Shown in pieces: positions 1 to 64,000 of a DNA stretch of 64,000 bases (the first letter of the stretch is position 1; every line of letters begins with the position of its first letter). The notes below the pieces were generated by a model. The model was not told the origin of the DNA. It saw only the letters and a program-made list of their open reading frames with translations, and made no database searches. Both the position numbers and the translations under genes were made by a program. Origin of the DNA: Microbacteriaceae bacterium MWH-Ta3 (GTDB lineage: Bacteria > Actinomycetota > Actinomycetes > Actinomycetales > Microbacteriaceae); contig QBKD01000001.1 of NCBI GenBank assembly GCA_003053925.1, forward strand, positions 682,001 through 746,000. Direction: 5' to 3'.

Positions 1-825
1 CGGGAAGCCCACAATAATTCCTGGCGTGATGGGTTCGTTCAGTAGCCAGATACCCAGAATCGACGCCACCAGCAGGTTTACATAGGTGATCAGTGATCCG
101 CGGCGGGGTCCGATGAGTTTGAAGAGCTCGAAATACAGCACGAAGGCGAGGGCCGAACACACGACACCCAGAATGATGACAGCCCACCACTGTTCCGCGG
201 TGATTCCCGCCGCAATATCGACGGGAAGTTGCACCACGACCGCCGGCGTGTAAATGACGGCGACAATCACCATCGACAGGGCAATGACCGCCAGCGTCGA
301 GGTATGCGCCATCTTTTGTGCCGCAATAATCGGGGCAATCGCGTACCCCAGCGCGGCGCCCGCCAGCATCAACACCGGTAGGACCTCGATATGACCGCTC
401 AGTGCGTCGATACCAATCAGCGATACCACTCCCGTGAAGCCCAGAACTAATCCGAGGATCGTCAACGGGTGCCACGCGGCCTTTTCGCCCAGAATTCCCA
501 TGATCAGCGCCGAGATGAAAGGGATGGTCGTCATCATCAGGCCCACAAAGCTTGTCGAGATGCTGCGTTCCGCCTCGGTGATAAACCACCACGGAAACAC
601 CATTTCCAACACCGCAAACACCAAAACCCAGCGCCACTGCCGAAAAGCCTGAATAAGCACGCCGCGCTTGATGGCAATGGGAATCAGGATGATGGCGCCC
701 ATCACCACGCGCAGCCACACGATGCTGACCGTACTAAAGGCCTGATTCGCTATGGCGATGAAATAGTAGGGAATACCCCAGACCACACCGGTAGCGAGAA
801 AGTAGAACAGGCCTTTGCGCGACAT
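1..825 (-). CDS. EamA/DMT-family transporter, 3' end outside window
   Basis: The reading frame is open from an ATG at 825 down to the window edge, giving 275 residues with no stop, so the C-terminus lies outside. The protein starts MSRKGLFYFLATGVVWGIPYYF and continues as closely spaced hydrophobic helices. It has the two-repeat layout of EamA drug/metabolite transporters, with GVVWG in the first repeat and the matching glycine-rich helix LMLAGAALGYAIAPI at the start of the second. The family exports small metabolites or drugs across the cytoplasmic membrane; the substrate cannot be read from sequence. The start is supported by a TAGCCT hexamer ending 6 nt before the ATG, a leaderless arrangement seen repeatedly in this window. 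The downstream neighbour on the same strand is not visible. Confidence 0.85.
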   Translation of the reverse strand, partial: MSRKGLFYFLATGVVWGIPYYFIAIANQAFSTVSIVWLRVVMGAIILIPIAIKRGVLIQAFRQWRWVLVFAVLEMVFPWWFITEAERSISTSFVGLMMTTIPFISALIMGILGEKAAWHPLTILGLVLGFTGVVSLIGIDALSGHIEVLPVLMLAGAALGYAIAPIIAAQKMAHTSTLAVIALSMVIVAVIYTPAVVVQLPVDIAAGITAEQWWAVIILGVVCSALAFVLYFELFKLIGPRRGSLITYVNLLVASILGIWLLNEPITPGIIVGFP

Positions 826-831
826 TCGTTC

Positions 832-837
832 AGGCTA
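832..837 (-). promoter_or_regulatory. -10 element, leaderless start of the EamA gene
   Basis: TAGCCT on the minus strand lies exactly 6 nt upstream of the ATG at 825, so transcription is predicted to begin at or next to the start codon. There is no Shine-Dalgarno sequence in between. Confidence 0.5.
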
Positions 838-879
838 TCGGAATGCGCGGCTTCTGTTATGACACGCTCGGCGCCCGTG

Positions 880-1287
880 CTATTTCGCGTCAATCTCCGC
901 GATTAGCGCCTCGACCTTGCGGCGAATCTCGTCGCGGATGGGTCTCACTGAATCAATGCCCTGGCCGGCGGGATCCTCGAGCGGCCAGTCCAAGTAGGTC
1001 TTGCCGGGGAAGAACGGGCAGGTATCACCGCAGCCCATGGTGATCACGTAATCCGACGCCTTGACTGCGTCATCGGTCAGAACCTTGGGGGTTGCCGTCG
1101 ACAGATCGATACCCTCTTCTGCCATTACGGCAATTGCCGAGGGGTTGACCTCGTTTCCGGGTGCTGTGCCCGCGGACAGCACCTCGATTCGATCGCCCGC
1201 CAAGTGCTGCAAGTATCCCGCCGCCATTTGCGAGCGGCCAGCGTTGTGAATGCAGACGAAGAGAACCGAAGCTTTGGTGTCAGACAT
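880..1287 (-). CDS. arsC: arsenate reductase, low-molecular-weight phosphatase type
   Basis: A 135-residue cytoplasmic protein of the LMW protein-tyrosine-phosphatase superfamily that reduces arsenate to arsenite for export. The N-terminal P-loop C-x5-R is Cys12 to Arg18 (CIHNAGRSQMA). The second cysteine pair is Cys86/Cys90 in MGCGDTCPFFPGK, followed by the DWPLEDP phosphatase loop, as in thioredoxin-coupled or mycothiol-linked ArsC enzymes. Length is normal. The ATG at 1287 is preceded by AAAGGA at good spacing. It is the last gene of a minus-strand set arsP-thioredoxin-like-arsC, 70 nt after the thioredoxin-like gene. Which reductant is used cannot be decided from sequence alone. Confidence 0.9.
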   Translation of the reverse strand: MSDTKASVLFVCIHNAGRSQMAAGYLQHLAGDRIEVLSAGTAPGNEVNPSAIAVMAEEGIDLSTATPKVLTDDAVKASDYVITMGCGDTCPFFPGKTYLDWPLEDPAGQGIDSVRPIRDEIRRKVEALIAEIDAK

Positions 1288-1357
1288 GGTGGATCCTTTG
1301 GGGCTATCGGTGGTTTCAACAGTATTTCCGTTGTAACCGAAGAAGGTAAACGGGGAG

Positions 1358-1609
1358 TTAAGCGCTGGGGTTCGCGGCCGCGGTAATCAGTTCGCGAACG
1401 CGGGTGGGTGTGGGTACGCGTCCCGAGAAGACGACGACATCATCGATCACCAAACCCGGTGTGCTCATGACGCCATACGCCATGATGTCCTGGATATCGG
1501 TGACTTTTCCGACAGTCGCATCGATTCCCAACTGAGCCAGTGCCTCGTGAGTGATGCGTTCAAGCGTGACGCAGTTCGTGCATCCCGGACCCAGAATTTT
1601 AATATCCAT
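1358..1609 (-). CDS. small thioredoxin-like redox-active disulfide protein
   Basis: An 83-residue single-domain protein with the motif GPGCTNC near the N-terminus (Cys10 and Cys13) and the MSTPGLVIDD segment containing the cis-proline typical of a glutaredoxin/thioredoxin fold. This is the compact family often annotated redox-active disulfide protein 2, frequently encoded next to ArsP/YraQ-type permeases. It probably passes electrons to, or binds metal or arsenic for, the neighbouring permease or ArsC; that role is inferred from context. It begins 11 nt after the arsP stop with GGGAAC as a weak ribosome site. Confidence 0.85.
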   Translation of the reverse strand: MDIKILGPGCTNCVTLERITHEALAQLGIDATVGKVTDIQDIMAYGVMSTPGLVIDDVVVFSGRVPTPTRVRELITAAANPSA

Positions 1610-1620
1610 GGTGTTGTTCC

Positions 1621-2673
1621 CTATCCGCCCACAATGGCGTTGAATGAATAACCAATCACAACAATTCCCGAGGCCACAACTGCCACGAATATTCCCAGAA
1701 GCGGCAGTTTCAGAATACGTTTTAGCAGCACCAGTTCGGGCAACGACAGAGCGACCACCGCCATCATGAACGCCAGCAACGTACCCATGGGTATTCCCGC
1801 AGTGAACAGCACCTCGACAATGGGCATGACTCCCGCGGCATTTGAATACAACGGAATGCCCATCACCACGGCTATCACTACAGCGAACGGGTTGTCAGGG
1901 CCTGCAACTGCGGCAAAGAAATCGGCTGGGGCCCACCCATGGATGACCGCACCAATTGCGATACCCACAAGAACATAGATCCAGACCTTGCGCAGAATCG
2001 ACTGTGTTTCCTCGACTCCCATCTGCACGCGTTCTCGGAACGACAAGCCACGGGACGGATCCACAATCTGGCCGCCAATTCGGGTTTCGAACACGAAGGA
2101 TTCCACCCAGCGCTCGGGTTTCATGAGGCCAATCACGAATCCGGCGACAATTGCGATTGTCAGACCCGCCGCAACATACAACAGCGCAATTTCCCAGCCG
2201 AACAGTGACCACAGCAAGCCGATCGCGATTTCGTTGATCAGCGGGCTTGCAATGAGAAAGCTCATCGTGACGCCCACGGGAATTCCCGCAGATACGAAGC
2301 CTATGAACGCGGGGACGGCGCTGCACGAACAGAAGGGCGTGACAATTCCCAGCGCGGCGGCGGCAACGTTTCCCAGGCCGGCGCGCTTTCCGCCCAGCAA
2401 CGCCCGGGTGCGCTCGATGCTCATAAATGACCGCGCTACGGTGGCCACGAAAATGATGCCCGCCAACAGCAGAAAAATCTTTATCGAGTCATAAACGAAA
2501 AACCGAATCGATTCAACAATGGGATTCGTGGGATCCAGCCGGAATTGTGCGAAAAGTAGCCAATTCCAGATGTTCTCGTTAATCGCAAACAAGGTGAACC
2601 AGATCGGAATGGCAAAGCCGACAACCGCGCCTACCTTCCCCGCTTCCAGGGGAAGTCGATCCGAGAGCGCCAT
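1621..2673 (-). CDS. ArsP/YraQ-type permease (DUF318 family)
   Basis: An integral membrane protein of 350 residues with about eight or more hydrophobic helices. The diagnostic motif is the Cys-containing PFCSCSAVPAF around residues 113-123, followed by GIPVGVTMSFLIASP and a C-terminal repeat GIPLYSNAAGVMPI. In this family the motif belongs to the transport path for organoarsenicals or other soft metals. I place the start at the ATG at 2673, which follows AAAGGACAG. The frame is open further upstream, but that would run back through a terminator and into a tRNA. It heads an operon with a thioredoxin-like protein and ArsC, so arsenic detoxification is the best reading. No ArsR-type repressor is encoded in the window. 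Confidence 0.85.
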   Translation of the reverse strand: MALSDRLPLEAGKVGAVVGFAIPIWFTLFAINENIWNWLLFAQFRLDPTNPIVESIRFFVYDSIKIFLLLAGIIFVATVARSFMSIERTRALLGGKRAGLGNVAAAALGIVTPFCSCSAVPAFIGFVSAGIPVGVTMSFLIASPLINEIAIGLLWSLFGWEIALLYVAAGLTIAIVAGFVIGLMKPERWVESFVFETRIGGQIVDPSRGLSFRERVQMGVEETQSILRKVWIYVLVGIAIGAVIHGWAPADFFAAVAGPDNPFAVVIAVVMGIPLYSNAAGVMPIVEVLFTAGIPMGTLLAFMMAVVALSLPELVLLKRILKLPLLGIFVAVVASGIVVIGYSFNAIVGG

Positions 2674-2730
2674 GAGTCTGTCCTTTGTGTCTTCTCTATT
2701 ATCCGTCGCGAATATGTCTTGGCGGCAACG

Positions 2731-2761
2731 AAAAAGACCGGCCATTGCTGACCGGTCTTTT
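2731..2761 (-). terminator. intrinsic terminator after the tRNA pair
   Basis: On the minus strand, AAAAGACCGG pairs with CCGGTCTTTT around a 10-nt loop and the second arm runs into a U-tract. It lies just after tRNA-Ala and before arsP, so it should end tRNA transcription and insulate arsP. Confidence 0.8.
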
Positions 2762-2767
2762 CTGATG

Positions 2768-2840
2768 TGGAGACTAGGGGAATCGAACCCCTGACCTCCT
2801 GCTTGCAAAGCAGGCGCTCTACCAATTGAGCTAAGTCCCC
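2768..2840 (-). tRNA. tRNA-Ala (TGC)
   Basis: A 73-nt cloverleaf on the minus strand. The acceptor stem is GGGGACU/AGUCUCC with the G3-U70 wobble pair that marks alanine tRNAs, and the discriminator base is A. The D-arm begins TTAGCTCAATTGG, the anticodon loop CTTTGCA gives TGC, and the T-arm contains GGTTCGATTCC. CCA is not encoded, consistent with dependence on the CCA-adding enzyme found at 24.5 kb. Confidence 0.97.
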
Positions 2841-2865
2841 AGTTGGTCCGATTTCTCGAACCGAG

Positions 2866-2939
2866 TGGGGCTACCAGGACTTGAACCTGGGACCTCTTCG
2901 TTATCAGCGAAGCGCTCTAACCACCTGAGCTATAGCCCC
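2866..2939 (-). tRNA. tRNA-Ile (GAT)
   Basis: A 74-nt cloverleaf on the minus strand with acceptor stem GGGGCUA paired to UAGCCCC, discriminator A, anticodon loop CTGATAA giving GAT, and T-loop GTTCAAGTCC. It sits 26 nt from tRNA-Ala. The Ile-Ala pair downstream of gyrA is a common actinobacterial arrangement. Confidence 0.97.
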
Positions 2940-2998
2940 AAACCTCAACGAGCGTACCGCGTTTTTCTCGTAAGGACAAATCCTGGAGTGAAGACGGT

Positions 2999-3373
2999 CT
3001 AGTCGTTGGTAAAACCAACTCGCAGACCACCCGTGATGCGACCCACGATGTTGTAGGCCACCGATCCGAGTGCACCGAGTGCGGTGCCGCAGATTAAGTT
3101 AACAATAGCGGTGAGGATCGAAAAGACCAGAACCGAGGGGAATGACAACAGGTCGGTGAGACCAGTTCCGTCGGTTCCCACCATGGCGTTGACAAGCTCG
3201 TCAATCTTGCCCAGCACGCCCACGACGGTCAGCAGCCCCCATGAGGCGAGTGACACAACGGCGAGGATGATGGACACGAAAGACGACACAACAAACGATG
3301 TCTTCAGCGCCGACCAGAAGTCGATGTGAACGAGGCGCAGGCGAACCTGCTTCTCTGCGGTCTTAGTCGCCAT
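2999..3373 (-). CDS. DUF3566 membrane protein
   Basis: A 124-residue protein whose N-terminal [17 protein letters not shown] segment is the hallmark of DUF3566. It is followed by two strong hydrophobic segments (about residues 25-50 and 80-105). Family members sit directly after gyrA in mycobacteria and many other actinobacteria; their function is not established. Here the ATG at 3373 overlaps the last 11 nt of gyrA, so the two are translationally coupled. The length agrees with the conserved C-terminal core of the family, without the long proline/alanine-rich N-terminal extension seen in mycobacteria. Confidence 0.85.
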
Positions 3374-5942
3374 CGGTTCCTACTTCCGTTTCTGTTTCCG
3401 CGTCCGCATCCTCTGCGTCCGTGCTTGAGTCTAGATTACGCTCCGAATTGCGCGCGATAGCCAGGATGTGATCTCCGGCATCGGGCTTTGCAAAGACCAC
3501 GCCCATGGTGTCGCGTCCCTTCGCGGGCACACCCTCCACCTGTGAACGTACAACCTTGCCCGATTCCATGATCACCAGGACCTCATCGTTGTCCTGCACA
3601 ATCAGACCACCGGTCAGCCCGCCGCGTTCGTCAGTCAGCTTGGCCACCTTGATGCCGAAGCCACCGCGGTTCTGCACGCGATACTGGTCCACACTGGTGC
3701 GCTTGGCGTAACCCGATTCCGTCACGACAAAGACGTAGCCCTCGTCGCTCAGAACATCGGCGGACAACAAGGTGTCCCCGTCGCGCAGTGTGATGCCCTT
3801 GACACCGGCAGTCTTACGGCCCATCGGACGCAATGCGGTGTCGTTCGCCTCGAATCGCAGTGACATACCGTTCTTCGTCACCAGCAGAATCTCGGATGTC
3901 GCGTCCACCAGCATGGCCGACACAAGTTCGTCAAGATACGTGAACTGGCCGTCTTCGTCGGTGACCGGCTTTCCGTCGTCGCCCTTAAGCGTGGGAATGT
4001 CGATCGCAAACACACCGCCGGAACGGTTGGTGTCGTATTCGGACAGCTTGGTCTTCTTCACGATTCCGTTGCGGGTAGCCAGTACCAGGTACTCGGCGAC
4101 GTCGTACGACGGAATGTCCAGAATCTGCGCGATGTTTTCGCCAGGCTGCAGTGCCAACAGGTTGGCAACGTGCTGACCCTTCGAATCGCGGGCCGCCTCC
4201 ATCAGTTCATAGGTCTTGGTGCGGTACACGCGACCCTTGTCGGTGAAGAACAACAGCCAGTGGTGCGTGGTTGTCACGAAGAAGTGCTGAACCACGTCGT
4301 CTGCACGGAGGTTCGCGCCCTTGACGCCCTTGCCGCCACGTTTTTGCGATCGGTAGTTGTCACTGCGCGTGCGCTTGACATATCCGGAACGCGTAACGGT
4401 GACGACCATTTCCTCTTCGGGAATGAGGTCCTCATCACGGACGTCGCCGCCGAAGCCGTACATGATCTCGGAACGGCGGTCATCGCCGTAGCGGTCCACG
4501 ATTTCGGTGAGCTCGGTGCTGATGATCTCGCGCTGGCGCGATTCCGAGGCCAAAATTGCGTTGTAGTCGGCAATCAGGCGTTCGAGTTCTTCGGCCTGCT
4601 CGTGAATCTTCTGTCGTTCCAGCGCCGCAAGACGACGCAACTGGAGGTTCAAAATGGCCGATGCCTGAACGTCGTCGATAGTCAGCAGTTCGATAAGTCC
4701 CTGCTTGGCGTCGTCGACGGTGGGCGAACGACGAATCAAGGCGATGACCTCGTCAAGTGCATCAAGTGCCTTGAGGTAGCCGCGCAAAATGTGCGCATCG
4801 GCCTCGGCCTTACGCAGACGGAACTGTGTGCGGCGAACGATTACTTCCACCTGGTGGCTCACCCACAGGGTGATGAACTGGTCGATCGTCAAAGTGCGGG
4901 GAACGCCATCCACGATTGCCAGCATGTTGGCGCCAAAGTTGTCCTGCAACTGGGTCATGCGGTACAGGTTGTTCAGTACAACCTTGGCCACGGCATCGCG
5001 CTTCAGAACAATCACGAGTCGCTGACCGGTACGGCCACTGGTCTCGTCGCGGATGTCCGCGATGCCCTGGATCTTTTGTTCCTTGACCAGGTCGGCAATC
5101 TTGATTGCGAGGTTGTCCGGGTTTACCTGGTACGGCAGTTCCGTAACCACGAGACAGGTACGGCCACCAATTTCCTCGGTCGAGACCACAGCGCGCATGG
5201 TGATCGATCCGTGACCCGTGCGGTACGCCTCTTGGATTCCCTTGGTTCCCAAAATCTGGGCGCCGGTGGGGAAGTCGGGTCCTTTGACGCGTTCGAGAAT
5301 TGCATCGAGCAGTTCCTCGCGCGAAGCCTCGGGATTGGCCAGGTGCCACAGTGCGGCCGACGATACTTCCCGCAGGTTGTGCGGCGGAATGTTCGTGGCC
5401 ATACCCACGGCGATACCCACCGAACCATTGACCAATAGGTTAGGGAATCGTGCGGGAAGAACCGAGGGTTCTTGAGTGCGGCCGTCGTAGTTGTCCTGGA
5501 AGTTGACGGTGTCCTCGTCAATATCCCGCACCATTTCCATGGCCAACTGGGCCATACGGGTTTCGGTGTATCGAGGCGCGGCAGCGCCGTCATTTCCGGG
5601 CGAACCAAAGTTTCCCTGGCCGGCGGCCAAGGGATAGCGAAGGCTCCAGGGCTGAACGAGTCGAACGAGCGCATCGTAAATTGCGGAGTCACCGTGGGGG
5701 TGGAACTGTCCCATGACATCACCGACCACACGCGAGCACTTCGAATAGGCCTTGTCGGGGCGGTATCCGCCATCGAACATGGCGTAAATCACACGGCGGT
5801 GAACGGGCTTAAGGCCGTCACGCACATCGGGGAGGGCTCGGCCCACAATCACGCTCATCGCGTAATCGAGGTATGAGCGCTGCATTTCCATCTGCAGATC
5901 GACTTGCTCGACCCGCTCGGTGTTTGTCGTTTCGTCCGTCAT
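3363..5942 (-). CDS. gyrA: DNA gyrase subunit A
   Basis: An 859-residue subunit of type II topoisomerase that breaks and rejoins DNA during negative supercoiling. The catalytic tyrosine is Tyr125 in APRYTETRM. The quinolone-resistance region [10 protein letters not shown] keeps Ser86 and Asp90, the positions equivalent to Ser83 and Asp87 of the E. coli protein. The C-terminal beta-pinwheel domain contains the GyrA box as QKRGGKG, a conservative variant of QRRGGKG. The tail is acidic. It follows gyrB by 24 nt on the same strand and overlaps the DUF3566 gene at its end, consistent with a gyrB-gyrA-DUF3566 transcription unit. Confidence 0.97.
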
Positions 5943-5966
5943 CGGTTTCGTCCTTTAGATCCGCCC

Positions 5967-7997
<2,031 letters not shown>

Positions 7998-8074
7998 CCG
8001 TGAAGGGGTGAGTTTTGAGCGGAAATTTGCGCTGTAGCGCGGCGTAATTGGGCCGGCCGACCAAATTACCTTGA

Positions 8075-8554
8075 TTACCCGTAAGTATCGCGAGGACCGC
8101 GCCATTTGACGGTCCTTGGGCCGTAATTTTGACGGGGAACGCCCGGCCCAATTACGTCGACTCGATCGATACCGGAATCAGGGTATCGATTCGCGATTTC
8201 TTGGGCAATGTCATGGCGAAGGATTCGAAGCTGAGTTGCCCATGCTGAGGAATCACACTGCACCTGCAAAATGTCATTCTCAATTGTCGGCGAGGTGTGT
8301 GCGGCGACGTCCTCACCTACCACCTCGGACCATCGATCAAGGATTGTCGCGCGGGCGATGGGGCGAGCCCAACCCTTCTCTGTCGAGTCACCGTCGAGTA
8401 TCTCTCCTAAGAGTTTGGGGTCACGGCCCGACTCGAATGGCAACGATCCGACAATCGGTTTCTTTTTTTGTCGAGGGAGCCGCCGCTCACCCTTAAATAT
8501 CTCCACAATGTGCAAATAGAACCGTGAGGGTTCGGCTGGCGTAGCTTTAGGCAC
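8075..8554 (-). CDS. dciA: DciA-type protein (DUF721)
   Basis: A 159-residue protein with the DUF721/DciA domain at about residues 50-130. Diagnostic parts are RATILDRWSEVVGEDVAAHT, followed by the LQVQCDSSAWATQLRILR segment. DciA is the helicase-loading or helicase-interacting factor used by bacteria that lack DnaC or DnaI, and it works with DnaB, whose gene is at 28.1 kb. The N-terminus is basic (RRLPRQKKK) and probably disordered. The start overlaps the last 8 nt of recF, so translation is coupled in the dnaN-recF-dciA unit, the usual actinobacterial order. Confidence 0.88.
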   Translation of the reverse strand: MPKATPAEPSRFYLHIVEIFKGERRLPRQKKKPIVGSLPFESGRDPKLLGEILDGDSTEKGWARPIARATILDRWSEVVGEDVAAHTSPTIENDILQVQCDSSAWATQLRILRHDIAQEIANRYPDSGIDRVDVIGPGVPRQNYGPRTVKWRGPRDTYG

Positions 8555-9656
8555 GCGTCATCACTCCCCCCGTTACCAGGTATCGCATTCCGCCCACCGA
8601 TTCCGGAACACTTGCGGAATCCGCGGCCGTAATGATGATGTGTTCGATATCGGAAAGATGGGCGGCCAATCGTTCGCGCCTAGCCGCATCGAGCTCCGAA
8701 AACACATCGTCAAGAATTACCACCGGATCCCCAACGGTCGAGGTTTCGCGCGTAATATCCACCATGGCAAGCCTCAGTGCAATAGCCAAAGACCATGCCT
8801 CGCCCTGACTGGAATGGGTTCGACTGGGCAATTCGTTCAAGGCGATGTGTAGGTCATCGCGGTGAGGGCCAAAGAGTGTTGTTCCCCGATCGCGTTCTTC
8901 GGAGTGTTTCACGTGGAACAGTTCACGCAGTCGTTCTTCGATCTGCGCCGAATCCACGGCATCACCCAATGACTCGACAAGTGCCAAGGACGCACGGGCA
9001 TCCCCGCCGGCAATTGCAATGTAGTCCCGCGCAAAATCGGGGCGTAAGCGGTCGATGATTCGACGACGCTCCCGCATAATTTGGCCAGCCAGGACAATGA
9101 GATTTTCGGTCCAGGCATCGAGGGGACTCAGGTCGGCGTCAGCGGGTGCGGAACGAAGTGACTTGAGAAGCGTGTTCCGCTGCCTCACCACTCGGTCATA
9201 GTCGGCAAGCACGCCGGCAAATCGAGGAATTGAGAGGGCCAACAGATCATCCAAAAAATCCCGGCGCGCCTGTGGCTCGCCACGAACGATGTCCATGTCT
9301 TCTGGTGCGAACATCACAATGGGCAGCAAACGAATAAGGTCACGCTTTTTGGCTGGCTGCCCGTTAAGCCGAACCTGATTCGACCCGCTGGATTTCACCA
9401 CAACGTCGACGTCGAGCGTGCGTTCGCCGTGCGCAACGCGCATTCGAATATGAGCCTCTGTGTGACCACTTCGCACCAGCGCCGAATCCGCGGAAACTCG
9501 GTGCGATTTTCCTCGCGCTGCATACGTGATGGCCTCGACAAAGTTTGTCTTTCCTTGTCCATTGGGCCCGATCAATACCGTCGGTGAGGAATCAAATACC
9601 GCAACCTGTTGGTCGTAATTTCGCCACGCGGAAAGTTGTACTCCCGCGATCCTCAT
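8547..9656 (-). CDS. recF: DNA replication and repair protein RecF
   Basis: A 369-residue SMC-like ATPase that helps load RecA at gaps in stalled replication forks. The Walker A motif GPNGQGKTN is at residues 30-38 in the usual RecF N-terminal context (WRNYDQQVAVF). The ABC-type signature and Walker B appear near the C-terminus in SSQGEAWSLAIALRLA and VVILDDVFSELD. The ATG at 9656 lies 10 nt after the dnaN stop. The coding sequence contains a near-perfect parS site where it reads Phe-His-Val-Lys-His. Confidence 0.95.
   Translation of the reverse strand: MRIAGVQLSAWRNYDQQVAVFDSSPTVLIGPNGQGKTNFVEAITYAARGKSHRVSADSALVRSGHTEAHIRMRVAHGERTLDVDVVVKSSGSNQVRLNGQPAKKRDLIRLLPIVMFAPEDMDIVRGEPQARRDFLDDLLALSIPRFAGVLADYDRVVRQRNTLLKSLRSAPADADLSPLDAWTENLIVLAGQIMRERRRIIDRLRPDFARDYIAIAGGDARASLALVESLGDAVDSAQIEERLRELFHVKHSEERDRGTTLFGPHRDDLHIALNELPSRTHSSQGEAWSLAIALRLAMVDITRETSTVGDPVVILDDVFSELDAARRERLAAHLSDIEHIIITAADSASVPESVGGMRYLVTGGVMTRA
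8905..8920. promoter_or_regulatory. parS site inside recF
   Basis: TGTTTCACGTGGAACA matches the ParB-binding palindrome TGTTTCACGTGAAACA at 15 of 16 positions. It is within the recF coding sequence about 6 kb from the next parS, so it is the origin-side outlier of the parS cluster. Confidence 0.75.
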
Positions 9657-9666
9657 GACATTCTCC

Positions 9667-10818
9667 TTAGCGAGGAAGCAGGTTCGGCTGCATCAGGTAT
9701 CGATACGAAGCCTGCACATCTGTTGCGTCGCGTCCGGTGTGGGCCGTGAACAGTACAGGTCCCGCCTTACCAGGTTCACTGGATGAGGTGAATCCCAACC
9801 GTACGAACTGGCTGTGTGCACCGGTCAATCCATCAATGACCAGCTTCGGCTTCAACCATGCGACAACAGGTTCACCCACGAGGTGAATGTCCACAATTTC
9901 CGAGCCTTGAGCATTTTCACCGTTGACGGCTTCCAACTGCAGCCCGTTTTCGTCAAACGAGAATCGCAGCGCGTTGTCCTTTTCAATAACCAACGAAACA
10001 CGGCGCGTGGCGTCGATCAGCTCGGACGCAGAGACGATTGCGTACGATTCCCCGTGGCCCTTGTCATCCAGCAAGCGGCGCACGTTGGGGAACATGCCCT
10101 TACCCAGGCTTGACGTCACTACCTTGTCACCGGCCGACAGGGCAATAATTTCCTTTTCGCCGCCCACATACAACGAAATGGTGACCTCGTCATTTTGGTG
10201 GAACATCTTTCCGACCTCGGTCAGCACGCGTGCTGGAACAAGAACTTGCACGCTGTCCGCACCATCGTTCTTTTTCCATGCAATGTCGCGCGACGCGATT
10301 CGATACTTGTCTGTTGCCGTGAACGAGATCGATTCCGGGGACAACTCGACCGAAATGTTTCCAATAGCCGGCTGTCCATCGTCGCGCAATGCAGCAATAC
10401 CCACCTGTGCAATTGCCTCGGCAAAGTCTTCGCCATCGATAGTTCCAACAGCCGGCGGCACCTCGGGAAGGTTGGGGTAATCCGCAACCGGCATCGTCGC
10501 CAGAGCAAACTTTGCAGATCCCGACACAATCGCGAGCTTGGTATCCGTCAAGGTGAACGACACCTGTTCGTGAGGCAAGCGGCTGACAATATCCGAAATC
10601 ATTTTTCCTGATACGAGTACGACACCCTCAGTATCAACATCTGCAGGGATTGTTGTCTTCGTCGAGACATCGTGATCGAACGATGAGAGCGTGACGGCGT
10701 TGTCCGCAGCTTCAATGCGAATGCCGGAAAGCAACGGATTGGAGTTCTTTCCTACGATCAGCTTGGTAGCAAAGATGATGGCCGAAGCCAACACGTCTTT
10801 GTTCGACTGAAATTTCAC
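9667..10818 (-). CDS. dnaN: DNA polymerase III sliding clamp (beta subunit)
   Basis: A 383-residue ring-forming processivity factor with three homologous domains. The N-terminal VKFQSNKDVLASAIIFATKLI and the later GEDFAEAIAQVGIAALRDDGQPAIGNI are typical of DnaN. The C-terminus ends in a YLMQP-type tail (YRYLMQPNLLPR). I take the GTG at 10818, which follows AAGAGGTACACC and aligns with the family start; the frame is open further, but upstream codons have no ribosome site. The gene lies directly beside oriC and leads the dnaN-recF-dciA unit. Confidence 0.95.
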   Translation of the reverse strand: MKFQSNKDVLASAIIFATKLIVGKNSNPLLSGIRIEAADNAVTLSSFDHDVSTKTTIPADVDTEGVVLVSGKMISDIVSRLPHEQVSFTLTDTKLAIVSGSAKFALATMPVADYPNLPEVPPAVGTIDGEDFAEAIAQVGIAALRDDGQPAIGNISVELSPESISFTATDKYRIASRDIAWKKNDGADSVQVLVPARVLTEVGKMFHQNDEVTISLYVGGEKEIIALSAGDKVVTSSLGKGMFPNVRRLLDDKGHGESYAIVSASELIDATRRVSLVIEKDNALRFSFDENGLQLEAVNGENAQGSEIVDIHLVGEPVVAWLKPKLVIDGLTGAHSQFVRLGFTSSSEPGKAGPVLFTAHTGRDATDVQASYRYLMQPNLLPR

Positions 10819-11135
10819 GGTGTACCTCTTGTCATACGTCGGTTTCTCATTGTGACACAGCGCCACGACATTGGAAAAGCGGGTTTCGTTATTGTCCAGC
10901 CGATGTATAGAAAGTTAACATTCGTACTCTTAACGTCGGTGGATATGTGGATAACTTCGGTGGATAGTTGGATTCTGGCGGAACTACATCGGTGAAACTT
11001 GTCAAAAACGTGTGGGATGTTCCTGCCTAACCTGTGGTTACCCGGTGCTGGACGACAGGTTTTCCACAGAAAACAGACTTTTTTACCCTAAATCCATCGG
11101 TAATCCCCAGGTTTGTGGATAACCCTGTGTACTGG
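10819..11135. other. oriC: oriC: dnaN-dnaA intergenic region with DnaA boxes
   Basis: This 317-bp non-coding stretch between dnaN and dnaA is the expected actinobacterial origin. Perfect DnaA boxes (TGTGGATAA) are at 10946-10954 and 11114-11122. Weaker boxes are TTTTCCACA at 11060-11068, GGTGGATAG at 10959-10967 and TGTGGTTAC at 11033-11041. AT-rich runs occur around 10900-10930 and 11075-11095 and could serve as unwinding elements. The direction of flanking genes reverses around dnaA-rpmH, as expected at an origin. Confidence 0.85.
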
Positions 11136-12536
11136 CTAACGCTTCGCTTGTTTAATTATTTGAGTGAGGTCGGTGACCTGGTTGTAGATCGAGCGACGCT
11201 CTTTCATCAAGTCCGCGATCTTCTTGTTTGCGTACATGACCGTCGTGTGATCGCGGTCGAGCAGTTGACCAATTTTGGGAAGCGACAACGACGTGAGCTC
11301 GCGACAGAGATACATTGCGATTTGTCGTGCCGTAGCAATTCCGGCCGATCGTGATGGTCCGTAGAGATCGGCAATCGACAGTTCAAAGTATTGGGCCGTT
11401 TGCTCGATGATTTCGACGGGTGAAATATCACCGTCTTCCAGGGTGATCATGTCCTTGAGAATCGTTTGAACAAGTCCGAGGTCGACGGGCACTCGGTTGA
11501 GATTTGCGAAGGCCGTGACTCGAATCAGTGTTCCTTCAAGCTCGCGAATATTGGACGACACCTTGGTTGCGATGTATTCCAGTACCTCGTCGTCGATTCC
11601 GAGGTGTTCGTTGATGGCCTTTTTCCGAAGGATGGCGATACGTGTTTCAAGGTCCGGTGCCTGGATGTCGGTGATGAGACCCCATCCAAAGCGGCTGCGC
11701 ATGCGATCTTCAAAGCCGGTGAGCTGTTTCGGAGGCAGGTCACTGGTGATAACAACCTGTTTGCCGTGCTCGTGCAGAGTGTTGAACGTGTGAAAGAACG
11801 TGTCCTGGGTGGCATCTTTGCCCTGCAGGAATTGAATATCGTCAATAAGTAGAACGTCAACTTCGCGATAACGAGCGTTGAACGCGGCCATCTTGTTCGA
11901 GGCGATGGAGTTGATGTAGTCGTTGGTGAACTCTTCGCTCGATACATAGCGAACTTTGACACCCGGGAACAGGCCTTGGGCATAGTGACCGATGGCATGC
12001 AAGAGGTGTGTTTTTCCCAGTCCGGATCCGCCATAGATAAATAGAGGGTTGTAGGCCTTGGCCGGGGATTCACCAACAGCGAGGGCAGCAGCGTGTGCGA
12101 ATCGGTTGGACGGGCCGATAACGAAGTTATCAAAAGTGTATTTCGCGTTCAGGCGTGCTTCCGTGGGAACGGAGGTTCGGCGCGAGTCGAAGGTTTGCGC
12201 CTCTGGTACCTGATCAACCTGGCCCGTTGTGATGTTGTCGATGTCATCGTTCTCGCGCATCGCCGGGTTCACCACCAAAGCGAAGCCCGAGATGCGTTCT
12301 ATCGAGTTCCCGGCCAGTGCGTGAAGGAGCGGCTCGCGGGCCCGTGATTCCAACATGTCCCGCGTGAAGTCGGACTCGACCTCGAGGTACAACGTTCCGG
12401 ACAAAATGCCTTGAGGAACAGCGAGCTCGATGAAGCCCAGCAGTTGCGGAGTGATCCGGTTGTCATGCGACAACACATCAATAACCTCGCGCCAGAGGTT
12501 GGAAAGGGGTTCAGGTATTGTGGTGTCCATGCTCAC
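11136..12536 (-). CDS. dnaA: chromosomal replication initiator DnaA
   Basis: A 466-residue AAA+ initiator that binds DnaA boxes and opens oriC. Domain I is at about residues 1-80 and a short linker follows. The AAA+ core has Walker A GGSGLGKTH at 169-177 and Walker B VLLIDDIQFL. The C-terminal helix-turn-helix domain contains the signature LDRDHTTVMYA. The linker is short compared with Streptomyces. The start may be GTG 12536 or ATG 12530, two codons later; neither has a strong ribosome site. DnaA boxes lie in its own promoter region. Confidence 0.95.
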   Translation of the reverse strand: MSMDTTIPEPLSNLWREVIDVLSHDNRITPQLLGFIELAVPQGILSGTLYLEVESDFTRDMLESRAREPLLHALAGNSIERISGFALVVNPAMRENDDIDNITTGQVDQVPEAQTFDSRRTSVPTEARLNAKYTFDNFVIGPSNRFAHAAALAVGESPAKAYNPLFIYGGSGLGKTHLLHAIGHYAQGLFPGVKVRYVSSEEFTNDYINSIASNKMAAFNARYREVDVLLIDDIQFLQGKDATQDTFFHTFNTLHEHGKQVVITSDLPPKQLTGFEDRMRSRFGWGLITDIQAPDLETRIAILRKKAINEHLGIDDEVLEYIATKVSSNIRELEGTLIRVTAFANLNRVPVDLGLVQTILKDMITLEDGDISPVEIIEQTAQYFELSIADLYGPSRSAGIATARQIAMYLCRELTSLSLPKIGQLLDRDHTTVMYANKKIADLMKERRSIYNQVTDLTQIIKQAKR

Positions 12537-12548
12537 GTCGTTTGATGG

Positions 12549-12617
12549 TGTGGATAACTATTCATATTAGCCGTGTGAGGCGTGTCGTCCACACCCAATT
12601 TCTATTCTTGTGGATAA
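12549..12617. promoter_or_regulatory. dnaA promoter region with two perfect DnaA boxes
   Basis: Perfect TGTGGATAA boxes occur at 12549-12557 and 12609-12617. A minus-strand TAATAT (12564-12569) is a plausible -10 for dnaA, which puts the predicted start of transcription at the first box. DnaA bound there would block its own promoter, the classical autoregulation layout. Confidence 0.6.
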
Positions 12618-12631
12618 TCGTGAGCTCGAGT

Positions 12632-12660
12632 TTGACGAACAGTGATTTGTCGCCTACAGT
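12632..12660 (+). promoter_or_regulatory. rpmH promoter
   Basis: TTGACG (12632-12637) and TACAGT (12655-12660) are separated by exactly 17 bp, upstream of rpmH with a leader of about 60 nt ending in GAGGAG before the ATG. This is the best sigma70-type promoter match I noted in the window. Confidence 0.65.
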
Positions 12661-12726
12661 TATCAGGTTGCCCATAGGCAAAAATCTTTTCCCGAGTGAA
12701 TACCGGCATACGCCGAGGAGAACACA

Positions 12727-12864
12727 ATGACTAAGCGTACTTTCCAGCCCAACAACCGCCGCCGTGCGAAGGTTCACGGCTTCCGTCTGCGTATGCGCAC
12801 CCGTGCAGGCCGTGCAATCCTCGCCGCTCGTCGCGGCAAGGGTCGCAAGTCGATCACCGTCTAG
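12727..12864 (+). CDS. rpmH: 50S ribosomal protein L34
   Basis: A 45-residue, strongly basic protein beginning [20 protein letters not shown] and ending GKGRKSITV, the invariant pattern of L34, a small protein of the large ribosomal subunit. The ATG at 12727 follows GAGGAGAACACA. It is first in the rpmH-rnpA-yidD-yidC-khpB-rsmG run that is conserved beside dnaA in bacteria. A TTGACG/TACAGT promoter lies upstream. Confidence 0.97.
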
Positions 12865-12872
12865 TCAGACTC

Positions 12873-13232
12873 GTGCTTGCGCGAAGCAACCGTGTCCTTG
12901 ACGCGGCGGGCTTTCGCCGAGTAATGCGCAGTGGCGCAAAAACTACGACTCCCCATCTGGTTGTGTACCGGTCGCCTCTCGGCGGCTCGGCCCCCCAGGT
13001 GGGGATTGTCGTTTCCGGCAAGTACGGAAACGCGGTCAAGCGCAACCGAGTGCGTCGTCGCATTCGGGCGATTATGTATTCAAAGATTCAGTCTGGCGAT
13101 GTGTTGGTAGACGTGGTCTTCCGGCTTCGTGCCGATGCAGGCGAGGCATCGTGGGATGACGTGGTGAGTGAAATCGAGACTCTGGACTTCGGGAATGTGC
13201 CGTCGAGGCAGAACGTTCGGACAGCACCATGA
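12873..13232 (+). CDS. rnpA: ribonuclease P protein component
   Basis: A 119-residue basic protein that assists the RNase P RNA in maturing tRNA 5' ends. It starts with GTG at 12873, 8 nt after rpmH. The RNR signature appears as AVKRNRVRRRIRAIM around residues 54-68, preceded by the conserved GIVVSGKYGNAV beta-strand segment. Length matches the family. The stop overlaps the yidD start by 4 nt (ATGA), so the two are translationally coupled. Confidence 0.95.
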   Translation: MLARSNRVLDAAGFRRVMRSGAKTTTPHLVVYRSPLGGSAPQVGIVVSGKYGNAVKRNRVRRRIRAIMYSKIQSGDVLVDVVFRLRADAGEASWDDVVSEIETLDFGNVPSRQNVRTAP

Positions 13233-13555
13233 GCCGCGGAGTGAACCTCCGAAGCCTGGCGGATCACGCTGTGCTCGTTCCTCGGAATGTGGGAATTGCG
13301 ATCCTTCGGCTTTACCGAGCAGTAATCTCGCCGCTCTACGGAGATGTTTGCAAGTACTACCCCAGTTGTTCCGCCTATGGGCTGGGGGCGGTCCAACAAT
13401 TTGGATTGTTGCGCGGTAGCTGGATGACGGCCCGACGCATTGTGCGCTGTAACCCGTGGGCGCGTGGTGGAATTGACGATGTACCTGCCAGAATGGAGGG
13501 GAATTTCCCCCTCTCTCGGTTTGGTTTTGTTTTACCGAAACAGAAAGACCTTTAA
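13229..13555 (+). CDS. yidD: membrane protein insertion efficiency factor YidD
   Basis: A 108-residue protein with the YidD core LYRAVISPLYGDVCKYYPSCSAYGLGAV, in which the two cysteines of the CKYYPSCS motif are conserved, followed by GSWMTARRIVRCNPWARGGIDDVP. It associates with the inner face of the membrane and is thought to help YidC-dependent insertion. It overlaps rnpA by 4 nt and its last base is the first base of yidC, so the three genes are tightly coupled. Confidence 0.93.
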   Translation: MSRGVNLRSLADHAVLVPRNVGIAILRLYRAVISPLYGDVCKYYPSCSAYGLGAVQQFGLLRGSWMTARRIVRCNPWARGGIDDVPARMEGNFPLSRFGFVLPKQKDL

Positions 13556-14514
13556 TGAACATTTTCGATGCAATCTTGTGGCCCATCAAATGGGTTATTG
13601 AGCTCCTTCTGGTGAGCTTCCACACCGGTCTTTCTGTACTGGGCTTCGAGGCGGCAGATGGTTGGACGTGGGTGCTTTCCATCGTTGGCCTCGTGCTTGT
13701 GGTGCGAGCCGCGCTGATCCCTTTGTTTGTCAAGCAAATCCAGAGCCAACGAAAGATGCTCGAAATCTCACCTGACTTGAAGAAAATTCAGGACAAGTAC
13801 AAGGGTAAGCGCGATCAGTTCTCGCGCGAGGCCATGACCCGCGAAACAATGGAGCTCTACGGCAAGCACAAGACTTCGCCGTTCTCATCGTGCCTGCCGT
13901 TGCTTGTGCAGATGCCGATCTTCTTTGGCCTCTTCTACACCTTGAGCAACGCTGCTCAGGAAATTCCTGGCGTCGGTATGTTGACCAAGGAATTGGCAAA
14001 GAGCTTCGGTGAAGCCACCATCTTCGGTTCTGCAGGTCTTGCGTCCGCCATGAGCACGGCGGATGGCAACTGGACGATCATCGTCACCGCCGGCGTGATG
14101 GTCATCATCATGACCGCGTCGCAGTTCATTACGCAGCTTCAGATCATGTCGAAGAACCAGTCGGACGCCATGAAGGAAAGCCCGATGTACAAGCAGCAGC
14201 GCATCTTGCTGTACATCCTCCCCGTGGTATTCCTCTTCTCGGGTTGGGCATTCCCCCTCGGCGTTATGTTCTACTGGCTCGTGTCGAATTTCTGGACGAT
14301 GGTCCAGCAGTTCATTGTGATTCGCAACATGCCCACCCCGGGCTCGCAGGCGGATCGCGACCGACAGGCGCGCCTCGCAAAGAAGGCAACGCGTAAGGGC
14401 CTCCCCGTGGATTCCGTTGAAGAAGCCATCGAGGTTGTGGAAGAAGTAAAGCCGGCTCAGCGCCAGCAGCCGGTCGGAAAAGCGCGCGCAAAGCGCCAGC
14501 AGGGAAAGAAGTAG
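13555..14514 (+). CDS. yidC: membrane protein insertase YidC
   Basis: A 319-residue Oxa1/YidC/Alb3 insertase that places proteins in the cytoplasmic membrane alone or with Sec. Transmembrane segments are seen at about 8-30, 40-60 and four or so more between 110 and 265. The cytoplasmic C1 hairpin lies after KQIQSQRKMLEISPDLKKIQDKY, and LPLLVQMPIFFGLFY is the conserved core helix. The C-terminal tail is short and basic (KARAKRQQGKK), as usual in Gram-positive members that bind ribosomes. It has no large periplasmic domain. Confidence 0.96.
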   Translation: MNIFDAILWPIKWVIELLLVSFHTGLSVLGFEAADGWTWVLSIVGLVLVVRAALIPLFVKQIQSQRKMLEISPDLKKIQDKYKGKRDQFSREAMTRETMELYGKHKTSPFSSCLPLLVQMPIFFGLFYTLSNAAQEIPGVGMLTKELAKSFGEATIFGSAGLASAMSTADGNWTIIVTAGVMVIIMTASQFITQLQIMSKNQSDAMKESPMYKQQRILLYILPVVFLFSGWAFPLGVMFYWLVSNFWTMVQQFIVIRNMPTPGSQADRDRQARLAKKATRKGLPVDSVEEAIEVVEEVKPAQRQQPVGKARAKRQQGKK

Positions 14515-14520
14515 AACGTC

Positions 14521-15000
14521 ATGTCGCATGTAGATGAGAACGGTCAGACCGTAAAAGACACTGCGGAAATCGCAGCGGACTACATCGAGGCGTTCCTGGA
14601 TATCGCCGATCTCGATGGGGACCTCGAGATGGAGCACTCGAACGGCCGCGATTACATTTCTATTGTTGCGGGCGAGAACAATGATCTGTCGGCGCTGTCG
14701 CGTGGTGAGGTTGTGACCTCGTTGCAAGAACTCACGCGTCTGGCTGTCCACACGCGCACCGGAGACTTTTCGCGATTGATTCTTGACGTGGGCGGCTCAC
14801 GTGACGCACGTGCGCAGGAGCTCGACCGCATCGTGGAGCGAGCCATCGAGCGCATTGAAGGTGGCGCGCAGTCAGCGGCACTCCCGCCGATGTCGTCCTA
14901 CGAGCGCAAGCTTGTGCATGATGCAGTGTCCGAGCGCGGCTTCGCGTCACACTCCGAGGGTGAGGGCGCTGAGCGTCACACCGTCATCACTCAGGCATAG
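14521..15000 (+). CDS. khpB: KhpB/Jag-type RNA-binding protein (KH and R3H domains)
   Basis: A 159-residue protein located between yidC and rsmG, the standard place for jag (khpB). The R3H domain is at about residues 95-155, with the MSSYERKLVHDAVSERGFASHSEGEG core. The preceding region holds a divergent KH-like domain (SLQELTRLAVHTRTGDFSRLILDVGG). KhpB proteins bind RNA, often with KhpA, and affect cell division and wall synthesis. The long N-terminal Jag domain of Firmicutes is absent, as is normal for actinobacteria. Confidence 0.9.
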   Translation: MSHVDENGQTVKDTAEIAADYIEAFLDIADLDGDLEMEHSNGRDYISIVAGENNDLSALSRGEVVTSLQELTRLAVHTRTGDFSRLILDVGGSRDARAQELDRIVERAIERIEGGAQSAALPPMSSYERKLVHDAVSERGFASHSEGEGAERHTVITQA

Positions 15001-15014
15001 TTTCACGTGAAACA
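14999..15014. promoter_or_regulatory. parS site at the khpB-rsmG junction
   Basis: AGTTTCACGTGAAACA matches the 16-bp parS consensus except at the first base. It covers the khpB stop and the rsmG start region, so the palindrome is embedded in the translation start area of rsmG. Confidence 0.85.
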
Positions 15015-15657
15015 TATTGACGTCGAGACAGAGCCGGCGTATGCCGAGGCGCTTTTCGGGGTCGAAATCGAGCGTGCACGGCGGTTCGCTGACAACTTAG
15101 CGCGCGAAGGTGAGGAGCGGGGACTCATCGGTCCCGACGAACCTGCGCGGCTATGGACACGCCACCTTGTCAACTGTGTGTTGTTGGCGCCGGAGCTGGG
15201 AGAGTCGGGCACGGAGCACCCCCTCAGAGTTGCGGATATTGGAAGTGGCGCGGGTCTGCCCGGTCTGGTTCTGGCAATTGCTCGCCCCGACATTGACTTC
15301 ACATTGATCGAGCCACTGGAGCGACGCACCCGCTGGTTGAGTGAGCAGGTCGAGGATCTGGAGCTCGATAACGTCGTGGTGTTCACCGGACGAGCAGAGG
15401 ACTTCCCTCAGAAGCGCACGTTTGACGTGGTGACGGCACGGGCCGTGAAGGCGCTCAAGACCCTCATACCCATGATTGCGCCCCTCGTTGATCACGGTGG
15501 CTCAATCAAGTTACTCAAGGGCGCTCGTATCGACGAAGAAATTGAGGCAGCGACGGCGCAAATCACACGCTTCGCGCTTACCGACATTTCCGCACAGGTA
15601 CTCGGCGAGGGTCTTGTCCCCGAGCCCACCCGAATGTTCTCCGCAACAGTCAACTAA
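15007..15657 (+). CDS. rsmG: 16S rRNA (guanine527-N7)-methyltransferase RsmG
   Basis: A 216-residue SAM-dependent methyltransferase. Motif I is VADIGSGAGLPGLVLAIARP, followed by TLIEPLERRTRWLSEQVEDL and the VTARAVKALKTLIPM segment, all standard for RsmG (GidB), which methylates G527 of 16S rRNA. The start codon at 15007 is a GTG within the parS palindrome (translated Met-Lys-His-Ile), so protein sequence and ParB site are superimposed. It precedes parA, as in most bacteria. Confidence 0.95.
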   Translation: MKHIDVETEPAYAEALFGVEIERARRFADNLAREGEERGLIGPDEPARLWTRHLVNCVLLAPELGESGTEHPLRVADIGSGAGLPGLVLAIARPDIDFTLIEPLERRTRWLSEQVEDLELDNVVVFTGRAEDFPQKRTFDVVTARAVKALKTLIPMIAPLVDHGGSIKLLKGARIDEEIEAATAQITRFALTDISAQVLGEGLVPEPTRMFSATVN

Positions 15658-15676
15658 TTCACACTCTCCACAGGTT

Positions 15677-15692
15677 TGTTTCACGTGAAACA
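15677..15692. promoter_or_regulatory. perfect parS site upstream of parA
   Basis: TGTTTCACGTGAAACA is a perfect 16-bp palindrome in the 85-nt rsmG-parA gap. It is the canonical nucleation site for ParB, and its position also allows ParB to influence parAB transcription. Confidence 0.95.
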
Positions 15693-15742
15693 TTTGTCGG
15701 TGCGTGGTGGTATTTTTTTCGAGAGTCAGTAAAGGAATGAAC

Positions 15743-16690
15743 GTGGACAACAACCTGCAGAATTCGGGAACGCAATCGGATGCGAACCCCCAGCAGGCGC
15801 GCACGCAGTCAACGCCAATTGCCGACGAACTCATGGATTTGGCACGCCGTCGAGTCGCGTTGCGCGACAAAACCGCCCCGTTGCCTTCGTCGCCGCGCGT
15901 CATTGCCGTATCGAACCAAAAAGGTGGAGTGGGCAAGACCACCACGACAGTGAACCTTGCCGCAGCTCTCGCCGATTTGGGCGCAAAGGTAGTCGTAATC
16001 GATCTCGATCCCCAGGGAAATGCCTCGACGGCACTCGGAATCGAGCACAACGCGACAGTTCAGGGAACGTACGAGATGCTGCATGGCGCAAGCACGATGG
16101 GATCGGTCCTTCGTCAGAGTCAACAACATCCCAACCTCTGGTGTTCGCCAGCCACCATAAACCTGGCCGGTGCTGAGATCGAGTTGGTTCCCTCGCAGCA
16201 GCGCGAACAACGCCTCAAGCGTGCGATCGATGAATACATCGCGCAAGCTACACAGCGACCGGATTACATCTTCATCGATTGCCCACCGTCGTTGGGCTTG
16301 CTGACAATCAACGCACTGGTTGCCGCAGGCGAGGTGCTTGTCCCTATTCAGGCGGAGTATTACGCGCTGGAGGGCGTCACCATGCTCTGGGATAACGTCG
16401 GTATGGTCGCGCAATACTTGAATCCCGCGATACACATCTCGACCATCTTGTTGACGATGGTCGACTCGCGCACCAACCTTTCCCGCGAAGTTGAAAACGA
16501 GGTGCGCACCCACTTCCCCGACACGGTACTCACAACCGTGATCCCTCGTTCGGTGCGGGTGTCCGAGGCTCCCAGCCACCAACTCACGGTCATTGGGTAT
16601 GACAACAATTCGAGTGGCGCGCTGGCATATCGCGAGGCCGCAATCGAAATGGCGGAAAAGTTTGCCCAACGAGACGCATCGGCACAGTAG
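15743..16690 (+). CDS. parA: chromosome partitioning ATPase ParA (Soj)
   Basis: A protein of about 315 residues with the deviant Walker A motif KGGVGKTT at residues 60-67 and the downstream IDLDPQGNASTALG and FIDCPPSLGLLTINAL motifs. ParA forms ATP-dependent dimers on the nucleoid and moves ParB-parS complexes. The AAAGGA at 15731-15736 is optimally spaced from the GTG at 15743; the in-frame ATG at 15737 lies directly against the ribosome site and is less likely. The N-terminal 50 residues are a low-complexity polar tail. parB follows 36 nt later. Confidence 0.95.
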   Translation: MDNNLQNSGTQSDANPQQARTQSTPIADELMDLARRRVALRDKTAPLPSSPRVIAVSNQKGGVGKTTTTVNLAAALADLGAKVVVIDLDPQGNASTALGIEHNATVQGTYEMLHGASTMGSVLRQSQQHPNLWCSPATINLAGAEIELVPSQQREQRLKRAIDEYIAQATQRPDYIFIDCPPSLGLLTINALVAAGEVLVPIQAEYYALEGVTMLWDNVGMVAQYLNPAIHISTILLTMVDSRTNLSREVENEVRTHFPDTVLTTVIPRSVRVSEAPSHQLTVIGYDNNSSGALAYREAAIEMAEKFAQRDASAQ

Positions 16691-16726
16691 TCGGCATCGC
16701 ACATTATCGGCAATGAGGAGTAGCTA

Positions 16727-17695
16727 ATGGCAACCAAACGGACAGGGCTGGGCCAGGGTATTGGCGCGCTCATCCCCACAGCTCCCGAATCGGGGATACG
16801 ACCCACGGATCTCTTTTTTACGAGTGACACCAGCGCCAAAAAGGACCTTGTCGAGGTTCCGGGCGCCCGTCTGCAGCTCATCAACCCGAATGACGTTGTG
16901 CCCAACGCACACCAGCCTCGAACCGAGTTCCGCGCCGAGGAACTTGCGGAGCTCGAGCACTCCATCCGCGAATTCGGTGTACTGCAGCCAATTGTTGTGC
17001 GGCCCATGGAAAAGCCCGTGGACGGCGCGCGATACGAGCTGGTTATGGGCGAACGCCGTCTGCGCGCCTCGAAGGCCGTGGGTCTGGCGGAAATCCCCGC
17101 CGTTATCCGCGACACTGCAGACGCCGACATGTTGCGCGACGCTCTCTTGGAGAACATCCACCGTGCACAGCTGAATGCGCTGGAAGAAGCATCCGCGTAC
17201 CAGCAGCTCATCGAAGACTTCGGGATTACCCAGGATGAACTTGCCCAGCGTATCGGTCGATCACGCCCCCAGGTGACGAACACCCTGCGACTGCTGAAGC
17301 TGCCCGAGAAGGTCCAGCAACGAGTCGCCGCCGGTGTGCTGACGGCGGGTCACGCTCGAGCCATTCTGTCGCTCTCGGATCGTGCACTCATGGAGAAGCT
17401 TGCCAACAAAATCGTGAACGAAGACCTGTCGGTCCGCGAGACCGAGGCAACGGCAGCCGTCATGGCGGGTAAGCCTGCGCCGGGAACCAAAGCCACGGCA
17501 CGTGCCGGTGGCCGCACGGACTACCTCAGTGAGATTGCCGAACGTCTGGGTGACAAGCTGAACACCCGTGTATCGGTAAAGCTTGCCAAGGCGAAGGGTA
17601 CGATTACCATCGAATTCGCCACCGTTGCCGACCTCAATCGAATTGTGACCGAGATTGAGGGACACGCTCCCTCGACAGGCGTACGTTTCGAATAA
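16727..17695 (+). CDS. parB: chromosome partitioning protein ParB (Spo0J)
   Basis: A 322-residue CTP-dependent clamp that loads at parS. The N-terminal RTGLGQGIGALIP peptide is the segment that stimulates ParA. The CTP-binding fold includes GERRLRASKAVGL (residues 108-120) and ENIHRAQLNALEEA. The helix-turn-helix at about 167-193 (ITQDELAQRIGRSRPQV) recognises parS, and the C-terminal dimer domain follows. Length is typical. Four parS sites are within 9 kb. A strong hairpin follows the stop. Confidence 0.96.
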   Translation: MATKRTGLGQGIGALIPTAPESGIRPTDLFFTSDTSAKKDLVEVPGARLQLINPNDVVPNAHQPRTEFRAEELAELEHSIREFGVLQPIVVRPMEKPVDGARYELVMGERRLRASKAVGLAEIPAVIRDTADADMLRDALLENIHRAQLNALEEASAYQQLIEDFGITQDELAQRIGRSRPQVTNTLRLLKLPEKVQQRVAAGVLTAGHARAILSLSDRALMEKLANKIVNEDLSVRETEATAAVMAGKPAPGTKATARAGGRTDYLSEIAERLGDKLNTRVSVKLAKAKGTITIEFATVADLNRIVTEIEGHAPSTGVRFE

Positions 17696-17708
17696 TAGGG
17701 CTCTGACC

Positions 17709-17731
17709 GCGGGTTTTATGAAAAAACCCGC
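17709..17731. terminator. terminator between convergent parB and ddl-like gene
   Basis: GCGGGTTTT pairs with AAAACCCGC around a 5-nt loop. The stem has U-rich 3' arms in both orientations, so it can serve parB and, less directly, the convergent gene. Confidence 0.65.
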
Positions 17732-17743
17732 TTACGAACCCCC

Positions 17744-17757
17744 GTTTCACGTGAAAC
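17744..17757. promoter_or_regulatory. parS site downstream of parB
   Basis: GTTTCACGTGAAAC is the perfect 14-bp core of parS; the outermost bases differ from the 16-bp consensus. It lies between the parB terminator and the end of the convergent ddl-like gene. Confidence 0.88.
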
Positions 17758-17815
17758 CTCAGCCGCCCTGATGGCGCGGGCCATCCTGGCGGTCGCTCGT
17801 GCCTATCGCTCGAAC

Positions 17816-18766
17816 CTAACGGTCAAGAGCGACCTGAACGAGTCCAGCGAAAGCCTCGGCGGGATCAATTCCGGCAGCCTCCAGGGCGAGTGACACAGTC
17901 GACGTCTCGGTAAGACCGGGGCTGACGCTCGCTTCGAGGAACCACGGCACACCATTGCCATCGATGATGAAGTCGATGCGCGAGATGTGACCGAGCCCCA
18001 GCGCTTCGTGCGCGGCAACTGCAATGTCACGAACCGACGTCGCCGTGTCGACGTCCAGACGAGCCGGTGCATAGAAACGAGACTCGCCCGCGTTGTAGCG
18101 CTCCTCAAAGCCGTAGAAGCCACTCAGAGGCTCAATCTCTACTGCGGGAAGCGCAACGCGCCCAGCGGGCGTTTCGAGGACCGTGACACACACCTCGGTT
18201 CCCACAATTTGTCGCTCGATGATGGCCTGATCGCAATACGTATAGGCATGCACCAATGCGAGACGCAATCCGTCGAGCGAATCAACCAGTGATACACCCT
18301 GTGCGGAACCCCCACGAGCGGGCTTGACCGCAACGGGGAAGCCAAAATTGTTCGAAATAACACCGAGCACACCCTCGGCACCCAATTCGCGGAAGGCATC
18401 GCGTGTTAAGACCAGTGAATTGGGAGTTGCAATGCCGGAACGCTCAATGATCGTCTTTGCCGAGGGCTTATCCCATGCAAGACGCGTCGATGCGGCGTTA
18501 GAGCCAACCGAGGGAATTCCTAATGCCTCAAGGACACCGAGCAACGAACCGTCCTCGCCGCTTGTTCCGTGCAGGACGGGCCACACCACGTCGGGGCGAT
18601 CTGACACGAGCGACGGGACGAGATTGGCGTCCGAGTCACGAATATCCACAGTCAGACCGTGGCGAACGAGGGCTTCCGCAAGCAAACGGCCCGAGGTCAG
18701 TGAGATTTCACGCTCGTGAGAAATGCCGCCCGCAAGAACGGCGACTCGAGGTGCAGTGGTGGTCAT
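17816..18766 (-). CDS. ddl: D-alanine--D-alanine ligase-like ATP-grasp protein
   Basis: A 316-residue ATP-grasp enzyme. Ddl features present are AVLAGGISHEREISLTSG at the N-terminus, LHGTSGEDGSLLGVLEALGIPSVG, the VKPARGGSAQGVSLV ATP loop and SRIDFIIDGNG. The final metal-binding motif reads EASVSPG instead of ExNTxPG, so the Mg-ligand Asn (Asn272 in E. coli DdlB) is Ser280 here. It probably makes the D-Ala-D-Ala dipeptide for peptidoglycan, but the changed ligand makes a related ligase activity possible. ATG 18766 follows AAGGAG. It is 9 nt after the aminotransferase gene. Confidence 0.8.
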   Translation of the reverse strand: MTTTAPRVAVLAGGISHEREISLTSGRLLAEALVRHGLTVDIRDSDANLVPSLVSDRPDVVWPVLHGTSGEDGSLLGVLEALGIPSVGSNAASTRLAWDKPSAKTIIERSGIATPNSLVLTRDAFRELGAEGVLGVISNNFGFPVAVKPARGGSAQGVSLVDSLDGLRLALVHAYTYCDQAIIERQIVGTEVCVTVLETPAGRVALPAVEIEPLSGFYGFEERYNAGESRFYAPARLDVDTATSVRDIAVAAHEALGLGHISRIDFIIDGNGVPWFLEASVSPGLTETSTVSLALEAAGIDPAEAFAGLVQVALDR

Positions 18767-18775
18767 GACGGCTCC

Positions 18776-20080
18776 TTATGCCAAATCCGGCGGCGGCGAT
18801 ACGACGTGTGACAGCTGGGTGATGTCGGGAATCTTGGGGTGAAAGGTCTCGATGAGTTCCGATTCCTGACGAATGACTTCGGACAGGCGGCGAACTCCCT
18901 CGTGAATCGCCTCCGGAGTCGGGTAACAGAAGGCCAACCGAATGTGCGAGCGACCCATTCCATTCGTGTAGAACGCGGTTCCTGGGGTGTACGCGACCAA
19001 TTCGGTGACGGCGCGAGGCAACATCGCCTTGGAATCGAGGTACTCCGGAAGCGTCAGCCACACATAAAAGCCGCCGTTGGGCTCGGTGCGGTGGTACCCG
19101 GGCAAAAATTCGTCCAACGCCGACAGCATTGCGTCGCGGCGATCGCGATACAGGCCACGGAAGACATCAATTTGCGCCTGCCAATCCGAAGTCGCCAAGT
19201 AATCGCTGATCACCATCTGCGTCAACGCGCTCGGGCACAGAATTGCGGATTCCGCCGCCAGAACCAGCTTCTCTCGAATTGCGTGAGGCGCCAGAGCCCA
19301 TCCCACGCGGAAACCGGGCGCAAACATCTTCGAGAATGACCCCAAATAGACAATGCCGTCTTCGTCAATAGACCGCATCGCGGCGGGCGACGGGGTGTCG
19401 AACCACAGCAGACCGTAGGGGTTGTCCTCGATTATCAGAATCTTGTGGCGCTTCGCGATTTCAATCAATCGCGGACGACGTTCCGCCGACAGCGTGACCC
19501 CCGACGGATTCTGGAAGTTGGGAATGAGGTAGAGGAACTTCATGGGCTTGCCATCAGCCCGCGCCACCGCAATTGCTTCCTCGAGCGCCTCGGGAATCAT
19601 GCCCGATTCATCGGTCTCGACATGGCGAACATCGGCCTGATAGGACCGGAAAATTCCGAGAGCGCCCAGATAACTGGGCGATTCCGCGAACACCACATCG
19701 CCGTCGTCAATGAACAGTTTGGTGATGAGGTCCAGCGCCTGCTGCGAACCCGTCGTGATCACGATGTTATTCGCGCTGGCCTCGATGCCCTCCAGAGCAC
19801 ATACCTCGAGGATCTGCTCGCGCAGCATGGGCAAACCCTGACCCGAACCGTACTGCAGCGCAGCAGCACCCTGCTCGCGCATGACCTTGTTCATGGTCTC
19901 GGTAATGGAATCCAGCGGAAGCGCGGAAACGGCGGGCATTCCGCCCGCAAGCGATACCACCTCGGGGCGTGACGCGACCGCAAACAGTGCGCGAACTTCG
20001 CTTGCGCTCAGTCCTGACGTGCGCTGGGCGTAATGGCCATGCCAATCGTCGAGGGTGGTTCCCCCTGCGCCGAGTACCAC
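18776..20080 (-). CDS. PLP-dependent aminotransferase, class I/II fold
   Basis: A 434-residue fold-type I aminotransferase. The PLP lysine is Lys251 in LGSFSKMFAPGFRVGW. NPSG (191-194), IIEDNPYG (217-223) and the QYGSGQGLPMLREQI segment place it with the MocR-like/LysN (2-aminoadipate or branched-chain) aminotransferases. There is no N-terminal GntR domain. The substrate is not identifiable. The GTG at 20080 lies 6 nt after trxA. The order trxB-trxA-aminotransferase-ddl on one strand suggests co-transcription; a link to wall amino acids such as D-Ala precursors is possible but only inferred. Confidence 0.88.
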   Translation of the reverse strand: MVLGAGGTTLDDWHGHYAQRTSGLSASEVRALFAVASRPEVVSLAGGMPAVSALPLDSITETMNKVMREQGAAALQYGSGQGLPMLREQILEVCALEGIEASANNIVITTGSQQALDLITKLFIDDGDVVFAESPSYLGALGIFRSYQADVRHVETDESGMIPEALEEAIAVARADGKPMKFLYLIPNFQNPSGVTLSAERRPRLIEIAKRHKILIIEDNPYGLLWFDTPSPAAMRSIDEDGIVYLGSFSKMFAPGFRVGWALAPHAIREKLVLAAESAILCPSALTQMVISDYLATSDWQAQIDVFRGLYRDRRDAMLSALDEFLPGYHRTEPNGGFYVWLTLPEYLDSKAMLPRAVTELVAYTPGTAFYTNGMGRSHIRLAFCYPTPEAIHEGVRRLSEVIRQESELIETFHPKIPDITQLSHVVSPPPDLA

Positions 20081-20086
20081 GGCGCC

Positions 20087-20413
20087 TTAGCCGATAAAGT
20101 CAGCGAGATCCGCTTCAAGAGCGGGTCGCGGCTTTGCACCGGTGATCGACTTCACAACCTCGCCACCCTTGAACACCTTCATGGCCGGAATGTTCATGAT
20201 GTTGTATTCAGCAGCAAGTTCGGGGAAATCATCGACGTTCAGCTTCACGATGTCGATCTTGTCGGCATGAGCTTCGGCGATTGCGTCAAGAATCGGCGAT
20301 ACGGCGCGGCACGGACCACACCAGGGCGCCCAGAAGTCAACGATGACAGGCTTTTCGTTCTGCAGAACCTCGGCGGCGAAGGTGGCGTCGGTTACATCGC
20401 GGGCGGCACTCAT
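20087..20413 (-). CDS. trxA: thioredoxin
   Basis: A 108-residue thioredoxin with the active site WCGPC (residues 31-35) in VIVDFWAPWCGPCRAVSP, the cis-proline segment NIPAMKVFKGGE and the usual C-terminal helix. It is a cytoplasmic disulfide reductant fed by thioredoxin reductase, encoded immediately upstream on the same strand with a 39-nt gap. ATG at 20413 follows AGAGGACAG. Confidence 0.96.
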   Translation of the reverse strand: MSAARDVTDATFAAEVLQNEKPVIVDFWAPWCGPCRAVSPILDAIAEAHADKIDIVKLNVDDFPELAAEYNIMNIPAMKVFKGGEVVKSITGAKPRPALEADLADFIG

Positions 20414-20452
20414 GGTCTGTCCTCTCGTTGGTGTGTTGAGTCTAGCGAATGA

Positions 20453-21373
20453 TTAGTGGGCGGATTCCAGGTAATGCTGGGCATCCAGTGCCGCAACGGC
20501 GCCACTACCGGCGGCCGTGATGGCCTGGCGATACGTGGGGTCAATGACGTCGCCAGCGGCAAAAACACCCGCAAGGTTGGTGCGCGAGCTGCGGCCGTCA
20601 ACAGCGACCGTTCCCGCCTCGGTCAATGTCACCGTGTCGGCGAACAGTGCCGTACGAGGATCGGCACCAATGGCAACAAATAGGCCGTCAATTGCAAGCT
20701 CACGTGTGGATCCGTCCGTTTCGGTCAGGGTAATCCCCGACACGGCATCCGTGCCCTGAATACCCGTGACCGTTACGCCGGTGACGAACTCGATTTTCGC
20801 GTCAGCCTTGGCGCGCGAAAGCATTGCGGGCGAGGCGCGGAAGTTATCGCTTCGGTGCAACAGGTACACCTTGTCGGCGAAACGAGTGAGGAACGTGGCC
20901 TCTTCCATCGCCGAGTCGCCACCACCCACAACAGCAACGGTGCGCTTACGGAAGAACGCGCCATCGCAGGTTGCGCACCAAGAGACACCAAAACCGCTGA
21001 GTCGCGCCTCGTCGTCAAGACCCAAGCGGCGGTATTCGCTGCCGGTGGACAAAATCACGGCGCGAGCTTCCAGTACATCGCCGTTTCCCAGGGTGACCTT
21101 CTTAACGGGGCCCTCGAGTTCAACGCTGACGGCGTCGTCAAAAATCAATTCGGCACCGAAGCGCTCGGCCTGTGCCTGCATGTTCATCATGAGTTCGGGA
21201 CCCATGACGCCCTCGGGGAAGCCGGGGAAGTTATCGACTTCGGTGGTTTTCATCAGATCGCCGCCCATCTCGACGCTTGAGGTGATGACAACGGGCTTCA
21301 GGTCGGCACGTGCAGCGTAAATTGCTGCGGTGTAACCAGCAGGTCCAGAACCAATAATGATGAGATCGCGCAC
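20453..21373 (-). CDS. trxB: thioredoxin-disulfide reductase
   Basis: A 306-residue FAD/NADPH enzyme that reduces thioredoxin. The FAD motif is GSGPAGYTAA (8-17), the redox-active disulfide is CATC (Cys133 and Cys136) and the NADPH-binding motif is GGGDSAMEEA (150-159). The C-terminal GVFAAGDVIDPTYRQAITAAGSG is the second FAD motif. I chose GTG 21373 because AAAGGA lies 6 nt before it. The frame extends 10 codons further without a ribosome site. Confidence 0.95.
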   Translation of the reverse strand: MRDLIIIGSGPAGYTAAIYAARADLKPVVITSSVEMGGDLMKTTEVDNFPGFPEGVMGPELMMNMQAQAERFGAELIFDDAVSVELEGPVKKVTLGNGDVLEARAVILSTGSEYRRLGLDDEARLSGFGVSWCATCDGAFFRKRTVAVVGGGDSAMEEATFLTRFADKVYLLHRSDNFRASPAMLSRAKADAKIEFVTGVTVTGIQGTDAVSGITLTETDGSTRELAIDGLFVAIGADPRTALFADTVTLTEAGTVAVDGRSSRTNLAGVFAAGDVIDPTYRQAITAAGSGAVAALDAQHYLESAH

Positions 21374-21453
21374 AGCGAATCCTTTCGACGCAGAGTCAAT
21401 CAAAGTTTACGGTGCAGTATTCCCGCCGGAGTTCGACTGTGACGCGCGATGAC

Positions 21454-23067
21454 TTATCGACCGCGAATTCCCGACAACATCACCCGAATATGGGGGTCGC
21501 GCACGAGCAGCAACGATCCCACATAGGCAGCCATCATGACGAGCCCGGCGACAACAAGTGCGATGAGGGTGCTGGCCATCGACTGAAGTCCCCAGCCGAA
21601 CTCGGAATATCCGCCCAGAAAGTACATCGCGATGATGCCCGCGCCGGTTGCAGGAATCGAGGCCAGCGCAAAGCGCCCGAATGCGGATACCATTTGGTTT
21701 CCCCCAAGGCGCCCGAGGCGGCGCCGAAGTACAACGACAAGAAGAACCGCTTGAATTGTGCCCACAACGCTGGTCAATACGGCGATTCCGACCGCAATCT
21801 GCGCAGGGTCCGTCATGGACAGGAGAAGTGCACCGACGATGAAGACGCCCGAGTGAACCGCCTGAATAAAGAAGGGCGTGCGGGTATCTTCCAGCGCATA
21901 GAACACACGCTGCAGCACGAATACAACACTGAAAGGCACGAGGCCGAGTGCGAAGCCACCCAGAACCCAGGCCATGCCCTGAATGCTGGGGAACGAGCCT
22001 CCGAAAATCGCGGCCATTGGAAGAGCGAGTACGAGAATGGCAACCGATGCAATCACCATGAAGAGACCGATGCGCGACAGCGACTCCCGAATATCACCGA
22101 TGAGCGAATCGAGGCGGTTGTCGCGGACATCGGCACTCATTCGGGTGAAATACGCGGTCGCCAATGACACGGTGGCAACCGAGTGCGGGAGCATGAAGAT
22201 TAGCCACGAGAAGCGCAACACCGCGAGCGACGGCTCGCCCGAACCCGCGGCAATCGAGGCTACGTTCGTTTGGACAATCCCCGCAATTTGCGTGAGAACG
22301 ATCATGCCGAACGTCCACCCCGCCAGTCGCGTGGCGTGACCGAGCCCCACACCGCGGAACGCAAAGTCGGGCCGGAAGTTCACGCCGGCCCGGCGAAGGA
22401 AGACAAACAGGATGCCCGCCTGCGTTGCGACACCCAAAGTCGCACTGCCGGCCAACACGCTGATCGCGAGAGGGCTCCATGCCGCCGAATCGGTGACATC
22501 GCCCGTGAAGACCATTCCCAGCACAATCATTCCCACAATGGCAACGATGTTGTTGAGTGCGGGCGCCCAGGTGAAGGGGCCGAATACGCCGCGTGCATTG
22601 AGAACCTCGCCCAGAAGCGAATACACCGCGTAAAAGAGGACCTGGGGTAGACACCACCACGCGAATGCGGTGGCCAACGCGATGTCGTTTCCCGTGAAAC
22701 CACCCTGGCCTGCTTGTCCGGCGTAGAGCGCCACGAGTGCGGGTGCCGCGAGCGTCGCCACCACGGTAACACCGCCAAAAACACTAAAACCTAGGGTCAG
22801 AAGCTTATTTATGTACCGAGCGCCACCGTCGTCATGCATGCTGGCCCGCACAATCTGAGGAACCAGCACGGCACTCAGAATCCCGCCGGCAACAATGGCG
22901 TACACGTTATTGGGAAGCTGATTTGCCAAAGCAAAGGTGTCGGCACCTGCACCAACCGTCCCCAGAGTTTGGGCCAAGACCACGGCGCTGATGAACCCCA
23001 GCACTCGGGACACAACAGTTCCCGAGGCAAGAATCAGGCTTGACCGACCGATGTGGCCGTTGCTCAT
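21454..23067 (-). CDS. murJ: lipid II flippase MurJ
   Basis: A 537-residue polytopic membrane protein (about 14 helices) of the MOP exporter superfamily. The N-terminus ILASGTVVSRVLGFISAVVLA and the AFALANQLPNNVYAIVAGG-like segment are characteristic of MurJ/MviN. MurJ moves lipid II across the membrane for peptidoglycan synthesis. The long cytosolic pseudokinase extension of mycobacterial MviN is missing. The start overlaps the DUF6049 gene by 4 nt (ATGA), so the two are translationally coupled, the conserved actinobacterial pairing. Confidence 0.93.
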   Translation of the reverse strand: MSNGHIGRSSLILASGTVVSRVLGFISAVVLAQTLGTVGAGADTFALANQLPNNVYAIVAGGILSAVLVPQIVRASMHDDGGARYINKLLTLGFSVFGGVTVVATLAAPALVALYAGQAGQGGFTGNDIALATAFAWWCLPQVLFYAVYSLLGEVLNARGVFGPFTWAPALNNIVAIVGMIVLGMVFTGDVTDSAAWSPLAISVLAGSATLGVATQAGILFVFLRRAGVNFRPDFAFRGVGLGHATRLAGWTFGMIVLTQIAGIVQTNVASIAAGSGEPSLAVLRFSWLIFMLPHSVATVSLATAYFTRMSADVRDNRLDSLIGDIRESLSRIGLFMVIASVAILVLALPMAAIFGGSFPSIQGMAWVLGGFALGLVPFSVVFVLQRVFYALEDTRTPFFIQAVHSGVFIVGALLLSMTDPAQIAVGIAVLTSVVGTIQAVLLVVVLRRRLGRLGGNQMVSAFGRFALASIPATGAGIIAMYFLGGYSEFGWGLQSMASTLIALVVAGLVMMAAYVGSLLLVRDPHIRVMLSGIRGR

Positions 23068-24509
23068 GCGGCCACCCTGCGGCGGCGCACGGTTCGCACG
23101 ACGCCCAGTCCCAAAATTGTCACGACGACGACGCTAAACGAGACCAACGTCATGGCCTCCCATTGTGCCGCGACGGTGATGTCAAATCGTGCGACCGATG
23201 CCAGAGGAACACCCTCGGGCGTGCGCAGGTCCATCTCGAGTTGCGCGGAGCCATTGGACACGACCTGTAGCGGAACCGTCACTTGGGTGCTGGAATTACC
23301 GGGGATGGTCACCAACTGCGTGGCATCGGTCACCGTCACAATTCCCGAGGTGGACCGAACCTGCAGATTCACGGTGACGGGAGTTGCGTGGTCGTTGATC
23401 AACGTCACGGGGAACGCCGCCTGGCTGGCAAGAACCGTGTAGGCGCTGGCCGGATTGATGCTGACTGCACGTTCCGCGTGAATGCTGGTGGCGACGAAGT
23501 CGGTGACCCGCGACTCGAATCCGGCGATGCGTGTGGTCGAGGCCAGGGCAGAAAGCGCGCGAATACGTGGATACAGCAGAACCGTCGAGTCTTCGCCCAT
23601 CGTCGAGATGGACCGATCCTTGCGGAATCGAGTGAACGCTTCGGCTAAAGCCGCGTCGCCGTCGAATGAGACGACAGGAAGCGCGTTGGTGAGTTCACGC
23701 ACGGGCAGGCTGGCAACGGGTTCGATTGTGACCGACTCGTCGTGTGCAAGAACGCGCAACAGCGCTTCGGCGCGACCGAGGTCCAGTTGGGTAGGCGACA
23801 GTGCAAACCAGGTGGGAACATTCCGTCCCGTTGCTGCGAGGGACGCGGCGGTCACCGAAATATTGGCGGTCGAACCTTCCGCCGTTGCCGCCGAGGCGCG
23901 GGCCGAGGCCGCCGACGACAGCACGTGGCGCTCGCCGGAGTACACGGCATCGCTGATCAGCACCCGCTGATATCCCAGTCCAGATAACACCTCCGCGGTA
24001 TCCGCGGGAAGCGAGGATTCCGACAGCCAGCCCGTGATGTCGATGGCCGAAACTCCCGAGGCGCCCGCCAATTCCTCGGCAGTGACTCGATTTGCGTCGT
24101 CATCGGCGGCCAACACCAAAGGATCGCCGTTGGACCAGGGCAGGAGTACCAGGTTGGGTTCGGTGATCATCCGGGTGTGCCAGGCCAGCACGTCGGCCGG
24201 GGCAGTGTCACCCAGAGCCGTGATACTTGCGGAGATACGCGAATCAAGGGCGACCGTCACGTCGTATTTCTCGACTAGTTCGAGGAAGTGCGCAAGCCGC
24301 CCGCCCGGCGCAACCGCCTCGGTTAGCTCGTCGAGTGTCAGCAAATCCCCGCCGGCCGCAACGGTGACGGGCAAAACGATACCGAGCGTAGAGTCCGTTG
24401 CTGTCGCGGCACCCGAAGGCACACCAGTGGCCACGGTGACGGCGCCGATAATGGCCGCGGAAACCGCGACGCGGGCGAACAATCCCGAGCGCGAAACGAC
24501 CTTCGACAT
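23064..24509 (-). CDS. secreted, membrane-anchored DUF6049-type protein
   Basis: A 481-residue protein with a signal peptide at about residues 1-30 (LFARVAVSAAIIGAVTVATGVPSGAAT), a long extracytoplasmic region and a single C-terminal helix (AMTLVSFSVVVVTILGLGVV) followed by RTVRRRRVAA. The position directly before murJ with a 4-nt overlap, and the FPVTLINDHATPVTVNLQV beta-domain, fit DUF6049 proteins such as the one preceding mviN in mycobacteria. It is shorter than most relatives I know. Function is unknown; a role around MurJ at the outer face is inferred. The start ATG 24509 has TAGACT 7 nt upstream and no ribosome site. Confidence 0.75.
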   Translation of the reverse strand: MSKVVSRSGLFARVAVSAAIIGAVTVATGVPSGAATATDSTLGIVLPVTVAAGGDLLTLDELTEAVAPGGRLAHFLELVEKYDVTVALDSRISASITALGDTAPADVLAWHTRMITEPNLVLLPWSNGDPLVLAADDDANRVTAEELAGASGVSAIDITGWLSESSLPADTAEVLSGLGYQRVLISDAVYSGERHVLSSAASARASAATAEGSTANISVTAASLAATGRNVPTWFALSPTQLDLGRAEALLRVLAHDESVTIEPVASLPVRELTNALPVVSFDGDAALAEAFTRFRKDRSISTMGEDSTVLLYPRIRALSALASTTRIAGFESRVTDFVATSIHAERAVSINPASAYTVLASQAAFPVTLINDHATPVTVNLQVRSTSGIVTVTDATQLVTIPGNSSTQVTVPLQVVSNGSAQLEMDLRTPEGVPLASVARFDITVAAQWEAMTLVSFSVVVVTILGLGVVRTVRRRRVAA

Positions 24510-24516
24510 GCTGGTA

Positions 24517-24526
24517 AGTCTAGACT
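24517..24526. promoter_or_regulatory. shared palindromic -10 for divergent DUF6049 and cca genes
   Basis: The 10-bp palindrome AGTCTAGACT reads TAGACT on both strands. On the minus strand it is 7 nt before ATG 24509; on the plus strand it is 8 nt before ATG 24535. The whole intergenic space is only 25 bp and neither gene has a ribosome site, so both should be leaderless and driven from one element. Confidence 0.65.
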
Positions 24527-24534
24527 GTGGCGAT

Positions 24535-25965
24535 ATGAAGAGCGTGGCGGATGCGGTGGAATACCTCACGACCCGTTCGACCGAAGAGCCACTGAAATCC
24601 CTGTCTGAACGCTTCGCTGCCGCAGGTTTCGAACTGGCACTTGTCGGCGGACCGGTGCGTGATGCGTTTCTTGGCCGCGCCATCTCGGATCTCGATCTCA
24701 CGACGAACGCACGACCCGACGATATTCTGGCCATTGTCGGCCCCATCGCCGAGGCCACCTGGGACGTGGGGCGCGAGTTCGGCACCATTGCGGCACGAAT
24801 TCATGGGCAGCCCGTCGAAATCACAACCTATCGAGCCGATTTATACGACGGCAAGACGCGCAAACCCGAGGTCACCTTTGGCGACACCATCGAAGGTGAT
24901 CTTCTGCGCCGCGACTTCACCATGAACGCCATGGCGCTGACGCTGCCTGATTTGCGCCTGGTTGACCCCAGCGGCGGACTCACCGATCTGTTGGAGGGCG
25001 TTCTGCGCACCCCCGGCCCTGCCGTCAATTCGTTTGCCGACGATCCGCTGCGCATGATGCGTGCGGCGCGTTTCCTGTCGCAACTTGCGGTCGAGCCTCA
25101 TACGGATGTGGTCGAGGCGATGACGGCGGACGCCGCGACGATCGAGAACATTTCGGCGGAACGTGTGCGCGATGAACTAGTGAAGTTGCTGGCCACCGCA
25201 CACCCCGAACCGGGCATTCGGCTTCTGGTCGATACGGGAATTGCCGATCGCGTCATTCCGGAAATTCCCGCGCTGAAGCTGCAGGTGGACGAACACGCAC
25301 ACCATAAAGATGTGTACGAACACACCATCACCGTGGTCAACCAGTACATCGAGATCGAGCAGGCCCGGCATGGTGCCTCGAATCCCGATATCGCTGGCCG
25401 CTTGGCCGCATTGCTGCACGACTGCGGCAAGCCCGCAACGAAACGCGTCGAGGCCGGCGGCGCGGTTAGTTTTTATCATCACGATGTCGTGGGGGCAAAG
25501 ATCGCGAAGAAGCGCCTGGTTGCGCTGCGATTCGACAACGACACCATCGATCGCGTGACCCACCTGATCGAGCACCACCTGCGGTTCTTTGGGTACAGCG
25601 ATTCCTCGTGGACCGATTCCGCTGTGCGCCGGTACGTGCGCGATGCAGGCGAAGGCCTGGAACAATTGCATATTCTTACGCGCGCCGACGTCACCACCCG
25701 CAATCGGCGCAAAGCCGAGAAACTCAGTGCGGCGTATGACGACCTCGAACGTCGTATTGCGGAAATCCGCGAACGCGAGGAGCTCGATTCGATTCGCCCC
25801 GACCTGAACGGCGAGCAAATTATGGCCATTCTCGAGGTGGGACCCGGGCGCATTGTGGGCGACGCGTATCGCTTCCTGCTGGAGTTGCGCCTGGACGAGG
25901 GGCCGCTGGACGCCTCCGAGGCGGAACGCCGTCTGCGCGACTGGGCCGCTTCCCGCTTGTCTTAA
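24535..25965 (+). CDS. cca: CCA tRNA nucleotidyltransferase
   Basis: A 476-residue enzyme that adds or repairs the 3' CCA of tRNAs. The nucleotidyltransferase motif LVGGPVRDAFLGR with the DLDLTTNA metal site is at residues 37-58, and RRDFTMNAMAL follows. The C-terminal half has an HD phosphohydrolase-type domain (AALLHDCGKP at about 290, and HHDVVGA). The two tRNAs in this window do not encode CCA, so the activity is needed. The frame is open far upstream inside the divergent gene; I take ATG 24535 because of the TAGACT promoter hexamer just before it. Confidence 0.94.
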   Translation: MKSVADAVEYLTTRSTEEPLKSLSERFAAAGFELALVGGPVRDAFLGRAISDLDLTTNARPDDILAIVGPIAEATWDVGREFGTIAARIHGQPVEITTYRADLYDGKTRKPEVTFGDTIEGDLLRRDFTMNAMALTLPDLRLVDPSGGLTDLLEGVLRTPGPAVNSFADDPLRMMRAARFLSQLAVEPHTDVVEAMTADAATIENISAERVRDELVKLLATAHPEPGIRLLVDTGIADRVIPEIPALKLQVDEHAHHKDVYEHTITVVNQYIEIEQARHGASNPDIAGRLAALLHDCGKPATKRVEAGGAVSFYHHDVVGAKIAKKRLVALRFDNDTIDRVTHLIEHHLRFFGYSDSSWTDSAVRRYVRDAGEGLEQLHILTRADVTTRNRRKAEKLSAAYDDLERRIAEIREREELDSIRPDLNGEQIMAILEVGPGRIVGDAYRFLLELRLDEGPLDASEAERRLRDWAASRLS

Positions 25966-26028
25966 GGCCCCAAGCCCTGTAACCTTGGAAAGTTGCGCCT
26001 CGTGTGCAACGAAGTACTGATGTTAACC

Positions 26029-26059
26029 CTCCTGCTACAGAACGTCTGTAGCCGCTGAG
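26029..26059 (+). promoter_or_regulatory. candidate S6:S18-binding leader of rpsF
   Basis: GCTACAGA (26034-26041) and TCTGTAGC (26045-26052) form an 8-bp hairpin with loop ACG. An outer CTC/GAG stem leaves an internal loop with CCG at 26052-26054. A CCG in an internal loop of a hairpin before rpsF is the hallmark of the known S6:S18 autoregulatory leader. Base-pairing is read by eye only. Confidence 0.45.
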
Positions 26060-26080
26060 TCCAAAGGAGGTGGGTTATTT

Positions 26081-26419
26081 ATGCATCCTTATGAACTGAT
26101 GGTGATCCTCAACCCCGAGGTTGATGACCGCACTGTTCAGCCCAGCCTTGAGAAGTTCCTCACGGTTGTGACCAAAGATGGTGGTTCCGTCGACAAGCTC
26201 GACATCTGGGGCCGTCGCCGTCTTGCGTACGAAATCCAGAAGAAGTCGGAAGGCATCTACGCTGTGGTGAACTTCACCGCAGAGCCCGCGACCACTGCGG
26301 AACTCGAGCGCCAGCTTCGCCTGTCGGAGTCGGTCATGCGTACCAAGGTTCTTCGCGCTGATGAAGCAGTCGCACGCATTGCGTCGGCCGCAGCAGCAGC
26401 TGTAGCAGAAGCCGAGTAG
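26081..26419 (+). CDS. rpsF: 30S ribosomal protein S6
   Basis: A 112-residue S6 protein, starting [19 protein letters not shown], with the [23 protein letters not shown] core. The C-terminus is an alanine/glutamate-rich tail. It binds S18 in the platform of the small subunit. ATG 26081 follows the strong AAAGGAGG ribosome site. It heads the rpsF-ssb-rpsR-rplI operon and may be controlled by the upstream hairpin. Confidence 0.97.
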
Positions 26420-26423
26420 GGCC

Positions 26424-26921
26424 ATGGCGAACGACACGGTCATCACCGTTGTGGGCAACCTCACCGCTGACCCTGAGCTTCGCTTCACCCAGGGCGGTGT
26501 CGCAGTGGCCAATTTCACCATTGCGTCGACCCCTCGCACTTTCGATCGCGCGAGCAACGAATGGAAAGACGGCGAGCCGCTCTTCCTTCGTGCAAGCGTG
26601 TGGCGCGAATTTGCCGAGCACGTCGCCGGCTCGTTGTCGAAGGGTTCGCGCGTTCTTGCAACGGGCCGCCTGAAGCAGCGTTCCTACGAGACCAAAGAGG
26701 GCGAAAAGCGCACCTCGATTGAGCTCGAAATCGACGAAATCGGTCCCTCGCTCCGTTACGCAACTGCAAACGTTACGCGCAGTGTCGGTGGATCGTCGCC
26801 TCGTGGCGACTCGTCCGGGTGGGCTTCGCAGCCTGCTGGTGGCGACGCATGGGGTCAGCCCGCTGAAGCAGAGGCCTGGCCTGCTGCGAGCGAGTCGTAC
26901 CCCGACGACACTCCGTTCTAA
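26424..26921 (+). CDS. ssb: single-stranded DNA-binding protein
   Basis: A 165-residue SSB with an OB fold at residues 1-110 ([24 protein letters not shown] and [25 protein letters not shown]). A Gly/Ser/Trp/Pro-rich linker follows, then the acidic tip SYPDDTPF that recruits partner proteins such as DNA repair and primosome factors. It is 4 nt after rpsF in the ribosomal operon, the standard bacterial location. Confidence 0.97.
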
Positions 26922-26947
26922 ACAACTTTCATTCAAAGGAAATCACT

Positions 26948-27208
26948 ATGGCTGGAAAAGCAAGCGGCGACCGCCGCAAGCCGCGCGTCGGTAAGGGAGC
27001 GAAGACCGCTGCCCCCGCACGCCCGATCAAGATTGACGTCATTGACTACAAGGACGTCGCAACTCTTCGTAAGTTCATCTCCGAGCGCGGCAAGATCCGT
27101 TCACGCCGTATTACCGGTGTGTCGGTTCAGGAGCAGCGCCTCATCGCCCGTGCAGTGAAGAACGCCCGTGAAATGGCACTTCTTCCCTACGCCGGTGCAG
27201 GACGATAG
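26948..27208 (+). CDS. rpsR: 30S ribosomal protein S18, zinc-free form
   Basis: An 86-residue S18 with the conserved core [50 protein letters not shown]. No cysteine is present, so it lacks the zinc-ribbon cysteines of C+ S18 proteins. The N-terminus is a basic, flexible [15 protein letters not shown] segment. The ATG follows AAAGGAAATCACT. It partners S6 on the 30S platform and is co-transcribed with it. Confidence 0.96.
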
Positions 27209-27217
27209 GGGAACATC

Positions 27218-27670
27218 ATGGCAAAGGTTATTCTGACCAACGAGGTTTCGGGACTGGGTTCAGCCGGCGACGTCGTTGACGTAAAGAACGGTTATGCCCG
27301 TAACTACCTTCTTCCCCAGGGCTTCGCTGTTGCGTGGACCCGCGGCGGCGAGAAGCAGGTTGCCGACATCAAGCAGGCTCGCGTTGCACGCGAACTCGCT
27401 TCGGTTGAAGACGCTCAGGCCCTGAAGGCCGCCATCGAGGCACAGACCGTCACGGTCCGCGTCAAGGCTGGCGCCGAGGGTCGTCTGTTCGGCTCGGTCA
27501 AGACCGGTGACATCGCTGACGCAATTCAGGCAGCGGGCATCGGATCGGTTGACAAGCGAACCATCGAAATTGCTGGTTCGATCAAGTCGACCGGCTCGTT
27601 CGAGGCGACCGTGAAGCTTCACGAAGGCGTCGTTGCGAACGTTTCGCTCAAGGTTGTTGCTGCAAAGTAA
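27218..27670 (+). CDS. rplI: 50S ribosomal protein L9
   Basis: A 150-residue two-domain L9. The N-terminal domain carries the signature [24 protein letters not shown], followed by a long connecting helix and a C-terminal domain with [17 protein letters not shown]. It binds 23S rRNA near L1 and affects reading-frame maintenance. It is the last gene of the rpsF-ssb-rpsR-rplI operon and is followed by a strong intrinsic terminator. Confidence 0.97.
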
Positions 27671-27687
27671 CGCCTGACACCAGGAAG

Positions 27688-27717
27688 GCCCGCAGAGGTT
27701 ACTCTGCGGGCTTTTTT
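27688..27717 (+). terminator. intrinsic terminator of the rpsF-rplI operon
   Basis: GCCCGCAGAG pairs perfectly with CTCTGCGGGC around a GTTA tetraloop and is followed by six T residues. Confidence 0.95.
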
Positions 27718-27801
27718 GTGCGAAATTCGACTACGTGAGTGCCATAATTCGAACTTAATACTGGGGACAAGTTAAAGGTTCAAGTACAACTCTAAACATT
27801 C

Positions 27802-27941
27802 TTTTCCACAGCGCAATTTCAGCAAAATACGCGGTCAGAAGCGTTTTTTGTGCCTCATCGTCATATTTATCCACAGTTATCCCCAGCTTGTCCCCAGAGT
27901 TGTGCGGCGTGGTTCACAGGTTTCCCACACACTTATCCACA
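27802..27941. other. DnaA-box cluster upstream of dnaB
   Basis: The 405-bp rplI-dnaB gap (27671-28075) contains, after the terminator, a row of DnaA-like boxes all in one orientation. They are TTTTCCACA (27802), perfect TTATCCACA (27867 and 27933), TTATCCCCA (27877), TTGTCCCCA (27888) and TTTCCCACA (27921). The number of perfect boxes equals that of oriC. A TTGACA at 28004-28009 with a poor -10 may be the dnaB promoter. The remaining sequence shows nothing else I recognise. Confidence 0.7.
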
Positions 27942-28075
27942 GCCCCATTTGCGTGATGGGGATATTCGCCCTAGCCTCAAAGCCGTGGGTCGTTTCGGGC
28001 CGGTTGACAGCGATGTCCCAGGTCTGCTTCATACTGAAAGACCACCCACATTTGAACGGCCAGCAAAGGACAACA

Positions 28076-29437
28076 GTGTCAGATCCGAACATGGACTTCG
28101 CATACGACGAAGGAGTGGAACGCCGGGTCCCGCCTCACGATGTCAGCGCTGAAATGAGCACACTCGGCGGAATGCTGCTGTCGAAAGATGCCGTCGGCGA
28201 GGTCATGGAATACGTCAAGGCCAAAGATTTCTACCTGCCCAAGCACGAAATCATCTTTGATGCCATCGTTACGCTGTTCGCTCACGCCGAACCCACCGAC
28301 GTGATCACTGTTGGAGAACAGCTGACCAAAACAGGCCAGCTTCAGAAGGTGGGCGGAGCAAACTATTTGCACACCCTGGCGGCATTCGTGCCGACTGCGG
28401 CGAACGCAGGTTATTACGCGGAAATCGTCGCCGACAAAGCCATTCTGCGACAGCTCGTGGAAACGGGAACACGCATCACACAACTGGGATATGCCGCCGA
28501 GGGCGAGCCTGTCAAATTGGTCGATGAGGCGCAGGCCGACGTCTTCGCAATTGGCAAGGGCGCCAAATCACAGGAAGCCGTGGGCATCGGCAACGCCTGG
28601 GAAGGTGTCGTGTCGGAAATCGAAGCGGCTGCCGGAAACGCCGCGGGAGGCGTGACGGGAGTCTCTACCGGGTTCCGTGAACTCGACGAACTGACCCATG
28701 GATTCCAGCCCGGTCAGCTCATCCTCATTGCGGCACGTCCGGGTATCGGTAAGTCGACGCTGGCTCTCGACTTCGCTCGCGGTGCCGCAATCAAGTCGCA
28801 GGAACCCACGGTGTTCTTTTCACTCGAAATGTCGCGCGGCGAAATCGCCATGCGTTTGATGTCTGCCGAGACGCGAATCTTCCTGAACAAAATCCGAAGC
28901 GGCAATATCGATGCCCGCGGCTGGTCGGAAATTGCCAAGGTGCATGCCAAGCTCAATGAGGCTCCGTTGTACATCGACGACAGCCCCAACCTCACTCTGG
29001 TCGAAATTCGATCCAAGTGCCGGCGCTTGAAGCAGCAACTGGGTCTGAAGATGATTGTTATCGACTATCTGCAACTTCTGACAAGCGGTAAAAAGGTAGA
29101 AAGTCGCCAGCAAGAGGTCTCGGAGTTCTCGCGTTCACTGAAGCTGCTTGCGAAAGAGCTGGGCGTGCCACTCATTGCCCTCTCACAGCTGAATCGTGGT
29201 TCCGAAAATCGCGAAAACAAGAAGCCCCAGCTGTCGGATCTGCGTGAATCTGGTTCACTCGAGCAAGACGCCGACATCGTCATTTTGTTGGAGCGCGACC
29301 CCTACGCGGATCAGGCGTCGGAAAGCGCAAACGACACCATTCTGAATATCGCCAAACACCGTAACGGACAGACCAAGGAACTCACCGTGCTGTTCGAAGG
29401 CGGGTTCTCACGCTTTTCGGAAATGGCGCAAATCTAG
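28076..29437 (+). CDS. dnaB: replicative DNA helicase DnaB
   Basis: A 453-residue hexameric helicase that unwinds DNA at the fork. The N-terminal domain starts PPHDVSAEMSTLGGMLLSKDAV, and the RecA-like motor has Walker A AARPGIGKST (220-228). Walker B lies in the MIVIDYLQLL segment, and LSQLNRGSENR and RESGSLEQDADIVILLERD also fit the family. No intein is present. I chose GTG 28076, which has AAAGGA 5 nt upstream; the frame is open back to 27848, but that stretch is the DnaA-box region. DciA, the likely loading partner, is encoded at 8 kb. Confidence 0.96.
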   Translation: MSDPNMDFAYDEGVERRVPPHDVSAEMSTLGGMLLSKDAVGEVMEYVKAKDFYLPKHEIIFDAIVTLFAHAEPTDVITVGEQLTKTGQLQKVGGANYLHTLAAFVPTAANAGYYAEIVADKAILRQLVETGTRITQLGYAAEGEPVKLVDEAQADVFAIGKGAKSQEAVGIGNAWEGVVSEIEAAAGNAAGGVTGVSTGFRELDELTHGFQPGQLILIAARPGIGKSTLALDFARGAAIKSQEPTVFFSLEMSRGEIAMRLMSAETRIFLNKIRSGNIDARGWSEIAKVHAKLNEAPLYIDDSPNLTLVEIRSKCRRLKQQLGLKMIVIDYLQLLTSGKKVESRQQEVSEFSRSLKLLAKELGVPLIALSQLNRGSENRENKKPQLSDLRESGSLEQDADIVILLERDPYADQASESANDTILNIAKHRNGQTKELTVLFEGGFSRFSEMAQI

Positions 29438-29469
29438 CGGCCGTATGCTGAAGGGGTCGAAAGGTAGTC

Positions 29470-29979
29470 GTGACCCATTTGTCATTACGCTCGCGCGTTC
29501 TCCCGTTCGTGTACCCGGCCTCGGGTCTCGTCGTGGGGTTGTTCATCACCTTTACGCAGCAACACGAGCTTGCGCTGGGTTTGTGGGGCTATCTGGTTGT
29601 TGCAGCAGCCTCGGTGATATCGGATATCACACAGCCGGCGATCATTCAACGCATCGGTCTCGTGGCCCAGGTAATCGTCATTGCGGCGGTATCCGCACTC
29701 GTGACGACCCTATGGACTCCCACTGTTCCACTGGTTGTTGCGCTCGTTGTGACCATCAGTCTGCTGCAGTGGATGCGCGTTCGCCAGACGGCCTCATCGT
29801 GGGCGCCCCTGCAATACCTCGCGCTTCCCGCCGCCCTCGTGCTGCTTTCCACGAACACCATCGCTGTGGTCGGCGCCATCGGCGCATGGGCGATAATTAT
29901 GGGAGTGTTTGACTCTCTTGCGCACATTGATTCACTGCGCACCCGCACAAAGGAAAATACACATGTCGAAGCGCGATAA
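29470..29979 (+). CDS. small integral membrane protein of unknown function
   Basis: A 169-residue protein that is hydrophobic over most of its length, with about five predicted helices (for example VLPFVYPASGLVVGLFITF and LVAQVIVIAAVSALVTTLW) and a short polar C-terminus. I do not recognise a family. The GTG at 29470 follows GAAAGG, and a TATGCT hexamer at 29444-29449 could be its -10 element. The stop overlaps the next gene by 17 nt, so the two are probably one unit of membrane proteins. Confidence 0.7.
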   Translation: MTHLSLRSRVLPFVYPASGLVVGLFITFTQQHELALGLWGYLVVAAASVISDITQPAIIQRIGLVAQVIVIAAVSALVTTLWTPTVPLVVALVVTISLLQWMRVRQTASSWAPLQYLALPAALVLLSTNTIAVVGAIGAWAIIMGVFDSLAHIDSLRTRTKENTHVEAR

Positions 29980-30184
29980 GACCCGCCCCGCGGAACTGTT
30001 GGGAATTGCCGGCGCAATTGCCGGTTTCATCGGACTCATCACGCTCATGACGACACGCGACGTGGTGTTCGCCGCGATTTTCGCTGGCCTGTTCTTTGTT
30101 GCGTCACTCGTGGTGCTGGCCATGATTGTGCTGACCATGACCCCGACCCTGCCGTCCAATAAGGGCGACAAGGCCCACGACTAG
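29963..30184 (+). CDS. two-helix membrane protein of unknown function
   Basis: A 73-residue protein with a charged N-terminus (MSKRDKTRPAE) and two hydrophobic helices, LLGIAGAIAGFIGLITLM and VVFAAIFAGLFFVASLVVLA, ending in a polar tail. No family recognised. ATG 29963 is preceded by AAAGGAAAATACAC, and the gene begins inside the end of the previous one. Its stop shares the tetranucleotide CTAG with the stop of convergent purB. Confidence 0.7.
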   Translation: MSKRDKTRPAELLGIAGAIAGFIGLITLMTTRDVVFAAIFAGLFFVASLVVLAMIVLTMTPTLPSNKGDKAHD

Positions 30185-31557
30185 TTCAGGTAGTCCACCA
30201 GCTGGTTGGCAACACCCGTGTACGTCGCGGGGGTAAGCGCGCGCAGTCGCGCCTTGCCTGACTCGCTCATCTCGAGTCCCTCCACAAACACGGCAAGGTC
30301 ATCGGCCGTCAGGCGCTTACCGCGCGTGAGGTTCTTGAGAAGCTCGTACGGGTTGTCGATCTGAGTGGTGCCGGCGACACGTTCGGCCCGCAGAGCAGTC
30401 TGAATCGCTTCACCCAGCACCTCGATGTTGTCGCCGAGGTCTGCGAGCAGCGCCTCGCGGTTCAACGACACTTCGTGAAGTCCGCGGTGGATGTTCGACA
30501 ACGCCAGGACGGCGTGACCCAGCGCCACACCAAAATTGCGTTGGGTGGTGGAATCGGTCAGATCGCGCTGCATGCGTGAGGTCACGAGCGTGGACGCAAG
30601 CGAATCGCACAAAGCGTTCGACAATTCGAGGTTCGCCTCGGCGTTTTCGAAGCGGATGGGGTTCACCTTGTGGGGCATGGTCGACGAACCCGTGGCGCCA
30701 GCGACCGGGATCTGCGTGAGGTAACCCAACGAAATGTAGGTCCAGACGTCGGTGCACAGGTTGTGCAAGACACGATTCACGTGCGCAATGCGCGTGAGGA
30801 TCTGCGCCTGGGTGTCGTGCGATTCGATCTGGGTGGTCAGCGGGTTCCATTCCAGGCCCAGGTGGGTCACGAAGGCACGCGACTCGGAAATCCAATCAAT
30901 CTCGGGTGCCGCGGCATAGTGCGCAGAGAAGGTCCCCGTTGCTCCCGAAAACTTTCCGGTCAGCGCGACCTCATCGACGCTCGCCACAAGACGCGTCAGG
31001 CGGTGCACGAAAACGGCGAGTTCCTTGCCAAAGGTGGTGGGCGTTGCGGGCTGGCCATGAGTGCGGGCCAGCATGGGCGCATCGCGATACTCGCGCGCCA
31101 ATTCAGTGAGCTTCGAGAGAACCTGGTCGACAGCGGGACGCCACACGGTACGAACGGCCTTGTTCAGGGTGATGCCATAGGACAGGTTGTTGATGTCCTC
31201 GCTGGTGCACGCAAAGTGCGTGAGTTCGGCAAGGCGGCCCAACCCCAGACGCTCAAGGTGCTCGCGCACCAGGTATTCCACGGCCTTGACGTCGTGACGA
31301 GTAGTGGCCTCGAAGTGCGCAATGCGCGCCACATCGTCGTCGCCAAAGTTCGCGATGACCTCGCGCAGCGCCGTCTTCTCCGCATCCGTGATCGAGGTGC
31401 CAAAGGCGCCAATCGACGCCAGGTGAATCAGCCACTCGATTTCCACGGTGACACGTGCGTGGTTGAGTCCGGCCTCGGACAAGTACGCACCCAGTTCGCT
31501 CACCGCCTCGCGATAGCGACCATCAAGGGGGGAGAGGGGCTGTACAGAGAGGCTCAT
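30181..31557 (-). CDS. purB: adenylosuccinate lyase
   Basis: A 458-residue member of the fumarase/aspartase superfamily. It acts twice in purine synthesis, cleaving SAICAR to AICAR and adenylosuccinate to AMP, each time releasing fumarate. The superfamily signature GSSTMPHKVNPIRFENAE is present, with THFACTSEDINNLSYG and LARTHGQPATPTTFGKE supplying active-site residues. It belongs to the 450-residue E. coli-like subclass. The ATG at 31557 has no clear ribosome site. The 3' end overlaps the stop of the convergent small gene by 4 nt. Confidence 0.95.
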   Translation of the reverse strand: MSLSVQPLSPLDGRYREAVSELGAYLSEAGLNHARVTVEIEWLIHLASIGAFGTSITDAEKTALREVIANFGDDDVARIAHFEATTRHDVKAVEYLVREHLERLGLGRLAELTHFACTSEDINNLSYGITLNKAVRTVWRPAVDQVLSKLTELAREYRDAPMLARTHGQPATPTTFGKELAVFVHRLTRLVASVDEVALTGKFSGATGTFSAHYAAAPEIDWISESRAFVTHLGLEWNPLTTQIESHDTQAQILTRIAHVNRVLHNLCTDVWTYISLGYLTQIPVAGATGSSTMPHKVNPIRFENAEANLELSNALCDSLASTLVTSRMQRDLTDSTTQRNFGVALGHAVLALSNIHRGLHEVSLNREALLADLGDNIEVLGEAIQTALRAERVAGTTQIDNPYELLKNLTRGKRLTADDLAVFVEGLEMSESGKARLRALTPATYTGVANQLVDYLN

Positions 31558-31696
31558 GGCTCAATTCTCTCGCATTTTCCCCAGGTGAGTGTCATAACTC
31601 GGTTATCGACAGTGGGGTTCACCCCGCCCTTCCCGACGCGCACAATCACGCAGAGTTAGAGGCGACGACAGCGAGGGCACGAGCGGAGGTGCACGT

Positions 31697-31900
31697 ATGA
31701 TTAACATTCCACAGGGACATAGTGCGGTCGCGGAATTGTTGAGCGAAGCAACCGTTCACTTGGGCCGTGCCCTGTCGCGCGAGGGGTGGAGCGGCGCGAG
31801 TCGCGAACTTAGTGATTGCGATATCGAGGCATGGCGCCGCGAACTTTCCGTATTAGCGGATTCGTATGCTGCGGACACCGGCGCAGGTCGAGGCGGGTGA
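31697..31900 (+). CDS. small helical protein, possibly WXG-like
   Basis: A 67-residue protein of unknown function. Two predicted helices (AVAELLSEATVHLGRALSRE and DIEAWRRELSVLADSYAAD) flank a WSG tripeptide at about residues 31-33, resembling the WXG turn of WXG100 proteins but in a shorter chain. ATG 31697 has a strong GGAGG ribosome site. The stop overlaps the next start (TGATG), so it is coupled to the hydrolase gene. The WXG relation is only a suggestion. Confidence 0.65.
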   Translation: MINIPQGHSAVAELLSEATVHLGRALSREGWSGASRELSDCDIEAWRRELSVLADSYAADTGAGRGG

Positions 31901-33018
31901 TGACCACCGTCACAATCCCCCGCGGCCAGATGGCGTTTGTCGCGGAGTGCCTGGGGTTGATGGTCCACGATATTCGCCGTGCCGCCGAGGCATTGTCGGG
32001 CACGGCCTTCGTCAGCGGCATGTCGGATGGAACGGCCCTCTACACCGCCACATTCGTCGAGCGTGCGCGAATTGAGTTCCTTCGGGACTCGTTATTAGAC
32101 CGCGCGCAAACGTTGGAGCACCTGGCAATGACAATGGATTCCCGCGAGTTTGACCGCGCTGCGCTTGCGGCGGCCTCGTCGCTCGCGGGATCCGGCCCGG
32201 GAATTGTGGGGCTTGGCATGGCAATGGGTGTGGTGCAGTCGATTGCTGCTGTGACGGGCCTTCGCCACGTGGCGAACTCGGCGCAAGGACTTATGCCGCG
32301 CGGGCCTGTTACGGTTCCCGTTGTCGTGGTCAATGCGGAACGCAGCCTTGAGGTGCAGCCTCCCACCACGATTCATGAACGCATTGCACGGCTACCGTCT
32401 GGCGCGGAGCGAATTCGCGTCGAAAAATATGGCTCAGGAGACACGGCTCAATTTGAAGTGTTTATTTCGGGCACGGATTCCCTGTTAAACCCGGACAACC
32501 CCTTCGATATGTCGCAAAACCTTGCACTGGCAACCACGGACCGATCGGCATCACTCGAGGCGGTTGCCGCGGCGCTGCGTAGGGCCGGAGCAACTTCGGA
32601 TTCACCGTTGGTTGTCACGGGTCATTCACAGGGTGGGCTCGTTGCCCTTGCGCTGGCATCCAGTGAGCGGTGGAACGTCACGGGAATCATTACCGCGGGA
32701 ACGCCGGTCGAGGTTGTGACGATTCCCGAAGGAATTCCTATGATTCATCTCGAACACCTGGAAGACCCCGTCGCGGCATTGGCGGGCCATCCGAGTTCGG
32801 ATCGAGGCGAGACTTGGTTAAGCCCCGCGCCGTATGGCGAACGGCTCATGGATGCGCACGCTGCCGTCACGTACGGCGAATCGTCTCGTGTGCTCGATTC
32901 GGCACCCAGCCCGTTTGTCCAGAAAGTGACCGCGGAGTGGCAGATTTATGGCCGCGGCACCGCCACGTGGTACTCGGCGACGAACGTTAGCGGGCCTTCA
33001 CGATCGGGCGCAGAATGA
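31900..33018 (+). CDS. alpha/beta hydrolase with helical N-terminal domain
   Basis: A 372-residue protein. Residues 1-130 are alanine-rich and predicted helical, without a signal peptide. Residues 170-330 look like an alpha/beta hydrolase, with nucleophile elbow VVTGHSQGGLVALALA (Ser243) and likely acid/His partners near HLEHLEDPVAAL and DAHAAV. The N-terminal layout recalls actinobacterial proteins that pair a WXG-like helical part with a lipase-like domain. ATG 31900 overlaps the preceding stop. The 3' end overlaps the convergent holin-family gene by 32 nt. Substrate unknown. Confidence 0.75.
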   Translation: MTTVTIPRGQMAFVAECLGLMVHDIRRAAEALSGTAFVSGMSDGTALYTATFVERARIEFLRDSLLDRAQTLEHLAMTMDSREFDRAALAAASSLAGSGPGIVGLGMAMGVVQSIAAVTGLRHVANSAQGLMPRGPVTVPVVVVNAERSLEVQPPTTIHERIARLPSGAERIRVEKYGSGDTAQFEVFISGTDSLLNPDNPFDMSQNLALATTDRSASLEAVAAALRRAGATSDSPLVVTGHSQGGLVALALASSERWNVTGIITAGTPVEVVTIPEGIPMIHLEHLEDPVAALAGHPSSDRGETWLSPAPYGERLMDAHAAVTYGESSRVLDSAPSPFVQKVTAEWQIYGRGTATWYSATNVSGPSRSGAE

Positions 33019-33379
33019 CACCCAAAACCCAGTTGCACAACGACAGTACGACGGCACCGATGATGCCCCAACCGAAGTTCTCGACGACAAGACCGAAGCC
33101 CAGGCTTTCCGAAATGGCGGCGACCAACAGCAACAGTGCACCGTTAATAACGAGCGCCACGAGGCCGAGGGTCAGAATGTACAGCGGGAACGCCACGATA
33201 CGCACAAAGTTTCCAATGATGCCGTTCACCAGTCCAAAGATGCCCGCGACAACCAGGTACGTCAGCACGGTGTCATTGGATCCGGTGCCGAAGGGGACCA
33301 CGTGGATGCCGTCAACAAAGAAGTCCGCGACCCAGAGAGCCACCGCATTAATAAGAAGTCCGAATACCAAACGCACCAT
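32987..33379 (-). CDS. four-helix phage-holin-family membrane protein
   Basis: A 130-residue protein with four hydrophobic segments: LVFGLLINAVALWVADFFV, VLTYLVVAGIFGLVNGIIGNFV, FPLYILTLGLVALVINGALLLLV and GWGIIGAVVLSLCNWVLGVIL. This is the pattern of the mycobacterial four-TM holin family (PF04020-type), which is chromosomally encoded in many bacteria without any phage. Function is unclear. I start at ATG 33379 because TAGGGT lies 7 nt upstream; the GTG at 33388 would fall inside that hexamer. Confidence 0.8.
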   Translation of the reverse strand: MVRLVFGLLINAVALWVADFFVDGIHVVPFGTGSNDTVLTYLVVAGIFGLVNGIIGNFVRIVAFPLYILTLGLVALVINGALLLLVAAISESLGFGLVVENFGWGIIGAVVLSLCNWVLGVILRPIVKAR

Positions 33380-33386
33380 GTGTTCC

Positions 33387-33392
33387 ACCCTA
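33387..33392 (-). promoter_or_regulatory. -10 element, leaderless holin-family gene
   Basis: TAGGGT on the minus strand, 7 nt before ATG 33379. The divergent hisC -10 lies only 22 bp away. Confidence 0.45.
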
Positions 33393-33413
33393 ATCCACGG
33401 TCTGCGACAGGTT

Positions 33414-33419
33414 TAGGCT
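33414..33419 (+). promoter_or_regulatory. -10 element, leaderless hisC-type gene
   Basis: TAGGCT followed by 6 nt and GTG 33426. The position argues for GTG 33426 rather than GTG 33420 as the real start codon. Confidence 0.55.
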
Positions 33420-33425
33420 GTGGGG

Positions 33426-34499
33426 GTGAACCTTTTCAACGCCGACAGCGGAATCCAGATTCGCCCCGAGATTCGCGCATTGCCCGCATACCGACAGGGC
33501 CGACCGGCTCCGGCCGATGCGTTTAAGTTGTCGTCCAACGAAAATCCGTATCCCACTCCGGCATGGGTAATCGAGGCCATGGCCGATGTGGACATTGCGC
33601 GTTACCCGGAATCAACCTCGCGCGAGTTGCGCGAGCGTCTGGCCGAAATCTGGGGCTGCGCAACAGATGAGATCATCGTGGGTGCGGGTTCGGTGTCGTT
33701 GTTGTACCAGCTGATTCTTGCGGTAGCTGGCCCGGGCGACGAGGTCATCTTCCCGTGGCGTTCCTTCGAGGCGTACCCCTGGTTGGTCACTGTGGCGGGC
33801 GCTACGCGGGTACAGGTACCCAATTCGGTTGATCACCGTCACGATCTGGACGCGATGGCGGCGGCAATCACACCGGCAACGCGTGCGGTCATTGTGTGCA
33901 CGCCCAATAACCCGACCGGTGCTGCGGTGACCGCTGCCGAGTTCCGCGATTTTATGGCGAAGGTCCCGGCGAACGTGTTGGTGATCCTCGACGAGGCGTA
34001 CGCCGAGTTCTCGCACGACCCCGAGATTGTCTGCGGAAAGAAGATCCGTGGCGACTACCCCAACGTGGTGACATTGCGCACGTTCAGCAAGGCATACGGA
34101 CTAGCTGGCCTGCGTATCGGGTACGGAATCGGGCCCATCGATATTCTTCAGGCCGCGACCTCGACGGCAATTCCCATGGTGGTGACAGCGCAGGCTCAGC
34201 GCGCGGCGCTGGCTGTTCTTAATCACGCCGATGACGCCATGGCGGTTGTTCACAAGATTTGCGAACGGCGCGATGCCGTCTGGGCGGCGTTACGCGAACA
34301 GGGGTGGGATACCCCGAGGCCGCACGGAAATTTTGTGTGGCTGCCGACCGGCACGGACACCGACAGGGTCGCCGCAGGACTCGAAGCAGGCGGAATCATT
34401 ACCCGTGTGTTTGCCGGCGAGGGAATTCGAATCACGATTGGCGAACCCGAATCTGTGGATGTTCTCCTAAGAATCTGCGCTGACATTGTGTCTGGGTAA
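33426..34499 (+). CDS. hisC: histidinol-phosphate-type aminotransferase
   Basis: A 357-residue fold-type I aminotransferase of the HisC group. It shows KLSSNENPYPTPAWVIEAM, the CTPNNPTGAAV and ILDEAYAEF motifs, and the PLP lysine in TLRTFSKAYGLAGLRIGYG. HisC converts imidazole acetol phosphate to histidinol phosphate; paralogues act on aromatic amino acids. It is not in a his operon but sits just before a 2-oxoacid dehydrogenase operon, so an aromatic or branched-chain role is also possible. Start chosen from the leaderless promoter. Confidence 0.82.
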   Translation: MNLFNADSGIQIRPEIRALPAYRQGRPAPADAFKLSSNENPYPTPAWVIEAMADVDIARYPESTSRELRERLAEIWGCATDEIIVGAGSVSLLYQLILAVAGPGDEVIFPWRSFEAYPWLVTVAGATRVQVPNSVDHRHDLDAMAAAITPATRAVIVCTPNNPTGAAVTAAEFRDFMAKVPANVLVILDEAYAEFSHDPEIVCGKKIRGDYPNVVTLRTFSKAYGLAGLRIGYGIGPIDILQAATSTAIPMVVTAQAQRAALAVLNHADDAMAVVHKICERRDAVWAALREQGWDTPRPHGNFVWLPTGTDTDRVAAGLEAGGIITRVFAGEGIRITIGEPESVDVLLRICADIVSG

Positions 34500-34523
34500 C
34501 TACGAAGACGGTTCGTTCACGGC

Positions 34524-34529
34524 TAGATT
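34524..34529 (+). promoter_or_regulatory. -10 element, leaderless pdhA-type gene
   Basis: TAGATT, then 6 nt (GAATTC), then ATG 34536. No ribosome site is present. Confidence 0.5.
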
Positions 34530-34535
34530 GAATTC

Positions 34536-35648
34536 ATGCCGTACACCGAGGCGACTCTTCAACTGCTGACGACTGACGGAACGCTCGTCGAAAATGACCG
34601 CGTTGCGCCCTATCGTCCACTTGTTGACGCACTGACCGATCAGCAACTTCAGGATTTTTATCGCGAAATGGTGGTGACTCGCCGGTTCGATATCGAGGCG
34701 GGAAACCTCCAGCGACAGGGCCAGCTGGCGCTGTGGATTCCCAGCCTGGGGCAGGAAGCTGCGCAGGTGGGCTCGGCGTTCGCCACCCGTTCGCAGGACA
34801 CCATTTTTCCCTCGTATCGCGAACATTCGATTGCCCGCATTCGTGGCATCGACCCCATTCATATCATTGAGCTTCTGCGTGGCGTGACCAACGGTGGGTG
34901 GAACCCCAACGATTCAAAGTTCCGCTTGTACACCCTCGTTCTGGGAACCCAGACTCTGCATGCAGCGGGTTACGCCATGGGCATCGCGTTCGACGGCAAG
35001 ACCGGCACGGGCAACCTCGATACCGACGAGGCCACAATCGTGTATTTCGGCGACGGCTCGTCCAGCGAGGGCGATGTCAACGAGGCCATGGTCTTCGCGC
35101 AGTCGTACCAGTCGCCTCTGGTGTTCTTCTTGCAGAACAACCAGTACGCCATTTCGGTGCCCGTCGAACGCCAGTCACGAAGCCCGCTGTACAAGCGCGG
35201 CGAGGGCTTCGGAATCGAATCGCACCAGATTGATGGCAACGACGTTCTGATTTCCTATGCCGTGACCCGCGCATCTCTGGACGAGGCACGTGCCGGCAAG
35301 GGACCGCGTTGGATCGAGGCGCAGACCTACCGTCTGGGTGCGCACACCACCAGCGACGACCCCACCAAGTACCGCCAGGCGTCGGAAGAGGAGTACTGGA
35401 AGCAGCGCGATCCCATCTCGCGCTACGAATTGTTCCTGCGCGCCAAGGGTGCCTCGGAATCGTTCTTTGCCGAGGTCAAGGCAGAAGGTGAAGACCTCGC
35501 GGCCGACATTCGAGCGCGAACTGTCACCCTGACCGCACCGCCGGTCGAAACCATCTTCAATCACGTGTACACCGACGAGCACCCATTGATGGCAGCGCAG
35601 CACCAGTGGCTGAAGGATTACGACGCATCGTTTGGAGGCGCCTCGTGA
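34536..35648 (+). CDS. pdhA: 2-oxoacid dehydrogenase E1 component, alpha subunit
   Basis: A 370-residue thiamine-diphosphate enzyme subunit. The TPP motif runs from GDGSSSEGDVNEAM to QNNQYAISVP. Upstream are SLGQEAAQVGSAFA and FPSYREHSIARIRG, typical of heterotetrameric PDH/BCKDH E1 alpha. It decarboxylates a 2-oxoacid, pyruvate or branched-chain, and hands the acyl group to lipoyl E2. The three genes E1 alpha, E1 beta and E2 form one operon without E3. In mycobacteria the comparable operon acts on branched-chain oxoacids, so substrate choice is uncertain. GTGA overlap with the next gene. Confidence 0.88.
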   Translation: MPYTEATLQLLTTDGTLVENDRVAPYRPLVDALTDQQLQDFYREMVVTRRFDIEAGNLQRQGQLALWIPSLGQEAAQVGSAFATRSQDTIFPSYREHSIARIRGIDPIHIIELLRGVTNGGWNPNDSKFRLYTLVLGTQTLHAAGYAMGIAFDGKTGTGNLDTDEATIVYFGDGSSSEGDVNEAMVFAQSYQSPLVFFLQNNQYAISVPVERQSRSPLYKRGEGFGIESHQIDGNDVLISYAVTRASLDEARAGKGPRWIEAQTYRLGAHTTSDDPTKYRQASEEEYWKQRDPISRYELFLRAKGASESFFAEVKAEGEDLAADIRARTVTLTAPPVETIFNHVYTDEHPLMAAQHQWLKDYDASFGGAS

Positions 35649-36622
35649 GTGAAATGTTGTCGATGGCCAAGGCCATCAACCTGGGACTCAAGCAGGCAAT
35701 GACCGACGATTCGTCCGTCATTCTCATGGGCGAAGACATTGGAACGCTGGGTGGCGTATTCCGTGTGACCGAGGGCCTGAAGACCGAATTCGGCGAAAAC
35801 CGTGTTCTGGACACCCCGTTGGCAGAATCGGGAATCGTGGGAACGGCCATTGGTTTGGCCATGCGCGGGTATCGCCCCGTGTGTGAAATCCAGTTCGACG
35901 GTTTCGTGTTCCCCGCCTTTGACCAGATCGTGTCGCAGCTGGCCAAGCAGACTTCGCGTCACCAGGGAACCCAGTCCTTCCCCGTCGTGATTCGCATCCC
36001 GTATGGCGGACACATCGGTGCAGTCGAGCATCACCAGGAAAGCCCCGAGGCCTATTTTGCGCACACCGCGGGCTTGCGCGTGATGTCGCCGGCAACACCG
36101 AACGACGGTTTCCACATGATTCAGCAGGCGATCCGGTCGAATGACCCCGTGATCTTCCTCGAGCCCAAGGCGCGGTACTGGCCCAAGGGCGAGGTCGACA
36201 TGAATTCCACGCCGGCACCCGTGTATCAGTCACGCGTGGTGCGCACCGGAACCGACGCCACCCTGGTGGGACACGGCGCCATGGTCGCGATGCTGTTGGA
36301 TGCCGCGGAATTGGCCGCACAGGAAGGCCGTTCGCTCGAGGTCATCGACCTGCGATCGATTTCGCCCATCGACTACGACCCCATCGTGGCGTCAGTCGGC
36401 AAGACGGGCCGCCTGATTGTGGCCCAGGAAGCCCCGGGGAACGCCAGCGTGGGTTCCGAAATTGCCGCAACCATTTCCGAGCGCGCGTTCTTCTCGCTCG
36501 AGGCCCCCGTGCAGCGCGTGAGTGGTTTTGACACGCCATTCCCGCCGGCGAACCTCGAATCCATTTATCTGCCCGACGTGGACCGCATCTTGGATGCCGT
36601 CGACCGAGCACTGGCGTACTAG
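35645..36622 (+). CDS. pdhB: 2-oxoacid dehydrogenase E1 component, beta subunit
   Basis: A 325-residue E1 beta subunit. Signatures are [46 protein letters not shown] and the [13 protein letters not shown] segment of the C-terminal domain. It pairs with the alpha subunit to form the TPP site. The GTG start at 35645 overlaps the stop of the alpha gene (GTGA), so the two are made in equal amounts. The E2 gene follows 8 nt later. Confidence 0.92.
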
Positions 36623-36630
36623 GAGGCATC

Positions 36631-37968
36631 GTGGCGATTGTGGACTTCCCGCTCCCCGACGTGGGCGAGGGCCTGACCGAGGCTGAAATTGTGTCGTGGC
36701 GCGTCAAGGTCGGCGACACCGTCGCCATCAACGACGTGCTGGTCGAAATCGAGACGGCAAAGTCGCTCGTCGAATTGCCCTCCCCCTTCGCGGGAACCAT
36801 CAGCGCACTCCTGGTCGCCGAGGGCGAAACCGTTGCTGTCGGAACCGTCATCATTCAGGCGGAATCCGAGGCGGCAATCCCCGCACAACTTCACTCGCAC
36901 CCGGCACCTGCTGCTGCACCGGCGGCTCCCGCCGCGGTCGAAAAGGCGGAACCCGTGTTGGTGGGTTACGGATCCCAGGGCCACGCCGTGTCTCGTCGCG
37001 GAAACCGAGTGGCTGCTGTGGCCGCAACGGCTCCCGAGGCCACGGCCGTCGTCGTGCCCGTCACCCCCGCAATTCCTGCGCCAGTTGTTGCCGTGCCCGT
37101 GGGCGCGACGACCGTGTTGGCGAAACCTCCCGTTCGCAAGCTGGCGAAGGAACTGAAGGTCGACCTCGCGCACTGTGTTGCGACCGGCCCCAACGGCGAG
37201 GTCACTCGCGAAGATGTCGTGCGCCAGTCCCAGGTGACCACGGTGTTCCGCAACATCGAAACGCCCGAATGGCCGCAGGAGCGCGAAGAGCGAATCCCCG
37301 TCAAGGGAGTGCGCAAGGCGATTGCCTCGGCCATGGTGAAGTCCATGTTCGAAGCGCCCCACGTCTCGGTGTTTGTCGATGTCGACGCCACGCGCACGAT
37401 GGAATTTGTGAAGCGCCTGAAGAACTCGCCCGACTTTGCAGGCGTCCGCGTCTCGCCGTTGCTGGTGATGGCACGCGCCGTGATGTGGGCTGTGCAGCGC
37501 AACCCCACCGTGAACTCGTCGTGGACCGACACCGAAATCACCGTGCACCACTACGTCAACCTGGGTATTGCTGCGGCAACGCCTCGCGGCTTGATTGTTC
37601 CCAACATCAAAGAGGCGCAGTCATTGAAGCTGCGCGATCTGGCGATTGAACTGGAAAAGCTGGTCGTCACCGCGCGTGACGGCAAGACCACGCCCGCCGA
37701 GATGTCGAACGGCACAATCACGATCACCAACCTGGGATCGTTCGGTGTGGATACGGGTACGCCCATCTTGAATCCCGGCGAGGTGTCGATTGTTGCGCTG
37801 GGAACCATCAAGCAGAAGCCGTGGGTTGTCGATGGTGAAGTCCAGGTTCGCTATGTGACCACACTCGGCGCCAGCTTTGACCACCGCGTGGTGGACGGCG
37901 ATGTCGCCAGCCGCTTCCTTGCCGATATTGCATCGATCGTGGAAGAGCCCGCACTGCTGCTGGACTAG
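36631..37968 (+). CDS. dihydrolipoamide acyltransferase (E2)
   Basis: A 445-residue E2. Residues 1-76 are one lipoyl domain with the lipoylated Lys44 in [15 protein letters not shown]. An Ala/Pro-rich linker follows. A peripheral subunit-binding domain is at about 167-205 ([30 protein letters not shown]). The catalytic domain ends with [10 protein letters not shown], where His418 is the active-site histidine. It accepts the acyl group from the E1 encoded upstream. E3 must be encoded elsewhere. It could be PDH or branched-chain E2 (bkdC). Confidence 0.9.
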
Positions 37969-37995
37969 TTCAGGTTCGCCCCACCGCCTCCTTAT

Positions 37996-38023
37996 TGCGA
38001 ATCATTCGCATTAGCGATATCGT
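37996..38023 (+). promoter_or_regulatory. Fur-family operator overlapping a leaderless promoter
   Basis: TGCGAATCATTCGCA (37996-38010) is a perfect 7-1-7 inverted repeat, the symmetry of Fur/Zur boxes. It overlaps TTGCGA (-35, 37995-38000), which is 17 bp from TATCGT (-10, 38018-38023). ATG 38030 follows 6 nt later. A repressor bound here would block the operon that encodes the regulator itself. Confidence 0.6.
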
Positions 38024-38029
38024 GGAGCC

Positions 38030-38353
38030 ATGAACCTCTTCTTTGCTGCCGCCACCGCACACGACGAAGCACTGTCATTCTGGGATGAACTGTGGGCAAT
38101 CACCTTTGATCCCGCCCACATTGTGTCGGAACTCATCTGGCAGATCGTGTTCGATGGCCTGTTCGTCGCACTTCTGTACGGCGTGATCTTCAAGCGTTGG
38201 TTGCTGCCCAAGCTGCGCAAGGAAATCCACGAAGAAATCGATGAAGAGCACGGCATCGAACACCACGACGACCACATCCACGTCACGGCGATGGATCACC
38301 ACGATGACGAGGCCGCGCCAACCGACCCGCGTCGACCCGACGCCGCGCTGTAA
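38030..38353 (+). CDS. small membrane protein with histidine-rich tail
   Basis: A 107-residue protein with a hydrophobic segment at about residues 35-60 (SELIWQIVFDGLFVALLYGVIF), a charged KLRKEIHEEIDEEHGIEHHDDHIH stretch (split here for description: a coiled acidic-basic part, then a His/Asp cluster) and a C-terminal MDHHDDEAAP. The His/Asp tail could bind zinc or another metal. No family recognised. It is 3 nt upstream of a Fur-family regulator and behind a Fur-type operator, so a role in metal sensing or homeostasis is inferred. Confidence 0.75.
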   Translation: MNLFFAAATAHDEALSFWDELWAITFDPAHIVSELIWQIVFDGLFVALLYGVIFKRWLLPKLRKEIHEEIDEEHGIEHHDDHIHVTAMDHHDDEAAPTDPRRPDAAL

Positions 38354-38356
38354 ACG

Positions 38357-38743
38357 ATGCGCCGAAACACCAAACAGCGCGAGGCGGTGTGTGCGGCACT
38401 TGCCGCAACCGGCGACTTCGTGTCCGCCCAACAACTTCACGAAATGCTGGGCAACGACGCCCCTTCGTTGGCCACGGTCTATCGAACGTTGCAGGCGCTC
38501 GCGGAATTGGGCGATATCGATTCCCTCGTGCGCGGGAGTGAAACCACCTATCGTGCCTGTGCCCCGGAACATCATCATCACCTCGTCTGTGTGGGATGCA
38601 ACGCGGCGGTCGAAATCGAGGCGGATGAAATCGAAGACTGGGCGAGACGGGTCTCGGCGGCTCATGGTTATGAACTCGTCGGTCATGTCGTGGAACTCAG
38701 TGGCCGATGCGCGGACTGCCGAAACAGCACCGGATTGCATTAA
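38357..38743 (+). CDS. zur: Fur-family regulator, probably Zur
   Basis: A 128-residue metalloregulator with an N-terminal winged helix (LATVYRTLQALAELGDID recognition region at 38-55). The dimerisation domain carries the His cluster EHHHHLVCVGC and two CxxC pairs (Cys78/81 and Cys118/121) for structural zinc. Context favours zinc: an operator before its operon, a His-rich partner, and cysteine-free L28, L33 and S14 genes 139 nt downstream, which are classical Zur targets. Fur or another metal cannot be excluded from sequence alone. Confidence 0.82.
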   Translation: MRRNTKQREAVCAALAATGDFVSAQQLHEMLGNDAPSLATVYRTLQALAELGDIDSLVRGSETTYRACAPEHHHHLVCVGCNAAVEIEADEIEDWARRVSAAHGYELVGHVVELSGRCADCRNSTGLH

Positions 38744-38834
38744 GCCCGAATACCGCGTAATCTTGAGAAGTTGGGCACACCGTGCCCTTCTTTGTGCGTC
38801 GTTCTGGAAACAGGCCGAACGTGCCGACAAGTGA

Positions 38835-38862
38835 TCTTGGGTAGAAAAAGTTTTTCTACGGT
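38835..38862 (+). promoter_or_regulatory. candidate Zur operator/promoter of the rpmB-rpmG-rpsN operon
   Basis: GTAGAAAAAGTTTTTCTAC (38841-38859) is a perfect 9-1-9 inverted repeat. It sits between a weak -35 (TCTTGG, 38835-38840) and TACGGT (-10, 38857-38862), 20 nt before the rpmB ATG. Its core GAAAA-AGT-TTTTC resembles the actinobacterial Zur core GAAAATGATTTTC apart from the centre. Confidence 0.55.
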
Positions 38863-38881
38863 AACCACACAGGAGGAAACC

Positions 38882-39118
38882 ATGGCAGCAACCTGCCAGG
38901 TGACCGGAGCCGTTCCCGGCTTTGGCCACAGCATTTCGCACTCGCACCGTCGTACCAAGCGACGCTTCGACCCCAACATCCAGAAGAAGACCTACTGGGT
39001 GCCCTCACTTGGACGCAAGGTCACGTTGACCCTGTCGGCCAAGGGAATCAAGACCATCGACGCGCGCGGAATTGATTCCGTTATGCGCGACCTGATCGCA
39101 CGTGGGGAGAAGTTCTAA
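38882..39118 (+). CDS. rpmB: 50S ribosomal protein L28, zinc-free form
   Basis: A 78-residue L28 beginning [20 protein letters not shown], with [20 protein letters not shown] and [14 protein letters not shown]. Only one cysteine remains and there is no CxxC pair, so this is the C- (zinc-independent) type that in mycobacteria is induced under Zur control. The true ATG is 38882 after AGGAGG. The stop overlaps the rpmG start (TAATG). The nearby Zur-type gene and the palindrome in its promoter support zinc regulation. Confidence 0.95.
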
Positions 39119-39288
39119 TGGCTAAGAAGTCGCAGGATGTGCGTCCTATCATCAAGATGCGTTCGACCGCAGGAACTGGTTACACCTACGTAACCAAGAA
39201 GAACCGTCGTAACGACCCCGACCGCCTCGTTCTGAAGAAGTACGACCCGGTAATCCGTAAGCACGTCGAATTCCGTGAGGAGCGCTAA
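39118..39288 (+). CDS. rpmG: 50S ribosomal protein L33, zinc-free form
   Basis: A 56-residue L33: [25 protein letters not shown], then [24 protein letters not shown]. It contains no cysteine, so it is the C- type. It begins within the rpmB stop (TAATG), showing translational coupling, and rpsN starts 3 nt after its stop. In zinc-limited actinobacteria the C- L28, L33 and S14 replace zinc-binding versions and release zinc. Confidence 0.95.
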
Positions 39289-39290
39289 CC

Positions 39291-39596
39291 ATGGCGAAGA
39301 AGAGCAAGATTGCAAAGAACGAGAAGCGCAAGGTTATCGTCGAGCGCTACGCAGCACAGCGCCTCGAACTGAAGAAGGCCCTCGTAGACCCCAACGGCAC
39401 CGCTGAATCGCGCGAGGCAGCACGCCTCGGTCTGCAGAAGCTGCCCCGCAACGCATCGCCCATCCGCGTGCGTTCGCGTGACGCCATCGATGGCCGCCCC
39501 CGTGGTGTGCTCTCGAAGTTCGGCATCTCGCGTGTCCGTTTCCGAGAAATGGCACACCGTGGCGAATTGCCTGGAGTTACCAAGTCTTCTTGGTAG
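39291..39596 (+). CDS. rpsN: 30S ribosomal protein S14, zinc-free form
   Basis: A 101-residue long-form S14 ([20 protein letters not shown], then [22 protein letters not shown] and [19 protein letters not shown]). The 61-residue zinc-binding form with CxxC is not encoded here. The long form without cysteines is the C- paralogue linked to Zur regulation in mycobacteria. It is third in rpmB-rpmG-rpsN. Whether zinc-binding paralogues exist elsewhere in the genome cannot be told from the window. Confidence 0.95.
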
Positions 39597-39666
39597 TCTT
39601 TAGCAAGCGCTAATGGGAATTCAATTTCGTTAGCACCAAACCAACTCAGTCTCAGGAGGACTCGAA

Positions 39667-39939
39667 ATGAACCGTTCCGAGCTTGTCGCTGCTGTAGCAG
39701 CTGCATCGGGTCAGAGCCAGACCGCCGTCAACGGCGTACTCGACGCTCTTTTCGCAACCGTGTCGGCCGAAGTTGCCAAGGGCAACAAGGTCACCGTTCC
39801 TGGTTGGGTCGCTTTCGAGCGCACCAGCCGCGCCGCTCGTACGGGTCGTAACCCTCAGACGGGCGCCACCATCCAGATCGCCGCTTCGAACAGCGTCAAG
39901 GTCTCGGCTGGCTCCAAGCTCAAGGCTGCAGTTAAGTAG
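39667..39939 (+). CDS. hup: HU-family DNA-binding protein
   Basis: A 90-residue histone-like protein: MNRSELVAAVAAASGQSQTA, then the beta-arm region VAFERTSRAARTGRNPQTGATIQI. It ends at SKLKAAVK, so it lacks the long Lys/Ala/Pro-rich C-terminal tail of mycobacterial HupB. It compacts the nucleoid as a dimer. ATG 39667 follows CAGGAGG. It has its own 70-bp leader after rpsN and ends with a strong terminator. Confidence 0.95.
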   Translation: MNRSELVAAVAAASGQSQTAVNGVLDALFATVSAEVAKGNKVTVPGWVAFERTSRAARTGRNPQTGATIQIAASNSVKVSAGSKLKAAVK

Positions 39940-39953
39940 TCAGTGCTTCATTA

Positions 39954-39989
39954 GTAGGGCGGGTGCTTCGGCATCCGCCCTACTTTTTT
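39954..39989 (+). terminator. intrinsic terminator of hup
   Basis: A 13-bp stem, GTAGGGCGGGTGC with GCATCCGCCCTAC, closes a TTCG tetraloop and is followed by six T residues. The T-run ends 5 bp before the next -10 element, so terminator and promoter of the downstream gene are merged. Confidence 0.95.
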
Positions 39990-39994
39990 GCCTT

Positions 39995-40000
39995 TAGGCT
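39995..40000 (+). promoter_or_regulatory. -10 element, leaderless copD-ctaG gene
   Basis: TAGGCT, 7 nt before GTG 40008, immediately after the hup terminator. Confidence 0.5.
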
Positions 40001-40007
40001 CGAGGAT

Positions 40008-41987
40008 GTGGCAGTGAAGCAAGGTGTGCTGGGCGCGGCAAGCGTCGTTGTACTGGCGGTAGGTCTGGCCAGTGCCTTAGCCATTGGCGGTGGTGCTGCT
40101 GAATTCGCACTCGCCGATCCCGGCGAGATTGTTCGGTATGGGCTACCCGTCGCAAAAGCATTCGTTTCGGCAGGCGCCGCCCTTGCCATCGGTGGTCTGC
40201 TGTTTCGGCTATGGGCCGTACCCACTGGGCCGGCTGCCAATCGTGTGATGGGCCAGGTGCAGATTGCGTCGTTGATCTGGACTCTGGCGATGATCGCGTA
40301 CAGCCTGTTCGCCTTTATGTCGGTGTACGGTTTGCCGTTCGGTGCAGACGCCGAGTTTGGCACAAACTTGCAGTATTTCTTTGCGGACACCGAACTCGGT
40401 CAGTTACTGGCCACGACAACGGGCCTGGCCGTTGTGGTCAGTATTTTGTCCGCACTCACGCGCTCGTTCCTCGGTAACGCCGCCGCGTTCCTTGCCGCTG
40501 TCGCGGCCATGTGGCCGTTCGCGGAAATGGCCCATTCCGGCGGAACCGCCAATCACGCCGTCGCGGTCAGTGCGCTCATTCTGCACATCGTGTTTATCTC
40601 GGTGTGGGTCGGCGGCCTGGTGGCACTGGTGGTTGCCGTGCGATCGGGAAGCGACTTCCGCACCTTGGTGGAACGGTATTCCACGCTGGCACTGCTGTCG
40701 TTTTGTATTGTCACGGTATCGGGTGCCGTCAGCGCCGGCGTTCGTGTGGGTTCATTCGACAATCTCGTGGCTAGCCCGTATGGGCAACTGGTAATTGCCA
40801 AGATTGCGTTCAGCATGGCGCTCGGTGTTCTGGGCGCTGTCTATCGCACGCGCCTGATTCCGCGGATTACGGGGGCGAATCGAGGCCTCGTCCGCCTGTT
40901 TGGTGTGGAGGTGCTGATCATGGCCGCCACGATGGGAATTGCGACCGGCCTGGGCCGAACGGCAACACCCGTTGAGGATTCGCTGGGCGGAGAGTTGTCG
41001 GCCTCGGAGATTCTGACGGGCCGATCCGTCCCCGAACCGTGGACTTTCACGCAGGCAATCACCGAGTGGCGTCTTGACCTCATCTGGGTGCTCTTCGCGG
41101 TCATTACGACATTCTGGTACTTCGCGGGTGTGCGGCGCTTGGTGCGTCGTGGCGATTCGTGGCCCGTCTCGCGCACCATCAACTGGGTGTTCGCGATGAT
41201 TGTGTTGGTCTACGCCACGGGTGGCGGTGTGGCGGTGTACGGCGAATACCTGTTCAGCGTGCACATGATTGGGCACATGCTTCTCACGATGATGGTTCCC
41301 ATCAGCATCGTGTTGGCGGCGCCGGTGACTCTTGTGATGCGTGCCGTGCATCCGCGACACGACGGCAGCCGCGGCGCACGCGAGTGGGTACACGCGATCG
41401 TGCATTCGCGGTGGGTATCCATTGTGGGACACCCTCTTGTTGCCACCGTCATCTTCGCGCTGTCCTTGATTGTCTTCTACTATTCGGGATTGCTGAAATG
41501 GTCGATGACCACGCACCTGGGTCACGAATGGATGGTTGTGCACTTCCTCGTGGGTGGGTATCTGTTTATTCAGGCCCTCATTGGAATCGACCCCACCCCA
41601 CACCGAACCGCGTACCCCGTGCGTTTCATTCTGTTGATGGGCACGATGGTCTTCCACGCGTTCTTCGGCCTGTCGCTCATGATGGGCGAAAGCCTGTTGT
41701 TGCCCGAATGGTTCGGCGCTATGGGTCGAACCTGGGGCGACGACCCGCTGAAGGACCAGCAGGTCGGTGGCGGTATTGCCTGGGGCGTGGGCGAGGTCCC
41801 CACCCTCGTCCTTTCCGCAATGGTTGCGCTGTCCTGGGTTCGTTCCGACGGTCGGGAACAGAAGCGCCTCGACCGTAAGGCAACACTGAACCACGACCAA
41901 GACTTGAACGACTACAACGCGATGCTGGAAAAGCTCGCGGCCCGAACGGACAGATCGCCGCGCGACGGCTCGTCAGCCGATTCCTAG
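40008..41987 (+). CDS. CopD-CtaG fusion membrane protein
   Basis: A 659-residue polytopic protein. The N-terminal half (to about residue 330) resembles CopD copper-import domains, with a signal-like first helix and HSGGTANHAVAVSALILHIVFISVWVGGL. The C-terminal half is a caa3-type CtaG domain (HMIGHMLLTMMVPISIVLAAPV, GHEWMVVHFLVGGYLFIQALIGIDP), which helps insert copper in cytochrome oxidase. The fusion is common in Actinobacteria. Many membrane histidines and methionines could ligate copper. The start is GTG 40008, placed by the TAGGCT hexamer; GTG 40014 is an alternative. Confidence 0.88.
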   Translation: MAVKQGVLGAASVVVLAVGLASALAIGGGAAEFALADPGEIVRYGLPVAKAFVSAGAALAIGGLLFRLWAVPTGPAANRVMGQVQIASLIWTLAMIAYSLFAFMSVYGLPFGADAEFGTNLQYFFADTELGQLLATTTGLAVVVSILSALTRSFLGNAAAFLAAVAAMWPFAEMAHSGGTANHAVAVSALILHIVFISVWVGGLVALVVAVRSGSDFRTLVERYSTLALLSFCIVTVSGAVSAGVRVGSFDNLVASPYGQLVIAKIAFSMALGVLGAVYRTRLIPRITGANRGLVRLFGVEVLIMAATMGIATGLGRTATPVEDSLGGELSASEILTGRSVPEPWTFTQAITEWRLDLIWVLFAVITTFWYFAGVRRLVRRGDSWPVSRTINWVFAMIVLVYATGGGVAVYGEYLFSVHMIGHMLLTMMVPISIVLAAPVTLVMRAVHPRHDGSRGAREWVHAIVHSRWVSIVGHPLVATVIFALSLIVFYYSGLLKWSMTTHLGHEWMVVHFLVGGYLFIQALIGIDPTPHRTAYPVRFILLMGTMVFHAFFGLSLMMGESLLLPEWFGAMGRTWGDDPLKDQQVGGGIAWGVGEVPTLVLSAMVALSWVRSDGREQKRLDRKATLNHDQDLNDYNAMLEKLAARTDRSPRDGSSADS

Positions 41988-42008
41988 AAATTCTCTACAG
42001 CGAGCCCG

Positions 42009-42944
42009 CTAGTCGGCGGGGTACTCGACCACAATGCGGGGCTCAGACGAATCAGGTGCCTCGATGACCGCCGCAACGGCAAAGGGAATCGTTTCCGTCA
42101 CGGGAATTTTGCGACCCGTCTCGATGTCGACAACGGTGACAACCAATCGGGCGGAACCCACCCCCGTCGCACGCCACGCGCCTTCGGTGAACGTAATCGA
42201 GATTTCGGGATAAGCGCGAATGGACCAGTCCGGGTTCGTCGATATCGGGTACGACGTGTCCGCACCGAACGGACACGACCGCGGAAACATGACGGCCTGG
42301 GTGACACAGGAATCCAGATAGGTCGCCACGGCTGCGGATACGGCCTCGTGGAAATCCGACGTCGGCGTGGCGGGCAAGGTCACGGCTGCAGCGTCGAGTG
42401 GTGCCAGTACGGTGTGCGATCGGGGCACATCAAACCACGGCGACGGGGATTCCAGGACAATTCCGCCGGGCGCCAGAACCGCAAGCGGTACGGAAATGTC
42501 TACCAGGGCGCCGTTGGCACGCGCAAAGCCCAGGCCGGCGGCCTCGACCATGACCGTCGAGACGGGTGGATCGCTGAATGCCCACTGGGTAAACACACCC
42601 GCGATGGTGCCCGCGGGTCGTAACGTGACGACAACACTTGTTGGCTGAGATCCCACCGACACTTGGGCGCGTACCGTGACGACTCCGTCGTGAGCGATTC
42701 CGGAATCCACGCGAATATCGGTGACCGCTGTTTCACCATCGAGGGAGACGGGTACCACCTCATCGGGGTCAACACCCGCCATGCGCGCGGCGTCTTCGGT
42801 GCGGCCCTCTTCCAGCGCCTGAAGATACCGTGTGACGGCGGCGTGCGCAGAATAGGCGGTCGAATTCAGCACCGTTATCGTCGTGATGAAAGCGGCAACG
42901 AGGCTCACCACAATGATTCCCCAAGCCCACATCGAACGCCGCAT
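42009..42944 (-). CDS. membrane-anchored extracytoplasmic protein of unknown function
   Basis: A 311-residue protein with one N-terminal hydrophobic segment (MWAWGIIVVSLVAAFITTITVL) and a long extracytoplasmic part rich in Val, Thr and Ala. It has an early helix AVTRYLQALEEGRTEDAARMAG that resembles DUF4878/NTF2-like lumazine-binding folds, and a Cys pair around CVTQAVMFPRSC that may form a disulfide. No firm family assignment. The ATG at 42944 has TAGGCT 6 nt upstream and no ribosome site, and its -10 overlaps that of the divergent helicase gene. Confidence 0.7.
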   Translation of the reverse strand: MRRSMWAWGIIVVSLVAAFITTITVLNSTAYSAHAAVTRYLQALEEGRTEDAARMAGVDPDEVVPVSLDGETAVTDIRVDSGIAHDGVVTVRAQVSVGSQPTSVVVTLRPAGTIAGVFTQWAFSDPPVSTVMVEAAGLGFARANGALVDISVPLAVLAPGGIVLESPSPWFDVPRSHTVLAPLDAAAVTLPATPTSDFHEAVSAAVATYLDSCVTQAVMFPRSCPFGADTSYPISTNPDWSIRAYPEISITFTEGAWRATGVGSARLVVTVVDIETGRKIPVTETIPFAVAAVIEAPDSSEPRIVVEYPAD

Positions 42945-42950
42945 GTGAAC

Positions 42951-42960
42951 AGCCTAGGTT
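42951..42960. promoter_or_regulatory. shared -10 palindrome of divergent genes
   Basis: AGCCTAGGTT gives TAGGCT on the minus strand, 6 nt before ATG 42944, and TAGGTT on the plus strand, about 48 nt before the helicase ATG. The geometry is the same as that of the 24517-24526 element. Confidence 0.55.
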
Positions 42961-43007
42961 GTGGGTCGGTCCAGTGGCGTACTCTGGAGATTCACCAAAG
43001 GAGTGTC

Positions 43008-44315
43008 ATGTCGATTGCCCTGACGTCAGAGCAGGCCTCGATTCTGCAGCGAATCGAGACGACAAACGACCACATCTTCGTGACCGGCCGCGCGGGAACA
43101 GGTAAATCCACGTTGCTGCAAGAATTCGTGCGCCACACGAAAAAGTCCCTCGTCGTTGCCGCACCCACCGGCGTTGCCGCACTGAACGTGGGCGGACAAA
43201 CCATTCACTCGCTCTTCCGGTTGCCCATTGGGCTCATCACCGACCAGACGAAGTTTTACCCGCCGTCCGAAGATGCCCGCACGTTGCTGAAGCGCGTGCA
43301 GACCATTGTTATCGACGAGATTTCCATGGTGCGCGCCGACCTGTTGGATGGGCTCGATCGCCGTATGCGCATGGTGCGAGGCCAGCGTCACCTGCCCTTC
43401 GGCGGTGCCCAGATCATCATGTTCGGCGATCCCTACCAGCTGTCCCCTGTCGTTGGGGATTCGGTCGAAAAGCGTTACCTCGAGGACCATTACCGCAGCG
43501 AGTGGTTCTTTGATTCCAAGGTGTGGGCCGAGGCGCAACCCACCGTCGTGGAACTCTCCGACGTTCTGCGACAGGACGAACCCGAATTTCGCGACATCTT
43601 GGATCGCATGCGTAACGGCACGATGCATGCCGATGACGCGGCGCGGATTAATGCCATCGGCGCTCGCCGTCCCGTTCCAGACGAGACCATCACTCTGGCG
43701 ATCACGAACAACATTGTGACGTCGATTAATGGATCCGCGCTGACCGGCCTCTCGGGAACCACGAAGACTGCGGCGGCGATTGTCGAAGGCGATTTTGGCA
43801 AGCAGACGCCCGCCGACGAGCGGCTTGATTTGAAGCCCGGCGCACGCGTGATGTTTCTGCGTAACGATGCCGATGGTCGATGGGTCAATGGCAGCCTGGG
43901 AACAGTCGAAAAAATCGACGGCGCAGTTCACGTGTCCACTGACGATGCACCGCACGTCACACACAAGGTGGAACCCGTGGTGTGGGAAAAGATTCAGTAC
44001 ACCTATGACCCCGCGGAACGCAAGGTGGATCAAAACGTTGTCGCAACCTTCGAACAGTTCCCCGTTCGTCTCGCCTGGGCCGTGACAATTCACAAGTCCC
44101 AAGGCAAAACTCTTGATTCGGCGCTTATCGACCTGGGTAATGGCGCCTTTGCTGATGGACAAACCTACGTGGCATTCAGTCGCATCCGCACCCTGGACGG
44201 CGTGTATCTGTCGCGCCCGCTGCGCCCCAGCGACGTGCGCGTTGACAGCCGAGTGGTTGAATTCATGAAGAACGCGTCGAATTACGCTCAGCCAAATCAA
44301 CTGACCTTCGACTGA
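43008..44315 (+). CDS. Pif1-like / RecD-like superfamily 1 helicase
   Basis: A 435-residue ATPase. Walker A is GRAGTGKS (27-34), with APTGVAALNVGGQTIHSLF (motif Ia), VIDEISMVRADLLDGLDRRM (Walker B and motif II), and FGDPYQLSPV (motif III). The C-terminal AVTIHKSQGKTLDSALIDLG and TYVAFSRIRTLDGV are the Pif1/RecD motifs V and VI. It probably unwinds DNA 5' to 3', for example at G-quadruplexes or R-loops. It stands alone without RecBC partners. ATG 43008 follows AAAGGAG. The frame is open upstream, but that region belongs to the divergent gene. Confidence 0.9.
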   Translation: MSIALTSEQASILQRIETTNDHIFVTGRAGTGKSTLLQEFVRHTKKSLVVAAPTGVAALNVGGQTIHSLFRLPIGLITDQTKFYPPSEDARTLLKRVQTIVIDEISMVRADLLDGLDRRMRMVRGQRHLPFGGAQIIMFGDPYQLSPVVGDSVEKRYLEDHYRSEWFFDSKVWAEAQPTVVELSDVLRQDEPEFRDILDRMRNGTMHADDAARINAIGARRPVPDETITLAITNNIVTSINGSALTGLSGTTKTAAAIVEGDFGKQTPADERLDLKPGARVMFLRNDADGRWVNGSLGTVEKIDGAVHVSTDDAPHVTHKVEPVVWEKIQYTYDPAERKVDQNVVATFEQFPVRLAWAVTIHKSQGKTLDSALIDLGNGAFADGQTYVAFSRIRTLDGVYLSRPLRPSDVRVDSRVVEFMKNASNYAQPNQLTFD

Positions 44316-44391
44316 TTCACGCCGCGCCGGCGACGTGTTGCTAGGCTGTAGATGATTTTGTGCACCACCCTTCGAACGAAAGGCACCATCC

Positions 44392-45288
44392 ATGACCATT
44401 TCACCAACCTTTCGCCGCGCGGGCGCCACAGCCGTTGCGGCAGGACTCGTCGCCGCGCCTCTGACGATTGCCCCGGGGGTGGCGGTGGCTGCGGAAAACT
44501 GCGCCGCGACCACTCCGGCCGCGACTCTTGTCGCACCGGGCATTTGTGAAATCGTGTTCACCGAAGACGGCACCCTGTCCGGCATCTCGGGAATTGACAA
44601 GCTCACTGCCGTTCTCGTGGGTGGTGGCGCTGGTTCGTTCGTATCCTTCTCGTCGTACGGCGGCGGCGCCGGTGAAGTCGTTTATGTTGACGACATTGAC
44701 ACGACCAGCGACTACGTGGTGACGGTCGGCCAGGGTGGAATCGGTAACGGCGAATCCGACGGTGAGATCACCGCTCTGTACGGTAACGACAACAACTATT
44801 ACGCAGCGGGCGGCTTCGGCCCCGGTTTTGAGGGCGGCACATCCGGATCCAACCTGTCGGGTGGATTTGCCGACTGTTTTGTTGACTCGGTCGCCTATGG
44901 ATACTCGGGCGGCGGTGCCGGTGATTCACAGGCCGGCGACGGTAACTCGGGTGGATTCGGAACGTACGTGTATGAAATTGAGGGCGTTGACGCCTCGCTG
45001 TACAACGACGAGCTCGACCACATTCCCTTTGGGCACGGAGGCGACGGTTGTAATGTCGACGCGAACAACATGTCGTTGCGCCCCGGCGACGGTGCCCCAG
45101 CAGGCCCCGACTACGCACTGGACGGCGCTGACGGCATCGTGATCGTGCGTTTTGCTGCTGATGGAACGCCTGCCGAGGAAGTGACCGAACTTGCCGCTAC
45201 CGGCACGAGCTCGGTTCTTGGTGGCCTTGCTGCGGCTGCTGCTCTCGTGGCTGGAGCTGCTGCGTTGATGATGCGCCGCGTTCGCTAA
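44392..45288 (+). CDS. glycine-rich surface protein with LAATG sorting signal
   Basis: A 298-residue secreted protein. A signal peptide (about 1-34) ends near AVAAENCA. The body is Gly-rich (VLVGGGAGSF, YGGGAGEVVY, SGGGAGDSQAGDGNSGG) with several aromatic residues and paired cysteines, like glycine-rich adhesin or fibre proteins. The C-terminus has the sorting signal ELAATGTSS, a hydrophobic helix and MMRRVR; LAxTG is the motif used by class E sortases of actinobacteria. ATG 44392 follows GAAAGG, and TAGGCT at 44342 is a likely -10. It lies directly before the legionaminic acid genes, so it could be a carrier of that glycan, which is speculation. Confidence 0.8.
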   Translation: MTISPTFRRAGATAVAAGLVAAPLTIAPGVAVAAENCAATTPAATLVAPGICEIVFTEDGTLSGISGIDKLTAVLVGGGAGSFVSFSSYGGGAGEVVYVDDIDTTSDYVVTVGQGGIGNGESDGEITALYGNDNNYYAAGGFGPGFEGGTSGSNLSGGFADCFVDSVAYGYSGGGAGDSQAGDGNSGGFGTYVYEIEGVDASLYNDELDHIPFGHGGDGCNVDANNMSLRPGDGAPAGPDYALDGADGIVIVRFAADGTPAEEVTELAATGTSSVLGGLAAAAALVAGAAALMMRRVR

Positions 45289-45303
45289 CGCACAGGTGTA
45301 CAT

Positions 45304-45335
45304 GGTGTGGCTCCCGCTGAGGTGGGAGCCACACC
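45304..45335 (+). terminator. terminator-like hairpin after the LAATG protein gene
   Basis: GGTGTGGCTCCC pairs with GGGAGCCACACC (12 bp) around an 8-nt loop. The downstream T content is low (TCGTTAACGTT), so termination may be partial. Confidence 0.65.
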
Positions 45336-45377
45336 TCGTTAACGTTGCCAAACTCGGGCATCCAGGCCGCCGTCGGT

Positions 45378-45383
45378 TAGAAT
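45378..45383 (+). promoter_or_regulatory. -10 element of the legionaminic acid operon
   Basis: TAGAAT, 8 nt before ATG 45392. The genes from legB to the first GT-B-like gene follow with at most 8-nt gaps or with overlaps, so this is the likely single promoter of the operon. Confidence 0.5.
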
Positions 45384-45391
45384 CGTGAGTT

Positions 45392-46387
45392 ATGAAGGTA
45401 TTTCTTACAGGCGCAGACGGTTTCATCGGTTCACATCTTGCAGAAGAGCTGGTGCGCTCGGGTCACGAAGTCACCGCACTCGCGATCTACAACTCGATTG
45501 GTTCGTGGGGCTGGCTGGACACGCTGTCCGCCGATGTGAAGTCGCAGCTGAACGTGGTCATGGGCGACATCCGCGACCCGTATCACATGGCACAGTTGGT
45601 CAAGGGCCAGGACGCCGTCTTGCACCTCGCCGCCCTCATCGCCATTCCCTTCTCCTACGTTGCACCGGATCTTTATGTGCAGACCAACATCACGGGAACT
45701 CTCAACTTGTTGAACGCCGCGCGCGACGCCGGCGTTGACCGCTTCATTCACACCTCGACCAGCGAGGTGTACGGCACGGCTCAGTACGTGCCCATGGACG
45801 AGGGTCACGTTTTGCAGGGACAGTCGCCCTACTCGGCATCGAAGATTGGCGCAGACCAGATGGTGCGCGCGTTCTATTCGTCGTTCCAGTTGCCGACCAT
45901 CACGATTCGTCCGTTCAACACCTACGGACCTCGCCAGTCGGCTCGTGCCGTGATCCCCACGATCATTTCGCAGCTGGCCGCCGGCAAGAAGGAAATCAAC
46001 CTGGGTTCACTCACGCCCACGCGTGACTTCACCTTTGTGACCGACACGGCAAAGGGGTTCGAAAAGGCCCTGCACGCAACCACGGGCTTCGGCGAGGTCA
46101 CGAACCTCGGTGTGGGCTTCGAGGTCACGATCGGCGAAACGTTCTCGATCATCAACGACATCATGGGTGCCGGCGCTGTGGCGACGGAAGACCCCAACCG
46201 CATTCGCCCGAAGAATTCCGAGGTCGAGCGCCTGTTCAGCGACAACACCAAGGCCAAGACCGTTTTGCAGTGGGAACCGGAAATCAAGGGAATCGACGGA
46301 TTCCGTGCCGGCCTCGAAAAGACCGTTGACTGGTTCACCGACCCCGTGAACCTGGCCAAGTACCGTCCCGACGAGTACACGGTCTAG
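45392..46387 (+). CDS. legB: NAD-dependent 4,6-dehydratase, LegB type
   Basis: A 331-residue extended short-chain dehydrogenase with Rossmann motif TGADGFIGSH (6-15), HTSTSEVYGTA and the catalytic YSASK. The sequence AIYNSIGSWGWLD after the first strand, and the order of neighbours, match LegB, which converts NDP-N-acetylglucosamine to the 4-keto-6-deoxy sugar in legionaminic acid synthesis. It is the first gene of a seven-gene set with LegC, LegG, LegI, LegH-like, PtmE-like and LegF. Other sugar 4,6-dehydratases are less likely because of this context. Confidence 0.88.
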   Translation: MKVFLTGADGFIGSHLAEELVRSGHEVTALAIYNSIGSWGWLDTLSADVKSQLNVVMGDIRDPYHMAQLVKGQDAVLHLAALIAIPFSYVAPDLYVQTNITGTLNLLNAARDAGVDRFIHTSTSEVYGTAQYVPMDEGHVLQGQSPYSASKIGADQMVRAFYSSFQLPTITIRPFNTYGPRQSARAVIPTIISQLAAGKKEINLGSLTPTRDFTFVTDTAKGFEKALHATTGFGEVTNLGVGFEVTIGETFSIINDIMGAGAVATEDPNRIRPKNSEVERLFSDNTKAKTVLQWEPEIKGIDGFRAGLEKTVDWFTDPVNLAKYRPDEYTV

Positions 46388-46392
46388 TCGTC

Positions 46393-47562
46393 ATGGGTAT
46401 GCCGTCCGCCGAGGACTTTGTTGCTCGAATTCGCTCGGTTGTGGGCGAACACGATGGTCCCATCGGGCTCCACGAGCCGGAAATTGGGGATATCGAACAG
46501 CGCTACCTGAAGGAATGCCTGGACAGCACGTTCGTGTCGTCGGTGGGTGCCTTCATTAATCAGTTCGAGGCGCGGCTCGCCGAATTCACCGGTGCGAAGT
46601 ACGCCATCGCCGTCAGTAATGGCACCGTTGGCCTGCAGGTTGCACTCGTTCTTGCGGGTGTGGAACCGGGCGACGAGGTCATCGTTCCCACGCTGTCGTT
46701 CATTGCCACGGCAAATGCGGTGTCTCACGCGGGAGCAGTTCCTCACTTCATCGACAGTGAAGAACTCACCATGGGCATGAGCCCCGAGGCGCTGCGCGCC
46801 AGCCTGGCATCCATGCGCCGTGAGGGAACCGCTCTGGTTAACCCCGCAACCGGCCGTCGTATTGCCGCGATTTCGCCCATGCACACGCTGGGTCACCCGG
46901 TACGTATCGAAGAGATTTGCGCAATCGCCACGGAATACGGCATTCCCGTGGTGGAAGACGCCGCGGAATCGCTCGGTTCGTTCGTACGCGGTCAACACAC
47001 GGGAACCTTTGGGTTGCTGGGTGTTATTTCGTTCAATGGCAACAAGATTGTTACCACCGGTGGTGGCGGAGTCATCCTGACCAACGACGACGCGCTGGGT
47101 GTGCGCGCTAAGCATCTCACCACCACGGCAAAACTGCCCCACAAGTGGGAGTTCGAGCACGACGAGATCGCCTGGAATTACCGCATGCCGAACCTCAATG
47201 CCGCACTCGGCATGGCCCAATTGGACCGCTTGCCCGGATTCCAGGTGGAAAAGCGCGAACTGGCCGACGCCTACAAGGCAGCGTTCGAGGGTTTCGAGGG
47301 CGCACGCTTCGTCGAGGAACCGGCGGGAACCACGAGCAACTACTGGCTGTGTGCCGTCCAGCTGGATACGCCGTCGCTCGAGGTTCGGGACTCGCTGATG
47401 CAGGCCTGTCACGACGCGGGACTGCTCGTTCGCCCCATGTGGAATCTGCTGCACACGCAGCGCATGTACGCGGGTTCGCCGCGCGAAGAACTTGATACGG
47501 CAATCGACCTGCACGCCTCGTTGATCTGCCTGCCCAGCACCCCGCGCCTCGGTCGAAAGTAG
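46393..47562 (+). CDS. legC: sugar 4-aminotransferase, LegC type
   Basis: A 389-residue PLP enzyme of the DegT/DnrJ/EryC1 family. The PLP lysine is Lys218 in SFNGNKIVTTGGGGVI. VSNGTVGLQVALVLAGVEPGDEVIVP and VVEDAAESLGS are typical family motifs. The long N-terminal extension (SAEDFVARIRSVVG) and the segment FVSSVGAFINQFE are seen in LegC enzymes, which put an amino group on C4 of the LegB product. It follows legB by 5 nt. No clear ribosome site precedes ATG 46393, so translation may be coupled. Confidence 0.88.
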   Translation: MGMPSAEDFVARIRSVVGEHDGPIGLHEPEIGDIEQRYLKECLDSTFVSSVGAFINQFEARLAEFTGAKYAIAVSNGTVGLQVALVLAGVEPGDEVIVPTLSFIATANAVSHAGAVPHFIDSEELTMGMSPEALRASLASMRREGTALVNPATGRRIAAISPMHTLGHPVRIEEICAIATEYGIPVVEDAAESLGSFVRGQHTGTFGLLGVISFNGNKIVTTGGGGVILTNDDALGVRAKHLTTTAKLPHKWEFEHDEIAWNYRMPNLNAALGMAQLDRLPGFQVEKRELADAYKAAFEGFEGARFVEEPAGTTSNYWLCAVQLDTPSLEVRDSLMQACHDAGLLVRPMWNLLHTQRMYAGSPREELDTAIDLHASLICLPSTPRLGRK

Positions 47563-47568
47563 TCGCGT

Positions 47569-48738
47569 ATGGCGCGCACAATCGCAGTCATGACAGGAAC
47601 CCGGGCTGATTTCGGGTTACTGCGTCCGTTGCTGACCGAATTGCGCGACTCACCTGACGCCGACCTGCGCATCATCGCGACCGGCTCGCACCTCAGTGCC
47701 GCTCACGGCATGACGGTGTCCGAGGTGCGCGCGGCGGGGTTCGAACCGGCAGCGGAAATTCCGATTTGGGGTGACGACGATTCGTCGGTGGCTGCTGCGA
47801 CGGACACGGGCGAGGCGGTTGCCGCGTTTGCGCGGGCGCTCGCCGACATGAACCCCGACGTGGTGGTGGTTCTGGGCGACCGACTCGAAGCGTTCGCTAT
47901 GGCCACCGCGGCGGCCATCCTGCTGATTCCCGTCGCGCACATTCACGGCGGCGAGATCACGGCCGGTGCCATGGACGACGCCCTGCGTCACTCGATCACC
48001 AAGCTGTCCTACCTGCACTTCACGACAACCGACGATCACCGAAACCGCGTGATTCGCCTGGGCGAAGCGCCCGACCGCGTTTTTAACTTCGGTGCTCCGG
48101 TGCTGGATTCCTTGGTCTCGCTTCCGTTACTGGATCGGCCAGATATTTCCGATCGATTCGGCATTCGATTCGCCGAACACAACATGATGATGACCTTCCA
48201 CCCCGCCGCATTCGATGTGGCGTCGGCGCAGGTCATGATTGACGAACTGCTGGCGGCCATGGGTGACCTGGCCGACGAAGGCGTTCACCTAATTATCACG
48301 GGTACCAACAACGACATTGGATCGTCCGAGGTGCGTGCGGCCATTGCGGCGTTTGTTGCGGCTCGTCCCGACCAGGTGGATTACGTCGAATCATTTGGCC
48401 AACTGGGATACCTCAGCACCATGAAACAGATGTCGGTTGTCACGGGGAATTCGTCCTCGACCGTTCTGGAGGCACCCGTTCTGGGTATTCCCGCCGTTCT
48501 CGTGGGCAACCGTCAAGAGGGCCGACCCATGTCCGCCGGCGTACTGCACCCCGCCGTCACTCGATCCGAAATTCGCGACGCGCTAACGCGCGCACTGACC
48601 CCCGAATTCCGCGCCGCCGCGGCAACCGCGGGCACTCCGTTCGGTCAGCCCGGTTTCGCACGCAAGGCTGCGGCGGAACTGATCACCCACGACATTCCCA
48701 CACCACCGAAAAAGCAATTCTGGCAGGAGTCCACATGA
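47569..48738 (+). CDS. legG: hydrolysing UDP/GDP-sugar 2-epimerase, NeuC/LegG type
   Basis: A 389-residue GT-B-like epimerase. It starts MARTIAVMTGTRADFGLLRPLL, the NeuC/LegG signature, with VVVLGDRLEAFAMATAAAILLIPVAHIHGGEITAGAMDD in the nucleotide pocket region. It hydrolyses the nucleotide and epimerises C2, giving the free 6-deoxymannose-type sugar that LegI condenses. Gene order says the substrate is the diacetamido sugar. It starts 6 nt after legC and overlaps legI by 4 nt (ATGA). Confidence 0.9.
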   Translation: MARTIAVMTGTRADFGLLRPLLTELRDSPDADLRIIATGSHLSAAHGMTVSEVRAAGFEPAAEIPIWGDDDSSVAAATDTGEAVAAFARALADMNPDVVVVLGDRLEAFAMATAAAILLIPVAHIHGGEITAGAMDDALRHSITKLSYLHFTTTDDHRNRVIRLGEAPDRVFNFGAPVLDSLVSLPLLDRPDISDRFGIRFAEHNMMMTFHPAAFDVASAQVMIDELLAAMGDLADEGVHLIITGTNNDIGSSEVRAAIAAFVAARPDQVDYVESFGQLGYLSTMKQMSVVTGNSSSTVLEAPVLGIPAVLVGNRQEGRPMSAGVLHPAVTRSEIRDALTRALTPEFRAAAATAGTPFGQPGFARKAAAELITHDIPTPPKKQFWQEST

Positions 48739-49829
48739 GCAAGCCCGTTCTGATCATCGCCGAGGCCGGCGTGAACCACAACGGTTCGCTGGAAAAGGCC
48801 ATCGAAATGGTGGATGTCGCACTCGAGGCCGGTGCCGACATTGTGAAGTTCCAAACATTCTCGGCAGACAAGCTGGCGCGCAAAGACGCACAGTTGGCCG
48901 AATACCAGAAGAAGGGCGACGGCGACACCCGTAGCCAGTGGGATCTGCTGAAGGGTCTGGAACTCAGTCACGACGAATTCACGCAGATTCGCGATCACTG
49001 TGCCGCCAAGGGCATCGGCTTTCTGTCGACCGGCTTTGATCTGGATGAATTGACCTTCCTAATCGACGAACTGCACATCCCGCTGACCAAGGTGGCGTCG
49101 GGCGATTTGACGTTCGCGCCCATGTTGGTGCAGTCGGGCCTCGCAAACCTGCCCACGATTCTGTCGACGGGTATGGCGAACCTCGAGGAAATCGAACGCA
49201 GCCTGACATTCATTGCTTTTGGATACGCCGTATCGAACGGGCATGTTGCCGCCGATGTCGTGCCCACCGCCGATGTCCTGGCACAAACATTCGCGCTTCC
49301 TGCTGTCCGTGCGCTGCTGGAAGAAAAGGTCACCATCCTGCACTGCACCACGCAGTACCCCGCGGAACTCGACATTCTTAACCTGCAGGCGATCCGCGTG
49401 ATTTCCGACCGTTTCGGTTTGAACGTGGGATATTCTGACCACTCGGCGGGCACTCTGGCCTCGGTCGTTGCCGTGTCACTCGGCGCCACGGTCATCGAAA
49501 AGCACTTCACGCTGGACAAGTCGATGGAGGGCCCCGACCACGCGGCATCGCTCGACCCGGCCGAACTGCACGAATTGGTCTCGTTGATTCGCCAGGCCAC
49601 GACGGCCTTGGGTGAACCGGTCAAGGAATGCCAGCCCATCGAGGTCTCGAACCGCGCAGCCGTTCGTCGTTCGCTGGTGGCCACGCGCGACCTCGCCGCG
49701 GGCCACGTTCTGACCGCGGACGATATCGAATGTCGTCGCCCCGGCGCCGGCCGCACCTCGTTCGATTTTTATGACGTACTGGGAACCACACTCGACCGCG
49801 ACTATGCCGTGGGTGACTACATTGGCTAG
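48735..49829 (+). CDS. legI: legionaminic/N-acetylneuraminic acid synthase (NeuB family)
   Basis: A 364-residue synthase with an N-terminal TIM-barrel NeuB domain (LIIAEAGVNHNGSLEKAIEMV, VASGDLTFAPML, VGYSDHSAGTLASVVAVSLGATVIEKHFTLD) and a C-terminal antifreeze-like SAF domain (RRSLVATRDLAAGHVLTADDIECRRPG). It condenses phosphoenolpyruvate with the sugar from LegG to a nine-carbon nonulosonic acid. Legionaminic acid is inferred from LegB and LegC; sialic acid would not need them. ATGA overlap with legG. Confidence 0.92.
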   Translation: MSKPVLIIAEAGVNHNGSLEKAIEMVDVALEAGADIVKFQTFSADKLARKDAQLAEYQKKGDGDTRSQWDLLKGLELSHDEFTQIRDHCAAKGIGFLSTGFDLDELTFLIDELHIPLTKVASGDLTFAPMLVQSGLANLPTILSTGMANLEEIERSLTFIAFGYAVSNGHVAADVVPTADVLAQTFALPAVRALLEEKVTILHCTTQYPAELDILNLQAIRVISDRFGLNVGYSDHSAGTLASVVAVSLGATVIEKHFTLDKSMEGPDHAASLDPAELHELVSLIRQATTALGEPVKECQPIEVSNRAAVRRSLVATRDLAAGHVLTADDIECRRPGAGRTSFDFYDVLGTTLDRDYAVGDYIG

Positions 49830-50493
49830 TTCACCCTCGATCGTCATGGTGGGCGCGGGCGGTCACGCGCGCGTACTTCAGGATGTTCTGAGCGGCTTGG
49901 GTTTCGAGTTGGCCGGCTTCACGGCACCCCACCCCGACGACAGCCAGCTGGCGGATTCGCTCACCACGGGTGCACCCATTCCCTGGATCGGAGACGACGA
50001 GGCGCTGCGTTCGCGGGATCCCCGGGACATTGTTCTGGTGAATGGCGTGGGTTCGGCGCGTGCGGCGGCGCTGCGCGACTCGGTGTATTCCGACTTCGTG
50101 ACCGCGGGTTTCAGCTTCCTTACGGTCGAATCGCTCGAGGCGCATGTGTCGCCGTCGGCGACCGTGTTGGCGGGAACCCAGGTTTTGCGGGGTGCCGTGG
50201 TGAACACCGACGCCTTTATCGACGAGAACTGCATCATCAACTCCGGCGCGATTGTCGAACACCACAATCGCATCGGCCGATCGGTTCATGTGGCGGTGGG
50301 CGCAACGCTCAGTGGCAACGTGACGGTGGGTGCGGGCACCCATATTGGGGCGAATGCCACGGTCATCCAGGGCATCACGATTGGCGCCAACTGTACAATT
50401 GCGGCAGGGGCGGTCGTTATTTCCGACGTTCCCGATAACAGCACCGCGGTGGGCGTGCCCGCACAATTCCGACCGAGTAAGGGCTCACGATGA
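49813..50493 (+). CDS. legH: NeuD/PglD-type sugar acetyltransferase (LegH-like)
   Basis: A 226-residue protein with an N-terminal Rossmann-like part (IVMVGAGGHARVLQDVL) and a C-terminal left-handed beta-helix of hexapeptide repeats (INSGAIVEHHNRIGRSVHVAVGATLSG, then GNVTVGAGTHIGANATVI). This architecture belongs to PglD, LegH and NeuD acetyltransferases; in this context it should N-acetylate the 4-amino group made by LegC. GTG 49813 overlaps the end of legI by 17 nt; TTG 49822 is another possible start. The catalytic histidine is probably in EHHNRIG. Confidence 0.82.
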   Translation: MTTLASSPSIVMVGAGGHARVLQDVLSGLGFELAGFTAPHPDDSQLADSLTTGAPIPWIGDDEALRSRDPRDIVLVNGVGSARAAALRDSVYSDFVTAGFSFLTVESLEAHVSPSATVLAGTQVLRGAVVNTDAFIDENCIINSGAIVEHHNRIGRSVHVAVGATLSGNVTVGAGTHIGANATVIQGITIGANCTIAAGAVVISDVPDNSTAVGVPAQFRPSKGSR

Positions 50494-51548
50494 TTACCGA
50501 TTTGTCGAAGATTACGGTGACGCCAAGCGCCACCATTCTGGACACCATCACCGCCATTTCGGATGGTGCGGTGCAAATTGCCCTGGTCGCCGACGACAAC
50601 AATGTGCTGTTGGGGACTGTCACCGATGGCGATGTGCGTCGCGGTCTGTTGCGGGGACTGACCCTGGAGGCCAATGTCACCGAGGTCATGAACACCAAGC
50701 CACACGTGGCACGCGTGGGCGAAAGCGGATCTAGCGTCATGACCCGCGAACTCCCCCAGCTGATTCATCAGGTTCCCATCGTGAACGACGACGGTGTGCT
50801 GGTGGGAATGTACACCGACCGCGATGCGGGCGACCGCGGCGAAATCTCGACCCCCGTCGTCCTGATGGCGGGCGGCAAGGGTGTGCGCCTGCACCCGCTT
50901 ACTATCGATGTCCCCAAGCCGATGCTGACGATTGGCGATGTGCCGATCCTCGAAATCATTATTCGTAAACTGCACGCGCAGGGGTTCCGCAACATCTTCA
51001 TTTCGGTCAATTACCTGGCCGACATCATTGAAAACCACATCAAGGATGGCGCGTGGTTGGGCGTCAACGTGACCTACCTGCACGAGGACAAGCCGCTGGG
51101 GACGGCGGGCGCTCTGGGCCAGATGCGCGGCACCCTGAACGAGCCCTTCCTGGTCATGAACTCGGATCTGCTGACAAACGCCGACCTGACTCAGGTGGTG
51201 CAGTTCCACACCAAGCAGAACGCCAAGGCGACTCTGGGTGTGCGCGAATATTCGTTCCAGATTCCCTATGGTGTGGTGAACATCAACGGCACCGAGGTGG
51301 AATCAATCAGCGAGAAGCCCATTCACCGGTCCATGGTGTCGGCCGGCATTTACATGTTGGACCCCTGGGCCCTGGAACTGGTGCCCGAGGGCGAATACTG
51401 CGATATGCCCACGCTGCTGGACGCCATTCGCGGCCGTCACGAAAAGGTTGTGGCATTTCCCATTCACGAATCGTGGTTGGACATTGGCCGCCACGACGAC
51501 CTGCAGGCAGCCCGGGAGCATTCGGTTCACTGGCTGGAAACGAAGTAG
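50490..51548 (+). CDS. ptmE: CBS-domain sugar-1-phosphate nucleotidyltransferase (PtmE-like)
   Basis: A 352-residue protein with two CBS motifs at about residues 5-112 (GTVTDGDVRRGLLRGL and GMYTDRDAG) and a nucleotidyltransferase domain starting VVLMAGGKGVRLHPLTIDVPKPML at about 122. The same CBS plus transferase architecture is found in Campylobacter PtmE, the glucosamine-1-phosphate guanylyltransferase that feeds the GDP-linked legionaminic acid route. It overlaps the acetyltransferase gene by 4 nt (ATGA) and precedes legF. Its presence suggests a GDP- rather than UDP-sugar pathway. Confidence 0.82.
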   Translation: MITDLSKITVTPSATILDTITAISDGAVQIALVADDNNVLLGTVTDGDVRRGLLRGLTLEANVTEVMNTKPHVARVGESGSSVMTRELPQLIHQVPIVNDDGVLVGMYTDRDAGDRGEISTPVVLMAGGKGVRLHPLTIDVPKPMLTIGDVPILEIIIRKLHAQGFRNIFISVNYLADIIENHIKDGAWLGVNVTYLHEDKPLGTAGALGQMRGTLNEPFLVMNSDLLTNADLTQVVQFHTKQNAKATLGVREYSFQIPYGVVNINGTEVESISEKPIHRSMVSAGIYMLDPWALELVPEGEYCDMPTLLDAIRGRHEKVVAFPIHESWLDIGRHDDLQAAREHSVHWLETK

Positions 51549-51554
51549 TCCCTC

Positions 51555-52238
51555 GTGTTTCAGGGTGCTCCGGTTGTCGCGCTGATTCCGGCACGAGGCG
51601 GATCCAAGGGTTTGCCCGGCAAGAACCTCATGAGCTTGGGCGGTAAATCGCTGTTGCAGCGCGCCGCCGACAGCGCCCGTGATTCCGGGCTGGTCGACAC
51701 CATCGTGGTCACGTCGGACGACGAGGCAATTCTGGACCACGCGCGTGGATTGGAATCGGTGGTGGCACATCGCCGATCCGATGCGGCCGCCAGCGACACG
51801 GCAACGGCGGTCGAGGTGGTCGAGGACTACCTGTCGTCACGAACAGACGACGTCGATCCGTGGATCGTGTACCTGCAACCCACGTCGCCGCTGCGCACCG
51901 CACAGCATGTGTCCGACGCCGTGGCGCAATTGGGCGAACACCCCGACTTCACGTCACTCGTGTCGGTCACGCCCGTGGACCCCAAGATTTATTGGACGAT
52001 GACGATCGCGGAATCGGGTGGGATTCAACCGCTGTTCCCCGACCTCTTGGTCACAGGCCGACAGCAGCTGGCTCCGCCGGTGAAACCGAATGGTGCGCTG
52101 TACGTGTTTCGCGCCTCGGAAATGAGCGCACTCGGGCGGTTCCCCGTGACCGGCGCGCTTCCCTTCCTCATGACCGAGGACGAAAGCGTGGATATCGATA
52201 CGCAAGAGGATTTCGATCGCGCCCAGGAACTGGTGTGA
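51555..52238 (+). CDS. legF: CMP-nonulosonic acid cytidylyltransferase (LegF/NeuA type)
   Basis: A 227-residue enzyme with the NeuA/KdsB motif VALIPARGGSKGLPGKNLM (5-23), YLQPTSPLRTAQHVSDAV and a C-terminal VDIDTQEDFDRA. It activates the nonulosonic acid with CTP to the CMP-sugar donor. The start is GTG 51555, 6 nt after ptmE. Its stop overlaps the next start as GTGTGA/GTGA, which couples CMP-sugar production to the GT-B-like protein that follows. Confidence 0.9.
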   Translation: MFQGAPVVALIPARGGSKGLPGKNLMSLGGKSLLQRAADSARDSGLVDTIVVTSDDEAILDHARGLESVVAHRRSDAAASDTATAVEVVEDYLSSRTDDVDPWIVYLQPTSPLRTAQHVSDAVAQLGEHPDFTSLVSVTPVDPKIYWTMTIAESGGIQPLFPDLLVTGRQQLAPPVKPNGALYVFRASEMSALGRFPVTGALPFLMTEDESVDIDTQEDFDRAQELV

Positions 52239-53581
52239 CGACACTTAACGACGTGTGGCAGGTCTTCACACAGATCGAGGACCGCGAGTCGCTGGTGGAA
52301 TGGCGCGTTGCCGGGATTGCCCTGTGGCCGTTGATGAAGAACCGCCTGATGCGCCAGGTGTGCGAATCCGCGGGAATCATCGAACCCACGGATCCGCAAC
52401 CCTCGGTTTTTGATATCGAGAACCCACGTGACGCACGCGCACATCATCACATCGAGGGTCCCGCCACCGTTGTGGTGATGCCGTTTCTCCGACGTGACTC
52501 ACAGGGAATCGACCCCTTTACTCGGCCGATTGCCGACGAATACGAACGCCGCGGCGAAACAGTACTGACGTTTGGGGTGGGTGCGGGCGACGATGGAACA
52601 GGACGCCCGTCGTTGGAACGCCTGATTCGCGACTACACCACGCGGTACCGTCGGCGCTCGCAGGTAATCATTGCCGCACGAATGGCGGGCAACCGCGCGG
52701 CCGCTGCGAAGTGGGCGCGTGTCATCGACCATCTCGAGACCATCCCCGGTGCAAATGCGGGGCCTTACCGTCGGTTCCCGCTGTGGCTTTTGGTGGAATT
52801 CGAGTCGCAGCGCCACGGATTCCGGCGTCTGTTCCGTCGGCTTGGTACGCGGGTTCTCGTTATGGTCAACGCCCACCGCAATGCCGTCATCGCTGGTGCG
52901 CAGGCCGCAGGTGTATGGGTGGTCGAACCTCAGCACGGTGTGGTGTCGTCGACGAGTCCCGTGTTGTCCTGGCGTGGTCACGAAACCGTGCCATACCAGC
53001 CGAACGAATTCCTGGCGTGGGGGCAGTACTGGATTGATTCCATCGGCTTCGCCGGAAACGTGCGCGGCACGGTGATGGGTGCGCCCGCCGCGCTGGAAGG
53101 CCTGCGCCACGCAAACACAACGCCCGATACCCACCGAGTCGTCGTGGTGTCGCAGCCCGAGCAAACACACGCAATCGCAGATTTCGCGGCGCGTGCGGCA
53201 CGAGAAAACCCGGACCTCAGGGTGATTCTGCGCCCCCACCCCAAGGAAGTGGACTACGCGCTTCCGGCCGAAGCGCCGACAAATCTGCACTGCGATCCCG
53301 CTGACGTGTCGTTGCTCGAGCGAATGGCGACCGCGGGAACCGTGATTGGCGTGTATTCGACCGCCCTGTTCGAGGGCTATGCACTGGGGTGCCGGATCGG
53401 TGTACTGGATTTACCCGGTCGGGAACACGTCGGTGCACTATTGGGTCTGCCTGGCGTGAATCTCATCACCGAATCCGCCGCAGACACCGTCTTTCAGGAC
53501 GACGCGTTCGATCGCTCCGCGGCACGGATTGCGGCCGAATACTTCTACGCGCCGGCCCCCGATACTCTGCCGCTTCCCTAA
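52235..53581 (+). CDS. GT-B-like putative nonulosonate transferase, paralogue 1
   Basis: A 448-residue protein whose family I do not recognise. Visible features are an N-terminal EWRVAGIALWPLMKNRL motif (22-38), GIDPFTRP (91-98), RRFPLWLL (179-186), EPQHGVV (231-237), WGQYW (262-266), SQP (306-308), RPHPKE (333-338) and VGVYSTALFEG (about 371-381). A late HP motif and an S-T motif are shared by several GT-B sialyl- and polysialyltransferase families that use CMP-sugars. There is no signal peptide or membrane helix. The GTG start overlaps the legF stop. A tandem paralogue follows. Transfer of legionaminic acid from its CMP donor is inferred. Confidence 0.65.
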   Translation: MTTLNDVWQVFTQIEDRESLVEWRVAGIALWPLMKNRLMRQVCESAGIIEPTDPQPSVFDIENPRDARAHHHIEGPATVVVMPFLRRDSQGIDPFTRPIADEYERRGETVLTFGVGAGDDGTGRPSLERLIRDYTTRYRRRSQVIIAARMAGNRAAAAKWARVIDHLETIPGANAGPYRRFPLWLLVEFESQRHGFRRLFRRLGTRVLVMVNAHRNAVIAGAQAAGVWVVEPQHGVVSSTSPVLSWRGHETVPYQPNEFLAWGQYWIDSIGFAGNVRGTVMGAPAALEGLRHANTTPDTHRVVVVSQPEQTHAIADFAARAARENPDLRVILRPHPKEVDYALPAEAPTNLHCDPADVSLLERMATAGTVIGVYSTALFEGYALGCRIGVLDLPGREHVGALLGLPGVNLITESAADTVFQDDAFDRSAARIAAEYFYAPAPDTLPLP

Positions 53582-53674
53582 CGACGCCCCGCCCTGGCGT
53601 TGTCCCCCGTCACGGGCCAACCACTTGCGCGGTAAAATTCAGGTACGGACGAACGACACAGTACGGGGCGCATC

Positions 53675-55141
53675 ATGGCAGACGACAGCTTGGCACGGAT
53701 CGGTGAAGCATTTTTTGCCGCCGAGAAAGCCGAAGATCTGTACAACTGGACCGTAGATGGCGTGCACGTGTGGCCGGTTTTTCGCAGCCGAATCCTGAAG
53801 TTCATGACGCGCAACGAAAAGCGCGCGCAGATGAAAACCCCCGACGACGATGCTCCCGTTGGCGCCGCAGTTGCGGCACCGAGCGCACCGGCCGTGCCCG
53901 AACGGCACTATCGCGGACGCAGCCCGGAATCGCTTCTGTGGGCGGCTGCACGAGGGAAAGCGGCGGCGCCTCAAGCGGACGAACCCGATTTTCGCTCTCT
54001 GGGCGACCGCACCACTGTGGTGGTTCCCTTTGCAACCCGCGACGCGGCGGGCATCGATAAGTTCTCCCAGCCCGTCATCGATCACTTCGGCGATCGCGCT
54101 CTGGTGATTGGCGTAGGCCTCTGGGATAAGGGAACCGCGTTCCCCACGATCGAGGCCCTGCAAGAGTTTTTCTGGAAGAAATACGGTCTCTGGGCCCGCA
54201 TCAAGACCCGCCTTGTTGTGACCAAAGATGTGCACCGCAAGTATGACCGCGTGCGCCGAATCCTCGAAGAATCCGGAGCATCGACGGCGCCGTATGACCG
54301 TTTCCCCCGCTGGCTTTATGCACGATTCTTGGCCGAGCGCATTGGGTATCGCACGATTCTGAAGGCCATGCCCAAGGTTTCGACAATCTATATGGTGAAT
54401 GCCGCCCGCATGAGTTTCATCGCGGCAGCCCATGACTGCGGAATTCGTGTCGTGGAAATTCAGTCGGGCGTTTTTTCGAAGTACAGCCTGCAGTTCTCGT
54501 GGCCGGGGAGCCCACGCGTGGAGTACATCCCGGACGAGATCTGGACGTGGGGCGAGTACTGGACCGTGGGTATCGAGCGCGCGTCGCAGCAGACCGTTCG
54601 GATCATGGGAGCGACGGATGAATTCGAGAGCATTCGTTCCGCCTCGATTCCCCGTATTCCCGGCCAGACGTTGTTCCTGTCGCAGCCCACTATCGCTGCC
54701 GACCTCTTGAGCGAGGCGCTCGAGTTCGCCGTGAAATGTCCCGAACGTTCGGTGATTTTCAAGCTGCATCCGCGGAACTCCGTCGATGAAATTTCGGCAC
54801 AGATCGAGGAATTCGGTCAGACACCCGCCAATTTCTCGGTGTCGCACACCGAGCAGTCTTCGCTCGAGATGATTTCCGCCAGTGAACTGGCGGTGGGCGT
54901 GTTTTCCACGGCGCTCATCGAGGCCGCGAGCCTGGGTGCCAAGGTGGCCATCATGACCCTGCCGGGCTGGGAACACCTCGAGCCACTCATTGTCGGCGGA
55001 CATGCGCACGCCTTCGCGACCGTCGACGACCTGATTGCGGGAATCCCGAATATTCCCGTTGCCGAAAACGGCGAGTTCTTCTACGGCCACACCGTTCGCT
55101 GGGACGAACTGTTGGGCGAACCCACAGCGGAACGGCTCTAG
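53675..55141 (+). CDS. GT-B-like putative nonulosonate transferase, paralogue 2
   Basis: A 488-residue paralogue of the preceding protein. The same landmarks occur in the same order: NWTVDGVHVWPVFRSRI (24-40), GIDKFSQP (126-133), DRFPRWL (208-214), EIQSGVF (261-267), WGEYW (292-296), SQP (336-338), KLHPRN (363-368) and VGVFSTALIEA (about 407-417). It has a variable Ala/Pro-rich insert near residues 50-100. TAAAAT at 53633-53638 could be its own -10, giving a 30-nt leader. The stop shares CTAG with the convergent GT2 gene. Function inferred as a second sugar transferase on the same glycan. Confidence 0.65.
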   Translation: MADDSLARIGEAFFAAEKAEDLYNWTVDGVHVWPVFRSRILKFMTRNEKRAQMKTPDDDAPVGAAVAAPSAPAVPERHYRGRSPESLLWAAARGKAAAPQADEPDFRSLGDRTTVVVPFATRDAAGIDKFSQPVIDHFGDRALVIGVGLWDKGTAFPTIEALQEFFWKKYGLWARIKTRLVVTKDVHRKYDRVRRILEESGASTAPYDRFPRWLYARFLAERIGYRTILKAMPKVSTIYMVNAARMSFIAAAHDCGIRVVEIQSGVFSKYSLQFSWPGSPRVEYIPDEIWTWGEYWTVGIERASQQTVRIMGATDEFESIRSASIPRIPGQTLFLSQPTIAADLLSEALEFAVKCPERSVIFKLHPRNSVDEISAQIEEFGQTPANFSVSHTEQSSLEMISASELAVGVFSTALIEAASLGAKVAIMTLPGWEHLEPLIVGGHAHAFATVDDLIAGIPNIPVAENGEFFYGHTVRWDELLGEPTAERL

Positions 55142-56283
55142 CGAATACCGACCGCCGCAAGTTCCTCGAGGGCGCGTTCGCGGTTGCCCGCGACAACCGC
55201 ACGAATGGCGGGAACGTAACGTGGCGGGCAGGTGGCCCAAAATTCGTCCGAGGCATCGCCGAACAGGTCGGCCGCGGAACGGGCGAAGGTTGCGAAGTAG
55301 GCCTCGTCGGTGCGCGGCAACATTTCTACGTAAAACTGGAAGTCGTAACGAATGACGCTCCAGCGGTAGTACTCCCAGATTGGGTGCTGGGGTTGATCAC
55401 CGAAATGTTTGGCAAGCACACGACGCGTTTCGGTGACGGCATGCAGACGGTGTTCGAGGTTCACCGGTTCCCATCGACGTTGCGTAATCGACGGTGTGGA
55501 GCCGGTCCGAACGCGCCACCAGTACGACGCGGTGCGAACAACACCGAATGTCGAGGCGCGGGCATACGCATCGGTCATGACCGCCATGTCCTCGTAGAGG
55601 AAGCCGTCGGGGAAGCGAAGGCCCGCCCCCGACCACAACGACCACCGGATCAGCTTGTTCCATGCGGTGACGTCGGAAATGTACTGAACGCTGTCAGACA
55701 AGGTGGTGCTGGCGATGTCCCGGCGATACAGGTGGCCCTGCCGTTGTTGAAAGAACAGACCGCGCATGCGCCACGCGCTTCCGACCACCAGGTCATTGGC
55801 GCCCATTGCGCGCACGTATCGGGCGATGGTTCCCGGTGGAACGACGTCATCGGAGTCCACGAACATGACAAAATCCGTGTGGTCAATTGCCTCGACGCCC
55901 GTGTTGCGCGCGGCGGCAAGTCCGGCGTTCGCTTGCTCGATCACGGTTACCGACGCAAATCGGCGCGCGTACGACCGAGCCACATCGACCGACCCGTCGG
56001 TCGACCCATCGTCCACCACGATCACTCGAATATTCCGGTACGTCTGCGCCAACAGGCTGTCCATGCACACCGCGAGGTAACGACGGACGTTGTACACCGG
56101 GACGATTACGGTCACCACGGGCAGCGATGCTTCGGCCGCGCCTCGACGCAGTGCAATCAGAGGAACGAAAACCCCGCGCATCGCGGCCATGACCAGATTT
56201 TCGGCCGGAGTCGAAATAAGAACTCGCTTGCCCATCGAGACGACGGTGCGTCGTACGCGCGACACGACAGAGGCCGGTGACAT
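55138..56283 (-). CDS. family 2 glycosyltransferase
   Basis: A 381-residue GT-A enzyme. VTVIVPVYNVRRYLAVCMDSLLAQTYRNI and VDDGSTDGS are the nucleotide-sugar motif, MFVDSDD the metal-binding DxD, and FPDGFLYEDMAVMTDAYARA the acceptor-side acidic motif. About 70 residues precede the domain (MSPASVVSRVRRTVVSMGKR), perhaps for membrane association. ATG 56283 follows AAAGGACGG; the open frame upstream is antisense to the exporter gene and is not coding. A TAAACT -10 on the minus strand is at 56343-56348. It converges with the GT-B-like gene, sharing CTAG at the stops. Sugar specificity unknown. Confidence 0.85.
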   Translation of the reverse strand: MSPASVVSRVRRTVVSMGKRVLISTPAENLVMAAMRGVFVPLIALRRGAAEASLPVVTVIVPVYNVRRYLAVCMDSLLAQTYRNIRVIVVDDGSTDGSVDVARSYARRFASVTVIEQANAGLAAARNTGVEAIDHTDFVMFVDSDDVVPPGTIARYVRAMGANDLVVGSAWRMRGLFFQQRQGHLYRRDIASTTLSDSVQYISDVTAWNKLIRWSLWSGAGLRFPDGFLYEDMAVMTDAYARASTFGVVRTASYWWRVRTGSTPSITQRRWEPVNLEHRLHAVTETRRVLAKHFGDQPQHPIWEYYRWSVIRYDFQFYVEMLPRTDEAYFATFARSAADLFGDASDEFWATCPPRYVPAIRAVVAGNRERALEELAAVGIR

Positions 56284-56400
56284 ATCCCGTCCTTTCCATC
56301 GGCGCTGCGGGTGGGGGTGAACGGACCAACCCGTCTGTGTGTAGTTTACGAGTCGCTGCCGATGTCCCGCGGAAAACCGCAAGGAAACTGCACGGAGCGA

Positions 56401-56406
56401 TAGGCT
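56401..56406 (+). promoter_or_regulatory. -10 element, leaderless wzm gene
   Basis: TAGGCT, then 6 nt, then GTG 56413. It probably drives wzm-wzt-GT2-tagF. Confidence 0.55.
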
Positions 56407-56412
56407 AAGCAG

Positions 56413-57267
56413 GTGAATAAGCAGGAACTCGTTGCCTATGCAGAGGCCCACGGTCTTTCGCGTATGGGCGCACGACCTCCGCTGTGGAACTATCTTGTCG
56501 AGGTCTGGCAACGCCGCGAGTTCGTCATCGCGATGTCGAAATTTGCCAACGAGGCGCAGAATGCCCGCACCCGTCTGGGCAAGTGGTGGCTCATTCTGCT
56601 TCCCGTTTTCCAGGCCACGGTGTACGGTCTGATTTTCGGCTTTATTCTCGATTCGGCACGACCCGATAACTTCATCCCCTACCTGTTCACCGGGGTGTTC
56701 CTCTTCACCTTCATCTCGAGCTCGTTCACCACGGGTTCGACGGCACTGACCTCGAATGCGGGATTGATTCGCAGCCTGTCGTTCCCCCGCATGATGCTTC
56801 CGCTGTCGACGGTCATTCGCCAATTCCTCAACCTTGTGCCCGTGCTGGGACTGTTGATCGTCCTCGTGGCCATCATGCAGGGCGGCCTCAAACTCGAAAT
56901 TCTGTACTTGCCGCTCGTTATTGTCGTACTCGTCATTTTTGGTCTGGGGATGGCGCTGGTCGCTGCTCGACTGAACATGCAACTTCAGGACTTGGGCAAG
57001 CTGATTCCCTTTGCCAACCGCGTGATTTTCTACACTTCGGGCATCTTCTTCAGCATCGAAAACCTGCTGGCGGGTAACCCGACCCTGCTGGCAATCGCTC
57101 AGTGGAATCCGGTGTACGCCATCATTTCGCTGGCCCGCGGTGCGTTGGTCGTGGGATACGAGGTAGACCCGTGGATGTGGGTGCCCTCGCTCGTGTGGGC
57201 GCTGGGGCTTTCGATTCTGGGCACGGTGTACTTCTGGGCAGCAGAGGAACGTTATGGCCGCGACTAA
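56413..57267 (+). CDS. wzm: ABC-2 type polysaccharide exporter permease (Wzm/TagG type)
   Basis: A 284-residue membrane protein with six predicted helices. The first (WWLILLPVFQATVYGLIFGFIL) follows an amphipathic N-terminal helix, and SSSFTTGSTALTSNAGLIRSLSFPRMMLPL is the conserved cytosolic loop. The pattern is that of ABC-2 exporters of teichoic acids and O-antigens. It overlaps the ATPase gene by 14 nt. Glycosyltransferases and a TagB/F-like protein follow, so its cargo is probably an undecaprenyl-linked polymer made by them. Confidence 0.9.
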   Translation: MNKQELVAYAEAHGLSRMGARPPLWNYLVEVWQRREFVIAMSKFANEAQNARTRLGKWWLILLPVFQATVYGLIFGFILDSARPDNFIPYLFTGVFLFTFISSSFTTGSTALTSNAGLIRSLSFPRMMLPLSTVIRQFLNLVPVLGLLIVLVAIMQGGLKLEILYLPLVIVVLVIFGLGMALVAARLNMQLQDLGKLIPFANRVIFYTSGIFFSIENLLAGNPTLLAIAQWNPVYAIISLARGALVVGYEVDPWMWVPSLVWALGLSILGTVYFWAAEERYGRD

Positions 57268-58054
57268 AGGCAAAGCTTCGGGCGCAACGCCGGCGCAGCC
57301 CAACGACAACCGCAAGCCCATCATCGTGGTGGACGACGTGCACGTTGTGTACAAGATTCACGCGGGTGGCCGTGTTGCAACTCCGGGCGCCGACCGCGGG
57401 GGGCTTTTGACCAAGCGCACTAAACTGCGCACGGTTCACGCCGTCAAGGGCGTCTCGTTCACCATTTACGAAGGCGAGACCGTTGGAATCATCGGAAGCA
57501 ACGGTTCCGGTAAGTCCACGTTGATGCGTGCTATCGCCGGCCTGATTCCCATCGATCAGGGTGACATCTACGCCACCGCGCGCCCTAGCCTTCTGGGCGT
57601 GGGCGCTGTGCTGCTTCCCGCACTGACCGGCGAACGCAACATTTTGCTGGGTGGTATGGCGATGGGCTTCTCGCGGAAGCACATGGAAGAGGCCTCGAAG
57701 AAGATTGCTGAATTTGCGGGCATGGAAGAATTCATCGACCTGCCGATGCGCACCTATTCATCGGGCATGTCGGCCAGGTTGCGTTTCGCGATTGCGGCGC
57801 ACCGAAATCACGAAATCTTGATTATCGACGAGGCGCTCGCCGTGGGTGACGCACAGTTCCGTGCTCGATCCGAGGCCCGTGTGCGCGAAATGCGCGAGCA
57901 AGCGGGAACGGTATTCCTGGTCAGCCACAGCATGACCTCGATTCTGGACACCTGCAACCGCGTGATTTGGCTGGAAAAGGGCGTACTGCGTGCCGACGGC
58001 GACCCACAGACGGTCATCGACGAGTACAAGGCCCACATGGACGCGAATCCCTAA
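57254..58054 (+). CDS. wzt: polysaccharide exporter ATPase (Wzt/TagH type)
   Basis: A 266-residue ABC ATPase. Walker A is GSNGSGKST (81-89), the signature YSSGMSARLRFAIA, Walker B ILIIDEALAVGD, and the H-loop LVSHSM. A characteristic insert near the N-terminus (HAGGRVATPGADRGGLLTKR) precedes RTVHAVKGVSF, as in TagH-like exporters. It has no C-terminal carbohydrate-binding domain, so export need not depend on terminal-sugar recognition. It starts within the end of wzm. Confidence 0.92.
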   Translation: MAATKGKASGATPAQPNDNRKPIIVVDDVHVVYKIHAGGRVATPGADRGGLLTKRTKLRTVHAVKGVSFTIYEGETVGIIGSNGSGKSTLMRAIAGLIPIDQGDIYATARPSLLGVGAVLLPALTGERNILLGGMAMGFSRKHMEEASKKIAEFAGMEEFIDLPMRTYSSGMSARLRFAIAAHRNHEILIIDEALAVGDAQFRARSEARVREMREQAGTVFLVSHSMTSILDTCNRVIWLEKGVLRADGDPQTVIDEYKAHMDANP

Positions 58055-58059
58055 CCAGC

Positions 58060-59070
58060 GTGAAGCACTATCCCGCAATCACCGTGGTGATGCCCGTGTT
58101 GAACGAGGCGAAGCATCTGGCCGACGCCGTAACGAGCGTCGTGGAACAGCACTATCCCGGCGACATGGAAATTCTCCTGGCGATGGGCACATCGACGGAC
58201 GGAACCGATGACGTCGCCGCGGCCCTTGCTGCAGCGGACTCACGCATTCGACTGATTCCCAACCCGCACAATCTCACCACCGTGGGGCTGAACGAGGCAA
58301 TCCGACAGGCGAAACACGACATCATCGTTCGCATCGACGCCCACAGCCAGCCCACCGTCGGATATTTTGCTAACGGCGTGCATGTCCTGGACGAACAGGG
58401 CGCGGATCTGGTGGGCGGCATCATGGATGCCCGCGGACGTTCGGCGTTCCAAAAGGCGGTGGCGTGGGCGTACACCAGCCGTTTCGGTATCGGTGGTGCC
58501 AACTTCCACGTGGGTGGTGAAGCGGGCGAGGCAGAGAGTGCGTACCTGGGAATCTTCCGTAAGTCGGCGCTGCAGCGCGTGGGCGGGTACGACGAATCCA
58601 TCGTGCGGGGCGAGGACTGGGATCTGGCTCAGCGCATCAAGAAGACCGGTGGATTGGTGTGGTTTAGCCCCGAGCTGCGCGTGATTTATTGGCCGCGCGG
58701 CCGATTCGACCGCCTAGTCAAGCAGTTTTATTCCACCGGTGTGTGGCGCGGCGACCTCACTCGACGCGACGTCGCCGGTGCACCCGTTCGGTACTTTGCT
58801 CCGCCCGTTCTGGTGGCCGGTGTGGCCGTGGGTCTTGCGATGGCGTCGGCCGGTGTGCTGATTGGGCTCGTACCCGCGGCAACCTACCTGGTGGGTGCCG
58901 CGGCACTGGCGGTGACGGCACGCGGGTTGAGCCTCAAATCCCGTATCGCGCTGATGATTGTTCTTCCCACCATCCACTTCAGCTGGGGCTGGGGTTTCTG
59001 GGTGGGTTTTGTGCGCGGTGCCGGGCAAACCGTCGATCGCAGTCGCGTGACGTCGAAGGGTAAATCGTGA
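58060..59070 (+). CDS. family 2 glycosyltransferase with C-terminal membrane helices
   Basis: A 336-residue protein. The GT-A domain shows ITVVMPVLNEAKHLADAV, RIDAHSQP as the DxD-like motif, GIFRKSALQRVGGYDESIVRGEDWDL and an R/K-rich RGRFDRLVKQFYSTGVWR motif. Two or three hydrophobic segments are at about 245-310. The layout is that of ExoA-like transferases in exopolysaccharide clusters. GTG 58060 follows wzt by 5 nt, and it overlaps the next gene by 4 nt (GTGA). Confidence 0.85.
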   Translation: MKHYPAITVVMPVLNEAKHLADAVTSVVEQHYPGDMEILLAMGTSTDGTDDVAAALAAADSRIRLIPNPHNLTTVGLNEAIRQAKHDIIVRIDAHSQPTVGYFANGVHVLDEQGADLVGGIMDARGRSAFQKAVAWAYTSRFGIGGANFHVGGEAGEAESAYLGIFRKSALQRVGGYDESIVRGEDWDLAQRIKKTGGLVWFSPELRVIYWPRGRFDRLVKQFYSTGVWRGDLTRRDVAGAPVRYFAPPVLVAGVAVGLAMASAGVLIGLVPAATYLVGAAALAVTARGLSLKSRIALMIVLPTIHFSWGWGFWVGFVRGAGQTVDRSRVTSKGKS

Positions 59071-60260
59071 ACCCGCTCGCTACCGTTCGCCGACTGGCGA
59101 AGACCTATTCGCCCACCCGAATTCTGGGTGCGCTGCGCCGCCGCAAAACCGACTGGCTGCGTGCGATGCAGTACCGCCCCGACCGCACGACCGTGCTGGC
59201 GAACGCCGTTTTGTTCGAAACCTTCCAGGGCAAGACGATCGGCGACAACCCACTGGACATCTACGAGGCGGTGAAGCGCGCGCGCCCCGACCTCACCATT
59301 TACTGGACGGTTATCACGGGCAAGACGACGGCGCCCGAGGGGACCATTGGGTTGGCGCATGGCTCGCGCGAGTGGTTGCAGGTGCTGGCAACCGCGAAAT
59401 ACCTGGTGAATAACACGAACTTTCCCTGGTACTTCCGCAAGGTCGAGGGCCAGGTGTATCTGCAGACCTGGCACGGAACACCGCTGAAGCGGCTGGGTCG
59501 CGACATCGAAAACAACAACCTCACCAAAAGCTATTTGGACACGATGGACCGCGAAGCGAGCTTCTGGGATTACCTGATCTCGCCCAGCCCGTTCTGCACC
59601 CAGATTTTCCCTGAATCCTTCGGGTATTCAGGCCGAATTCTTGAAACGGGCTACCCACGAAACGACCGCTTGGTGGTGCAGCCCGAGGGGCTTCGCGAAG
59701 CCGTGCGGGCGCGCCTCGGTGTCGACGCCCAGACCACGCTGGTCATGTACGCACCCACCTGGCGTGATTTCAAGCGTTCGGCCACGGGTAACTGGCAGAC
59801 CGTGAACTACATGGGGGCCGATACCCCGATGCCCGATGGCACGCGCCTGATGTTCCGCGGTCACACCAATACCCACGCCGCGCACACCGACGCCGTCGCG
59901 GGCGGGGCGATTGATGTGACCACCTACCCCGATGTCGCCGAGCTGTATCTGGCCGCTGATGTCTTGATCACGGATTACTCCTCGGTCATGTTCGACTTCA
60001 CGGTGACCGGCAAGCCCGTCATCTTCCTGGCGCCAGATATCGCCCGCTACGAATCCGAACGCGGGTTCTATTTCGACTTCCGCAACGAGGCGCCCGGGCC
60101 GATGTGCATGACGACCGACGAGGTGCTGCACGCCATGGCAAATCTCGACGCCGTTCGTTCTGACTACGCTACGAAGTACGCGGCCTGGCGCGCAAAGTTC
60201 AACTCGCTAGAAGACGGCCACGCCGCCCAGCGCGTGACCGACATCGTGTTCGGGCAGTAG
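59067..60260 (+). CDS. CDP-glycerol-type glycerophosphotransferase (TagB/TagF family)
   Basis: A 397-residue GT-B-like enzyme of the teichoic acid primase/polymerase family. Motifs present are VYLQTWHGTPLKRLGRD, VMYAPTWRD, RGHTN and VLITDYSSVMFDFTVTGKPVIF. The family transfers polyol-phosphate units from a CDP-polyol to a membrane lipid acceptor. It starts with a GTG overlapping the GT2 stop. A nucleotidyltransferase gene next to it may provide the CDP donor. This suggests that the exported polymer contains polyol phosphate. Confidence 0.88.
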   Translation: MNPLATVRRLAKTYSPTRILGALRRRKTDWLRAMQYRPDRTTVLANAVLFETFQGKTIGDNPLDIYEAVKRARPDLTIYWTVITGKTTAPEGTIGLAHGSREWLQVLATAKYLVNNTNFPWYFRKVEGQVYLQTWHGTPLKRLGRDIENNNLTKSYLDTMDREASFWDYLISPSPFCTQIFPESFGYSGRILETGYPRNDRLVVQPEGLREAVRARLGVDAQTTLVMYAPTWRDFKRSATGNWQTVNYMGADTPMPDGTRLMFRGHTNTHAAHTDAVAGGAIDVTTYPDVAELYLAADVLITDYSSVMFDFTVTGKPVIFLAPDIARYESERGFYFDFRNEAPGPMCMTTDEVLHAMANLDAVRSDYATKYAAWRAKFNSLEDGHAAQRVTDIVFGQ

Positions 60261-60276
60261 TAGCGTTCGCATTCCC

Positions 60277-60282
60277 TAGACT
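60277..60282 (+). promoter_or_regulatory. -10 element, leaderless nucleotidyltransferase gene
   Basis: TAGACT, then 6 nt, then ATG 60289; no ribosome site. Confidence 0.5.
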
Positions 60283-60288
60283 TGACCC

Positions 60289-60981
60289 ATGTCTCAGCAG
60301 ATCGTCATCCTCGCCGCCGGTATGGGCACCCGTTTGGCTCGCCCGCTTCCCAAGCCGCTGACCGAACTTCGCGATGGCCGATCGATCATGCGCCAGCAGT
60401 TCGACAACATTGAATCGGCGTTTGGCGAATCCAGCCGTGTGATGGTGGTTGTGGGATTCAAGCTCGAGGCGATCATCGAACGGTTCCCCGAAGCCACCTT
60501 CGTGTACAACGAGTTTTATGACCAGACCAACACCTCGAAGAGCCTGTTGAAGGCACTGCGCGCCTCGGGCGACGGCGGGGTTCTGTGGATGAACGGCGAT
60601 GTGGTTTTTGACCCGCAGGTCCTCGAGCGCGTCAAGCCGCTCGTCCAGGCCGGAACGTCGTTTATTGTCGTGAACACCGCCAAGGTCAGCGACGAAGAGG
60701 TCAAGTACACGCTCGATGCCGACGGTTTCATCGACCAGCTGTCGAAGCAGGTCGTGGGCGGATTGGGCGAGGCCGTGGGTATCAACTTTGTGAGCGGCGA
60801 CGACAAGGCGGCTCTTATTGCGCGCCTTGCGGGCGTCGAAGAGCAGGACTACTTCGAACGCGGCATCGAGGTGGCTATCGCCGAAGACGGCATCAAGTTC
60901 AGTGCTGTGGATATCAGCGACCTCTATGCCGTGGAAATCGATTTCGACGAAGACCTCGACCGCGCCAACCAGCACGTCTAG
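60289..60981 (+). CDS. LicC-like sugar/alcohol-phosphate nucleotidyltransferase
   Basis: A 230-residue GT-A-fold nucleotidyltransferase. The N-terminus IVILAAGMGTRLARPLPKPLTEL (5-27) is the NTP-binding loop. VYNEFYDQTNTSKSLLKAL and LWMNGDVVFD resemble LicC-type cytidylyltransferases, which make CDP-choline or CDP-polyols. Next to a TagB/F-like transferase, a CDP-polyol product is plausible, but other NDP-sugars are possible. It is leaderless by promoter position and is the last plus-strand gene of the glycan region. Confidence 0.8.
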   Translation: MSQQIVILAAGMGTRLARPLPKPLTELRDGRSIMRQQFDNIESAFGESSRVMVVVGFKLEAIIERFPEATFVYNEFYDQTNTSKSLLKALRASGDGGVLWMNGDVVFDPQVLERVKPLVQAGTSFIVVNTAKVSDEEVKYTLDADGFIDQLSKQVVGGLGEAVGINFVSGDDKAALIARLAGVEEQDYFERGIEVAIAEDGIKFSAVDISDLYAVEIDFDEDLDRANQHV

Positions 60982-61008
60982 GGTTAGCGCGGTTCGCGGG
61001 CCGGTGCC

Positions 61009-61965
61009 TTACTGGATTGCGCTCCAGGCGCTGTCGACGATGTCGTGCAGAGTCTTCGTTGCGCTCCACCCCAGCGTCTCGCGGATGCGCGTGACATCGG
61101 CCGCGAGATAGGGCGGGTCGCCCGCGCGGCGGTCCTGAATGTCGGGGGTGAAGTCGACGCCGGTCACGCGTGCAACCTCGGCCAGAACTTCGAATACCGA
61201 CGAGCCGGTGCCGGTGCCCACGTTGAACGTGGAGTGCGGACGATCCTCGCGGTCCAGGTAGCTCAGTGCGGACAGGTGCGCATCGGCCAGATCGAGCACG
61301 TGCACATAGTCGCGCACGCAACTGCCGTCGGGGGTCGGGTAATCATTGCCGAACACAATCGGCACCGTGTTGGCCTTTAACGCGGCAAAGACAATGGGAA
61401 TGAGGTTCGCCACGGCGGTGTCCGCCAAATCCGGCCAGCCCGCCCCCGCCACATTGAAATAGCGCAGGTTGGCCGCGCGCAACCCCCACGCGCGAGCGGC
61501 ATCGGCCACCATCCACTCGCCCACCAACTTGGTTTCGCCGTAGGGATTAATGGGGGCGCAGGGGGTGTCCTCGGTCACGGCGGGAACATCGGGCATGCCG
61601 TAGGTGGCGGCCGACGAACTGAACACCAGTCGATTCACGCTGGTGTCGCGCATTGCGGAGAGCAGAGTGGCCAGCCCGCCCACGTTTTGCGCGTAGTACC
61701 ACTCGGGAAGTTCGACCGATTCGCCCACCTTCTTGCGTGCCGCAAGGTGAATGACGGCGTCCACGTCGTTGCGCAGAATCGAGACCAGAGCGTCGTGCGC
61801 TCCCGGTGCCGCGAGGTCGAGATGATGGGCCACCGCATCGCCGATCCGAGCGGGCACGCCCGCGCTCATGTCATCGAGCACCAGAACCTGGTCGCCACGC
61901 TGCTGCAGCAGACGAACGACGTGCGAACCGATGTATCCGGCGCCGCCGGTAACAAGTACCTTCAT
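61009..61965 (-). CDS. galE: UDP-glucose 4-epimerase
   Basis: A 318-residue extended SDR. The NAD motif is TGGAGYIGSH (6-15), the catalytic Tyr is in NPYGETKLVGE, and LRYFNVAGAGWPDLADT, PTPDGSCVRDYVHVLDLADAH and FNVGTGTGSSVFEVL are typical of GalE. It interconverts UDP-glucose and UDP-galactose and can supply galactose for the nearby glycan genes. The ATG at 61965 has TACACT 7 nt upstream. The frame is open further upstream without ribosome site. Confidence 0.92.
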   Translation of the reverse strand: MKVLVTGGAGYIGSHVVRLLQQRGDQVLVLDDMSAGVPARIGDAVAHHLDLAAPGAHDALVSILRNDVDAVIHLAARKKVGESVELPEWYYAQNVGGLATLLSAMRDTSVNRLVFSSSAATYGMPDVPAVTEDTPCAPINPYGETKLVGEWMVADAARAWGLRAANLRYFNVAGAGWPDLADTAVANLIPIVFAALKANTVPIVFGNDYPTPDGSCVRDYVHVLDLADAHLSALSYLDREDRPHSTFNVGTGTGSSVFEVLAEVARVTGVDFTPDIQDRRAGDPPYLAADVTRIRETLGWSATKTLHDIVDSAWSAIQ

Positions 61966-61972
61966 GGTTGTC

Positions 61973-61978
61973 AGTGTA
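61973..61978 (-). promoter_or_regulatory. -10 element, leaderless galE
   Basis: TACACT on the minus strand, 7 nt before ATG 61965. Confidence 0.45.
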
Positions 61979-62056
61979 ACCAGAGAGACCTCTGCGCCGT
62001 TGAGTGGACCACGCTCACCTGTTGTCGGACGCGCGGCGTTGTACTCAACCGGCGGA

Positions 62057-62062
62057 TAGGCT
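62057..62062 (+). promoter_or_regulatory. -10 element, leaderless DsbA-family gene
   Basis: TAGGCT, then 6 nt (CGAAGA), then ATG 62069. Confidence 0.55.
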
Positions 62063-62068
62063 CGAAGA

Positions 62069-62728
62069 ATGAGTGAACCGATTGTCATTGATGTGTGGTC
62101 CGATATCGCCTGCCCGTGGTGCTACATCGGGAAACGACACCTCGAGTCGGCGCTCGCCGAATTTCGTGCGGAATACCCAGGCCACGAGGTCGCGGTGAAT
62201 TTCCATAGCTACTTGTTGAATCCCGCGATGCCCACCGATTACCCTGGCACACAAACCGATTATCTGGTGCAAGCCAAGGGCCTGGATCGCGAACAGGTCG
62301 TGGCAATGACGGAACGGGTGGTGCAGGTTGCCGCCAACGCGGGACTGACCTACAACATGGCCGACATGGTCATGACGAACACGACGCTGGCGCATGAACT
62401 GACGCACTTCGCCCGTGAGCGCGGCCTGGGAACGCAGATGACCGAGCGCCTCTTTGCCGCGCATTTCACCGAAGGCCGACACGTGGGACAGGTGGACGAA
62501 CTGGTGGCGCTGGCCGCCGAGGTGGGCCTCGATGAATCCGATGCGCGCGCCGCGCTGGAATCGCACGCGTATGCCACTGCGGTTCAGGCTGATATCGATG
62601 CCGCCGCACAGATTGGCGTCACCGGTGTGCCATTCTTCGTAATCAACGGTGTGCTGGGAATTTCTGGCGCGCAGCCGCCCAGCACTTTCCGCCGGGCCTT
62701 GGCGCAGATTCTGGACGCAGCGGACTAG
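62069..62728 (+). CDS. FrnE-like DsbA-family oxidoreductase
   Basis: A 219-residue cytoplasmic thioredoxin-fold protein without signal peptide. The active site is CPWC (Cys15-Cys18) in VWSDIACPWCYIGKRHLE. The helical insert is at about 60-160 and the cis-proline motif GVTGVPFFVINGVLGISGAQP near the C-terminus. This is the FrnE/2-hydroxychromene-2-carboxylate isomerase-like branch of DsbA, linked in other bacteria to disulfide exchange and oxidative stress. Substrate unknown. Confidence 0.88.
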   Translation: MSEPIVIDVWSDIACPWCYIGKRHLESALAEFRAEYPGHEVAVNFHSYLLNPAMPTDYPGTQTDYLVQAKGLDREQVVAMTERVVQVAANAGLTYNMADMVMTNTTLAHELTHFARERGLGTQMTERLFAAHFTEGRHVGQVDELVALAAEVGLDESDARAALESHAYATAVQADIDAAAQIGVTGVPFFVINGVLGISGAQPPSTFRRALAQILDAAD

Positions 62729-62766
62729 GGATTTACCGTCGCCGCTGGCCCCACTCGACTGCCGGG

Positions 62767-63546
62767 CTAGTCACCAAACGCGGCGATAAAGGCGGACAGC
62801 GCCTCGTGCGAATCGCCCGAAGCCCAGCCTTCCAGGCCCACGACTCCGTCGAATCCCAGGGCCTTGAGTTCGGCACCAATTCGCGCGTAGTTGATCTCGC
62901 CGGTTCCGGGTTCACAGCGCCCGGGGACATCGGCCACCTGGATTTCGCCAATCCACGGCAGCCCCTTACGGACGGTCTCGATCAGGTTGCCTTCGCCAAT
63001 CTGCGCGTGGTACAGGTCGAGATTCAACTGCAGGTGCGGGTTGTCAATGTGCGACACCAGCGCGATGGTGTCGGCGGCCAGGGCAAACGGCGTACCGGGG
63101 TGATCGACCGGCAGATTGAGGTTCTCGAGCATGAAGACGGCATCATGCTTCGCGCCGAGGTCAGCCAGACGCGCCAGAGTGTCGGCAGCCTTCAGCCACT
63201 CGACCCCCGTCACTACCTCACGCTTGCGGATCGATTGGCCGTTGCCATCCAGTCCCGTGCCGTGCACATTCAGTCGCGCACAGTTGATGATGCGCGACGC
63301 CTCGATTGATTCCCGTGCCGTCTGCAGGAAACGCTCGATTCCGTCGTCTTCCAGCAGGTCGCCCTCGATATAACCGGTCATCGAATCAAAGGTCGCGCCG
63401 GTCGCGGCAAGTGCGGGAAGGTCCTTTGTCGTCCAGTCCCAGATTTCGACATCGAGGCCGCGGCCATGGATTTCGCGAACCCGATCGATAAACGGCAGTC
63501 CGGTGAACAGCATCTCGGCGGATGCGGCGAGGCGATACGAGGGCAT
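62767..63546 (-). CDS. hyi: hydroxypyruvate isomerase-family TIM-barrel protein
   Basis: A 259-residue sugar isomerase/AP-endonuclease-2-fold protein. The barrel shows LAASAEMLFTGLPFIDRVREIHGRG, VFMLENLNLPVDHPGTPFA with the metal-binding Glu, LQLNLDLYHAQIGEGNL, and WIGEIQVADVPGRCEPGTGEINY, all characteristic of Hyi-type enzymes that interconvert hydroxypyruvate and tartronate semialdehyde. ATG 63546 has AAGGAG 4 nt upstream. A perfect palindrome sits just upstream in the promoter region. Confidence 0.85.
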   Translation of the reverse strand: MPSYRLAASAEMLFTGLPFIDRVREIHGRGLDVEIWDWTTKDLPALAATGATFDSMTGYIEGDLLEDDGIERFLQTARESIEASRIINCARLNVHGTGLDGNGQSIRKREVVTGVEWLKAADTLARLADLGAKHDAVFMLENLNLPVDHPGTPFALAADTIALVSHIDNPHLQLNLDLYHAQIGEGNLIETVRKGLPWIGEIQVADVPGRCEPGTGEINYARIGAELKALGFDGVVGLEGWASGDSHEALSAFIAAFGD

Positions 63547-63561
63547 GGGGCTCCTTGCGAC

Positions 63562-63575
63562 TTTGTCAGGACAAA
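63562..63575. promoter_or_regulatory. palindromic operator candidate upstream of hyi
   Basis: TTTGTCAGGACAAA is a perfect 6-2-6 inverted repeat 15 nt before the hyi start. It has the size of a GntR- or IclR-type operator; no cognate regulator is visible in the window. Confidence 0.4.
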
Positions 63576-63606
63576 CTAACACTACTGTGTCACAAGCGGC
63601 TCCTCC

Positions 63607-64000
63607 TTATTCCACAGCAGCCGCGTCATTCAATTGCCGAACCACCTGCCGAATGGCCTCGCTCACCAGGGAATAGTGGTCCGAGCCTCGGGGGGCGTCA
63701 CTCACGAAGTCACGGCGAATCTCGAGCATGACCGATCGCACTCGGGGTTCGCGGTGGTAATACCGCAGTGGCACATAGGTTCCGGCGAACGGGGTGTTGA
63801 GGGCCACATCGAAAATCTCCGATTGCGCGAACGCTGCCCTAACCGTGTCCACCAATTCAGGCGGGGTGTGGAATGGATCGGTTCCGATACACAATTCGGG
63901 GCGACGGGCATACGGGTCCAGTTCGTAACGCAAGGGCTGAACATGGTACGTGTGCAGATCGATGATCGTCACCGTCTCATGAATTTCCAGGCGTTGGGCC
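63607..64000 (-). CDS. N-formylglutamate amidohydrolase-like protein, 5' end outside window
   Basis: The frame is open from the window edge to a stop at 63607 (131 visible codons). The segment ETVTIIDLHTYHVQPL, followed by RRPELCIGTDPFHTPPELVD and TPFAGTYVPLRYYHREPRVRSVMLEIRRD, matches the C-terminal half of the N-formylglutamate amidohydrolase family (PF05013-type), with conserved His, Asp and Arg for metal and substrate. A GTG at 63972 could be read as a start, but the frame continues upstream. The family removes N-acyl groups, for example in histidine degradation. Its stop is 61 nt before hyi, probably the same transcription unit. Confidence 0.78.
   Translation of the reverse strand, partial: AQRLEIHETVTIIDLHTYHVQPLRYELDPYARRPELCIGTDPFHTPPELVDTVRAAFAQSEIFDVALNTPFAGTYVPLRYYHREPRVRSVMLEIRRDFVSDAPRGSDHYSLVSEAIRQVVRQLNDAAAVE

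Follow-up and report, generated by a model that had tools for sequence, protein, structure and literature searches.

Which enzymes use the CMP-nonulosonate that the legionaminic acid (Leg) operon of the freshwater actinobacterium MWH-Ta3 (Microbacteriaceae) is predicted to supply? Legionaminic acid is a bacterial relative of sialic acid. CMP-nonulosonate pathways can be predicted from genomes, and the transferases that use CMP-nonulosonates are mostly unknown. A 2019 review described Leg transferase predictions as absent from the literature and databases, save for the T. forsythia work that it covers (PMC6388019).

A paralogous gene pair behind the predicted nonulosonate synthesis genes

We analysed a window of 64,000 nt (GCA_003053925.1, contig QBKD01000001.1, positions 682,001-746,000, forward strand). 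Two genes without a standard annotation, here called GTa and GTb, follow seven genes for nonulosonate synthesis and precede further glycan genes:

44392-45288, secreted glycine-rich protein with an LAATG-like sorting signal, just upstream of the Leg operon
45392..46387, + strand, LegB, NAD-dependent 4,6-dehydratase (TIGR04180, E = 8e-138, 458 bits, slightly below the cut-off of 475)
46393..47562, + strand, LegC family aminotransferase (TIGR04181, 498 bits, above cut-off)
47569..48738, + strand, LegG/NeuC, UDP-GlcNAc 2-epimerase type (TIGR03568, 378 bits, above cut-off)
48735..49829, + strand, LegI/NeuB, nonulosonate synthase (TIGR03569, 398.4 bits against a cut-off of 399.65; PF03102, E = 3e-83)
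49771..50493, + strand, LegH/NeuD, sugar N-acetyltransferase (TIGR03570, 189 bits, above cut-off)
50490..51548, + strand, PtmE-like sugar-1-phosphate nucleotidylyltransferase with an N-terminal CBS-like part (below cut-off: nucleotidylyltransferase models, residues 123-347; KpsF CBS region, residues 9-107)
51555..52238, + strand, LegF/NeuA, CMP-nonulosonate synthetase (PseF model TIGR03584, E = 3e-32, below the equivalog cut-off)
52235..53581, + strand, GTa, predicted GT-B CMP-nonulosonate (CMP-legionaminate) transferase, 448 aa, GTG start (from ORF, paralogy, AlphaFold2, Foldseek, motifs and synteny)
53675..55141, + strand, GTb, predicted paralogous GT-B CMP-nonulosonate transferase, 488 aa (from the same lines of evidence)
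55138-56250 and 57967-59070, two GT2 genes
56413..58054, + strand, ABC-2 exporter pair Wzm/Wzt (TagGH-like), a possible exporter of the acceptor glycopolymer (PF01061, E = 5e-13; PF00005, E = 4e-21)
59067..60260, + strand, TagF/TarF-like CDP-glycerol glycerophosphotransferase, a possible acceptor-polymer gene (PF04464, E = 1e-100)

The name PtmE, which we take to apply to 50490..51548, comes from the Campylobacter Leg pathway. The sugar specificity of LegF is not fixed by its model, since the TIGR03584 match lies below the equivalog cut-off. A compositional island was not supported, as the GC content (0.59-0.63) is similar to that of the neighbouring window.

The start of GTa overlaps the legF stop: the sequence GTGA at 52235-52238 is shared by the two genes, giving the 4-nt overlap reported in the initial annotation. 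The two proteins are 29% identical over 441 columns (BLASTP, 182 bits, E = 1e-56), a likeness far above chance. In a phylogenetic tree they fall into two separate groups, each with 100/100 support, and GTa and GTb are therefore the products of an old duplication. We found no homologues on phages or plasmids.

Fold and conserved motifs

AlphaFold2 models of GTa (pLDDT 88.7, pTM 0.89) and GTb (pLDDT 87.6, pTM 0.86) were compared with known structures using Foldseek. Both matched many GT-B structures (E about 2e-7 to 3e-7, probability 1.00), the top PDB matches were GT-B enzymes, and both models contain the two Rossmann-like domains of the GT-B fold superfamily. The fold is thus the one predicted from the sequence and not an unrelated one. 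Among the Foldseek matches listed, the polysialyltransferase 5wcn had the highest TM for GTb. However, many UDP- and TDP-sugar GT-B enzymes ranked above polysialyltransferase, so the fold alone cannot name the donor.

Neither protein reached the cut-off of any Pfam, NCBIfam or PHROGs model. The initial annotation was therefore correct that they carry no standard annotation, and these models assign them to no well-characterised family with another function. Searches of PDB sequences with each single protein returned chance matches only, and the CDP-glycerol transferase model PF04464 matched neither.

The landmarks listed in the initial annotation occur, in order, in both proteins: W-x7-WP, GID-x-F-x-x-P, RFP-x-WL, E-x-Q-x-G, WG-x-YW, SQP, HP(K/R) and (I/V)GV(Y/F)STAL-x-E. 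The one correction concerns the last of these, as GTa has IGVYSTALFE and not VGV. A comparison of 17 close homologues shows no variation in WG, HP, the E of E-x-Q-x-G, the Q of SQP or the final E of STALxE; the first W is largely retained, as is the acidic position of GID (D or E). Every one of the 17 has (K/R)xHP, and position 411 is S in 16 of the 17 family members and T in the remaining one.

These patterns suggest candidate residues for CMP binding: R333-x-H335-P336 and S375-T376-x-x-x-E380 in GTa, and K363-x-H365-P366 and S411-T412-x-x-x-E416 in GTb. Candidate acid/base residues are D93 and E231 in GTa, and D128 and E261 in GTb. The invariant E261-x-Q-x-G265 may be the counterpart of the D/E-D/E-G catalytic-base motif of polysialyltransferases, the alignment with SiaD being too weak for mapping.

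In a solved Kdo transferase the proline of (K/R)xHP stacks against the cytosine of CMP, and the motif is common to sialyltransferases (PMC12887879). HP motifs are known outside CMP-sugar enzymes too. SpsB of B. subtilis, a glycosyltransferase with HP motifs that adjoins a Leg pathway, is dispensable for Leg transfer (PMC7439481). An HP motif is therefore not enough to prove a CMP donor, and both it and the S-T motif carry less weight than the initial annotation implied.

Genomic association and the predicted donor and acceptor

Genomic association gave the strongest evidence. We surveyed 396 genomes of the order, of which 28 had a match to the GT profile; 17 of these matches were weak, and the 12 weak ones that were scanned are PF20471 or PF07388 proteins and not members of the family of GTa and GTb. 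NeuB was present in all 28 genomes, compared to 146 of 396 overall (P = 1.2e-13, although genomes of the same genus are not independent). Counted by genus the association was 9/9 (P = 3.5e-5), and with strong matches only (E<1e-20) it was 11/11 genomes (P = 1.3e-5). The distance between GT and NeuB was 0.25-8.5 kb in 27 of 27 cases. In contrast, the control PF04464, another GT-B family with an HP motif, had NeuB in 97 of 205 genomes, and just 2 of its 66 places lay within 10 kb of NeuB. Within the window's genus, GT and NeuB are confined to one and the same genome among 15. In further genomes of the phylum NeuB linkage was found in 8 of 11, the other three having only doubtful NeuB matches. 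The genes are thus genetically linked to CMP-nonulosonate synthesis, and the expectation that homologues co-occur with nonulosonate genes was borne out.

The order legB-C-G-I-H-ptmE-legF-GTa-GTb is conserved in three related freshwater MAG loci (L007, L008 and L010) and partly in two more (L011 and L013). Wherever the contig of a pair-bearing genome includes legF, GTa and GTb lie directly behind it. The phylum's other families contain GT4-fused relatives that lie beside Wzm/Wzt exporters, and in these fused proteins A replaces the K/R of (K/R)xHP. A homologous Wzm/Wzt pair also occurs in several related nonulosonate loci.

Taken together, paralogy, the GT-B fold, motif conservation, synteny and the statistical association with CMP-nonulosonate genes argue that GTa and GTb very probably transfer Leg, or a close nonulosonate, from a CMP donor to a cell-surface glycan. 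They would be cytoplasmic enzymes whose donor is CMP-legionaminic acid or a similar CMP-nonulosonate supplied by the seven upstream genes. In the C-terminal domain, (K/R)xHP together with the S-T...E motif may bind CMP. In the N-terminal domain, one of the conserved acidic residues (D128 or E261 in GTb) could activate the acceptor hydroxyl for a predicted inverting transfer. The likeliest acceptor here would be a glycopolymer exported by the adjacent Wzm/Wzt. The initial annotation had proposed that the pair places legionaminic acid on a surface polymer; the fold and the NeuB linkage fit this reading, and the polymer as acceptor is what we infer.

One other possibility is that these CMP-Leg transferases act directly on protein in the manner of Maf, for instance on the upstream LAATG-signal protein. 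This concerns the acceptor only, and we consider it rather unlikely. The secreted protein is encoded close by, and the scanned flanks of the L008 Leg operon hold no polymer genes. On the other hand, neither flagellin nor a Maf/MptE-like domain (PF01973) was found in the genome (99.93% complete), which also rules out flagellin glycosylation, and GT4-fused relatives beside Wzm/Wzt exporters fit polymers.

It could also be speculated that only one paralogue transfers the nonulosonate and that the other switched after duplication to a UDP-, GDP- or CDP-sugar used for the same glycan. The long separate histories of the two proteins and their low identity would allow this, and three related loci (L014, L015 and L090) manage with a single copy. 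However, this is improbable, as both copies in pair-bearing genomes have the same CMP-type motifs and stay directly behind legF, and a scan of eight flanking ORFs in L008 matched no further GT and revealed no acceptor-building genes. The likeliest explanation for the two copies is that both transfer Leg and may add successive or differently linked residues. The initial proposal of one initiating and one extending enzyme goes beyond this comparison, since the single-copy loci imply that one enzyme can suffice. Finally, a Leg transferase among the GT2 or TagF-like genes, with GTa and GTb building other parts of the glycan, is very unlikely: these genes share the cluster and glycan loci accumulate many GTs, but the L008 operon ends in GTa-GTb with no GT2 or TagF-like gene in its scanned flanks, and PF04464 homologues are rare near NeuB in the order.

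A family tied to NeuB offers testable enzymes for actinobacterial nonulosonate glycans, an annotation marker in genomes and possible tools for the synthesis of legionaminic acid glycans. More tentatively, and with slightly less than even confidence, GTa, GTb and the GT4-fused relatives could together make up a new family at the CAZy level, whose CMP-nonulosonate transferases build nonulosonate-containing, teichulosonic-acid-like wall polymers in Actinomycetota, the fused proteins being two-domain polymerases of a disaccharide repeat.

Relation to known transferase families

The retaining Kdo and Pse transferases (GT99, GT107 and GT140; KpsS1, GT118) also use CMP-ulosonate donors, and GT99 and GT107 share (K/R)xHP (PMC12887879). 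However, the QxxxD nucleophile motif of GT99, GT107 and GT140 is absent: no aligned family member having the conserved SQ glutamine, Q337, has a D at +4 from it.

GtfS and TFUB4_00887 of Tannerella forsythia transfer Pse and Leg derivatives. They are likewise GT-B proteins with an HP motif that adjoin a CMP-NulO cluster, and they are needed for Pse or Leg on the surface glycan (PMC6388019, PMC6120980). A TagB-like domain has been described for them (PMC7439481), and by this description they are set apart. NF046086 (BFO_1060) was matched by 16 of 17 family members and TIGR04396 by 13 of 17, the window proteins scoring below cut-off. A literature search turned up no paper naming BFO_1060 or adjacent locus tags, and NF046086 is a possible model of the Tannerella NulO transferases.

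The DUF6716 putative GTs (PF20471) resemble the family in their C-terminal profile (E = 9e-10), in an S-S-T motif and in adjoining NeuB and NeuA in Actinomycetota loci. Unlike GTa and GTb they have no HP motif, and their N-terminal half differs.

Among the closest known groups are the alpha-2,8-polysialyltransferases of PF07388 (CAZy GT38; SiaD, 5wc6/5wcn), which share the GT-B fold, (K/R)xHP, the C-terminal S-T motif and the CMP-nonulosonate context. Of the 17 family members, 12 matched PF07388 at E values of up to 1, the best being 3.7e-6; GTb fell below the gathering threshold (13.3 bits compared to 23.3) and GTa gave no match. A profile-profile comparison with actinobacterial PF07388 members gave E = 5e-7 over the C-terminal domain, and the best match of the family profile among PDB sequences was polysialyltransferase SiaD, a weak one (E = 0.038) across the HPKE motif. 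In contrast, the N-terminal half is not alignable by profile and has its own E..W..WP signature and E-x-Q-x-G motif. These comparisons of sequence point to a distant relationship with the known sialyltransferases and polysialyltransferases of PF07388 and their relatives. Judged against the Pfam, NCBIfam and PHROGs models, GTa and GTb are good candidates for a new family of CMP-nonulosonate transferases.

The gene pair and its pathway

The window genome is actinobacterial, 1.56 Mb in size and 99.93% complete. Its two tandem GT-B-like paralogues and the genes upstream of them are as follows.

52235-53581, + strand: GTa, 448 aa, GTG start
53675-55141, + strand: GTb, 488 aa, adjoining GTa
Upstream of GTa: LegB, LegC, NeuC/LegG, NeuB/LegI, NeuD/LegH, PtmE-like nucleotidylyltransferase, LegF

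GTa and GTb share 29% identity over 441 aligned columns (E = 1e-56). As stated in the initial annotation, the first gene overlaps legF by 4 nt, the GTG of GTa lying inside the legF stop. All of the motifs listed there are present in both proteins; only the wording "VGV" was wrong for GTa, which reads IGV. Neither protein reached the cut-off of any Pfam, NCBIfam or PHROGs model, in agreement with the claim that they have no standard annotation.

The upstream genes clearly constitute a nonulosonate pathway, since LegC, NeuC and NeuD scored above curated cut-offs, LegB (458 bits, cut-off 475) and NeuB (398.4 bits, cut-off 399.65) scored slightly under theirs, and LegF is a clear PseF match, under the equivalog cut-off. 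The assignment of legionaminic acid (Leg) as the pathway sugar rests on LegB, LegC and gene order.

Association with NeuB and related loci

A search profile built from 17 close homologues was run on 396 genomes of the order. It matched 28, all of which encode NeuB, compared to 146 of the 396 overall (P = 1.2e-13 by genome and 3.5e-5 by genus, genomes within one genus not being independent). In all 27 matching genomes other than the window genome, the distance between the match and NeuB ranged from 0.25 to 8.5 kb, with a median of 1.2 kb. The proposed survey for co-occurrence with nonulosonate genes therefore bore out the association. As a control we used PF04464, another surface-polymer glycosyltransferase family: NeuB occurred in 97 of the 205 genomes carrying it, and 2 of the 66 places listed were within 10 kb of NeuB (P = 2e-21 versus 27/27). 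Seventeen of the 28 order-level matches were weak, and the 12 of these that were scanned were PF20471 or PF07388 members. With strong matches only (E < 1e-20), NeuB was present in 11/11 genomes (P = 1.3e-5) and within 8.5 kb in 10/10 (P = 7e-11 versus the control). Phylum-wide, a clear NeuB was found in 8 of 11 further matching genomes, and at L090, a distant locus, GT, neuC, neuD, legC, legB, neuB and legF form an operon.

Among 15 genomes of the window's genus, only the window genome carries the family, and it is the sole NeuB carrier as well; neither was found in the 14 others searched, several of which are incomplete. We regard 45392-55141 as an accessory locus. Its GC content resembles that of the rest of the window.

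Scanning GTDB genome contigs yielded ten related loci, nine from Micrococcales, Microbacteriaceae or other Actinomycetota MAGs (several bearing lake-sample names) and one from a distant proteobacterial relative. The order legB-C-G-I-H-ptmE-legF-GTa-GTb recurs in L007, L008 and L010; L011 and L013 contain the final portion of this operon, L009 and L012 are short contigs bearing the pair, and L014 and L015 have a single copy adjoining NeuB. GTa and GTb sequences formed two separate groups (support 100/100 each), which on this tree places the duplication before the divergence of the species sampled. The GTb orthologues of L007 (8395-10590) and L008 (9986-12181) are 731 aa long because the N-terminal (acceptor-side) domain is duplicated, the extra copy preceding a full enzyme.

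Fold, motifs and remote similarity

AlphaFold2 models of GTa (pLDDT 88.7, pTM 0.89) and GTb (pLDDT 87.6, pTM 0.86) were confident, and Foldseek matched both to GT-B enzymes with probability 1.00, as the initial annotation had anticipated. Among the matches listed, polysialyltransferase 5wcn had the top TM-score for GTb (0.43 by query, 0.53 by target); however, many UDP- and TDP-sugar GT-B enzymes had better E-values, and the fold therefore does not tell the donor.

Scanned singly, the homologues gave weak but consistent matches to PF07388 polysialyltransferases (12/17, best E = 3.7e-6), NF046086 (16/17, best 1.1e-7) and TIGR04396 (13/17, best 1.6e-8). Profile-profile comparison matched actinobacterial PF07388 members (E = 5e-7) and PF20471/DUF6716 members (E = 9e-10), in both cases over the C-terminal nucleotide-binding half only.

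In GTb numbering, E261, G265, W292, G293, Q337, H365, P366 and E416 are invariant in the 17 homologues. Every one of these has K or R at 363, the 16 that extend over position 128 have D or E there, and S411 is kept in 16, with T replacing it in the remaining one. (K/R)xHP is common to CMP-using sialyltransferases and Kdo transferases, its proline packing on cytosine (PMC12887879); from such conservation we infer functional roles for the motifs. The reaction is more likely to be inverting than retaining, because the aligned family, unlike retaining Kdo transferases, lacks the QxxxD nucleophile.

Proposed role and comparison with known systems

The best-supported reading is that GTa and GTb would both take CMP-nonulosonate from the operon and attach the nonulosonate to a surface glycan. 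The suggested split into initiator and extender would be only one conceivable arrangement among several. Flagellin is a very unlikely target, because neither it nor a Maf-like protein was found in the 99.93% complete genome. The likeliest acceptor there is a wall glycopolymer, because a Wzm/Wzt exporter and a TagF-like gene are adjacent. The L008 operon lacks such neighbours, which makes this acceptor tentative. The flanking genes identified there encode a response regulator, EamA, DUF6421, a beta-eliminating lyase, a nitroreductase and a DedA-like protein; no further glycosyltransferase was matched among them. Immediately 5' of legB, 44392-45288 encodes a glycine-rich secreted protein (PF21722) whose C-terminus bears a LAATG-like sorting signal, possibly a surface protein acceptor or an unrelated neighbour.

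PF07388 genes also occur at Micrococcales NeuB loci (L058, L063, L073); polysialic acid is not usually associated with this group. In many Micrococcales genomes, PF20471/DUF6716 "putative glycosyltransferase" genes adjoin NeuB and NeuA.

PF20471/DUF6716 loci: L057, L059-L062, L064, L065, L067-L072, L074 (e.g. L057:6679-10396); Pfam-confirmed in nine

DUF6716 proteins carry the S-S-T motif and the shared C-terminal domain but lack HP. They too are a strong candidate group of CMP-nonulosonate transferases. Elsewhere in the order, in a different taxonomic family, and at L066 within the window's own family, the GTa/GTb-type domain is the C-terminal part of proteins of ~1150 residues with GT4 (PF00534) at the N-terminus (L047-L054, L066; e.g. 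L049:11456-14995; three checked with Pfam; some loci have two such proteins). These clusters also contain Wzm/Wzt, a GT2, NeuB and NeuA-like genes. The fusions may be two-domain polymerases of a sugar-nonulosonate repeat, and they recall the teichulosonic acids of actinomycetes (gene region SCO4873-4882 in Streptomyces coelicolor; PMC13011467).

GTa and GTb are a well-supported candidate for a new family of CMP-nonulosonate transferases, of a general kind already known (GT-B enzymes with CMP-ulosonate donors). The HP motif is not proof of such transfer, because SpsB of B. subtilis, which like GTa and GTb has HP motifs and adjoins a Leg pathway, is nevertheless dispensable for Leg transfer (PMC7439481). 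On the other hand, the HP motif is also present in T. forsythia GtfS and TFUB4_00887, enzymes required for the transfer of Pse and Leg derivatives (PMC6388019).
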